From NCBI GenBank assembly GCA_021299175.1, contig JAJTFY010000033.1, positions 1-38,850 on the forward strand: a stretch of 38,850 nt of DNA, given 5' to 3'. The notes under the pieces are model-generated. The model worked only from the letters and a program-made list of their open reading frames with translations. It searched no databases and was not told the DNA's origin. Each line of letters opens with the position of its first letter. Positions within the stretch are counted from its first letter, which is position 1. Positions 1 to 38,850 of the stretch are shown here, piece by piece. Made by a program: the position numbers and the translations under genes. The DNA comes from Chitinophagaceae bacterium (GTDB lineage Bacteria > Bacteroidota > Bacteroidia > Chitinophagales > Chitinophagaceae).

Positions 1-1451
1 GTGGTTGTATACACAGCCTTGGCCATGGTTCGGATGCCCATCTGTTCAAGCACGCGTTGTTCTGGCAATCCCTTCACCTTGGTCAACATCTCATTAAAGG
101 ATTTTGCGATCAGTTCAGGGGTGGTGGTCAAGAAATGATACCCATATTTCTTGGCAAACTCAACGAATGGAATCAACCTGTCTTCATCAGGTTGGTCATG
201 GATTCGGTAAGGGAAAGGCAGTGGCTTGTTGGATACTTTTACATTTGATACTTTCTCTGCAATGGTTCGGTTGGCAAGCAACATGAACTCTTCAATGAGT
301 TGATGGGATTCCTTGCTCTCCTTGATGACGATGCCAATGGGCCTTCCCATTTCATCCAATTTGAAACGTACTTCCTGGGATGAAAAGTTGATGGCACCTT
401 CTTTCATTCTTTTTTTACGCATTGTCTTGGCAAGCTCATTGAGCAACAGTACCTCCTTGTCATAAAGCCCTGTATGGGTTTCAATGATCTTTTGCACATC
501 CTCATACGTAAACCGATGGTTGGAATGAATGACTGTTCTGCCAATCCAAACATCTTTGATCTCGCCTTTTGCAGTCATTTTGAAAACACAGGAATAGGTA
601 AGCTTATCCTCATGTGGCCTGAGGGAACAGAGTTCATTGGATATTTTTTCAGGCAACATGGGCACTACCCTGTCTGGAAGATAAACAGAGGTTGCCCGTT
701 CAAAAGCTTCCTCATCCAAAGCTGAATCGGTTTCGATATAATGGCTTACATCTGCTATATGAACACCCAATTCAAACAACTCCTCATCTACCCTGCTAAA
801 ACTAAGGGCATCATCAAAGTCTTTTGCGTCATCGGGATCAATGGTAAAGGTGAGGACATCACGCATGTCTCGCCGCACAGCAAGATCATCTTTGGTAATG
901 GCGGAAGGAATCCTGGCGGTTTCTTCCATGACATTTTCTGGAAACATGATGGAAAACCCTTGCTGAATCAGGATTTCCTTCATGGCAAGGTCACCCTCCA
1001 TTTCTCTGGTGATGACTTCAATCACTTCACCTTTTGGACGCTTATCATCCTTCTCCCATGAAATAATCTGAGCGATTACTTTTTCCCCATCTTTGGCTCC
1101 ATTCAATGAATGGAGCGGAATAAAAAAATCAGGAATGGGCTTCTCTGTGTCTGGAATAAAAAAAGCAAAATCACGGTTGACTTCAATTTGGCCAACAAAT
1201 TGTTTTTGTTTTCTCTCGATGACCTGGGTGATCTTTCCCTGTAAACGGCCTGCCCTTATATCACCCTTGGTTACTTCTACCCTCACATGATCACCATGAA
1301 ATGCCCTGTTGAAATCATTGGGGCGAATGATGATATCCCTCTCGAGCCCAGACACAACAACGAATCCCATTCCAGATCTTGTGATCTCGAACTGCCCCTT
1401 GTATAATGGGACTTCGCGTTTATATTCCTTCTTCCTGTTCTTTCTTCCCAT
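1..1451 (-). CDS. rnr: Ribonuclease R (3' end cut off by the window edge)
   Basis: Processive 3'-to-5' exoribonuclease that degrades structured RNA in the cytoplasm. About 483 codons are visible. Cold-shock/OB-type segments occupy roughly residues 15-135, and the RNB catalytic domain follows. The RNB metal-binding motif IDPDDAKDFDDA (about residues 204-215) carries the conserved aspartates. The visible end reads RTMAKAVYTT, which in the family comes just before the HFTSPIRRYPD motif, so the last third lies outside the window. I chose the ATG at 1449-1451 (MGRKNRKKEYKREVPLYKG), which overlaps the lpxK end by 32 bases. With this start the winged-helix domain found at the N-terminus of E. coli RNase R is absent. 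It is the last visible gene of the DUF3822-rsmD-cyclo-ligase-lpxK operon. Family identity is very secure; the start is moderately sure. Confidence 0.95.
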   Translation of the reverse strand, partial: MGRKNRKKEYKREVPLYKGQFEITRSGMGFVVVSGLERDIIIRPNDFNRAFHGDHVRVEVTKGDIRAGRLQGKITQVIERKQKQFVGQIEVNRDFAFFIPDTEKPIPDFFIPLHSLNGAKDGEKVIAQIISWEKDDKRPKGEVIEVITREMEGDLAMKEILIQQGFSIMFPENVMEETARIPSAITKDDLAVRRDMRDVLTFTIDPDDAKDFDDALSFSRVDEELFELGVHIADVSHYIETDSALDEEAFERATSVYLPDRVVPMLPEKISNELCSLRPHEDKLTYSCVFKMTAKGEIKDVWIGRTVIHSNHRFTYEDVQKIIETHTGLYDKEVLLLNELAKTMRKKRMKEGAINFSSQEVRFKLDEMGRPIGIVIKESKESHQLIEEFMLLANRTIAEKVSNVKVSNKPLPFPYRIHDQPDEDRLIPFVEFAKKYGYHFLTTTPELIAKSFNEMLTKVKGLPEQRVLEQMGIRTMAKAVYTT

Positions 1452-2514
1452 AAAATTCTGTTGGATAGTTCCTGATCATTTCGGCAAATTTCTGTTCCTG
1501 TCCGAAAAGGAACCTGATGGTAATTGGCAATACAAAAAAAGGAAGGTCTTCGATTTTGTCACTGAATTTAATCAATCGCACGGCATCTTTTTCAGTAGTA
1601 AGAATGATCTTACGATCATCGTGGATCCTGTCCAATCGCTCCTTGATATCCCCCAGATCATCGATGCTGAAAATATGATGATCGCTGTAAAACAAGGCAT
1701 CATATGTTTTTGTAGCCTCGTGGATATAGGTTGTAAGGGGTTCAGGATTGGCGATTCCGCATACCAGCAATATCTCTTCTTCCTTGGACAAGCTACGCTT
1801 TTCTTTTGTTACTATGTGATAAGGGGTATTGTATTCAATGGTGGTGAAAAAAATCTCCTGTCCTGGTAGTGGTTTGAGTTCTTTCATGATCATGAAGCGT
1901 TCATGGTCTGAAACTACTGCCGGGCATTTTGTGACTACGATGATGTCCGCCCTGTTCGCACTTGACTTCTGGTCCCGGAGGTCTCCTGTGGGAAGATAAA
2001 AATCTCTGGAATAGAGGTTGGCGTATTCAGTCAAAATGATATTGAATCCCGGATTGATCTCACGGTGCTGAAATGCATCATCTAAAATGATGAGTTGGGT
2101 TCCAGGCCGATCATACAGTAACTGAGGTATGGCTTCAATCCTTTGCTCACCAACGGCTACCGCTATGTCAGGATGAGAAAGGTGAAACTGCATGGGTTCA
2201 TCACCAATTTCAATGGCGGTGGAACCATCATTGGCCAGTACATAACCAGAGGTCCTTCTTTTATACCCCCTGCTGAGGGTTGCTATGGGATACTCTTTTT
2301 TCAAGAGCTTGACCAAATAATCAACCATAGGAGATTTTCCAGTTCCACCGACTGAGAGATTTCCAACACAAATAATAGGAAGGTTGAACGTCACTGAACC
2401 GATGATATCCCGATCATACAATAAATTGCGCAAATAAATGATCAGACCATATAAATAGGCAAGTGGAAACAGAAAAAGCCGAAAAGACCGTAAATAGATG
2501 TTTTTAAAATGCAT
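1420..2514 (-). CDS. lpxK: Tetraacyldisaccharide 4'-kinase (lipid A biosynthesis)
   Basis: Inner-membrane kinase that phosphorylates the 4' position of the lipid A disaccharide precursor. From the chosen ATG at 2512-2514 the protein is 364 residues, close to the family norm. A hydrophobic N-terminal anchor (about residues 10-30) is followed by the P-loop GNLSVGGTGKS (about 51-61), and later by DDAFQH and the LPTGDLRD segment typical of LpxK. An upstream in-frame start at 2607 would add 31 residues unlike LpxK and overlap the previous gene by about 100 bases, so I prefer MHFKNIYLRS. It overlaps the cyclo-ligase gene by 11 bases and rnr by 32, implying one translationally coupled transcript. 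Its presence shows an LPS-bearing outer membrane, in keeping with lptD further right. Confidence 0.95.
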   Translation of the reverse strand: MHFKNIYLRSFRLFLFPLAYLYGLIIYLRNLLYDRDIIGSVTFNLPIICVGNLSVGGTGKSPMVDYLVKLLKKEYPIATLSRGYKRRTSGYVLANDGSTAIEIGDEPMQFHLSHPDIAVAVGEQRIEAIPQLLYDRPGTQLIILDDAFQHREINPGFNIILTEYANLYSRDFYLPTGDLRDQKSSANRADIIVVTKCPAVVSDHERFMIMKELKPLPGQEIFFTTIEYNTPYHIVTKEKRSLSKEEEILLVCGIANPEPLTTYIHEATKTYDALFYSDHHIFSIDDLGDIKERLDRIHDDRKIILTTEKDAVRLIKFSDKIEDLPFFVLPITIRFLFGQEQKFAEMIRNYPTEFYGKKEQEEGI

Positions 2515-3076
2515 ATACACATTCAGGTGTAATGCAAAAGTCGAGCTTTTTATCGAAGAAATCGACATCTTCAATTGAATCGACAGGCGGAAAGAACGAA
2601 AGGCCAATTTTCAATACATCTTTTCTGCATTTTGAGAGAAAACGGTCATAATACCCTTTTCCATAGCCCACCCTATTGCCTGATTTGTCAAAAGCCAACA
2701 AGGGAATGAATACAATGTCAATATCCTTCTCTTCGACTGTCACGCCACCAGTTGGTTCAGGAATCCCGTACTGGTTTTTCTCAAAGAACATCTCATCATC
2801 CTGCAGAAAATGCATCATGCTGAAATTGCTTGGGTCAATCTTGGCATAGGTAACCTGCATGCCAGGATGGCGAAAATGCATAAAATCCAATAATGGAATC
2901 GGATCTGGCTCGTTCCGCTCATACAGTGGAAGGTATGCGTGAACGAGGTTAAAAACTGGAAGCACAAGTTGCTGAAAACAGATGAGCAAAAGATCTTGTT
3001 TGGTATTTACATCCCGGGCATTTAAAGCAGCACGTTGAGCACTGAAGATTTTCCTGGCTTCAGACTTTTTCATCAT
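2504..3076 (-). CDS. 5-formyltetrahydrofolate cyclo-ligase family protein
   Basis: Cytoplasmic ATP-dependent enzyme converting 5-formyl-THF to 5,10-methenyl-THF, returning folate to the one-carbon pool. The 190-residue length fits the family. The C-terminal hallmark GYGKGYYDRFL (glycine-rich, followed by a basic region) is present, as is the N-terminal basic helix with KSEARKIF. The start ATGATG overlaps the rsmD stop by four bases (ATGA), so translation is probably coupled. It lies between rsmD and lpxK in an operon where all junctions overlap. No oddity seen. Confidence 0.93.
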   Translation of the reverse strand: MMKKSEARKIFSAQRAALNARDVNTKQDLLLICFQQLVLPVFNLVHAYLPLYERNEPDPIPLLDFMHFRHPGMQVTYAKIDPSNFSMMHFLQDDEMFFEKNQYGIPEPTGGVTVEEKDIDIVFIPLLAFDKSGNRVGYGKGYYDRFLSKCRKDVLKIGLSFFPPVDSIEDVDFFDKKLDFCITPECVYAF

Positions 3077-3630
3077 GCCTTGGTTTCAATAGGTCGGTTG
3101 ATGAAGATTGAAAATATGGTCGTTCCGTATTTTCTCTCTGTTCTGAAATAGGGATGATCCTTGAAATCATTGCGGGGAGTATGCTCTAAAATAAACCAGC
3201 CTTCATTTGCCAGTAGTCCTTTTTGAAAAATAATCTTCGGAATGTCTTCGATATTTCCAAGGGCATAAGGAGGGCCGGCAAAAACGAAATTGAACTGTTC
3301 GTTGCATTCCAACATGAATTTGAACACATCCGATCTGATTAATTTCATTCCAGTGACAGCCATCTGCTCTGCTGTTTTCTTGATAAAATTATACATCTCA
3401 GGATCTTTCTCAATGATGGTCAGGTCTTTGACCCCTCTTGAAAACAATTCATAACTGATGCTGCCAGTGCCCCCAAAAAGATCGAGAGAACGGACAACAG
3501 AAAGGTCCATGTTGTTTTCAATCACATTGAACAGACCTTCCTTGGCCATATCGGTTGTTGGCCTGGTGAAGGGCATGTTATTGGGAGGATTGATTTTCCT
3601 GCCACCGAGTTCACCGCTGATTATACGCAT
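3073..3630 (-). CDS. rsmD: RsmD-family 16S rRNA (guanine966-N2)-methyltransferase, with GPPY instead of DPPY
   Basis: SAM-dependent methyltransferase of the RsmD family, which methylates G966 of 16S rRNA. The protein has 185 residues, normal for the family. The N-terminus MRIISGELGGRKI and the RPTTDMAKEGLFN segment are typical. SAM motif I is LDLFGGTGSISYEL (about residues 49-62), and an acidic residue follows in IIEKDPEM. The usual catalytic motif IV, (D/N)PPY, reads AGPPYAL here: the codon is GGC where GAC is expected (plus-strand bases around 3274-3276). The motif IV Asp/Asn normally contacts the target amino group. This may be a lineage-wide variant, a real inactivating change or a base-calling error; I cannot tell which. 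It overlaps DUF3822 by 10 bases and the cyclo-ligase by 4. Confidence 0.9.
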   Translation of the reverse strand: MRIISGELGGRKINPPNNMPFTRPTTDMAKEGLFNVIENNMDLSVVRSLDLFGGTGSISYELFSRGVKDLTIIEKDPEMYNFIKKTAEQMAVTGMKLIRSDVFKFMLECNEQFNFVFAGPPYALGNIEDIPKIIFQKGLLANEGWFILEHTPRNDFKDHPYFRTERKYGTTIFSIFINRPIETKA

Positions 3631-4478
3631 CTGGGAACAAGCAAAAAAGGAGTGAAATAATGAGGGGGAAGTTCAGAGGAATTTTCATTCCCGCCGGAAA
3701 ATGAAGGAGTATTTTCCAGGCTAATGTTCAAGAAATATTTACGCAATTCCTTCCATGTGGCTGAGGATGAATCCAATAAGCCGCTCACCTCTACAATTGC
3801 CTCAGAAACATCCATTCCAAATTTATCAACCACATTCAGCAGATGATATATGATGTCTTCGGGTGTTTCGTAATAAAAAGACTTGGCAATTTGCAATTGC
3901 TCTCCCTTTAAAACAACCAAATTGAAACAGGATGGCAATACATACAGCTTAATCCATTGGTTGATGTCTTCTGTGAGGGTCCTGAAGATTCCCCGGAGGC
4001 AGGCACTCATGAATTGCACTTGTCTTGCTTGAGGATATTTATCAAGAACAAGACCAAGCATTTCAGACGATGAACCGAATACATTGTGCAATTCCCATTG
4101 ATGAACATCATCCACCGAAATAGAATAATCCAATTGGTCTCCATGGATGGTATCAATAAGGACGGCATCGAGTTCTTGCTTGTAAATAGAAGATGGCACC
4201 AAAACCATTTCTTTTTGGTTGTGTATGAAAATCACATCAGCAAATTGGATGCCCTCCAGTTTTTCAGAGGCCAATACTGATTGTAAAAAAACAGCATCTG
4301 TTTTTAGCTTGCTAATATAAAGTTCAAAGAGGCTCACCAGATCTCCAGCTGTATTGCTGATGGTGAGGGCTACATGAAATTGGCCAACCTCGATGCATAG
4401 CTTTGATTTTCCATCGATTGATGAAGATGTGTTTTCATTGATGAAACCAAATGATGGCCTTATGATTGGTTGAATCAT
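3621..4478 (-). CDS. DUF3822 family protein
   Basis: First gene of the operon; 285 residues, without signal peptide or membrane segments. The overall sequence resembles DUF3822, a Bacteroidota family often found directly upstream of rsmD, and the context here agrees. The fold is thought to be of the actin-like ATPase type, but no function is established and I infer none. A TAAATTTG element (minus strand, 4483-4490) sits only four bases before the ATG, which would make the transcript nearly leaderless. Its end overlaps the rsmD start by 10 bases. Confidence 0.8.
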   Translation of the reverse strand: MIQPIIRPSFGFINENTSSSIDGKSKLCIEVGQFHVALTISNTAGDLVSLFELYISKLKTDAVFLQSVLASEKLEGIQFADVIFIHNQKEMVLVPSSIYKQELDAVLIDTIHGDQLDYSISVDDVHQWELHNVFGSSSEMLGLVLDKYPQARQVQFMSACLRGIFRTLTEDINQWIKLYVLPSCFNLVVLKGEQLQIAKSFYYETPEDIIYHLLNVVDKFGMDVSEAIVEVSGLLDSSSATWKELRKYFLNISLENTPSFSGGNENSSELPPHYFTPFLLVPRCV

Positions 4479-4482
4479 ATCA

Positions 4483-4490
4483 CAAATTTA
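4483..4490 (-). promoter_or_regulatory. Candidate -7 promoter element (TAAATTTG) for the DUF3822-rnr operon
   Basis: TAAATTTG matches the Bacteroidota -7 consensus TAnnTTTG. It ends four bases before the DUF3822 ATG. I do not see a good TTG at the expected -33 distance, so this is weak, or the true promoter is elsewhere. Confidence 0.35.
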
Positions 4491-4495
4491 ATGTA

Positions 4496-4508
4496 TTTAA
4501 CGGTTAAA
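4496..4508. other. Palindrome TTTAACGGTTAAA between divergent genes
   Basis: A 13-base perfect inverted repeat (six-base arms, one central base) lies between the DUF3822 operon and the MATE gene, just upstream of both candidate -7 elements. It could be an operator for a dimeric regulator. It is AT-rich and short, so chance is possible. Confidence 0.3.
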
Positions 4509-4533
4509 AGCGCCTGGGAAAACCGTAGGTTTG
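4504..4533 (+). promoter_or_regulatory. Candidate promoter for the MATE transporter gene
   Basis: TAGGTTTG at 4526-4533 matches TAnnTTTG. A partial -33 element (TTA, where TTG is expected) lies 19 bases upstream at 4504-4506, inside the palindrome. The predicted leader would be about 30 bases. Confidence 0.45.
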
Positions 4534-4571
4534 CAAGCCAATTTGGAGCACGGCTCTGACAAGAGTAATGT

Positions 4572-5921
4572 ATGGAAGATAATTTGAAATTGAACATCAG
4601 TTACAGGCAGATTCTACAGATGGCAATACCCATCAGCTTCGCCATCCTTGTTCCCCAATTCAATTTTCTGATCAACAGCTTTTTTCTATCCAAATTGGGC
4701 CCAGGTTTCATGGGGGCATCCGGGATCACAGGCGTTTATTACCTGGTTTTTTCTGTTATTGGCTACGGACTAAACAATGGTCTTCAAACCCTGGTTTCAA
4801 GAAGAGCTGGCCAAGACCGAAGTTCAGAAATAGGTGGATTGTTCATTCAAAGCATTTATCTCACGCTCATGATTGCCGCCTTTGGCATCATCTGCACCTA
4901 TGGTTTTGCCCCAGCAATATTTGGAAATTTCACCGATCCTGCCCTTGCCAAACAGTCAACCAGTTTTTTATTCATCAGGATCTGGGGGCTTCCGTTTTTG
5001 TATATCTACCAAATGCGGAATGCCTTGCTGGTAGGAACCAATCAAAGTAAATTGCTGATTTGGGGCACCTTAGCCGAAACTGTTTCCAATGTAGTACTGG
5101 ACTATGGACTAATCTTTGGTAACCTTGGGATGCCGAAACTGGGATTCAATGGTGCCGCATATGCAAGCATCATGGCAGAATTCATTGGAATGATCGTTGT
5201 TCTTGCTATTATCAACGCAAAGGGAATGGATAAAAGGTTCAAATTGTTTGATAACATGCAATTCAACTGGCAAATCAGTAAAACCATCTTCATCCAGTCA
5301 TCCCCCATTATCCTGCAATATGCCATCAGCATCATCAGCTGGGAGTTCTTTTTCATCCTTGTATCCCATGATGGTATGTTGGCCTTGGATGTTAGTCAGT
5401 TGATGAGGTTGCTATTTGGCTTTTATGGTATTTTCATCTGGGCATTTGCAGCTACCTCCAGCACAATGGTATCGAACCTTGTTGGGCAGGGATTGAGCAA
5501 AAGGGTGATGATACTGGTCGGTAGGATTGCCATGCTCAGCGCTGGATCAACGCTGGTTGTTTTCATCCCTGTTCAACTCTTCACCAGGGAAATTCTCAGC
5601 CTTTTTAATGATGATCTGGCATTTCTGACCATGGCCATCCCAGTATTGAGGGTTGTTTCTGTGGCCATCCTGATGATGTCAGTGTCGACGGTATGCCTCA
5701 ACGCCGTTACCGGAACAGGCAATACAAGAATCAACCTGATGATAGAAATGATAACCGTCGTCATGTATATTCTTTATGTATACCTGGTGATGGAGGTATT
5801 CAACATGTCAATTGCCTGGGGATGGGGATCAGAGTGGGTTTACTGGACCAGTATATTCATCATGTCATTTGCCTATCTCAAGAGTGGCAAATGGAACAAT
5901 GCCAGAAGCAGGTCGATATAA
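4572..5921 (+). CDS. MATE family efflux transporter
   Basis: Inner-membrane cation-coupled exporter of the multidrug and toxic compound extrusion family. The 449 residues contain about twelve hydrophobic segments in two similar halves, each starting with the family pattern (first half: AIPISFAILVPQ, residues about 18-29; an internal GFNGAAYASIMAEF segment near residues 193-206). Length is normal. It is a single-gene unit, divergent from DUF3822 and convergent with infC. It stands where rpmI-rplT would be expected after infC in many Bacteroidota. Substrate cannot be told from sequence. Confidence 0.92.
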   Translation: MEDNLKLNISYRQILQMAIPISFAILVPQFNFLINSFFLSKLGPGFMGASGITGVYYLVFSVIGYGLNNGLQTLVSRRAGQDRSSEIGGLFIQSIYLTLMIAAFGIICTYGFAPAIFGNFTDPALAKQSTSFLFIRIWGLPFLYIYQMRNALLVGTNQSKLLIWGTLAETVSNVVLDYGLIFGNLGMPKLGFNGAAYASIMAEFIGMIVVLAIINAKGMDKRFKLFDNMQFNWQISKTIFIQSSPIILQYAISIISWEFFFILVSHDGMLALDVSQLMRLLFGFYGIFIWAFAATSSTMVSNLVGQGLSKRVMILVGRIAMLSAGSTLVVFIPVQLFTREILSLFNDDLAFLTMAIPVLRVVSVAILMMSVSTVCLNAVTGTGNTRINLMIEMITVVMYILYVYLVMEVFNMSIAWGWGSEWVYWTSIFIMSFAYLKSGKWNNARSRSI

Positions 5922-5996
5922 AAAAGAAAAAAGCCAAACGATATTTTCCTTGTCCGATACCCGTCGGGATAGAACTGAGAGACATATCATTTGGCT
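5920..5996 (-). terminator. Rho-independent terminator after infC (minus strand)
   Basis: On the minus strand the arms AGCCAAATGATAT (5984-5996) and ATATCGTTTGGCT (5932-5944) pair over 13 positions with one G-U wobble, followed by a run rich in T (5920-5931). The 39-base interior itself holds a small CCCGACGGG hairpin (near 5960-5968). On the plus strand the wobble becomes a C-A mismatch and no T-run follows, so the signal belongs to the thrS-infC transcript. Confidence 0.75.
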
Positions 5997-6005
5997 GTGT
6001 ATGGC

Positions 6006-6614
6006 TTATTCTGCAGCAGTAGTTACTTTCTTTTTGGCGGATTTTGGTGCAATGATCATGAGCATTCTCTTGCCTTCCAGCTTTGGAAGCCCTTCGACCT
6101 GACCCACCTCAGAAAGACGCTCAGCGAATTTCAAGAGCACAAGCTCTCCCCTTTCCTTGAACATGATGGCGCGGCCCTTGAATTGAACATAGGCTTTTAC
6201 CTTGTTGCCTTCCTTGAGGAAGTTCTCAGCATGGCGGGCCTTGAAATCAAAATCATGGTCATCAGTACCAGGAGTGAAGCGAATCTCTTTGAGTTCTGCA
6301 GACTTGCTCTTGGCCTTCATTTCCTTTTCCTTACGCTTCTTGTCGTAGAGGAATTTGTTGTAATCAATGATTTTACAAACAGGAGGATCAACCTGTGGAG
6401 AAATTTCCACCAGATCTAACTCCAGCTGTTGGGCCATTTTGAGGGCATCTTGCGTTGAGTAAACACCCATTGTTACATTGTCACCTACAAGGCGAACCTG
6501 TGGAACCCTGATGAAATGGTTGATGCGGTGTTCTGCTTCTTTTCTTGGGAGGAATCTTCCCCTGGGACCGCCCGAACCGGGACGGCTGCTGAATGGTCTG
6601 TTAGATAATGCCAT
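6006..6614 (-). CDS. infC: Translation initiation factor IF-3
   Basis: Binds the 30S subunit and controls initiator tRNA and start-codon selection. From the ATG at 6612-6614 (MALSNRPFSSRPG) it has 202 residues: a basic Gly/Arg-rich N-terminal tail, the N-domain (EHRINHFIRVPQVRLVG onward), the basic linker (KKRKEKEMKAKSKS) and the C-domain (EIRFTPGTDDHDFDFKARHAENFL). An in-frame ATG at 6641 would add nine residues, but it lies inside the loop of a stem-loop, so I prefer the downstream start. thrS lies 57 bases upstream. The usual partners rpmI and rplT do not follow; a terminator does. Confidence 0.95.
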   Translation of the reverse strand: MALSNRPFSSRPGSGGPRGRFLPRKEAEHRINHFIRVPQVRLVGDNVTMGVYSTQDALKMAQQLELDLVEISPQVDPPVCKIIDYNKFLYDKKRKEKEMKAKSKSAELKEIRFTPGTDDHDFDFKARHAENFLKEGNKVKAYVQFKGRAIMFKERGELVLLKFAERLSEVGQVEGLPKLEGKRMLMIIAPKSAKKKVTTAAE

Positions 6615-6623
6615 AGTAGCTTT

Positions 6624-6654
6624 CGGATTTCCTGACGGCATCAGGTGGTATCCG
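6624..6654 (-). promoter_or_regulatory. Stem-loop in the infC leader
   Basis: On the minus strand an outer stem CGGAT/ATCCG encloses an inner stem CCTGA/TCAGG with loop TGCCG, separated by a small internal loop. The structure ends nine bases before the chosen infC ATG, so it could block ribosome access. infC and its operon partners are often controlled by leader structures; whether this one is regulatory is inference. Confidence 0.45.
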
Positions 6655-6671
6655 TTTTTATTGTTTTTTGA

Positions 6672-8606
6672 TTAAATGGATTGCCGATTCTTATTTTCAG
6701 ATGTCAAGGTAGACAATATTTCTGATACTGAACATTGTCCTGCATCTCCCTTTCCTTGTCTTCTTACGGAAACGCAGCCCTCGTTCTGCTCTTTTTCGCC
6801 AATGACGAGCATGTAGGGAACGCGCATCAATTCAGTATCCCTGATTTTCTTTCCAATTTTTTCACTTCTGTCGTCCACCTCAGATCGGATACCTGCCTCC
6901 AACAACTGCTTGTTGACCGAGAAGGCATAATCATTGAATTTATCGCTGATGGGAAGAATCTTGACCTGCACCGGAGAGAGCCACAATGGGAATTTACCGG
7001 CATAGTGTTCCAGGAGGAATCCGATGAACCTCTCATGCGTGCCCAATGGGGCGCGGTGAATGATCAATGGCACTTCCGGCTGGTTGTCTCGGTTGGTGAA
7101 TTGCAAACCAAACCTTCTGCCTTGGGCAAAGTCTACCTGGTTGGTGGCAAGGGTAAACTCACGGCCAATGGCACTCCAGATCTGCACATCAATCTTAGGA
7201 CCATAAAATGCCCCTTCGTCAGGAACTTCAACAAATGGTATATTAGATTCAATCAAGACCTGCCTTACCATTTCCTCTGTTTCAAGCCATAGTTCAGGCT
7301 CATTGATGTATTTCTGGCCCAGTTTTGCAGGATCGTGCAGACTCAGGCGCATCACGTATTTATCAATACCAAATATGTTGAAATACTTTATGTACATGTC
7401 ATTGACAGCCCTGAACTCATTGGCAAAATCTTCTTTTGAACAATAAATATGGGCATCATTCATGTGCAAGCACCTCACCCTCATCAAACCAAACAACTCT
7501 CCACTTTGTTCATAGCGGTAACAAGTACCATACTCTGCAAGGCGAAGCGGCAGTTCCCTGTAGCTCCTGTTTTCAGCAGAAAATATTTTGTGGTGGTGAG
7601 GGCAGTTCATGGCCTTGAGGTAGTATTTAACTCCTTCAAGTTCCATTGGAGGATACATGCTCTCCTGGTAATAAGGAAGATGACCACTGGTAATGTACAG
7701 ACTCTCCTTCGCAATATGAGGCGTAACCACACGCTTGTATCCTGCGGCAGTCTCTGTTTCCTTTGCCAGTCTTTCCAATTCTTCTATAATGACAGTACCG
7801 TTGGGCATCCAGAGGGGTAGACCAGGCCCTATATTGTCATCAAAAGTGAAGATCCCCAATTCTTTGCCCAGTTTCCTGTGGTCTCTTTTCTTGGCCTCTT
7901 CCAACATCAGAATATGCTCATCAAGTTCTTTCTGGTTCGGGAAACTCACGCCATACACTCGGGTAAGCTGCTTGTTTTTCTCATCCCCTTTCCAATAAGC
8001 CCCGGCAATGGAAGTAAGTTTGATGGCCTTGATCAGGCCGGTATGAGGGATATGTGGGCCACGACAGAGGTCGGTAAATGCCCCCTGCGTATAAAAACTG
8101 ATTTCACCATCTGTAAGCCCCTGCAACAGATCGAGTTTGTATTCATCACCCTTTTCGGTAAAATAGGCAATGGCATCATCCTTGGAAATCTGCTTGCGAG
8201 TGTAAATATTGTTTTGTTTGGCCAACTCCCCCATCTTTTTTTCAAGATTGGACAACTCCTCTTCAGAGATTGTTTTACCCCCAAGATCCATGTCATAATA
8301 AAAACCCCTGTCAATGGCAGGGCCAACCCAAAATTTCACGCCAGGGAATGTAGCTTCTACAGCTTCTGCCAACAAGTGCGCAGTTGAATGCCAAAATGTT
8401 GATTTTCCGTCAGCATCGTCCCAGGTGATGAGCTTTAAGGCGGCATCCTTGTTGATGGGCGTAGAAGCATCACTTACAACACCATCAATGGAGGCTGCAA
8501 TGACTTTTTTTGCCAAACCCTCTGAAATACCCTTTGCTACAGCCAAAGGAGTTATACCCAGCTCATAGCTTCTTACTGCACCATCCGGAAATTGAATATT
8601 GACCAT
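6672..8606 (-). CDS. thrS: Threonyl-tRNA synthetase
   Basis: Class II aminoacyl-tRNA synthetase charging tRNA-Thr; 644 residues, normal length. The TGS domain covers residues 1 to about 60, and the editing domain follows with H73-xxx-H77 (HSTAH) and the TDLCRGPH segment. The catalytic core includes AMNCPHHH (zinc-ligand cysteine), motif 2 around RYEQSGELFGLMRVR, and HRAPLGTHERF (motif 3). A C-terminal anticodon-binding domain (SPVQVKILPISDK onward) completes it. It is the first gene of a thrS-infC unit, and the start MVNIQFPDG is the standard TGS start. Confidence 0.97.
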   Translation of the reverse strand: MVNIQFPDGAVRSYELGITPLAVAKGISEGLAKKVIAASIDGVVSDASTPINKDAALKLITWDDADGKSTFWHSTAHLLAEAVEATFPGVKFWVGPAIDRGFYYDMDLGGKTISEEELSNLEKKMGELAKQNNIYTRKQISKDDAIAYFTEKGDEYKLDLLQGLTDGEISFYTQGAFTDLCRGPHIPHTGLIKAIKLTSIAGAYWKGDEKNKQLTRVYGVSFPNQKELDEHILMLEEAKKRDHRKLGKELGIFTFDDNIGPGLPLWMPNGTVIIEELERLAKETETAAGYKRVVTPHIAKESLYITSGHLPYYQESMYPPMELEGVKYYLKAMNCPHHHKIFSAENRSYRELPLRLAEYGTCYRYEQSGELFGLMRVRCLHMNDAHIYCSKEDFANEFRAVNDMYIKYFNIFGIDKYVMRLSLHDPAKLGQKYINEPELWLETEEMVRQVLIESNIPFVEVPDEGAFYGPKIDVQIWSAIGREFTLATNQVDFAQGRRFGLQFTNRDNQPEVPLIIHRAPLGTHERFIGFLLEHYAGKFPLWLSPVQVKILPISDKFNDYAFSVNKQLLEAGIRSEVDDRSEKIGKKIRDTELMRVPYMLVIGEKEQNEGCVSVRRQGKGDAGQCSVSEILSTLTSENKNRQSI

Positions 8607-8644
8607 TTTGTATACGCTATTGAATTTGAATGCTTAATTAACGG

Positions 8645-8652
8645 CAAATTTA
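8645..8652 (-). promoter_or_regulatory. Candidate -7 element (TAAATTTG) for thrS-infC
   Basis: TAAATTTG on the minus strand matches TAnnTTTG and lies 38 bases before the thrS ATG. No convincing TTG is seen 17-23 bases further upstream. Confidence 0.35.
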
Positions 8653-8762
8653 ACGAAGTATTGGGTAAGCCCCTCTTGAATTCACAATAATTTGCATTGT
8701 TGTGATTAAAAAAATGGAATTATGTAGTAACAAGATGAAAAAGCATTCGTTTTTACCTAAAA

Positions 8763-9785
8763 TTGGAGCTGTTTCAAGAGCATTTACCCTTTTGGGGCCA
8801 ATGGATTGGCGGCTTCACTTCTGCAGACGATCCTTCCGGATCAAGCACAGATTATGTGCTGGAAATAGAGGTGGCAGGAACGCAGGTAAGTGGGTATTCT
8901 TATACCTATTTTTCAATGTCCGGTAAACGATATTTTGTGATTTGCCGGTTAAAGGGAAGTTTTGACAAAGGCAGCAAATCACTTTCAGTGAATGAGGTTG
9001 AAACCGTCAAAACCAATACCCCTCCCGATTTCAAAAATTGCCATCAATCCCATGAACTGACCTATCTAAAACAAGCCGACAAAGAAATCCTTTTGGGTAA
9101 ATGGAAGCCAGTGGAAAAAGGAAGTGACTGCGGAAAGGGCAATACTTCACTGGAAAGAAAACTACTGATCACCACTCCTCCGACATCTAAAAAAGATGAA
9201 AAAAGTTCTCCTAAAAAAATAGAACCCAATCCTGCTCAACAAAAAATTGTGGCAGAGTCTGATCCAAAACCAAACCCTTCGATCAAGAAACCGACCGAGG
9301 ATAAAACACATACCCTTCCAAAAGGTAACCAGCAGTCACTAACGGAAAAATCTGGCGAAAAGAAGGTTGAACCCAAGCCTGTGATGCCCATTGAGGGCGG
9401 AAAGGCAAAGAATCTTTCTGAATCTGCCAAAGAAAAACTGACCCAAAGAAATGCACAGCTGATCAAAACGATTGAAGTTACAGGACCATCCATCAAAATT
9501 GATATTTACGATAACGGTCAGGTAGACGGAGATACTGTTTCGATCTTCATGAATGGCGTTTTGTTGATACCTGCGAAAATGTTGACAGCGAAACCCATCA
9601 CCATCAACATCAATGTCAATGAAACCGATGAGGTCTATGATATTGTGATGTTTGCCGAGAGCTTAGGTACTATTCCTCCCAATACAGCATTCATGGTTGT
9701 AACAACAGCAACCAACCGCTACGAAATCAACATTACCTCTACAGAACAGACCAGCGGATCGATCAGGTTAAAAGTAAAACGGTAA
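8763..9785 (+). CDS. Hypothetical two-domain protein, N-terminus probably frameshifted
   Basis: I recognise no named family. From a TTG at 8763 it has 340 residues. An N-terminal domain (to about residue 135: QWIGGFTSADDPSGSSTDYVL onward) looks like a beta-rich secreted module. A long Lys/Pro/Ser-rich linker follows (about 140-235). A C-terminal domain (IEVTGPSIKIDIYDNGQVDGD onward) resembles a module found at the end of Bacteroidota surface proteins. An exported protein is expected, but this frame has no ATG or signal peptide: an in-frame TGA lies at 8736-8738. A good ATGAAAAAG start at 8735 is in another frame. Removing one base from the TTTTGGGG run near 8790-8797 would join that start to the body. 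So either a base-count error or a broken leader is likely. Its stop is three bases from the stop of the convergent TonB receptor gene. Confidence 0.75.
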   Translation: MELFQEHLPFWGQWIGGFTSADDPSGSSTDYVLEIEVAGTQVSGYSYTYFSMSGKRYFVICRLKGSFDKGSKSLSVNEVETVKTNTPPDFKNCHQSHELTYLKQADKEILLGKWKPVEKGSDCGKGNTSLERKLLITTPPTSKKDEKSSPKKIEPNPAQQKIVAESDPKPNPSIKKPTEDKTHTLPKGNQQSLTEKSGEKKVEPKPVMPIEGGKAKNLSESAKEKLTQRNAQLIKTIEVTGPSIKIDIYDNGQVDGDTVSIFMNGVLLIPAKMLTAKPITININVNETDEVYDIVMFAESLGTIPPNTAFMVVTTATNRYEINITSTEQTSGSIRLKVKR

Positions 9786-9788
9786 AAG

Positions 9789-12161
9789 CTAAAATTTAAA
9801 GTTATAGGTAACCGATGGAATTGCAGGAAATAAGGATACCTGTTTGGCCTGAACCTGCAGGGTTCCAGCAAATGCGCTGCCTGTTTGATCAAAATAATAG
9901 AAATAAGGGTTTTTCCTGTTGTAAGCATTGTATAAACTGAAGACCCAACTTCCTTTGATTTTTCTTTCTTTTTTAGGAACGGGCACATAGGTGGCGGATA
10001 GATCAAGGCGGTGATAAGGAGCCAAACGGTATTGATTGATGCTGCTGTATTGTTGGGTCAACACACCTTCCACGAGGTAGAATTTTTCTGGAAGAGAGGT
10101 TGCATTACCAGTTGCATAGACGAAGACGGAAGAAAACTTCCACTTGGCATTCAATTCATAAATACCTACCACAGAAAGGTCATTGCGGCGGTCAAACTTT
10201 GCAGGATATTTGTTGCCATTGTTAAGCCCTGGGAACTTGCGCCATGACCATGCCAAGGTGTAGCCAATCCATCCGGTAAATTTGCCTTTGGTTTTGTTGA
10301 TGAAAAACTCAGCTCCATAACTCCACCCCTTTCCAAATACGAATTCCTCTTCAGGATCCTTTATGGATGGTGTATACCCTTCCCTGTATTCTATCTGGTT
10401 TTGCATGGATTTATAGTACAGCTCAATGGATGTTTCATAGGCATTGTCCTTGAAATTCCTAAAGTATCCGGCAGCATATTGCCAAGACAACTGGGGCTTG
10501 ACCAATAATGTGCTGGGTACCCAAACATCCGTAGGGAGTGTAGTCCCTGAATTGCTTACAAGGTGGATGTACTGACGGTTCCGGCTGACAGAAGCCTTGA
10601 TGGATGTCTGATCATTCAAGGTATAGCGAAGGGTCGTACGGGGCTCAAATCCTGCATAAAATTTCACCTGTTCTCCGCTGTTAAAAACAGTGCTGTCCAA
10701 TTTGTTTCCATTTTGATCCCGCTTGAAAGTCTTGAAGGGGCCAACCTGCTGAAAACCACTCCACCGAAGCCCATAGCTCAATTTCAACCGGTCATTCACC
10801 TCCCAATCATCCTGCACATATGCACTCGATTCTCTGGCATATTTCAGCTGGGCATTGTTGGGATTGAACTGAACAGAGTCTTGCCTGCCAGAAACGACAG
10901 AGGGAGAAAAACGGTGAAAAGTATATTGCAAACCATACTTCAGCTTGTGCTCTGGTGAGAGGTAATGGTCCAGGTCTGACTTGATGTTGACATCACGCAC
11001 CCCACTGCTCAGGGTGAAATCAAAATTGTTTTGCAACGCATTCAAGGCAAAATTGTAATCGTTGTAGACAACTGTTGAATTCATGAACAGCTTCTTGCTG
11101 AAAACATGGTTCCACCTGGCTGTAACCGTTGAATTTCCCCATGGAATGCCCACATTGAACTGGCGCTGTTTGTTCACAAAGTCAAAAACATCCCTTCCGA
11201 AATACCCACTGATATATAACCTGTCTTTGTTGGAAAAACGGTAGTTGAATTTGGCATTGAGGTCATAGAAATAATACCCGGAGCCGTAAAATTGACTGCT
11301 TTTTTTGATGAAAGGTTTGATTAAGGCATCGATATAAGTGCGCCTGCCTGAGACAATGAAGGAGGCCTTGTCTTTTTTAATGGGGCCTTGAATAGACAGT
11401 CGGGATGAGATAGAGCCAATGCCTCCTTCCGCCTGCAGCTTGTTCATGTTACCGTCTTTCATGGAAATATCCAACACTGAAGACAATCGACCGCCGTATT
11501 GGGCAGGCATTCCGCCCTTGATCAGGGTTGTATTTTTGATGGCATCACCATTGAAAATGGAGAAAAACCCAAACAAATGGCCTGTATTGTACACCACTGC
11601 ATCATCCAGCAAGATCAGGTTCTGGTCAGGCCCTCCGCCACGGACATACAGTCCGCTGTTACCCTCCCCCGCATTGGTTACACCAGGAAAAAGTTGCAGT
11701 GTTTTCAAGGGATCCAATTCACCAAAAATCACTGGAACTGATCGCATCCGGTTCATGCTGAGGTCGAATTGACCCATTTGTGCATTGGTGACATTAGCAT
11801 CTTTCCTTTTTGCCGAGATGATGATTTCCTGCGATAAACTTGATTTGGATAAAACAGGAAGGTTCAGCTCCTGGTCTTCATGCAGGCTGATTTTCTTTTC
11901 AAAAGGGAAATAGCCAACAAAAGAAACAAGCAGGGTATACTCACCCTCAGGAAGGGTCAATGAGTAAAACCCATATTGGTTGGTACCCACAGCACGACCT
12001 GTTTCTTTGGCCTGAACGGTAGCACCAATCAGTGTTTCACGGCTGAGGGAATCGCGCACATAACCACTCAGGGTATATCGGGTTTGCGCATTCAGTAAAA
12101 AAGCCTGCGACAACAGGATCAAAATCAGGGTTAGTTTTCTCACAATATCCTTTAACATCAT
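9789..12161 (-). CDS. TonB-dependent outer-membrane receptor with N-terminal carboxypeptidase-like domain
   Basis: Outer-membrane active transporter energised by TonB. From the ATG at 12159-12161 it has 790 residues: signal peptide (MMLKDIVRKLTLILILL... ending LLNAQ), a carboxypeptidase-regulatory-like beta-sandwich domain (LSGYVRDSLSRETLIGATV onward, about 85 residues), a plug (GELDPLKTLQLFPGV, LYVRGGGPDQNLILLDDAVV) and a beta barrel ending in Phe (VTYNFKF). An upstream in-frame start would add 19 residues before the signal peptide and put the promoter inside the gene. No SusD partner is adjacent, so this belongs to the lone receptors rather than SusC pairs. Substrate unknown. Confidence 0.92.
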   Translation of the reverse strand: MMLKDIVRKLTLILILLSQAFLLNAQTRYTLSGYVRDSLSRETLIGATVQAKETGRAVGTNQYGFYSLTLPEGEYTLLVSFVGYFPFEKKISLHEDQELNLPVLSKSSLSQEIIISAKRKDANVTNAQMGQFDLSMNRMRSVPVIFGELDPLKTLQLFPGVTNAGEGNSGLYVRGGGPDQNLILLDDAVVYNTGHLFGFFSIFNGDAIKNTTLIKGGMPAQYGGRLSSVLDISMKDGNMNKLQAEGGIGSISSRLSIQGPIKKDKASFIVSGRRTYIDALIKPFIKKSSQFYGSGYYFYDLNAKFNYRFSNKDRLYISGYFGRDVFDFVNKQRQFNVGIPWGNSTVTARWNHVFSKKLFMNSTVVYNDYNFALNALQNNFDFTLSSGVRDVNIKSDLDHYLSPEHKLKYGLQYTFHRFSPSVVSGRQDSVQFNPNNAQLKYARESSAYVQDDWEVNDRLKLSYGLRWSGFQQVGPFKTFKRDQNGNKLDSTVFNSGEQVKFYAGFEPRTTLRYTLNDQTSIKASVSRNRQYIHLVSNSGTTLPTDVWVPSTLLVKPQLSWQYAAGYFRNFKDNAYETSIELYYKSMQNQIEYREGYTPSIKDPEEEFVFGKGWSYGAEFFINKTKGKFTGWIGYTLAWSWRKFPGLNNGNKYPAKFDRRNDLSVVGIYELNAKWKFSSVFVYATGNATSLPEKFYLVEGVLTQQYSSINQYRLAPYHRLDLSATYVPVPKKERKIKGSWVFSLYNAYNRKNPYFYYFDQTGSAFAGTLQVQAKQVSLFPAIPSVTYNFKF

Positions 12162-12181
12162 AGCGGAATGAAAGTTCAAGA

Positions 12182-12211
12182 CAAAGATATTATAGTAACT
12201 TTGCGGGGCAA
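12182..12211 (-). promoter_or_regulatory. Promoter of the TonB receptor gene
   Basis: On the minus strand TTG (12209-12211) is followed after exactly 19 bases by TATCTTTG (12182-12189), a full match to the Bacteroidota consensus. The expected start of transcription is about 14 bases before the ATG at 12161. It overlaps the promoter of the opposite ABC-F gene. Confidence 0.7.
12196..12203 (+). promoter_or_regulatory. -7 element of the ABC-F gene promoter
   Basis: TAACTTTG matches TAnnTTTG and lies 19 bases before the ATG at 12223. The -33 region reads TTC rather than TTG at 12175-12177 (18-base spacing). The element sits inside the spacer of the opposing promoter, so the two probably exclude each other. 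Confidence 0.5.
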
Positions 12212-12222
12212 TAAACAAACTT

Positions 12223-14181
12223 ATGCTGGCAGGATTTCAGGACCTTACTTTTGAATTTGGTGCGAGAGCAATCGTAGAGGAAGCAACATGGCATATCCAT
12301 CCGGGTGAAAGGATTGGATTGATTGGATACAATGGAACAGGAAAGTCTACCCTCTTGAAATTGCTTGCGGGTGAATACCTCCCCAGTTCAGGCACCCTAG
12401 AAAGAAGCCGGACCACGAGTATTGGATATTTACACCAGGACCTGCTCAGTTTTGATACAGAGGAAAGCATCCTTCAGGTGGCCATGGGTGCTTTTGAAAG
12501 GATCATGGAAATCCAAAAGGAAATTGACCAGCTTACCATTGAACTGGAACAATCGGAGGATGAGAAAAAACTCACGAGGTTCACTGATTTGTTGCATGAG
12601 ATGGATGTATTGGACGGATACAATATTGAGCACAAAACCGAGGACGTTTTGCATGGACTGGGATTCAAACAATCTGACCTCAGCAGGCCCTATAAGGAAT
12701 TCAGCGGAGGCTGGAGGATGCGGGTATTGCTGGCCAAGATGATCCTGATGCAGCCTGATCTGCTCATGATGGATGAACCGACCAACCACCTTGATCTTCC
12801 GTCCATCGAATGGCTTGAAAAATACCTGATCCATTACCAGGGGGCTGTCGTCATCGTCAGCCATGATAAATTTTTCCTCGACAGGATGGTCAACAAAATC
12901 GTTGAACTCTACCAACGCAAACTCAATATCTATTCAGGCAATTACTCTTACTACGAGAAAGAGAAGGTGATCAGGATGGAAATGCAACAAAGGGCATTTG
13001 AAAACCAGCAAGACTTTATCCGTCAACAGGAAAGGTTTATCGAAAGGTTCAAGGCAAAAGCGTCCAAAGCAGCGCAGGCCCAAAGTGTTCAAAAGCGACT
13101 TGACAAGATAGACCGTGTGGAGGAAGCTTCCATTGAAAGGCCCAATATCAGGATCAACTTCAGCGTGGACAAGACGCCAGGAAAAATCATATGTTCCCTG
13201 AAAAACCTCAGCAAAAGATTTGGGAACATTGAAATTGTAGATGGTGCTGATGCAGAAATAGAAAGAGGTGATAAAATTGCTTTGATTGGCGCCAATGGTA
13301 AAGGAAAATCAACCCTGCTGCGCATCATTGCCGACCGGGAAACCTTTGAAGGGGAGCGCAATTGGGGCCATAATGTGGACGAAAGTTTCTACGCCCAGCA
13401 CCAGCTGGAGCACCTTAAACTGGATTATAATATTTTGGAAGAACTCCAGACCGCAGGCAGCAAGAAGACAGATATGGAACTGCGCACCGTGCTGGGATGT
13501 TTTCTTTTCAGCGGAGACGATGTAGACAAAAAGATCCGGGTATTGAGCGGGGGTGAAAAGGCAAGGGTTGCCCTGGCCAAGACCATCATCAGCAAAGCCA
13601 ATTTCCTGATGCTGGATGAACCGACGAATCACCTGGACATGCATTCGGTTGACCTTTTGGCCGATGCATTGGACAAATACGAAGGAAGTTTGATCCTGGT
13701 TAGCCATGATCGTTATTTCATTTCTAAAACAGCCAACAAGATCTGGGAAATTGTAGACGGAAAAATTGTTGAATTCAAGGGTGGTTATACGGAATGGTGT
13801 GAATGGAAAGAAAGAATGGAGAAAAATGCTGCTAAAGAAGCGGGCAATAAAAAAGACCAAAAGCAGGAGCCCATTGCTGAAAAGAAAAAAGAACAGGCTC
13901 CCCCACCCGCCCAAACTGCTCCCGCAAACAACGCCATAGACAAGGACAAACAAAAGGAAAAGAAAAGGCTTCAGCGTCAGTTTGATGAATTGGAGGCCAA
14001 AATCGCAGGATTGAAAAAAAGCAAGTCGGAAGCTGAAGCATCTTTGGCTGATCCCGCCATCTATTCCAACCGCAATGCATTCGTTGAAGCTGAAACAAAA
14101 TACAACAAACTGCAATCGGAATTGAGCAGCAGCGAAAAGCAATCTGAACAACTTTTTGAAGCCTTGATGAATTTGGAATAA
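12223..14181 (+). CDS. ABC-F family ATPase (ribosome-associated, Uup/YheS type)
   Basis: Soluble protein with two fused ATPase domains and no membrane domain. Walker A motifs are GYNGTGKST (about residues 35-43) and GANGKGKST in the second half. Signature motifs are FSGGWRMR and LSGGEKAR, and both Walker B regions read MDEPTNHLD or LDEPTNHLD. A charged linker between the domains (RFKAKASKAAQAQSVQKRLDK) is the P-site-tRNA-interaction linker typical of ABC-F. After the second ATPase comes a Lys/Pro/Ala-rich stretch and a C-terminal coiled coil (about residues 575-650), as in Uup or YheS. ABC-F proteins act on ribosomes to relieve stalling or protect from antibiotics; which applies here is unknown. 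Confidence 0.93.
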   Translation: MLAGFQDLTFEFGARAIVEEATWHIHPGERIGLIGYNGTGKSTLLKLLAGEYLPSSGTLERSRTTSIGYLHQDLLSFDTEESILQVAMGAFERIMEIQKEIDQLTIELEQSEDEKKLTRFTDLLHEMDVLDGYNIEHKTEDVLHGLGFKQSDLSRPYKEFSGGWRMRVLLAKMILMQPDLLMMDEPTNHLDLPSIEWLEKYLIHYQGAVVIVSHDKFFLDRMVNKIVELYQRKLNIYSGNYSYYEKEKVIRMEMQQRAFENQQDFIRQQERFIERFKAKASKAAQAQSVQKRLDKIDRVEEASIERPNIRINFSVDKTPGKIICSLKNLSKRFGNIEIVDGADAEIERGDKIALIGANGKGKSTLLRIIADRETFEGERNWGHNVDESFYAQHQLEHLKLDYNILEELQTAGSKKTDMELRTVLGCFLFSGDDVDKKIRVLSGGEKARVALAKTIISKANFLMLDEPTNHLDMHSVDLLADALDKYEGSLILVSHDRYFISKTANKIWEIVDGKIVEFKGGYTEWCEWKERMEKNAAKEAGNKKDQKQEPIAEKKKEQAPPPAQTAPANNAIDKDKQKEKKRLQRQFDELEAKIAGLKKSKSEAEASLADPAIYSNRNAFVEAETKYNKLQSELSSSEKQSEQLFEALMNLE

Positions 14182-14218
14182 GTAGGCTATTGCGTTTTAT
14201 TTTTTATTAAATTGCTGC

Positions 14219-14749
14219 ATGACCACATTAAAAAGGCGTGAAGCAATCAAGCAATTATTCTGCATTACCGCAGGAATGGCCATCATTCCATCCTGCATGA
14301 ATGACAGGCGGAAGTCAACCATCCTATTGAGCAAAATAACCATCAGTGGTGCTGAAGAAGACATGCTCGCAGAACTCTGCGAAACCATCCTTCCCAAATC
14401 ATCTACCCCAGGAGCAAAAGACATTTCCTCTCACCTGTTTGTGCTGAAAATGGTGGATGATTGCAGAAAAAAAGAAGACCAGGAAAAATTTTTAAATGGG
14501 ATGAAGGCCTTCCAGGAAAGATGCAAATCCACTGCTGGAAAGGACTTCATGGGCAGTACACCAGATGAGAGAAAAGCAATTCTTGCTTCCATCATCGCAG
14601 ACAAGGATGAGGAGAGTGACATGAAATACTTTTTCAAAACGGTCAAGGGTTTGACAATTCAATCCTATACTGCTTCTGAATTTTTTATGACCAAGGTCCA
14701 AGTCTATGAATTGGTGCCAGGCCGCTACCATGGCTGTGTACCCGCATAA
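14219..14749 (+). CDS. Gluconate 2-dehydrogenase subunit 3 family protein (small subunit of a GMC dehydrogenase)
   Basis: Small partner subunit of periplasmic FAD dehydrogenases, needed for export and maturation of the catalytic subunit. It has 176 residues. The N-terminus LKRREAIKQLF resembles a twin-arginine signal, with a hydrophobic stretch and a possible lipobox ending PSC at Cys26. The body has the family pattern AEEDMLAELCETILPKS and later YTASEFFMTKVQVYELVPGRYHGC. The GMC catalytic gene follows after 22 bases. In this enzyme class the catalytic subunit travels through the Tat system with this subunit. Confidence 0.88.
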   Translation: MTTLKRREAIKQLFCITAGMAIIPSCMNDRRKSTILLSKITISGAEEDMLAELCETILPKSSTPGAKDISSHLFVLKMVDDCRKKEDQEKFLNGMKAFQERCKSTAGKDFMGSTPDERKAILASIIADKDEESDMKYFFKTVKGLTIQSYTASEFFMTKVQVYELVPGRYHGCVPA

Positions 14750-14771
14750 TCACCCCTTAACAAAAAAAACA

Positions 14772-16466
14772 ATGGGCAGCACTAAAAATACTTTCGATGT
14801 TATCGTTATTGGATCAGGCTTGAGTGGCGGCTGGGCTGCTAAAGAATTTACCGAGAAAGGACTAAAAACCCTGGTCCTTGAGCGGGGCCGTGAGGTAAAG
14901 CACCTGCGTGATTATCCAACGACCAACATGATGCCCTGGGAATTTCCACACAGGAATGAAATCCCGCAAGATGTAAAGGATGCCAATCCTGTGATCAGCA
15001 AATGTTATGCTTTCAGAGAAGATGCAGCGCATTTTTTTGTAAAAGACAATGAGCATCCCTACACCCAGGAAAAACCTTTTGATTGGATTAGGGGCTATCA
15101 GACCGGAGGCAAATCCTTGATGTGGGCCCGTCAAACACAGAGATGGAGTCCGTTTGATTTCGAAGGTCCAGCCCGTGATGGCTTTGCCGTAGACTGGCCT
15201 ATCCGTTACAAAGACCTTGCTTCCTGGTACAGTTACGTGGAAAAATTTGCCGGCATTTCAGGCAACCGCGATAATATTGCCTCCCTTCCTGATGGTGAAT
15301 TCTTACCACCGTTGGAACTCAGTTGCGTAGAAAATTATTTCAGTGGTGTTGTGAAGCAGCATTTTGAAAACAGGCATGTCATCTACGGAAGGTGTGCACA
15401 CCTTACCGTTCCACAAAAAATCCATTTGGAACAAGGAAGGGCACAATGTCAAAAACGCAACCTTTGCCAGCGCGGATGTCCGTTTGGTGGATATTTCAGC
15501 TCCAATTCGGTAACCCTTCCATGGGCTGAAAAAACCGGAAACCTGACCATGGTTTCAGATGCCATTGTGCATTCGATCATCTATGATGAGAAAAAAGGAA
15601 AAGCTTCCGGTGTAGCAGTCATTGATGCCAAGACGCACAAGGCTACAGAATATTTTGCCAGGGTTATATTCGTCAATGCGGCTGCACTCAATTCCAACCT
15701 GATCCTGCTTAACTCCACCTCAAACCGTTTTCCCAATGGATTGGGGAATGACAATGGGTTGTTGGGTAAATATGTGGCCTTCCACAATTACAGGGCAAGG
15801 GTCTCAGGTAAATATGACGGATTCCTAGACAAAACAACTGACGGAAGAAGCCATACCAGTGCCTATATTCCGAGGTTTCGCAACGTAGAAAAACAAGAAA
15901 CGGACTTCCTCCGTGGCTATGCGGCAGGATTTTCTGCCAACCGTGGCATCAAAAGGAATACCGATGGTTTTGGAATAGAATTGAAAAACAATTTGGAGAA
16001 AAAAGAACTCGGGCTTTGGAACGTGGGCTCACACATGATGGGAGAAACCATCCCCAAGGAAAGTAATTATGTTGCGCTCGACAAAAACAAAAAAGACGAA
16101 TGGGGTATGCCCTTGTTAAGCATCAGTGTTGACTATGACAACAACGATGATAAAATGGTCAAGGATTATCTGGAACAAATGACCTTGATGTTTGAAAAAG
16201 CAGGCTTCCAGGACATCACCACTACAGATTCAAAACAGGCACCAGGTCTGGACATCCATGAAATGGGTGGTGTACGAATGGGACACGATACCAAGACTTC
16301 CCTGCTCAACAAATGGAACCAACTTCATGGATGCAAAAATGTTTTTGTTACTGACGGATCCTGTATGACTTCCACTTCAACACAAAACCCATCTCTCACC
16401 TATATGGCGTTGACGGCCAGGGCAGCGGATTATGCCATGAGTGAGATGAAGAAGGGGAATTTGTAA
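14772..16466 (+). CDS. GMC-family FAD oxidoreductase (catalytic subunit of sugar/polyol dehydrogenase)
   Basis: Flavin-dependent dehydrogenase, probably oxidising a sugar, glycoside or polyol in the periplasm. From the ATG at 14772 (MGSTKNTFDVIVIGSG) it has 564 residues. The N-terminal dinucleotide-binding motif is VIGSGLSGGWAAKE. A mid-protein cysteine cluster NLCQRGCPFGG follows, and the C-terminal GMC region includes HEMGGVRMGHD and QNPSLTYMAL. It has no signal peptide of its own, which fits co-export with the Tat-tagged subunit 14219-14749. An earlier start at 14706 would overlap that gene and is less likely. A cytochrome c subunit, present in the gluconate/glucoside dehydrogenase complexes I know, is not adjacent. 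Substrate unknown; a glucoside 3-dehydrogenase is one possibility. Confidence 0.92.
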   Translation: MGSTKNTFDVIVIGSGLSGGWAAKEFTEKGLKTLVLERGREVKHLRDYPTTNMMPWEFPHRNEIPQDVKDANPVISKCYAFREDAAHFFVKDNEHPYTQEKPFDWIRGYQTGGKSLMWARQTQRWSPFDFEGPARDGFAVDWPIRYKDLASWYSYVEKFAGISGNRDNIASLPDGEFLPPLELSCVENYFSGVVKQHFENRHVIYGRCAHLTVPQKIHLEQGRAQCQKRNLCQRGCPFGGYFSSNSVTLPWAEKTGNLTMVSDAIVHSIIYDEKKGKASGVAVIDAKTHKATEYFARVIFVNAAALNSNLILLNSTSNRFPNGLGNDNGLLGKYVAFHNYRARVSGKYDGFLDKTTDGRSHTSAYIPRFRNVEKQETDFLRGYAAGFSANRGIKRNTDGFGIELKNNLEKKELGLWNVGSHMMGETIPKESNYVALDKNKKDEWGMPLLSISVDYDNNDDKMVKDYLEQMTLMFEKAGFQDITTTDSKQAPGLDIHEMGGVRMGHDTKTSLLNKWNQLHGCKNVFVTDGSCMTSTSTQNPSLTYMALTARAADYAMSEMKKGNL

Positions 16467-16483
16467 ATGAATAGGAAGTTAAT

Positions 16484-16510
16484 CCGATTGGATTCGCATC
16501 CTAAAGCTAT
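16484..16510 (-). repeat. Weak tRNA-Arg-like fragment
   Basis: CCGATTGGATTCG (16484-16496) is identical over 13 bases to the T-arm/acceptor part of the tRNA-Arg gene and in the same orientation. After a gap of a few bases, TCCTAAAGCTA resembles the anticodon-arm part (ACCTACAGCTT). It lies just past the stop of the TIM-barrel gene. Chance similarity is quite possible. Confidence 0.35.
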
Positions 16511-16522
16511 GGCCTAAAATGT

Positions 16523-17389
16523 TTAGTTGGCTCTCATTACATTCACTTGATCCATTGTTTTTTCTACCAAAAGTTTGTTTCCTTTTAGGTTATAACATTG
16601 AATACCTATAGGAATATTCAACCCAAGGTCAATGGCAACATATTTCACAAGTCCTTTTACATCGAAGCTGCCCTCACCAAGTGGAAGTATATAGTCACCC
16701 CAGATATTGGTTTTTGAAGAAATGATATTGTTTGCACCGTTGATGCTCATCATTTTAAGATATGGTGCAAGGCTTTCAAGTTGTTTTTTTAACGTTGCCC
16801 GCTTATCCATATTGGTTGTTGCCAACCAATGGCATAAGTTAAAAGTCAATCCCAAATTGCTTTTGTTTGCTTTTTTTGCGATCCTTACAGCATGATCAGT
16901 TTTCTCCACATAAAAATTCAAATGCGGATAAATAGCAACTTGCAGACCTGATTCATCTGCCAAATCTGCCAAATTCCTGAGCAAGTGAATGGCCTTTTTA
17001 TCAACTCCTTTATCAGTAGAGTGAAGAGATAAACCATTTTTTTTAATGATATAAAGACAAATGATGGTGCCGGAACCTTTCAACTGTTTAATAGCATCGA
17101 TCAATTTGGGGTCGAGTTCTGGTTCATCCAGATTAAGCTTTGTGTAGAGGGATGATGGTTTAAAACCAAGATTTAAAATGGCCTTGAATTTTTCATTGAA
17201 ATGATCAAGCTCAAAAATTTCTATACCATTAAACCCAGAAGCCTTGATGAGCTTAACCTTTTTTTCAAATGAATTGTATTCAGCATCATTGGAGAGTGCA
17301 CTCTCAAAAACGAAAAAATCATTTGAAATCCTTTGTGAATAGGTAAACCGACAGGCCATCAACACAGTGATCAGCATTAAATACTTCAT
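16523..17389 (-). CDS. Periplasmic TIM-barrel protein, sugar phosphate isomerase/epimerase family
   Basis: Protein of 288 residues with a signal peptide (MKYLMLITVLMACRFTYSQ) and an AP-endonuclease-2/xylose-isomerase-like barrel. Visible pieces are IKASGFNGIEIFELDHF (about 49-65), a His-containing strand VAIYPHLNFYVEKTDHAV, LGLTFNLCHWLA and the final GEGSFDVKGLVKYV. Metal-binding residues are plausibly the conserved Glu and His in these strands. In Bacteroidota such secreted proteins often accompany GMC dehydrogenases and 3-keto-glycoside metabolism, and one lies convergently next door. The DNA looks more A/T-rich than genes to its left. It is flanked by two tRNA-like fragments (16484-16510 and 17454-17495), so it may have been acquired separately. 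Exact reaction unknown. Confidence 0.75.
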   Translation of the reverse strand: MKYLMLITVLMACRFTYSQRISNDFFVFESALSNDAEYNSFEKKVKLIKASGFNGIEIFELDHFNEKFKAILNLGFKPSSLYTKLNLDEPELDPKLIDAIKQLKGSGTIICLYIIKKNGLSLHSTDKGVDKKAIHLLRNLADLADESGLQVAIYPHLNFYVEKTDHAVRIAKKANKSNLGLTFNLCHWLATTNMDKRATLKKQLESLAPYLKMMSINGANNIISSKTNIWGDYILPLGEGSFDVKGLVKYVAIDLGLNIPIGIQCYNLKGNKLLVEKTMDQVNVMRAN

Positions 17390-17453
17390 GAAATAAATCT
17401 AACAAAAAAGAAACAGTAAATAGCTTTTTTATAGCATTAAAGATGGAATATGC

Positions 17454-17495
17454 GATCCAGATTGGATTCGAATCAATCACCTAGAGCTTAGAAGG
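17454..17495 (-). repeat. Truncated tRNA-Arg 3' fragment (probable attachment site, distal copy)
   Basis: 38 of 42 bases equal the 3' part of the tRNA-Arg(TCT) gene at 25212-25253, in the same orientation. It runs from the acceptor 3' strand through T-arm and variable region to the anticodon loop. The 5' half of the tRNA is absent. It begins directly after the stop codon of the DUF819 gene. A 3'-end tRNA duplication of this kind is the usual scar of integration into a tRNA gene. Differences are at 17459, 17473, 17478 and 17484; the one at 17473 breaks a T-stem pair, so it is not a functional tRNA. Confidence 0.85.
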
Positions 17496-18734
17496 TCAAA
17501 AAGTAACCCATTGAAACAATGCCCCCGTGATCAAATTTGCATAATTGCCGATTATATTGCTGAGCACACCAAGGATGATTCCAAGTGAAGTCAATCCGAG
17601 GTGAAATGAAGCTGCGACAACAGAAGCTGAAGCTGGCCCTCCAATATTGGCTTGGCTACCTATGGCAATGTAATGCCAGGGGGCTTTCATCAATTTTGCT
17701 CCAACAATCAAAAAAAACAGGTGCATCAAAAGCCACAAGATCCCAATGATTAAAAAAGAATAATTCAATTGAATATTGCCTAACTCTAGTTGCGAACCTA
17801 TTGAAGCGATGACAAAGAATAACATGGTATTTCCCAGTTTTGTCCAAAATTGAATTCCATTTTTAAACAGGTTGGTCAATGATAAAACCAATCCGAATGA
17901 AGTGGAAAATAAAATCAGCCAAAATGACTTTTTTTCAAGAAAGGAAAAAGCATCAGCCTCATCCAATGAAAGTTTCGTCGTGAAATAGGTAGAACAAAAA
18001 TCAGAGGAAAGGATTACCAAGAGATAGACAAGACCCAATACAACACATCGAATGAAATAGGCAAAGTAAGTATTCTTCACAATGATTTCCTTTTCCTCCC
18101 TTTCATTTTCCATGAATGTAAAATCAGTCTGCTTTCTACCAGTGAGCCAACGATTGATGGGATGCTGAATTTTCACGGAATAGAGTAAAAAAAACATCCA
18201 GATATTTTGCAAAATGACATCAGCTGCAAGTGAAGTCAAAAAAAGGGATTCGCTGCTGCCGTATACTTCTTTCATACTGAGTAATCCAGGAGTACCATTG
18301 ATCCAACTACCCGCAATACAGACAAGCCCTCTCCAGGGTGATTGCTCACCAGCATCGGTTAAAATTACCGGATCAAATAAACCGTAAATAAACAAAGCAA
18401 TAGGACCTCCAACTACAATGCCCACCGTTCCAAACAGAAAGACTATCAATCCTTGGCGGGTAACTTTAAGTAGATCTGGAATATGAATGATGGAAGTCAG
18501 TAAAATAAGACTTAGCGGCAAAATTATATTCATGGACAGTTCCCGAATTGTATTTCCCTTATCTACAAAGCCCAGATTGGTTGCAATGGTTGGAAGTAAA
18601 TACAAAAGCAAAATGGGTGGAATCCATTGATATAGCTTTTTAAAAAATCCAAAAGACTTGGCGGATGACCAAGAAACAAATACAGTTATTGCGGCTAACA
18701 ATACTATGGAGGGTAAGGTTACGAGTGCATTCAT
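17496..18734 (-). CDS. DUF819 family membrane protein (putative permease)
   Basis: Polytopic inner-membrane protein of 412 residues with about ten hydrophobic segments in two halves. Family features are AGSWINGTPGLLSMKEVYGSS in the first half and IGSQANIGGPASASVVAASF in the second, which look like paired re-entrant helices of a transporter. DUF819 has no proven substrate in general. It lies 19 bases after the M20 amidohydrolase gene, so the two are probably cotranscribed and the permease may take up the hydrolysis product. The last codon abuts the truncated tRNA fragment. Confidence 0.82.
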   Translation of the reverse strand: MNALVTLPSIVLLAAITVFVSWSSAKSFGFFKKLYQWIPPILLLYLLPTIATNLGFVDKGNTIRELSMNIILPLSLILLTSIIHIPDLLKVTRQGLIVFLFGTVGIVVGGPIALFIYGLFDPVILTDAGEQSPWRGLVCIAGSWINGTPGLLSMKEVYGSSESLFLTSLAADVILQNIWMFFLLYSVKIQHPINRWLTGRKQTDFTFMENEREEKEIIVKNTYFAYFIRCVVLGLVYLLVILSSDFCSTYFTTKLSLDEADAFSFLEKKSFWLILFSTSFGLVLSLTNLFKNGIQFWTKLGNTMLFFVIASIGSQLELGNIQLNYSFLIIGILWLLMHLFFLIVGAKLMKAPWHYIAIGSQANIGGPASASVVAASFHLGLTSLGIILGVLSNIIGNYANLITGALFQWVTF

Positions 18735-18753
18735 TGATTTGATATTGACACCA

Positions 18754-20220
18754 TCAGTCTCTGTAATTTAAAGCAGGGGTTCGGTTTCCGATGAGTGGAA
18801 TGTATTTAAAATCTTCGCCACGTGCTTTCTTCCACTCCATCTTTGCCTTTTCAATAATTGTTTTGTCACTGAGCAGGTCAATACCCATTAAGGTCAGGGT
18901 TTTGGCAGCGACCATCATTCCCTTGGTTCCTATCTCGGTTCCACCTGACGCAACTGCTTGCCAGCTGTGCGAGGGGGTACCCGGAATCCAAGTTGCAGTC
19001 CTGAGACCAACTGTTGGAACGACCCAGCTGACGTCAGCAACATCTGTAGAGCCTCCTGAACGGTTATCGTCACTCAATTCCCTATATGGTTTGATTTTAG
19101 CTGCATCTGTCATTGAAGGTTTCTCACCTATAAACGATTGTTGAATTTTATTTCCAAATTCAACTTCACTTGAAGTGTATGTAACGCCACCCACTTTTGA
19201 AAGATTTTCATGCATGTGCCTGGAAAGAATATCAACGGGCAGCACTTCATAAACACCACCGATGATTTCATATTCCATCTTCGTACCAGTACCAAGAGCA
19301 GCGCCTTCAGCTGCATTTACAAGGCGGTCAAACAACCCCATGAGTACATCTCTGCGGGGATGTCTCATGTAGTAATATACCTCAGCAAAATCCGGAACCA
19401 CATTCGGAGCTTTTCCTCCATTGGTAATGATATAATGCATTCTGGTCTCAGAGGGTATATGCTCTCTCATCAAATTGGCCATAAAGTTCATTGTCTCAAC
19501 GCCATCCAAGGCAGAGCGTCCATTTTGTGGAGACGCAGCTGCATGGGCTGATGTACCTTTGAACCTGAATTTCGCTGTTTTATTGGCCAATGACGTGTAT
19601 GGATTAGCCTCATTTTTACTGTCCGGATGCCAATGCATCACCACATCCACATTATTAAAGAGCCCCTCTCGGGCCATGTAAACTTTTCCTGAACCACCTT
19701 CCTCTGCGGGTGTTCCAAATACTTTGATTGTGCCAGAAATTTTGTTTTTTTCAATATGATGCTTCAATTCAATGGCAGACGCAGCCGATGCCACACCAAA
19801 CAAGTGATGACCGCAACCATGGCCAGCTATCCCACCAAGAGATGATTTTTCTGGAGTGGCATCTTGAGAAAGTCCTGGAAGTGCATCAAACTCTGCCAAT
19901 ATACCAATGACTGGAGAACCAGATCCATATGTGGCAACAAAAGCTGTAGGTATTCCTGCAACACCTGAGTCTATGCTAAAACCCTGATCAAGTAAGACTT
20001 TTTTGAGCAGCGAAGAACTTTTGACTTCCTTGTATCCAACCTCTGCAAAATTCCAAATTTGAAGTGCCTGTTCTTTGTAATAATCGTATTGAACATCGAG
20101 ATTAGCAATAGCCTGATTTTTTTGTGAAATTGTCCCATCTACAATTGTTTTTTTCTGAGAAAAAACAAACAATTGAGCAGATAAGGCGAGCATCAAAAAG
20201 GTAATTTTTCTTCTGTTCAT
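18754..20220 (-). CDS. Periplasmic M20-family amidohydrolase (AbgB-like)
   Basis: Metal-dependent amidase/peptidase of 488 residues with a signal peptide (MNRRKITFLMLALSAQLFVFSQ). Metal-site motifs are GHGCGHH (about residues 133-139), TPAEEGGSGK and VMHWHPDS. The dimerisation domain contains GTSAHAAASPQNGRSALDG, and GGSTDVADVSW is characteristic of the aminobenzoyl-glutamate hydrolase subunit B branch. Relatives cleave p-aminobenzoyl-glutamate or other N-acyl amino acids; the substrate here is not known. The signal peptide is notable, since E. coli AbgB is cytoplasmic. It is separated from susD by a terminator and leads into the DUF819 permease gene. Confidence 0.88.
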   Translation of the reverse strand: MNRRKITFLMLALSAQLFVFSQKKTIVDGTISQKNQAIANLDVQYDYYKEQALQIWNFAEVGYKEVKSSSLLKKVLLDQGFSIDSGVAGIPTAFVATYGSGSPVIGILAEFDALPGLSQDATPEKSSLGGIAGHGCGHHLFGVASAASAIELKHHIEKNKISGTIKVFGTPAEEGGSGKVYMAREGLFNNVDVVMHWHPDSKNEANPYTSLANKTAKFRFKGTSAHAAASPQNGRSALDGVETMNFMANLMREHIPSETRMHYIITNGGKAPNVVPDFAEVYYYMRHPRRDVLMGLFDRLVNAAEGAALGTGTKMEYEIIGGVYEVLPVDILSRHMHENLSKVGGVTYTSSEVEFGNKIQQSFIGEKPSMTDAAKIKPYRELSDDNRSGGSTDVADVSWVVPTVGLRTATWIPGTPSHSWQAVASGGTEIGTKGMMVAAKTLTLMGIDLLSDKTIIEKAKMEWKKARGEDFKYIPLIGNRTPALNYRD

Positions 20221-20243
20221 TGAGCAGATGTTGGGTGATGATC

Positions 20244-20277
20244 AAATAAAAAACAAGGCTCCCCAAAATGGAGAGCC
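20244..20277 (-). terminator. Rho-independent terminator after susCD
   Basis: On the minus strand GGCTCTCC and GGGGAGCC (within 20257-20277) form an eight-pair stem with one G-U pair and a five-base loop ATTTT, followed by TTGTTTTTTATTTG. It separates the susC-susD transcript from the amidohydrolase-permease pair, unless read-through occurs. Confidence 0.8.
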
Positions 20278-20296
20278 CTGGTCATTGTAAAACAAT

Positions 20297-21703
20297 TTAT
20301 TGATTTACCTGTGTTTTTAAGTACAGATCAGGCAAGGGTTTGGGCAAATTAGGATTTGCATTGATTTCATTTTGAGCATAAATCACCCTCTCAGGATGTT
20401 TGGTAGCCGTTGGAGTAGTAAAAGGAATCGGAACATTCACATCGTTTTCAGCCTTACGCAACCTTCTTGCATCATTGAAAGGAAGAATGGTTCCATATAA
20501 TGAAACATAGCGTTCTTCAATGATTTCTCTCATCAATGCCTTGTCTGGGGTAAGTGTACCTCTATTTTCAATTCCACCAGCATTGAAATCAGCAGCAACA
20601 TATGGCTCATACAAAATGGTACCACCTGTGGCAGGTGCAGCTGCTAAACCAAGGTTTGTTTTCAATACAGCCCTTAGTTTGTTCAGCTGAAGCAGTCCCT
20701 CAGCAAATCCTACAGTTCTCAAGCCAGCTTCAGCAAGAATCAAGAGGTTCTCTTCATATGTCACCAAAGGCATGGGAGCATTTTTAGCAGCAACACCCAA
20801 TTCAGTAGATGCTGCAGTTCCTGTAATCTTATAGTATTTTAACCTGGCATCTTCATTGGTTTTGGTATTGTTCCTGTTGCCAACAGCAGCTGCTTTCATG
20901 AGGTTTTCATGCATATAAGAGCCTGCAGTAGCAAGGAAACCACCGCGCTGATCAATCAGTGTATTCAACAGGTTGAAATCACCATCCGCCACCAAGGCTG
21001 GAGGAATAAATTTCCATGACACATTCAAAGCATTGATACCATTTAGTGCAGCTGCATAGGCTTTGGCATAATCCCTTGTTTCCATAAAATACCTGGCTTT
21101 CAAAGTATACGCTACCCTCAACCACGTAGTACTTTTACCGGCAAAGAAAATATCATTTGAAATTACTGCGGCAGCAGATACCGCTGTCAAATCGATAATA
21201 GCCTCATCCAAAAGTTTTTGGATTCCAGCATAAACATCAACTTGCTTGTCAAATTTAGGAACAGGAAATGCATCATTGGCCCTTTCAGAAAAAGGAATGT
21301 CACCATAAAGGGCGGCAGCTGTACCCAATGCATTGGCTTCAATTATCTTGGTAATTCCTGAATAAGACTTGTTGTTGGGAAGTTTTTCCCTGATCACACT
21401 GGCTTGTTTTGCAATGCTTTGATAAATATATATCCAGGTATCGTTGGATTCTTCACCGGAAATACTGTATTCTCCTAAACTTTTGTAGAGAAGTGTAGCA
21501 CCCTTGTATTGCCCCATCCACATACCCGTAATACGCTGAATATGACTTACCTGAACGGTAATATTGGCCAATTCAATGCCTCTCAAAAGGGTTTCAGCAT
21601 TGACGGAAGTTGGGTTATTGGGGTCAACATTCTGACCTTCGTAAACTTTTGAGCAGGAAACCATCATTGTGGTAAAAACTGCTATGATGAATATTTTTTT
21701 CAT
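20297..21703 (-). CDS. SusD/RagB-family nutrient-binding outer-membrane lipoprotein
   Basis: Surface lipoprotein that forms the lid of a SusC transporter and binds its nutrient. It has 468 residues with signal peptide and lipobox MMVSC (lipidated Cys17). The helical TPR-like body of SusD proteins is visible (TLLRGIELANITVQVSHIQR, TTWLRVAYTLKARYFMETRD), and the C-terminal EERYVSLYGTILPFNDARRLRKAEND is typical. The DPNNPTS start of the mature protein places it in the nutrient-binding RagB/SusD subgroup with peptide or general substrates rather than classic starch SusD; this is inferred. It starts 22 bases after susC. Confidence 0.92.
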   Translation of the reverse strand: MKKIFIIAVFTTMMVSCSKVYEGQNVDPNNPTSVNAETLLRGIELANITVQVSHIQRITGMWMGQYKGATLLYKSLGEYSISGEESNDTWIYIYQSIAKQASVIREKLPNNKSYSGITKIIEANALGTAAALYGDIPFSERANDAFPVPKFDKQVDVYAGIQKLLDEAIIDLTAVSAAAVISNDIFFAGKSTTWLRVAYTLKARYFMETRDYAKAYAAALNGINALNVSWKFIPPALVADGDFNLLNTLIDQRGGFLATAGSYMHENLMKAAAVGNRNNTKTNEDARLKYYKITGTAASTELGVAAKNAPMPLVTYEENLLILAEAGLRTVGFAEGLLQLNKLRAVLKTNLGLAAAPATGGTILYEPYVAADFNAGGIENRGTLTPDKALMREIIEERYVSLYGTILPFNDARRLRKAENDVNVPIPFTTPTATKHPERVIYAQNEINANPNLPKPLPDLYLKTQVNQ

Positions 21704-21725
21704 GTTTGTGTTTTGAAGATTGCGA

Positions 21726-24700
21726 TTAGAAATTCAGTTTAACAGTAAACAACCAGGAACGTGTAGATGGGTTGGTGAAATATTCCTGACCAAAACCATT
21801 GTTTACACCAGACTGATTGACTTCAGGATCAAAGCCAACGATATCTGTCCAAAGGAATATATTTCTACCTGTCAATGAAAAACGCATTGAACTGAATTTG
21901 GTTGCTCTTTTGAAAGATGGTGTGCTGAGTGTATATCCCAGTGAAACTTCCCTCAACCTTGTCCAACTTGCATCTCCAATAAAAAATTCACGTATCGCTG
22001 CTGCACCAAGGCCAGCTCCCCTTGAGGTATACCATGCTTCATCCAAAAGCACATTTCCTTTGCCGTAATTTCCAATATTACCCCTTACTGTGGTTCCAGC
22101 AGGGAAAGAAACACCATTTACATTCTTCAATGTTTCAGTCAGTGTAATTTCTTTTCCAACATCTTCATGGGTTCCAAAATTATATAGCACTGATTTGGTT
22201 CCTTGAGAAATGTCTCCACCTTGAGCGGTTTCGAATAGGATATTGAAATCCAGGCTCTTGTAACTGGCAGAAATTCCTGCTCCTCCCCTCCACTCTGGGT
22301 TAGGATCTCCAATTACACCTTGTTCGTTGTCAACATTGGGAAAACCATTGGCATCCAAAATAAAATTCCCCTTGTCATCCCTTAACGCACGAGGGCCCCA
22401 AAGGACACCAAGCTGATATCCCTCAACTGCTCTTGAACTGACTGACTGAGAGGTCAAGTCAATTGTTCCTGTACCACTAAGGCTTATTACTTTGTTCCTG
22501 TTTCGGCTGAAATTGGTCAATACCTGAAGGTTGAAGTCTTTCTTTTTAAACAGATCATATTTCAGGTCGGCTTCAAAACCTTTGTTTTCCATGTTTGCCG
22601 CATTGCTGTACTGGCTGGTAAATCCACTGGAAGGTGGAAGGCCTACATTCAACAGGATATCTGTAGTTTTATTTTGATAGTAGGACATCGACAGACTCAA
22701 TTTGTTGTTCAAGAAACGCAAATCTGTTCCCAACTCCCACTCAGTCTTGACTTCAGGCTTGAGGTTGTCGTTTCCTTTCACATTGTCCAATCTGTATCCA
22801 CCGCCAAAATTGGTAGTAGCCAGACCATCATCGTAAGCATTGTAAACACCGGTTTCATAAGTGGTTACAAAATTATAGGCAGTTGGCTGAACACCAACCT
22901 TACCCCATGCTGCCCTTATTTTACCAAAGCTCAGGAAACGCTCATTTTTAAATGCAGGCAACTTGCTGAATTGCCATGCTACGTCTGCTGAAGGGTAGAA
23001 GAAGTTTTTGCTGATGGTTGAGGCGGCCTCTAAAGCCCCTGACACGTTCACAAACAATTGGTCTTTGTACTCAAGGTTTGCAGTAGTGTAACCACGGTTG
23101 GAACTTCTGTGTAGGAGACTGTTGATGACATTTGTATTGGCATCTGAAGAAAGAATGAAGTTTTGAAGATTGATATTATCCAAAAAATTCTTGGCTTCGG
23201 CATAGAGGATATCTCTCCTGCGGTCATTGGCATTTGCTCCAACAATCAAAGTACCTTTTAAATCTTCAGTCAGGTATGATGTTGCCCTTGCAATCAAATC
23301 GATATTCTTCTCAACTTCACCAATTTTTTCATTCCTGTAAGTGCCCACAGACCTTTCTCCAGCTGATCCGACAGGGAAAAAATATACCCTTCCGTCATTG
23401 CTGGCATCGATGCCACTTCTCAGGATAAGGTCTAACCAAGGAAATGGGTTTGACGAAACCTCAGAGGATATAAGAAAACGGTTTACATTCGAATTGGCAG
23501 TTTGGTTATAAATGGTCCAAAGGGGGTTATTGAAAGTAGGCTGAACGTTGTCACCCAGGTACCGACGGTAAGACCTGTGCCTGTTCCTGAATTCAACACC
23601 ATTGTTATCAAAATAACTTCCTATGTAATCTGTATTGTCAAAATCTGGAGCAGTCCTGAGCAATCCAAGGTACAAGCCAGCAGTATTTGAATTGTTTTGT
23701 ATCCTGTCAGACTTTACATTGATGAATGCAGCTTTATTGCTGAATTTGATGTATTTGCCAAAATTATGATCAGAATTGAAGCGAACAGAATTACGTACAT
23801 AATTGCTGTTGGCTCTCATTATACCAGTTTGGTTTAAATTTTCAAGCCCAAGGAAGAACTTAGACTTGTCATTCCCACCGCTAAGGGAAAGTGAATTTTG
23901 CCAAAAATGACCTTTCCCAAATACCCCATCAAAATTTTTATCAGCATATGTGTTCTTGCTGTTTTTGCCTCCATGAACATTTGCAGCTGTTCCTGGTGCT
24001 ACAGCGTAGTATTTGTTACCCGTTTGATAACCCTGGAAATAAGCTGTTCCAGATACAACATCAGCACCCCCTAGACGTTCAGCAATTTTATCACCCCATG
24101 AGTTGGTGGCGGTAGCACTGTATCGTCCTGCAGCCCCTTGACCAAAAGTATTTTGCATAGGATGTTTCCTATTGATCTCATCCACAGAATATGAGGAGCT
24201 GAATGAAATGTTTAATGCCCCTGACTTCCCTTTTTTTGTGGTGATTACAAGCACACCATTTGCAGCCCTAGAACCCCACAAAGCAGAGGCTGATGCTCCT
24301 TTTAATACCTGAATGCTTTCAATGTCATTTGCATTGATATCATTGAGCCTGGATTGCTGAACAACACCGGTACCGGTTGAGCTGGATCCATTTCCATGAA
24401 TCTCTGAATTACTAATGGGAACACCATCCAAAATAATCAATGGCTCAGAAGAACCTGTGATGGTATTGGCACCCCTGATTCTGATGTTTGCACCTGCGCC
24501 AGGATCACCGGTTGACCTGGTGATTGAAACCCCCGATGCTTTACCTGCCATTCCCTGTAAAAGACCGGTTTCACCTGAACGAACAACTTCTGGAGCACCA
24601 ATTTTTGAACTGGCTGTACCAAATTTGTCTGCTTTTTCTTGAAAACCAAGAACAGTTACCACTACATTTTCAAGTTCTGCTGTAGCAGGCTTCAAAATGA

Positions 24701-24977
24701 TATTAAAGGTGGAAAGATTGCCAACAGCAATTTCTTTTGAAACATAATTGGTGAAACTTGCTACAATAATGTCTGATTTTCCTAGAACAGATAATTTAAA
24801 TGATCCGTTTGCGCCAGTACTTGTAGCAATTTTAGAACCTTTGACTGTAACGGTTGCTCCGGCAAGCGGCGAACCATCTTCGCTGGAAACTGTACCGGAA
24901 ATCTCTTTCTGCTGGGCAAAGGAGAGGAGACCACATCCCAGTACCAACAAAAAGGAGAACATAACTCTTTTAATCAT
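21726..24977 (-). CDS. SusC/RagA-family TonB-linked outer-membrane transporter
   Basis: Large TonB-dependent transporter, 1083 residues. It has a signal peptide (MIKRVMFSFLLVLGCGLLSFAQ), then a carboxypeptidase-regulatory-like domain (ISGTVSSEDGSPLAGATVTVKG, about 25-100). The plug has SusC hallmarks: IRIRGANTITGSSEPLIILDG and the LKGASASALWGSRAANGVLVI segment. A long beta barrel ends in aromatic Phe (WLFTVKLNF). It pairs with SusD downstream and ends with the terminator at 20244-20277. No anti-sigma or sigma factor gene is adjacent. No confident promoter was found upstream. Confidence 0.95.
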   Translation of the reverse strand: MIKRVMFSFLLVLGCGLLSFAQQKEISGTVSSEDGSPLAGATVTVKGSKIATSTGANGSFKLSVLGKSDIIVASFTNYVSKEIAVGNLSTFNIILKPATAELENVVVTVLGFQEKADKFGTASSKIGAPEVVRSGETGLLQGMAGKASGVSITRSTGDPGAGANIRIRGANTITGSSEPLIILDGVPISNSEIHGNGSSSTGTGVVQQSRLNDINANDIESIQVLKGASASALWGSRAANGVLVITTKKGKSGALNISFSSSYSVDEINRKHPMQNTFGQGAAGRYSATATNSWGDKIAERLGGADVVSGTAYFQGYQTGNKYYAVAPGTAANVHGGKNSKNTYADKNFDGVFGKGHFWQNSLSLSGGNDKSKFFLGLENLNQTGIMRANSNYVRNSVRFNSDHNFGKYIKFSNKAAFINVKSDRIQNNSNTAGLYLGLLRTAPDFDNTDYIGSYFDNNGVEFRNRHRSYRRYLGDNVQPTFNNPLWTIYNQTANSNVNRFLISSEVSSNPFPWLDLILRSGIDASNDGRVYFFPVGSAGERSVGTYRNEKIGEVEKNIDLIARATSYLTEDLKGTLIVGANANDRRRDILYAEAKNFLDNINLQNFILSSDANTNVINSLLHRSSNRGYTTANLEYKDQLFVNVSGALEAASTISKNFFYPSADVAWQFSKLPAFKNERFLSFGKIRAAWGKVGVQPTAYNFVTTYETGVYNAYDDGLATTNFGGGYRLDNVKGNDNLKPEVKTEWELGTDLRFLNNKLSLSMSYYQNKTTDILLNVGLPPSSGFTSQYSNAANMENKGFEADLKYDLFKKKDFNLQVLTNFSRNRNKVISLSGTGTIDLTSQSVSSRAVEGYQLGVLWGPRALRDDKGNFILDANGFPNVDNEQGVIGDPNPEWRGGAGISASYKSLDFNILFETAQGGDISQGTKSVLYNFGTHEDVGKEITLTETLKNVNGVSFPAGTTVRGNIGNYGKGNVLLDEAWYTSRGAGLGAAAIREFFIGDASWTRLREVSLGYTLSTPSFKRATKFSSMRFSLTGRNIFLWTDIVGFDPEVNQSGVNNGFGQEYFTNPSTRSWLFTVKLNF

Positions 24978-25210
24978 AGTTTAACATTTTAGTGGGGCAA
25001 TATTACAGATTAATGCTAGGAAATATGTATTTAAATGGAGGTTTCTACATGGGTGTGGAAAAACCAATTTAGATTAAAGCTGATCATAGATTAGACAAAA
25101 CACTAAATATTTTGATAGACACTGCAAAAGATTGGAATTGATGGAAATAATTATATTGGAGGGGCTCCAAAAAGAAGACGGGGAATTAAGATTTACAGAA
25201 CTAAAAAGTG
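24978..25210. other. Intergenic region between susC and tRNA-Arg
   Basis: About 233 A/T-rich bases. It must hold the susC promoter, but only imperfect -7 elements are seen (TAATATTG and TAAATTGG on the minus strand). It also holds a hairpin at 25156-25170. I see no gene here; an open frame across the tRNA on the plus strand is not coding. If the island interpretation is right, the inserted segment's inner border lies near 25211. Confidence 0.5.
25156..25170 (-). terminator. Possible terminator hairpin downstream of tRNA-Arg
   Basis: TTGGAG-GGG-CTCCAA on the plus strand is a perfect six-base inverted repeat. On the minus strand it is followed by TATAATTATTT, a weak T-rich tract, about 40 bases past the tRNA 3' end. 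A second T-run (TTTTT) follows the tRNA directly. Confidence 0.35.
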
Positions 25211-25284
25211 TGATCCCGATTGGATTCGAACCAATGACCTACAGCTTAGAAGGCTGCCGCTCTATCCAACTGAGCTACGGGACC
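25211..25284 (-). tRNA. tRNA-Arg (anticodon TCT)
   Basis: 74 bases fold as a cloverleaf. The acceptor stem GGTCCCG pairs with CGGGATC (one G-U), the D-arm is GCTC/GAGC, the anticodon stem GCAGC/GCTGT has loop CTTCTAA giving anticodon TCT (AGA codons), the variable region is AGGTC, and the T-arm ATTGG-TTCGAAT-CCAAT is standard. The discriminator base is A and CCA is not encoded. The gene is complete, and a 3' fragment of it recurs at 17454-17495. It has its own promoter at 25304-25333. Confidence 0.97.
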
Positions 25285-25303
25285 TGGATATCTTTAAGGA
25301 GTG

Positions 25304-25333
25304 CAAAGATAATTTTTTTTAGCTTGCAGACAA
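25304..25333 (-). promoter_or_regulatory. Promoter of tRNA-Arg
   Basis: TTG (25331-25333 on the minus strand) followed after 19 bases by TATCTTTG (25304-25311), the same -7 sequence and spacing as the TonB receptor promoter. Transcription would start about 13 bases before the mature tRNA 5' end, leaving a short leader for RNase P. Confidence 0.7.
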
Positions 25334-25348
25334 GAAGTGAAGTGAACA

Positions 25349-25982
25349 ATGGATGTAAAAATTTCCCCAGGCTGGAAAAAAGCAAATCGAGAGCAAACAA
25401 GTCATTTACCCTTCTGGATCCCTGATATTTAATGCCTTCAATACCACCGACCTCAAGGATGTCAAAGTTGTGATCATTGGCCAGGATCCTTACCATGGAC
25501 CCAATCAGGCGCATGGCCTCAGCTTTTCAGTACAAAAAGGAATCAAGCCCCCGCCTTCTCTGATCAATATTTACAAGGAAATTGATGCTGATCTGGGTGT
25601 CAAAATGCCCCGAAACTACGGAGACCTGACACAATGGGCCAAACAAGGAGTTCTATTACTCAATGCAAGCTTAACTGTAAGAGCAAACCATCCCAACAGC
25701 CATGCAGGCATTGGATGGCAGATTTTTACGGATGCAGTCATCAACATCCTCAATAATCAAAAGAAAAACCTGGTTTTCATGCTTTGGGGTAACTTTGCAA
25801 AGGAGAAGGGAGCGCATATTGATGAATCAAAGCACTTGGTACTTAGGGCCATGCACCCCTCACCTTTTGCAGCAGACAAAGGATTCTTTGGCTGTAATCA
25901 TTTTTCAAAGGCCAACGAGTACCTGATGCAAAACGGCATTGACCCAATTGATTGGATGATCAAAGAAAAACAAGATGATTAA
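25349..25982 (+). pseudogene. ung: Uracil-DNA glycosylase with an internal deletion and frame change near the N-terminus
   Basis: Family 1 uracil-DNA glycosylase, which removes uracil from DNA. The expected N-terminus is present at ATG 25349 (MDVKISPGWKK), but that frame soon stops. The rest, from about 25380 (KKQIESKQVIYPSGSLIFNA onward), is in another frame. Compared with the family, some 20-25 residues between the first Trp and the IYPxG motif are missing. The catalytic part is intact: IIGQDPYHGPNQAHGLSFSV with the catalytic Asp, LLLNASLTVR, and HPSPFAADKGFFGCNHF with the catalytic His. Without the frame change, translation could start only at a rare codon such as GTG 25470, which would lose part of the fold. 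Either a true pseudogene or an assembly error. Its end overlaps plsC by eight bases. Confidence 0.8.
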
Positions 25983-26709
25983 AAATATCCTGGGAAGGTT
26001 GTTTACGGTTTGGGGCGGAATTGTTTTCATTGGATCAATGCTGGTTTTTATGCCCGCGGTATGGATCAGTGGGATGTTTGCTGAACCCCAAAGCACTGGG
26101 ATATTCATCAGGATTTGCAGGAGCTGGATGGCGATATTTTTTAGACTGGCCGGTGTCCGGCTAACCATCAGGGGCAGAGAAAACTTCAAAAAAGGGGAAA
26201 ATTATATTGTTGTATGCAATCACAATTCCCTCATGGATGTGCCTTTGACAAGCCCCGGTATTCCTGGGGCCAACAAGACCATCGCCAAGATTGAAATGGC
26301 AAAAATTCCTGTTTTTGGCATCATTTATAAAAGGGGATCAGTTTTGCTTGACCGAAAAAGCGATGCGAGCAGAAGGGACAGTTATCTGACCATGAAAGAT
26401 GTACTTGAGAAAGGCATGCACATGTGTATATACCCTGAGGGCACCAGAAACAAGACTGAAAATCCACTCAAATCCTTTCACGACGGTGCCTTCAGGCTAT
26501 CCTTCGACACCGGAAAAAAAATCATCCCGTGCCTGATCAAAGGAACAAGAGAGATGCTTCCGCACAACAAAAGTTTCTTTTTTTGGCCAGGCAAGGCCAG
26601 CATGCAGTTTCTCCCTGCCATTGACCCCAAAGATTTTGCATCAGCAGCGGAAATGAAAGAACATGTATTTCAGCTGATGTGGGATGGAATTGCTGTCATG
26701 AAAAACTAA
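25975..26709 (+). CDS. plsC: 1-acyl-sn-glycerol-3-phosphate acyltransferase family protein
   Basis: Membrane-bound acyltransferase making phosphatidic acid from lysophosphatidic acid. It has 244 residues, with an N-terminal membrane segment (about 10-32) and a second hydrophobic patch. All four family motifs are visible: NHNSLMD (NHxxxxD), YKRGSVLLDR, YPEGTRNK and IIPCLIKG. The start overlaps the ung end. It converges on lptD with only 26 bases between stops. Close relatives acting on ornithine lipids exist, so the acceptor is not certain. Confidence 0.9.
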   Translation: MIKNILGRLFTVWGGIVFIGSMLVFMPAVWISGMFAEPQSTGIFIRICRSWMAIFFRLAGVRLTIRGRENFKKGENYIVVCNHNSLMDVPLTSPGIPGANKTIAKIEMAKIPVFGIIYKRGSVLLDRKSDASRRDSYLTMKDVLEKGMHMCIYPEGTRNKTENPLKSFHDGAFRLSFDTGKKIIPCLIKGTREMLPHNKSFFFWPGKASMQFLPAIDPKDFASAAEMKEHVFQLMWDGIAVMKN

Positions 26710-26735
26710 ATATTCAAGCATGACACTCCAAATTG

Positions 26736-29459
26736 TTACTGTGTATAAAAATACCGGGTACGGTTGATTTTGAGGTCTCTGAGCAAACCTGATTTGGGGC
26801 TGATGGAAATATTAAAAAACCGGTAAAGCCCAACGGGGGTCACATTGATCGACATCTGCCAGCAATGCAGATCCCTGGAGATGAATGTGGTAAGAGACTG
26901 AAGTTTCATGGTTTTGGTATCATAATACCCATTGGCGCCAATTTTCCACTTTGGAGAAAGACTGAAATCACCATTAAAGTTGAAACTGGAGGTAAGTTCT
27001 GTCTTGTAGGTATAATTGGGCTGCAAGAGCCTGGCAAAACTCAAAGAGTAAGAAAAACTCAACGACCATGGGATACTGAAATCGGTAAACTCTGCAGGGT
27101 TTCTGCGGATGTAATCCATTTGCTGCATCATCTGATCATTGGTAAGGTTATTATCATCTTCCTCGTTCAATTTCTCCTTTTCTGCTTTGTCTTTTTCATC
27201 TTTCTTTTTGCTTTGGAAACTGGTGGACATGTTGATGCTGCCACTGGTGATAGAGCCTAAATTGAATTTGCTTCCTCCTTGCCAGGCATATTCATTGATC
27301 TTGTAGCCATTGGTTGGATTGGTCTTATACGGATCCAATGAAGCATTGGCTGTAATATTGATCTTTTCAAAGAGATTGCTTCGCGCATAAATGCTGAAGG
27401 TGGAAAGCTTGAAACTATCGGCCAGAAAGTTATACCCTCCTGAAATGCCAAATCCATCTAGCAATTTCACTTTTTTCAATTCTGCTTCGCCAGTATCGGT
27501 TTTGGAACGAACCTTCATTTCAATGTTGTTATCAATTCCAAATCCTATTCCCCCACTCTCTTCAGAGCCAAATGGTCCGTAAATACTTCCATCAAAAACA
27601 GACATCAAGACTTGATTTCCCTCCTTGTCTACTCGCTCACGGTAATAATATGGTTTCATTAGATCGGGCTTGTAATTGACCCCAAACTGGGGACGCATCA
27701 CATGCCTGATGGCCTGAACTTTTGCTTCTTTTTTCTTTGACTGGTAGGTACCAAAAACTGCGGTACTGAAAGAAAGGCCCATGGACATTTCCCTTGCTGC
27801 ATTGAAGCCTTTCTCCATCGTAGAGTCAAGCTTTTCGGTTACAGGATTCCATTTTCGGTAGAATTTCTGGGCATACCATCTTTCCCTGAAAGAGATGTTG
27901 GGTGCCACCTGAAAAGGCCCCATTGGTGGAAGGGATAGTGTAATGGGAATATCATGGCTTGCACCCCACTGGAAGGTATCAATCAATTGCTTGAACCTGA
28001 ATGCGGTATCATAAAAGGAGATTTGGCCCTTATAGCTTCCACTATATCCCACACCTAGTTTTTCGTACCATTTGGATTCTCCGACTGATTCCTTTGGTTG
28101 CAGGGGATAAATGGTATTCATCACCAGAGCGATATCGGGTAGGTTGAGGTTAACCAGTTTGGTTGCCGTATTCTGGTTGTGGTTGAGGTTTACAGAAAAG
28201 TTGAAAGGCGTTCCCTGCCATGTTTTCTGGTAAGAAATGGACGAACTCAACTGGTTCGTGAAGTTCATGGGTTGCATGTAATTGCCTCCCCCCTGAACGG
28301 TGCCTGTAAAACCTGGATTGGCCATTGCACCGCCATTAGGAACAAGTTTTAGGTATTTGCTGCTTCCGGCATTGACATTTGCACTGAAAGAGACTCCCGG
28401 GCGTGCCTTGCTGTCCATGCTGTGCGACCAGGTAACAAAGAAACTCTTGTTTTTGCTATAGTCAGGGTCTCCCTTGAAGGCAAATTTTGTATTCTGCAAG
28501 CTGATGTTGAAGGTTCCACTGTAGCGGTACCGCATCCTGTAGGAAGGAGAAAAATTGGCCCGCCAGGATCCATAAGAGTAAAGGTCAAACCAGACCTTTG
28601 CATCCAGGTAATCGTTCACCGCCTTGTAATATCCCAACCCTTCCAACCCCACACCAAAATCCTCGGTAACCGTGAATTGTGGGGGGATAATCCCAGATTG
28701 CCTGCCTTTTTTCATGGGGAAAATGCCGAAGGGCAGGTAGATGGGCACGGGTACGTCTTCAAATTCAGGATGCACGGGGCCGGTGACCACAAGCTTTTTG
28801 TTGATGAACTTGGCCTTGCTGAACCGAAAGGCGAAATGGGGAGTATCGAGGTTACAAGTTGTGAATCTACCCCTGGCGGCAAAAAAAGTTTCAGGATCAA
28901 TTTTTTTGACCTTTTCAGCGAAATTATAGAGTTCGTCCTGCTGAAAGAAAGAACTATAGGTAAGGCCTTTTTGGCTTTTGAAATTGAATTTAAGGCTATC
29001 ACTCACCGTAATGGTTTCGCCCTGCTTCATTTTGGCCATTCCTGTAACAATCCCAGCGGTATCCCTGCCCATTTTTGCGGTAACATACTGGGATTGCTGG
29101 TCAAAAACAATTGTTGGGGCATTGACCTGGAGATCATCATATTTGATTTCTGTCTTTCCGTAGAGCAGCATTTTCCTGGCATCTACCTCCAAAACCATTG
29201 AATCCTCTGCCTTGTGATCAACTGGCGAAGTAATGGAATCCGCTGAAAGCTTGAGATTGAGGGTGTCTACTTTTGACTGTTTAGCGGTTGTGTCTTTTTT
29301 TGTCGCCGAGGGTATTGTATCTGCAACATCAACATCCAATTTGAGTGAGAATACACTGGTTGTCCTGTGCGTTGAGAATGTTAAAATAGGAAGTAACCCT
29401 GAGCATAAAATCAAGATAAAAAGATATTTTAAGCTAAATTTGCTTTGGGGCTGTAGCAT
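26736..29459 (-). CDS. lptD: LptD-like LPS-assembly outer-membrane protein
   Basis: Outer-membrane barrel that inserts LPS into the outer leaflet. From the ATG at 29457-29459 (MLQPQSKFSLKYLFILILC) it has 907 residues, with an N-terminal signal/anchor and a Ser/Thr/Lys-rich region to about residue 85. An OstA/LptA-like beta-jellyroll follows (MVLEVDARKMLLYGKTEIKY onward), then the LptD barrel with GPVHPEFEDVPVPIYLPFGIFP and GIIPPQFTVTEDFGVGLEGLGYY. A charged Lys/Glu/Asp-rich loop lies near residue 765. An upstream start at 29474 would overlap the -7 element. It is divergent from the amidase-MCE-OstA genes, a grouping that makes sense for envelope assembly. Confidence 0.9.
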   Translation of the reverse strand: MLQPQSKFSLKYLFILILCSGLLPILTFSTHRTTSVFSLKLDVDVADTIPSATKKDTTAKQSKVDTLNLKLSADSITSPVDHKAEDSMVLEVDARKMLLYGKTEIKYDDLQVNAPTIVFDQQSQYVTAKMGRDTAGIVTGMAKMKQGETITVSDSLKFNFKSQKGLTYSSFFQQDELYNFAEKVKKIDPETFFAARGRFTTCNLDTPHFAFRFSKAKFINKKLVVTGPVHPEFEDVPVPIYLPFGIFPMKKGRQSGIIPPQFTVTEDFGVGLEGLGYYKAVNDYLDAKVWFDLYSYGSWRANFSPSYRMRYRYSGTFNISLQNTKFAFKGDPDYSKNKSFFVTWSHSMDSKARPGVSFSANVNAGSSKYLKLVPNGGAMANPGFTGTVQGGGNYMQPMNFTNQLSSSISYQKTWQGTPFNFSVNLNHNQNTATKLVNLNLPDIALVMNTIYPLQPKESVGESKWYEKLGVGYSGSYKGQISFYDTAFRFKQLIDTFQWGASHDIPITLSLPPMGPFQVAPNISFRERWYAQKFYRKWNPVTEKLDSTMEKGFNAAREMSMGLSFSTAVFGTYQSKKKEAKVQAIRHVMRPQFGVNYKPDLMKPYYYRERVDKEGNQVLMSVFDGSIYGPFGSEESGGIGFGIDNNIEMKVRSKTDTGEAELKKVKLLDGFGISGGYNFLADSFKLSTFSIYARSNLFEKINITANASLDPYKTNPTNGYKINEYAWQGGSKFNLGSITSGSINMSTSFQSKKKDEKDKAEKEKLNEEDDNNLTNDQMMQQMDYIRRNPAEFTDFSIPWSLSFSYSLSFARLLQPNYTYKTELTSSFNFNGDFSLSPKWKIGANGYYDTKTMKLQSLTTFISRDLHCWQMSINVTPVGLYRFFNISISPKSGLLRDLKINRTRYFYTQ

Positions 29460-29471
29460 AGTTGTGGCAAG

Positions 29472-29479
29472 CAAAATTA
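29472..29479 (-). promoter_or_regulatory. Candidate -7 element (TAATTTTG) for lptD
   Basis: TAATTTTG on the minus strand matches TAnnTTTG and ends 12 bases before the chosen lptD ATG. The -33 region is not convincing. Confidence 0.4.
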
Positions 29480-29545
29480 GTCAATTTAAGTTGTAAGATT
29501 TTGTGAAGATTCCCTGCTGCTCCCCAAACCAAAAGAAATTCAAAT

Positions 29546-30433
29546 ATGGCAAAATCGCTGCATTCTTTTTCACTGGTTTTTGCTCTGGGGTTGACATTGT
29601 GCTCAATGGTAAAAGCACAAGCTCCTTCCCGCCCTCAAAAAATCAAAACCATCATCATTGATGCCGGCCATGGTGGAACGGATCCTGGCGCCCGTGGTGA
29701 ATATTCAACAGAAGCACAAATTACCCTTCAAATTGCCCAAAGGCTGGATACCCTGCTCAGAAATGAGATGACGGATACCCGGATTGTGATGACAAGAAAT
29801 ACAGATGTTTATCATTCTGTTACCGAGAAGGCCAATTTTGCCAACAGGGAAAATGGAGACCTCTTTGTTTGTATTCATGTCAATGCTGCCCCACCCAAGA
29901 AAACTGTTACCGGTTATAAATCTGTGCCCTATTACAAAGGAAAAGGCAGTAAAAGAAAAAAATACTACAGGAAAGTGCCCATTTATGCCACCTCCCCTAA
30001 TCCTGCACACGGAACTTCTACTTATGTTTGGGCTGCGGACAGGTCTGATGAAAAAGCCAAGGGAATTATTGAGGATGAAAGATTTGAATCCTCTGCTGAG
30101 GTGATGGACATACCTGACGTCAACAGCCCTGAAGCAATGATCAAGGCACGTCTTTGGTCTCAGAAATTTTTCAAAAACTCTGTGAAACTTGCCTCAATGA
30201 TTGAGGATGAATTTGTTGGGGTGGGTAGAAAAAGCATGGGGGTTTTACAGAGAAATCATATGGGTATTTGGGTTCTACAGGCTACCAATATGCCTGCTGT
30301 GCTGATCGAAACCGGATTCATCACTGACAAAGATGAAGAAGCCTACCTGAATAGCGAGAGCGGACAAATTGAATTGACGAGGTCGATTGCCAATGCTGTT
30401 TTGAAGTACAAGGCGATGTTGGATGGGAAATAA
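29546..30433 (+). CDS. N-acetylmuramoyl-L-alanine amidase (Amidase_3 family)
   Basis: Periplasmic zinc hydrolase cleaving the bond between muramic acid and the stem peptide, used in cell separation and peptidoglycan turnover. It has 295 residues with signal peptide (MAKSLHSFSLVFALGLTLCSMVKAQ). Zinc-site motifs are IIIDAGHGGTDPGARG (His), FVCIHVNAA (His) and the catalytic Glu in VLIETGFITD. A basic, Tyr/Lys-rich insert (YYKGKGSKRKKYYRKV) in the middle is typical of Bacteroidota members. It heads a plus-strand run with the MCE and OstA-like genes. Confidence 0.93.
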   Translation: MAKSLHSFSLVFALGLTLCSMVKAQAPSRPQKIKTIIIDAGHGGTDPGARGEYSTEAQITLQIAQRLDTLLRNEMTDTRIVMTRNTDVYHSVTEKANFANRENGDLFVCIHVNAAPPKKTVTGYKSVPYYKGKGSKRKKYYRKVPIYATSPNPAHGTSTYVWAADRSDEKAKGIIEDERFESSAEVMDIPDVNSPEAMIKARLWSQKFFKNSVKLASMIEDEFVGVGRKSMGVLQRNHMGIWVLQATNMPAVLIETGFITDKDEEAYLNSESGQIELTRSIANAVLKYKAMLDGK

Positions 30434-30473
30434 GGGATGAGGGGAAAGGGATGAGGGATGAGAGGGTTAAGGG
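30434..30473 (+). other. G-run repeat, possible G-quadruplex
   Basis: Six runs of three or four G separated by loops of 3 to 6 bases (GGGATGA-type units) lie between the amidase stop and the MCE gene. The spacing fits the G3+N1-7 rule for an intramolecular quadruplex, in both DNA and the transcript. It may also be a decayed short tandem repeat. Confidence 0.6.
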
Positions 30474-30496
30474 AGTTAATAAACGAATAATTTATC

Positions 30497-31480
30497 ATGA
30501 AAATATCTAACGAGACGAAGGTTGGTGCGCTGACTGCCATATCCATCACATTGCTGATCCTGGGATTTAATTTTCTGAAAGGGAAAAATGTATTCGCAAA
30601 AAAAGCAACCATGTATGTCACATTCAAAAGAGTGGAAGGCTTGAATGTTGCTGATGGAATCAAGATCAATGGATTGAGGGTTGGCGCGGTAGAAGGACTT
30701 GAGGAAATGGACAAGAATCTTTCAGGAGTAGTGGTGGCTTTTCAACTCTTTAAAGAAATAAATATTCCGACAGACTCCTATGCTAAAATTGTTGCCACTC
30801 CTCTCGGGTCTACTGCCATTGTCATCACCATGGGAAATGACAAGACATTTTTGAACGAAGGTGACACACTCAAGGGAATGGAAAGCAAAAGCATGGTGGA
30901 AGACCTGAAAGAAACGTTGGCACCTACGGTTGAAAATGTGAACAACACTTTAGCCACCTTGGATTCAACAATACGAAAAATTGGCAATGTTTTTGATGCT
31001 GATGCCAAGCAAAACATTGGCCAAATTTTAGAAGAATTGGCTACAACCACAGCAAGACTCAACAATTTGCTTGAGCCCCAAAAGGGAAGCCTTGCCCAAA
31101 CACTTGAGCATGTCAATGACTTTACCGGAAACCTGAACAAAAACAATGATTCCATCACAGCCGTTGTCAATAACCTTGCCAAGGCGTCCAGGGATCTGGC
31201 TTCTGCTGATATCAGTAAGACCGTTTCATCATTAGAAAAGGCCACTGCTTCACTCAACAACATCCTGGCTGGGATCAAAGAAGGTAAGGGAAGCCTCGGT
31301 AAACTTGCGACCGATGATCAATTGTACAAAAACCTTAACAGCACCAGCAATAGCCTTAATGTGTTGTTGCAGGATTTGCGCTTACACCCAAAACGCTATG
31401 TGCAAGTCTCCGTATTTGGCAAAAAAGACAAGACTGGCCCACTGATGTCTCCCCTACCTGATTCCTTGTCCAAACAATAA
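30497..31480 (+). CDS. MlaD/MCE family lipid-transport protein
   Basis: Substrate-binding MCE protein of an ABC lipid transporter of the Mla/Tgd type, anchored in the inner membrane and facing the periplasm. It has 327 residues, with an N-terminal membrane helix (KVGALTAISITLLILGFNFL, about 8-27) and an MCE domain from about 35 to 120 (TFKRVEGLNVADGIKINGLRVG; PLGSTAIVITMG). A helical coiled-coil-like tail follows with repeating Asn/Leu/Thr patterns. No MlaE permease or MlaF ATPase is adjacent. Its stop shares a base with the next start (TAATG). Confidence 0.92.
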   Translation: MKISNETKVGALTAISITLLILGFNFLKGKNVFAKKATMYVTFKRVEGLNVADGIKINGLRVGAVEGLEEMDKNLSGVVVAFQLFKEINIPTDSYAKIVATPLGSTAIVITMGNDKTFLNEGDTLKGMESKSMVEDLKETLAPTVENVNNTLATLDSTIRKIGNVFDADAKQNIGQILEELATTTARLNNLLEPQKGSLAQTLEHVNDFTGNLNKNNDSITAVVNNLAKASRDLASADISKTVSSLEKATASLNNILAGIKEGKGSLGKLATDDQLYKNLNSTSNSLNVLLQDLRLHPKRYVQVSVFGKKDKTGPLMSPLPDSLSKQ

Positions 31481-33057
31481 TGATGCACAAACAAGGAACG
31501 TCCATCCTGATTTTTTTCCTCTGCTGCTTGATGCAAAAAATACAGGCACAGGAAAAAACTACCGACAGCATTGCCCCTCCAGTTGACAGTAGCAGATTCA
31601 TTCAAATTATCAAAGCGGATGTATTCAGAAGGGTCAAGCAGGATTCAACAGGAGACCTTAATCTTCTGATTGGAAATGTGGTGATGAAGCAAGACAATAC
31701 CCTTTTCTATTGTGACAGTGCTGCACAAAATGTCAAGCTGAATCAGCTTGAAGCTTTCGGAAATATCCATATCAACGATGCAGACAGTGTTCATACCTAT
31801 TCGCAATACCTCAAATACAAAGGGGATACAAGAATCGCGGAGCTGAAAAAAAAGGTAAAGCTTACCGATGGAAAAGGTGTGCTGACCACCGAAGCCCTGG
31901 AATATGATGTGAATGCCAAAATTGGCACTTATCTCAATGGAGGCAAGGTTGTCAATGGAGAATCTGTGTTGACGAGCAAAGAAGGCTTTTATTATACCGA
32001 TACACGAGAGGTCTATTTTCAGAAAAATGTCAAGCTGGTGGATCCAGAGTACACCATGACAACAGATACATTGCTGTACAATGTCAACTCTGAAGTGGCC
32101 AGCTTCGTTGCAGCAACGACCATCAACGATGGAAGGTCCAGGATCCGCACTAGGGAGGGTTTTTATGATCTCAAACAAGGAAAGGCAAGTTTTACAAAAA
32201 GGCCGATCATCGATGACAGCGTCCAAACCGTGATTGCAGACAAAATTGATTACGATAAAAAATCATCCTCTGGGCTGGCAGATGGAAATGTTTTTTACAG
32301 GGACTCATCCCAGGGAATTTCCATGCTGGCGGGTACTGCAGCATTCAACAATGAATACAAGACCATCAATGCCTGGAAGCGTCCCATGATGGTGTTTAAA
32401 CAAGATAATGATTCACTTTTCATTGCAGCCGATACACTCTACTCTGCCTATCTCAAAAAAGATACTGCTAATAAAATCAACAGTGACACCATCCGATTTT
32501 TCAAGGCCTATCACCATGTAAAAATATTTTCAGATTCACTGCAAGGAAAATCTGATAGCCTCTACTACTCTGGACTCGATTCTGTTTTTCGCTTCTATGT
32601 TGATCCAGTGTTGTGGGCACAAGGCAGTCAGATTTCAGGAGATACGCTTTATCTTTTCACGAAGAACAAAAAAGCAGACAGGTTCCAAGCCAATGAGAAT
32701 GCATTTACTGTCAACCGCACGCCCGAAGGTCTTTTTAACCAACTAAGGGGGAACAACATGATCGGACAATTTATGGATGGCGAAATCGATCAGTTCAAAA
32801 CCAAAGGCAACAGTGAGAGTTTGTATTATTTACAAGACCAAGACAGCTCCTATGTAGGCATGACCTATTCCATGGCAGATGCGATTGTCATGAAATTCAT
32901 CAAGAAAGAATTGAAAAGGGTGACATGGATCAATGGTGTCACAGGCACCACATATCCCATCAATGAAATCCCGGAAGACAAAAAAGAATTGCGGGGGTTC
33001 AAATGGCTGGAAGCTTTGCGACCAAAATCAGTAGCAGATCTCATTTCAATTAAATAA
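31480..33057 (+). CDS. OstA/LptA-like periplasmic protein
   Basis: 525 residues with signal peptide (MMHKQGTSILIFFLCCLMQKIQAQ). The body is a long run of beta-jellyroll repeats of the OstA/LptA type: LIGNVVMKQDNTLFYCDSA, AFGNIHINDADSVHTYSQYL, KLTDGKGVLTTEALEYDV, KLVDPEYTMTTDTLLYNV. Such repeats form the LPS bridge between inner and outer membranes. It is much longer than E. coli LptA (about 185 residues), so it may combine several bridge units; its role as LptA is inferred from fold and neighbours (lptD across the way). Translation is coupled to the MCE gene by TAATG. Confidence 0.85.
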   Translation: MMHKQGTSILIFFLCCLMQKIQAQEKTTDSIAPPVDSSRFIQIIKADVFRRVKQDSTGDLNLLIGNVVMKQDNTLFYCDSAAQNVKLNQLEAFGNIHINDADSVHTYSQYLKYKGDTRIAELKKKVKLTDGKGVLTTEALEYDVNAKIGTYLNGGKVVNGESVLTSKEGFYYTDTREVYFQKNVKLVDPEYTMTTDTLLYNVNSEVASFVAATTINDGRSRIRTREGFYDLKQGKASFTKRPIIDDSVQTVIADKIDYDKKSSSGLADGNVFYRDSSQGISMLAGTAAFNNEYKTINAWKRPMMVFKQDNDSLFIAADTLYSAYLKKDTANKINSDTIRFFKAYHHVKIFSDSLQGKSDSLYYSGLDSVFRFYVDPVLWAQGSQISGDTLYLFTKNKKADRFQANENAFTVNRTPEGLFNQLRGNNMIGQFMDGEIDQFKTKGNSESLYYLQDQDSSYVGMTYSMADAIVMKFIKKELKRVTWINGVTGTTYPINEIPEDKKELRGFKWLEALRPKSVADLISIK

Positions 33058-33061
33058 CCTT

Positions 33062-34324
33062 ATGTTAATTACCATTTTCATCATCGGCTATCTGGCCATC
33101 GCTTTTGAGCACCAGATCAAACTCAACAAAGCCTCCAGTGCATTGCTCACCGGTGTAATCTGCTGGACAATTTACGTCTTCAGCGGTGTTGCACACGAAA
33201 AGGTTCACCACGATTTGTTAGAACACATGGGCGAGATATCCGGCATTTTGTTTTTCCTGTTGGGTGCCATGACGATTGTTGAGCTGATTGATGCACACGA
33301 TGGCTTTGACCTCATTTCTTCAAGCATCAAGGCAACAAACAAAAAACGTTTGCTATGGATTATTGCTATACTTGCGTTTTTTCTTTCTGCGGTGCTGGAC
33401 AACCTTACCACTACAATAGTATTGATTTCACTTACATCAAAAATTGTGCATGATAACAAAGACAGGTTGATCTTCGCTGCCATGATTGTCATTGCAGCCA
33501 ACGCAGGTGGCGCCTGGTCGCCGATCGGAGATGTTACCACCACCATGCTTTGGATTGGTGGACAAATTTCTGCCACTGAAATCATGCGAACTGTATTCAT
33601 CCCCAGTATTGTTTCTGTGATCATCCCATTGTTTGCCTTGGGTTTCAGCTTGAAAGGAAATGTTGTCTTAAATGAAAAAGACGATCACCCTGATCAAATC
33701 ATTGGCATAAAAACACGGAACCTTGTTTTATTCGTGGGATTGGCTTCTCTCCTGTTTGTACCTGCCTTCAAAACCCTCACTGGACTTCCTCCTTTTATGG
33801 GCATGCTTTTTTCATTGGGCATGATGTGGTTGATTACCGAATTCATACACAGTGGGAAGGACATGATAGACAAGGACAACCTATCTGTCAATCATGCCAT
33901 CAGGAAAATTGATACGCCCAGCATCTTGTTCTTCCTGGGGATATTGATCAGTGTGGCTGCTTTACAATCAGCAGGAGTTTTGACAGATGTCGCTGCCAAA
34001 CTAAATGAAGTGATTGGCAATCAAAAATTGGTAGTGGTTTGTCTTGGAGTGCTTTCAGCAATCATTGACAATGTTCCCCTAGTTGCCGCAACACAGGGAA
34101 TGTATAGCCTGATAGAGTTCCCCAAAGACCATCCTTTTTGGCTCTTTATCGCATATTGCACCGGAACGGGGGGAAGCATATTGATCATCGGATCTGCGGC
34201 GGGTGTAGCAGCCATGGGACTGACCAAGATCGAATTCTTCTGGTATATCAAAAAAATCAGTCTATGGGCTTTGTTGGGCTACCTGTCAGGTGCATTGGTA
34301 TTCATTGCCATGAACTGGCGTTAA
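33062..34324 (+). CDS. nhaD: NhaD-type Na+/H+ antiporter
   Basis: Inner-membrane sodium/proton antiporter of the ion-transporter superfamily; 420 residues with about eleven hydrophobic segments. The paired motifs with membrane-buried Asp-Asn are AVLDNLTTTIVLIS in the first half and AIIDNVPLVAA in the second. NAGGAWSPIGDVTTTMLW is the NhaD hallmark, and GTGGSILIIGSAAGVAAMG near the C-terminus agrees. It begins four bases after the OstA-like gene and converges on trxB with 18 bases between stops. Confidence 0.92.
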   Translation: MLITIFIIGYLAIAFEHQIKLNKASSALLTGVICWTIYVFSGVAHEKVHHDLLEHMGEISGILFFLLGAMTIVELIDAHDGFDLISSSIKATNKKRLLWIIAILAFFLSAVLDNLTTTIVLISLTSKIVHDNKDRLIFAAMIVIAANAGGAWSPIGDVTTTMLWIGGQISATEIMRTVFIPSIVSVIIPLFALGFSLKGNVVLNEKDDHPDQIIGIKTRNLVLFVGLASLLFVPAFKTLTGLPPFMGMLFSLGMMWLITEFIHSGKDMIDKDNLSVNHAIRKIDTPSILFFLGILISVAALQSAGVLTDVAAKLNEVIGNQKLVVVCLGVLSAIIDNVPLVAATQGMYSLIEFPKDHPFWLFIAYCTGTGGSILIIGSAAGVAAMGLTKIEFFWYIKKISLWALLGYLSGALVFIAMNWR

Positions 34325-34342
34325 ACCAAGTTTCTTGTGAAA

Positions 34343-35287
34343 TCAATGCCCTTTTGCAGCAAGAAAACGCTCAGCGTCAATGGCTGCCATGCAACCACTT
34401 CCGGCAGCAGTGATGGCTTGTCTGTAATGTTTGTCTTGTACATCACCACAAGCAAAAACGCCTTCGATATTGGTTTTGGATGATCCGGGAATGGTCTTGA
34501 TGTATCCTGCTTCGTCCATGTCCAGGAATTCCTTGAAAATGGATGAATTGGGTTCATGTCCAATGGCCACGAAAAATCCTGAAATTGGAATTTCTTGTTT
34601 ATCTCCCGTTTTGTTGTTAAGGATGCGAACGGCTTCCACTTTTTTATCACCAAGAATTTCATCTGTATCAGTATTCCAATACATTTTGATGTTGGGCGTA
34701 TTCATCACACGGTCCTGCATCACCTTTGAAGCACGCATCTGGTCCTTGCGTATGAACATGTGAACGGTAGTAGCCAATTTGCTGAGGTAATGAGCTTCTT
34801 CTGCTGCAGTATCACCAGCACCAACAATGGCGACTTCCTTTCCCCTGAAAAAGAACCCGTCACAAACAGCACAGGCACTCACACCATATCCATTCAATCT
34901 TTGCTCACTTTCAAGACCCAGCCACTTGGCTGAAGCACCAGTAGCAATGACAACCGTATCTGCATGCATTTCCTTTTCTTCATCAATCCATACCTTGAAG
35001 GGTTGAGAGGAAAAGTCAACTTTTGTTGCCAAACCATAACGGATATCAGCACCCATGCGCTTGGCCTGCTTTTCGAAATCAACCATCATTTCAGGGCCTT
35101 GAATCCCTTCAGGATACCCAGGATAGTTTTCCACCTCAGTCGTGATGGTAAGTTGACCACCAGGCTGAATTCCCTGGTACAAAACTGGATTCAAATTGGC
35201 GCGGGATGCATAAATGGCTGCAGTATATCCTGCAGGGCCAGAGCCTATGATCAAACAACTTACTTTTTCTATGGTGGATGTGCTCAT
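34343..35287 (-). CDS. trxB: Thioredoxin-disulfide reductase
   Basis: NADPH-dependent flavoenzyme that reduces thioredoxin; 314 residues, normal for the low-molecular-weight type. The FAD motif is GSGPAG (15-20), the redox-active cysteines are CAVC (139-142), the NADPH motif is GAGDTA (156-161), and the C-terminal FAD-binding segment is GVFACGDVQDKHYRQAITAAGSG. It is a single-gene unit with a recognisable promoter at 35308-35340. Confidence 0.97.
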   Translation of the reverse strand: MSTSTIEKVSCLIIGSGPAGYTAAIYASRANLNPVLYQGIQPGGQLTITTEVENYPGYPEGIQGPEMMVDFEKQAKRMGADIRYGLATKVDFSSQPFKVWIDEEKEMHADTVVIATGASAKWLGLESEQRLNGYGVSACAVCDGFFFRGKEVAIVGAGDTAAEEAHYLSKLATTVHMFIRKDQMRASKVMQDRVMNTPNIKMYWNTDTDEILGDKKVEAVRILNNKTGDKQEIPISGFFVAIGHEPNSSIFKEFLDMDEAGYIKTIPGSSKTNIEGVFACGDVQDKHYRQAITAAGSGCMAAIDAERFLAAKGH

Positions 35288-35307
35288 CTTGTATATTTTA
35301 CTGTCTG

Positions 35308-35340
35308 CAAAAATAAAGTTTAAGGACTAGAGTTCGTCAA
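35308..35340 (-). promoter_or_regulatory. Promoter of trxB
   Basis: On the minus strand TTG (35338-35340) precedes TATTTTTG (35308-35315) by 22 bases, within the range seen for Bacteroidota promoters. The leader would be about 15 bases. Confidence 0.55.
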
Positions 35341-35391
35341 TTAAGGACGATTATTTGTCCAAAGGGTTAAAAGTGTAATGCAAAAGCAATT

Positions 35392-36264
35392 TTAACGTGG
35401 AATGATGATGGTCCTGTACTGACAACCGTATCCACCAAAATATCCGAGGGCATCATTGTTCATGTTGGAAAGGATGCGGATGGGGCTGGAAAATGGATTG
35501 CCTACACTCTGGAAGTTGAATTCACTGGTCCTCCAAAAATCGTAGGTCTGTTTATCGATGTTACAGACCTTGATCATGACCGTATCACCTCTTTTAAAAT
35601 AGGATGTGCTGTCTGAAAACTGCGTATTCTTATCGAATCCTTTGTCTACCGGGATGGTGTATTGTTGCCCATCAATCACCTGGTCATCAAATACGCTGTT
35701 GAATCCCGGGAAAAAAGGTTGCTGACCAACCTTGGTAAAAAAACGGATATAATCACCAAGCCCCGGCCTGTCTGTTGCCCTGATCACAACCTTGACACGA
35801 TTGCTGTCTTTTGCCAACGGAACTTTTTCCCACCAAAGAGAATCAATTTTTCGTGTGGTTTCAGGAATGGTGGTTGTTGCATTGTATGTCTTTCCCTCTG
35901 CCTCAACAATCATGCTATAGGAAGACTTAAGTTTTCCCAGAAAATTCATAGAAAGACCGGAGGTCGTGTAAAAATAAATTTTAGTGCCCGTACTGTTTTT
36001 GATGGAATCCTCTTTCAACAAAACCTCAGTTGAACCATCCGAGATGCGTATTCTTGCATTGTGAACAAAAGAAGAGGAAAGGACTGATGCATCAATCTTG
36101 CTGAAATAATCAAGGCTTTTGGAGAGGAAAACCATGGGTGGCCGTCCATTTCCAATGGTGGCATCTACCACCAACCGGGTTAGGCTGGGATCCAGTTGAA
36201 TATCGATGTCTTTTTCGCAACTTGCGATCGTCAAACACAACAATACCATTAGAAAATACCTCAT
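35392..36264 (-). CDS. DUF4249 family lipoprotein
   Basis: Bacteroidota surface or periplasmic lipoprotein; 290 residues from the ATG at 36262-36264. Signal and lipobox are MRYFLMVLLCLTIASC with lipidated Cys16; the upstream in-frame start at 36285 would add seven residues before the signal. The body is beta-rich, starting DIDIQLDPSLTRLVVDATI, with a final YGCQYRTIIIPR as in DUF4249. Members often pair with a TonB receptor, but none is adjacent here. Function unknown. Confidence 0.8.
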   Translation of the reverse strand: MRYFLMVLLCLTIASCEKDIDIQLDPSLTRLVVDATIGNGRPPMVFLSKSLDYFSKIDASVLSSSFVHNARIRISDGSTEVLLKEDSIKNSTGTKIYFYTTSGLSMNFLGKLKSSYSMIVEAEGKTYNATTTIPETTRKIDSLWWEKVPLAKDSNRVKVVIRATDRPGLGDYIRFFTKVGQQPFFPGFNSVFDDQVIDGQQYTIPVDKGFDKNTQFSDSTSYFKRGDTVMIKVCNIDKQTYDFWRTSEFNFQSVGNPFSSPIRILSNMNNDALGYFGGYGCQYRTIIIPR

Positions 36265-36296
36265 GACAAACAAACAATAAACCAAGAGAAGAGTTC

Positions 36297-36322
36297 AAAA
36301 AAAAGCCCCGCAATTGCGGGGC
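36297..36322 (-). terminator. Rho-independent terminator of rpoD
   Basis: GCCCCGCAATTGCGGGGC (36305-36322) is a perfect palindrome followed on the minus strand by eight T. It lies 13 bases after the rpoD stop, a textbook intrinsic terminator. Confidence 0.95.
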
Positions 36323-36335
36323 TGTAAACTGCTTA

Positions 36336-37069
36336 TTAACCTAAATATGCTTTCAGCGCATTGCTGTAACGGGCTTTTTGAAGGCGTTTGATCGCCCTTT
36401 CTTTGATTTGGCGGATCCTTTCTTTGGTAAGATCATATTTCTGACCAATTTGCTCAATGGTTACTCCATTTTCGCCATCCAATCCAAAATATGCATTTAC
36501 AATCTCTGCTTCGCGTGGACTCAATGACTTGAGTACACGGCGGATCTCAGCACGAAGGGAGTCCTTCATAACATCATCATCCGTATCATCACCACCTTGC
36601 AAAAGATCACCCATGGCTACATCTTCAGCTTCATGTACCGGAGCATCCAATGATGTATGACGTGTGTTGCTTTGGAAAATATTGTTGATTTCGGTTTCGC
36701 TCATTTCCAAAATATCTGCGAGCTCTTCAGTTGAAGGCTCACGTTCATGCTCCTGCTCAAATGCCATGTAAGCTTTGTTGGCCTTGTTGTAGGTGCCAAT
36801 TTTGTTTTGTGGAAGACGAACCAGACGGCCTTGTTCAGCCAATGCCTGAAGAATAGACTGACGAATCCACCATACTGCATAAGAGATGAATTTGAAACCT
36901 TTTGTTTCATCAAACCTTTGTGCAGCCTTTATCAAACCCAGGTTACCTTCATTGATGAGGTCACTTCCTCCGGCGTAATCATCGATATTTTAGAGATTTC
37001 CTGAAGATACTTCTCAACCGCCTGTGAGTCGCGGTTGGTGATCTGTGTAGCTATTTTTAATTGCCTCAT
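36336..37069 (-). pseudogene. rpoD: Housekeeping sigma factor with an internal deletion and frame change
   Basis: Primary sigma factor of the short Bacteroidota type. The start ATG 37067-37069 (MRQLKIATQITNRDSQ) through SMITPEE is normal. At about 36965 the sequence jumps to SDLINEGNLGLIKAAQRF in another frame. Family members have about 40 residues between these points (EVxLARRIREGD...LRFVVSVAKQYQNQGL), covering the end of region 1.2 and region 2.1 and including core-binding residues. Past the break the protein is intact: region 2.3-2.4 (FKFISYAVWWIRQSI), region 3, and region 4 with LSPREAEIVNAYFGL and the helix-turn-helix VTIEQIGQKYDLTKERIRQI. The first frame ends at TGA 36932-36934. An essential gene cannot be lost, so a second copy, mixed population or assembly artefact is likely. 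Confidence 0.85.
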
Positions 37070-37106
37070 GGTAGAAATTGGGTCTGTCCTTTTAAGACGG
37101 GTGAGG

Positions 37107-37130
37107 GTTCTTGGCAAGTTGCCAAGGAAC
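37107..37130 (-). promoter_or_regulatory. Inverted repeat in the rpoD leader
   Basis: CTTGGCAAGTTGCCAAG (37110-37126) is a perfect inverted repeat around one base; GTTC/GAAC extend it to 37107-37130 with one bulged base. If the -7 element at 37163-37170 is used, it lies in the rpoD leader about 40 bases before the ATG. On the plus strand it is followed by TATTATTTTTT, so it could instead stop antisense transcription. Confidence 0.4.
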
Positions 37131-37162
37131 TATTATTTTTTCAATGGTTAAGATGCTAAATG

Positions 37163-37170
37163 CAAAATTA
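37163..37170 (-). promoter_or_regulatory. Candidate -7 element (TAATTTTG) for rpoD
   Basis: TAATTTTG on the minus strand matches TAnnTTTG, about 93 bases before the rpoD ATG. A TTTG lies only 14 bases upstream, shorter than the usual 17-23 spacing. Confidence 0.35.
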
Positions 37171-37287
37171 AAATTCATTTTCCACAAATCATAGGTATTC
37201 AACAAAAAATCCCTTTTTTTTATGAAAATCAATTAAATATGTTGATCAAAAGTTGAAAACAATCGGATTTAACCCGTTTTGTTGAAT

Positions 37288-37295
37288 TAATTTTG
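37288..37295 (+). promoter_or_regulatory. Candidate -7 element (TAATTTTG) for ltaE-pgi
   Basis: TAATTTTG matches TAnnTTTG but ends only four bases before the ltaE ATG at 37300, which predicts a leaderless or nearly leaderless mRNA. The -33 region is not clear. Confidence 0.35.
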
Positions 37296-37299
37296 CAGG

Positions 37300-38322
37300 A
37301 TGACCATTGATTTAAGATCTGATACAGTCACCAAGCCCTCAAAAGCAATGCTTGAGGCGATGCATCAGGCTCCTGTTGGGGACGATGTTTTTCAGGAAGA
37401 CCCTTCCATCAATGCACTGGAATCATTTGCTGCATCAATGTTTGGAAAGGAAAAAGCCCTTTTTTGCCCCAGCGGCACCATGACCAACCAAATTGCCATC
37501 AGGTGTCATACAAACCCTGGAGACGAGGTCATTTGTGATGAACTATCGCATGTTTATCAATACGAAGGGGGCGGCATAGCCTCCAACTCAGGTGCATCGG
37601 TAAAATTGTTGCAAGGTGACCGCGGCAGGATCAACGCCTCCATGGTGGAAGCATCCATTCACAATCCAGATGATATCCATAAGCCGCTATCGCGGTTGGT
37701 TGTTTTGGAGAATACTGCCAATCGGGGGGGCGGAAGTTGCTATGCATTCAGTGATATACTAGAAATTGGCAAGGTAACCAGACAACATGGCCTTTCCTTT
37801 CATATTGATGGGGCAAGATTATTCAATGCATTGGTTGCCAAAGGAGAAACAGCACTGCAATATGGTCAGGCGTTTGATACGATTTCCATTTGTCTGAGCA
37901 AGGGATTGGGCGCACCGGTTGGCAGTCTCCTGCTAGGAGATGCCGATTTCATCAAAAAAGCCAGGCGCATCAGAAAAGTATTTGGAGGGGGCATGCGGCA
38001 GGCTGGAAGTTTGGCTGCGGCAGGATTGTTTGCAATGCAAAACAATATAGAACGGCTCAGCACAGACCATGCACATGCCAAGGCCATCGAGGGAATGCTG
38101 AAGGAAAAATCCTTTGTAAAAGAAGTTGTGCCCGTTGAAACAAATATTGTGATTGCAGAATGCATGCCTGATTTTAACCTTTCCCATTTTATCTCCAATA
38201 TGAATGATAAAGGGGTATTGTTTTTTGCGATCTCCCCTACCCGTTTCAGGATGGTTACCCACCTGGATATCAATGCCAGCATGATCAACCAATTACAAGA
38301 CATCTTAAAAAATATTGACTAA
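37300..38322 (+). CDS. ltaE: Low-specificity L-threonine aldolase
   Basis: PLP enzyme splitting L-threonine or allo-threonine to glycine and acetaldehyde; 340 residues. Motifs are the start [33 protein letters not shown] (PLP phosphate region), [11 protein letters not shown] with the PLP-binding Asp170 and Arg173, and [12 protein letters not shown] with the Schiff-base Lys201. The stop shares one base with the pgi start (TAATG), so the two are coupled. Confidence 0.94.
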
Positions 38323-38850
38323 TGTCCTTTCCTACTATCAACCCTAAAGGAACAGCGGCCTGGAAAAAGCTTGAAACTCATGCTCAACAAATGAAGCAGG
38401 TGCACATGCGTGATCTATTCAGCAATGACCCTTCTCGCTTTGACGCATTTTCACAAACAGAAGGCAACTTGCTTTTTGATTATTCAAAAAACATCATCAA
38501 CACTGAAACATTGGCGTTGTTGAATGAACTTGCCCATGAAACAGGACTGAATGAAGCCATCAATGCCATGTTTGGCGGCGAAAGAATAAATAGGACAGAA
38601 AACAGGGCAGTATTGCATACAGCATTGCGGAATTTCTCCGGCGAACCGGTGATGACAGATGGCGAGGATGTGATGCCCAAGGTTTCAGCCGTTCTCTCCC
38701 AAATGAAAGAAATCTGCAGAAAGATCCATTCTGGTGAATGGAAAGGATACACAGGAAAGCCCATCCGCCAGGTTGTCAACATTGGCATCGGAGGAAGCGA
38801 CCTGGGCCCAGTCATGGTAACAGAAGCCTTGAACCCTTATTGGATTGAAG
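38322..38850 (+). CDS. pgi: Glucose-6-phosphate isomerase (3' end cut off by the window edge)
   Basis: Interconverts glucose-6-phosphate and fructose-6-phosphate in glycolysis. The first 176 residues are visible ([20 protein letters not shown] onward). The family start pattern [21 protein letters not shown] and the segment [18 protein letters not shown] are typical. The phosphosugar-binding loop [11 protein letters not shown] lies near the end. Start ATG 38322-38324 overlaps the ltaE stop. The remaining two-thirds is outside the window. Confidence 0.95.

Follow-up and report, generated by a model that had tools for sequence, protein, structure and literature searches.

A probable two-layer genomic island, old and decayed, at the 3′ end of a tRNA-Arg(TCT) gene in a Chitinophagaceae bacterium

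In the 38,850-nucleotide stretch of Chitinophagaceae DNA analysed here (the window), the region from about 16478 to 25210 is likely to be an old, decayed genomic island of two layers, built by serial integration at the 3′ end of tRNA-Arg(TCT). Two accretion events, instead of one, probably formed it. The locus is a clear and fairly ordinary case of bacterial gene gain and loss at tRNA genes, and it keeps an ordered, probably two-layer record of both processes at one tRNA. From left to right, the order is GMC, scar 1, the TIM-barrel gene, scar 2, DUF819-M20-SusD-SusC, tRNA-Arg and UDG, where the scars are displaced 3′ fragments of the tRNA:

12223-14181, plus strand: open reading frame, a gene that we take to encode an ABC-F ATPase; core anchor on the left side of the variable interval
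14219-14749, plus strand: gluconate 2-dehydrogenase subunit 3-like gene (Pfam PF13618)
14706-16466, plus strand: GMC oxidoreductase gene (Pfam PF05199/PF00732)
16478-16496, minus strand: scar 1, decayed tRNA-Arg 3′ end, GTTAATCCGATTGGATTCG (16/19 by eye, including an exact 13-nt core)
16523-17389, minus strand: xylose-isomerase-like TIM-barrel gene, the putative older island layer (PF01261, E=2.2e-13)
17454-17495, minus strand: scar 2, 42-nt 3′ fragment of tRNA-Arg ending at the anticodon loop (local alignment, 38/42)
17496-18734, minus strand: DUF819 membrane protein gene, its 3′ end abutting scar 2 (PF05684, E=1.9e-50)
18754-20220, minus strand: M20-family amidohydrolase gene (PF01546/PF07687; TIGR01891 above cut-off)
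20297-21703, minus strand: SusD-like lipoprotein gene (PF12771, E=7.7e-23)
21726-24977, minus strand: SusC/RagA TonB-dependent transporter gene (TIGR04056, E=3.5e-170)
25210-25284, minus strand: tRNA-Arg(TCT), intact, the anchor (ARAGORN)
25470-25982, plus strand: uracil-DNA glycosylase (UDG) gene, right core anchor (PF03167, E=4.8e-15)

The tRNA-Arg gene and its displaced 3′ fragments

ARAGORN detected tRNA-Arg(TCT) as the sole tRNA of the window. The gene is present and complete, as the initial annotation had proposed, although its start lies at 25210 and not at 25211. The 42-base repeat of its 3′ part that had been described at 17454-17495 was recovered by local alignment as a single ungapped match with a score of 64 and the same 38 identities. 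This fragment, scar 2, pairs in the same orientation with tRNA positions 3-44 of the plus-strand reading, from near the tRNA 3′ end as far as the 5′ border of the anticodon loop, and the stop codon of the DUF819 gene (17496-17498) touches it, as had been claimed. The annotated segment length of 7.7 kb corresponds to the distance that separates the two repeats; from 17454 to 25284, the segment measures 7.83 kb overall.

Scar 2 exceeds chance. None of 5000 letter shuffles of its 85-nt surrounding stretch reached its score, and the highest value obtained in 200 Markov-resampled scans of the 20 mapped tRNA-Arg loci (five per locus and orientation) was 26. When the assembly (2.27 Mb, 164 contigs) was searched for further copies at E<=0.001, the two matches were the tRNA itself and scar 2; the many scattered 42-base fragments that, according to the initial annotation, would speak against an island were not seen. 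The intact tRNA occupies one end of the segment, and the displaced 3′ fragment lies at the other, in the same orientation and on the 3′ side of the tRNA, which is the geometry originally claimed. The same arrangement characterizes the islands of the Islander collection, as outlined in part of PMC4383910. The 42-nt match stops at the anticodon loop, on its 5′ edge, and this loop is a crossover subsite named in that part of PMC4383910, where the anticodon-centred subsite is assigned to 2083 of 3919 islands and 125 tandem cases are counted.

A second and more decayed fragment, scar 1, was absent from the initial annotation. It lies directly after the GMC stop codon and may extend, with gaps, to about 16531. 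Its score of 26 just matches the best value among the 200 null scans and is weak taken alone; scar 1 is convincing because it is located at the spot where the closest relative, G022, has its intact tRNA. The pair of scars at 16478 and 17454, of which the outer is the more decayed, may be an accretion array, but the outer scar is statistically weak by itself and is missing in G033 and G036. In these two genomes scar 1 was not found and CysK is the left neighbour of the TIM-barrel gene, which makes it uncertain in what sequence the events at scar 1 took place.

Cargo genes and their distribution

Gene content between the ABC-F gene and the tRNA-Arg-UDG side differs widely among the 20 mapped loci, while the anchors recur: an ABC-F relative lies on the tRNA 3′ side in 14 of these loci, our own counted, and UDG has tRNA-Arg(TCT) nearby in 25 of 29 loci. 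Compared with G022, the UDG gene of the window is without 59 nt near its start, which the alignment would place near 25350. The gluconate 2-dehydrogenase subunit 3-like and GMC pair (14219-16466) is variable at this place within the genus; it adjoins tRNA-Arg in G022 and is missing here in G021. The TIM-barrel gene is also found at a tRNA-Arg in G021, G023, G033 and G036.

In the younger layer, DUF819 occurs at E<=0.001 in one of the 41 genus genomes if a match in G017 with 24% identity is set aside, and the family-sample protein closest to it, at 63%, belongs to another genus. SusD likewise occurs in one of the 41, besides a 38% match in G030, at a threshold of E<=1e-40 below which weaker matches are not listed. 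The start of SusC is carried by G027, with 92% identity over the first 141 residues. SusC-SusD-M20 are contiguous in two other genera, represented by G406 (69, 76 and 70%, respectively) and G289 (64, 66 and 62%), with no DUF819 on the stretches compared; G325 has M20 (76%) and DUF819 (63%) in the order and strand observed here, 2.9 kb apart. In the M20 tree, the window copy groups with those of G406, G289 and G325 with 100/100 support. By distribution, the cargo is foreign to the genus, and the M20 phylogeny points the same way, although the alternative that places the window M20 and the genus copies in one clade was not firmly rejected by the AU test (p 0.08).

The initial annotation held that DUF819-M20-SusD-SusC arrived as one unit. 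Joint entry of these four genes is likely, although unproven because SusC-SusD-M20 stands without DUF819 on the stretches compared in G406 and G289 and because M20 and DUF819 are separated in G325. The island as a whole probably required two events, with the TIM-barrel gene as an older layer bearing its own scar. The suggested comparison of composition gave a divided answer: the cargo GC content of 0.412 is below the 0.427-0.445 of 76 overlapping flank segments of the same window, but the inside and outside ranges overlap when taken by 1-kb steps. Judging from family names, the SusCD importer, amidohydrolase and DUF819 protein would most likely import and cleave an N-acylated amino-acid-type compound.

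Junctions in related genomes and the proposed history

An empty site in a close relative had been proposed as a check, and intact junctions do exist. G022 shows an unbroken GMC-tRNA-UDG order, empty for both layers, in which window segments 10354-16496 and 25210-33479 are contiguous with a 19-nt overlap inside the tRNA. G021 has the TIM-barrel gene directly on the tRNA (TIM-tRNA-UDG) and is empty for the younger layer. However, the shared scar 2 and the tree indicate that these junctions are losses and not pre-insertion states.

Orthologues of scar 2 are present in G033 and G036; they share two derived letters with the window and have decayed differently. Behind scar 2, G033 retains a 13-nt stump of DUF819, a match with a chance of ~3e-8 at the given place and one occurrence per locus on the strand scanned. 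In the locus tree, the scar 2 carriers straddle the strongly supported, deepest split of the close relatives, and a tree joining them as a clade was rejected by the AU test (p-AU 2e-33; 11 of the 20 locus rows, with G023 and eight others left out). The identity of the TIM-barrel gene to clade B, 82-84%, compares with 80-86% for flank pieces longer than 1 kb, as vertical descent predicts. Scar 2 and the TIM-barrel gene thus predate the split of clades A and B, and a recent single insertion in the lineage of the window is discarded, since both are common to the two clades and the carriers do not form one clade. Because scar 2 is shared across the split by carriers that are not one clade, and because G033 keeps the DUF819 stump, the best reading for G021 and G022 is that the DNA was lost or replaced there. 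A close relative with an empty site may therefore record a loss, and here the shared scar together with the cargo stump reverses the naive reading. Every genome compared at this locus is at contig level, so that mis-joins are possible.

We propose that each layer would have entered by site-specific integration at the tRNA, probably through a tyrosine recombinase with its crossover at the anticodon loop. Integration would rebuild the tRNA and displace the previous 3′ end outward, leaving it as a scar. The recombinase gene would have been lost afterwards, or the enzyme would have acted from elsewhere. Later recombination between scar and tRNA could have removed layers, at scar 2 in G021 and at scar 1 in G022, and less cleanly in G033 and G036.

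Recombinases, alternative readings and comparable systems

The earlier statement that no integrase is left agrees with our searches: none was found at the locus, and the contig of the window has no PF00589 or PF17293 match. At E<=0.001, PHROG gave no match for the five island genes, and their Pfam/NCBIfam matches include no relaxase, type IV secretion or mobilisation genes. The three PF00589 matches of the own genome are all on other contigs; two have Xer-like length and counterparts in relatives, and the third, beside tRNA-Asp close to one end of contig C96, is a C-terminal piece with an open frame of 74 aa. Because this piece may be a broken or cut-off integrase gene, a trans-acting enzyme could come from the own genome. 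In G010, a tyrosine recombinase relic (PF17293, E=2.6e-8) lies within 1 kb of tRNA-Arg and is separated by ~70 nt from a stretch of 22 nt identical to the T-arm of this tRNA; this copy has the inverted orientation, not expected from simple integration, and the relic is the one of 19 PF17293 matches in the genus located at this locus. Integrase action is therefore judged probable from the geometry and the G010 relic, and not from an enzyme seen at the locus.

In none of six genomes searched did the locus contig match PF00589, which, together with the very variable anchor-to-anchor content of the 20 mapped loci, would also suit homologous exchange of the RecA type, in which the interval flanked by the ABC-F and tRNA-UDG core anchors is swapped without any integrase. 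Under this alternative, which we consider unlikely, incoming DNA of relatives would recombine via the conserved tRNA-UDG side and via short matches at the other side, and the tRNA fragments would be by-products of duplication and unequal crossing-over. G023, which has two complete tRNA-Arg copies whose 5′ flanks are similar, and G035, where an additional copy is nearly complete, favour it (these copies, and a related second one in G001, look like duplication rather than integration), as does a deletion in G021 that runs from GMC through CysK and left a CysK tail away from any scar. Nevertheless, homologous exchange fails to predict that scar 2 is a 3′ piece only, with a sharp end at the anticodon loop, and the G010 relic near a T-arm copy of the same tRNA also stands against it.

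It is improbable that the cargo and the TIM-barrel gene are long-standing vertical residents, plainly lost elsewhere, with fragments derived from an old, unrelated tRNA-Arg duplication. The age of scar 2 and of the TIM-barrel gene relative to the clade split would agree with such residence, and the G033 stump and the G027 SusC start show that the cargo was once more widespread. However, the other genomes of the genus almost lack DUF819 and SusD, whose closest relatives come from other genera. The position of scar 2 is exactly that of the cargo boundary in the window and, in G033, that of the stump, and the losses seen in G021 and G022 coincide exactly with tRNA pieces. A chance match or assembly artefact is scarcely credible even for a draft in 164 contigs, given the shuffle result and the differing decay of the orthologous scars in G033 and G036.

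The locus can be set beside known systems. Tycheposons border on tRNA genes, carry cargo such as nutrient-uptake functions and have satellites without a recombinase. A tyrosine recombinase beside the tRNA is a tycheposon trait, whereas none was found at this locus. These elements are named in the portion of PMC10872708 that treats fGI-2 of the genome-streamlined 'Ca. Methylopumilus', an additive flexible genomic island in which variable islands follow repeats of the final 20 nt of a tRNA gene; unlike the present case, fGI-2 belongs to Methylophilaceae, uses tRNA-Lys and holds islands of 330 bp to 42 kb, and that portion gives no mechanism for it. As partly described in PMC3146451, the ssrA islands of Dehalococcoides also stand several in a row behind one RNA gene, with short 3′-end direct repeats, and sixteen are reported to hold an integration module, so its absence is possible. 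They involve a serine recombinase and a tmRNA gene, with repeats of 20 bp and numerous islands in tandem, in contrast to the tRNA-Arg, 42 nt and two layers observed here, with no recombinase found at the locus. The Islander filters, in the part of PMC4383910 that sets them out, test for an integrase gene and need one per member of a tandem array; our locus, where none was found, would presumably be rejected by them. Island finders that require an integrase would presumably miss it in general. Our literature search found nothing on this combination of tRNA and family, which is no proof of absence.

A further, rather doubtful reading is that tRNA-Arg(TCT) serves in this genus as a site for small integrase-free cassettes, stacked and removed by a recombinase acting in trans. 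These cassettes might include the TIM-barrel gene on its own, SusCD operons and a 182-aa gene that is flanked by repeats of its own. If true, scar decay would make the layered record readable. Among the possible cassettes, the 182-aa gene is the best candidate. Its family comprises 22 matches in 15 of the 41 genomes; at 17 loci of its more distant members, the flanks scanned contain no tRNA gene, and no tRNA-Arg piece or repeat was detected at threshold. The four best-matching copies, in G036 (the query), G033 (76%), G035 (68%) and G027 (two pieces, 88% and 77%), are all at this tRNA and come from two clades that are far apart; the G035 copy has a tRNA-Arg piece on either side.

Fragments of tRNA-Arg(TCT) and the four-gene block

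The draft genome of this organism amounts to 2.27 Mb in 164 contigs, one of which (C61, 38,850 bases) is the window. The sole tRNA gene of the window is tRNA-Arg(TCT), and two pieces matching the 3' end of this gene, here called scars, lie at a distance from it:

16478-16496: scar 1, GTTAATCCGATTGGATTCG, directly past the stop codon (16466) of a GMC oxidoreductase gene
17454-17495, in the orientation of the tRNA: scar 2, a 42-nt piece of the 3' part of tRNA-Arg, 38/42 identical
25210-25284, minus strand: tRNA-Arg(TCT)

Scar 2 extends to the 5' edge of the anticodon loop. The initial annotation had described it as a direct repeat of the tRNA adjoining the stop codon of the DUF819 gene, and both points were borne out: the alignment reproduces the repeat directly at that stop codon, and none of 5000 shuffles of the surrounding 85-nt stretch attained its score. 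Many such fragments scattered over the genome had been named as evidence against an island; at E<=0.001, the 3' piece of the tRNA matched nowhere in the genome beyond the tRNA and scar 2.

Scar 1 is identical to the tRNA 3' end at 16 of 19 positions (counted by eye), 13 exact letters among them, and its score of 26 equals, without exceeding, the maximum of 200 null scans. It lies exactly where the closest relative, G022, carries the intact tRNA; by BLAST, window positions 10354-16496 and 25210-33479 form one contiguous G022 stretch, with a 19-nt overlap inside the tRNA. A gapped alignment prolongs the match to the anticodon arm (score 35, versus 30 for the best of 5000 shuffles), which is suggestive of a longer scar and no stronger, because the 13-nt core makes up most of that score.

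The four cargo genes, SusC (TIGR04056), SusD (PF12771), M20 amidohydrolase (TIGR01891) and DUF819 (PF05684), all lie on one strand; their family names suggest that an acylated amino-acid-like substrate is imported and hydrolysed. In the other 40 genomes of the genus sample (41 with our own), SusD was not found at E<=1e-40 except for one 38% match, nor DUF819 at E<=0.001 except for one 24% match, while the first 141 SusC residues occur at 92% identity at a contig end of G027. Of the 394 genomes in the family sample, 20 carry DUF819 (E<=1e-40) and 18 carry SusD (E<=1e-60). Contiguous SusC-SusD-M20 genes are found in G406 (69/76/70% identity to the window) and G289 (64/66/62%), with no DUF819 on the examined stretches; in G325, M20 (partial, contig start) and DUF819 lie 2.9 kb apart in the order and strand of the window (76/63%). 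No tRNA was found on the examined cargo stretches of these three genomes. Relatives of M20 are widespread in the genus (34/41 genomes, E<=1e-60), and our genome has a second, partial one. The window M20 joins the G406, G289 and G325 copies at 100/100, apart from seven genus copies, although a clade of the window and these seven copies is not rejected (p 0.08). The composition check suggested earlier gave a divided answer: the GC content of the whole cargo (0.412) is below that of all 76 overlapping equal-length flank segments of the window (0.427-0.445), but in 1-kb steps the ranges inside and outside overlap. The five island genes matched no phage family at E<=0.001.

The locus in related genomes

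The uracil-DNA glycosylase (UDG) gene was detected in 29 of the 41 genus genomes. At 25 of these 29 loci it has tRNA-Arg(TCT) in its vicinity; the remaining four are partial matches at contig ends. Twenty of the 25 loci, our own included, were mapped; five with little DNA 3' of the tRNA or another arrangement (G037) were omitted. A relative of the ABC-F gene is found on the examined stretch in 14 of the 20, and gene content between it and the tRNA differs among loci.

Gene content at tRNA-Arg(TCT) in mapped relatives (TIM, xylose-isomerase-like TIM-barrel gene)
G032: no gene between ABC-F and tRNA
G022: GMC and its partner between ABC-F and tRNA
G021: TIM gene at the tRNA
G033, G036: GMC, serine-acetyltransferase-like gene, CysK, TIM gene, scar, 182-aa gene
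G027: SusC, 185-aa gene, 182-aa relative; contig begins within SusC
G004, G009, G011, G028: different SusCD-like pair (SusD judged by eye)
G010: integrase relic
G023: TIM gene adjoining the outer of two tRNA copies
G001, G016, G017, G020, G030, G035, G039: other genes

Compared with G022, the window UDG lacks 59 nt near its start (25350-25500) and its reading frame is broken there, which points to a pseudogene or to a fault in the assembly.

Direction of change

A right-flank tree (1.35 kb, 11 of the 20 mapped rows) recovered clade A, ((G000,G022),G027), where G000 is our genome, with support 100/99, and clade B, (G036,(G033,G021)), with 100/100 (91/100 in the 20-row tree). The inner order of clade B is weak (80/87; a G033+G036 clade is not rejected, p-AU 0.15). 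For the four close relatives that it includes, an 8-row tree of up to 8 kb gives a consistent picture.

Scar 2 occurs at the equal place behind the TIM gene in G000, G033 and G036, which have in common C at position 2 and A at position 8, where the tRNA, read on the plus strand, has T and C. In G033, TCAAAAAGTAACC comes after scar 2 and matches the final 13 nt of the window DUF819 (chance ~3e-8 at a given place). The TIM genes of G000 and clade B are 82-84% identical, inside the range of flank pieces longer than 1 kb (80-86%). Because of these shared letters, the G033 stump and the flank-like TIM identity, the ancestor of both clades would most simply have had the TIM gene and scar 2, together with the end of DUF819 or more of it. 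On the right flank, a clade of the three scar 2 carriers was rejected (p-AU 2e-33), as was one that adds G027 (p-AU 8e-66). Since the carriers cannot form a clade and the layers most simply trace to the A/B ancestor, G022 and G021 would have lost these layers, each exactly at a tRNA piece, or acquired an empty version through exchange. The empty site anticipated in relatives exists as junctions in G022 and G021, but the tree reads it as loss or exchange instead of the pre-insertion state; tree and shared scar reverse its naive use, and do not indicate the enzyme responsible.

Probable integration at tRNA genes

In the reading we consider probable, which has circumstantial support, the locus was built by integrase-driven accretion: a tyrosine recombinase would integrate DNA at the anticodon-loop subsite of tRNA-Arg, a mode that fits known biology and the Islander report (PMC4383910). 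In G010, a PF17293 integrase relic lies ~70 nt from a 22-nt exact, inverted copy of the tRNA-Arg T-arm, itself 214-236 nt from the tRNA. PF17293 has 19 matches in 13 of 41 genus genomes, just this one at the tRNA-Arg locus; PF00589 has 13 matches in the 6 genomes searched for it, none on locus contigs, several of which are so short that integrase neighbours may be missed. The G010 relic (L073), a tyrosine recombinase N-terminal piece within 1 kb of tRNA-Arg, runs into an apparent SusD tail (by eye).

Exchange of the interval by homologous recombination appears unlikely as the explanation. Additional tRNA-Arg copies in G023 and G035, complete or almost so, count against a pure integrase account, as do a related copy in G001 and a G021 deletion away from any scar. 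In G021 (L067), an apparent CysK tail stands beside the TIM gene ~930-960 nt before the tRNA (by eye versus G036) and looks like the footprint of a deletion running from GMC through CysK. In G023 (L075), two complete tRNA-Arg(TCT) genes, identical by eye, lie ~1.9 kb apart, with an apparent ABC-F tail and SusD tail (both by eye) between them.

The kind of island is already known; its closest precedents are the Dehalococcoides ssrA islands, which stand in a row bounded by 3' direct repeats, sixteen with an integration module (PMC3146451), and the Methylopumilus islands with tRNA-Lys repeats (PMC10872708).

The 182-aa gene has no Pfam match at E<=0.1. Its four best-matching copies, from two distant clades, adjoin tRNA-Arg(TCT): G036 (L065:10667-11215), G033 (L066), G035 (L078) and G027 (L068). 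It is flanked by 84-nt direct repeats (82%) in G036; in G035, it has a 29-nt tRNA fragment on one side and an almost complete tRNA copy on the other. Putative further tRNA integration sites in the genus are tRNA-Asp in our genome, adjoined by a C-terminal integrase piece near the end of contig C96 (L115), and tRNA-Arg(ACG) in G027, near an integrase gene on contig C118 (L116) whose open frame spans 398 aa.
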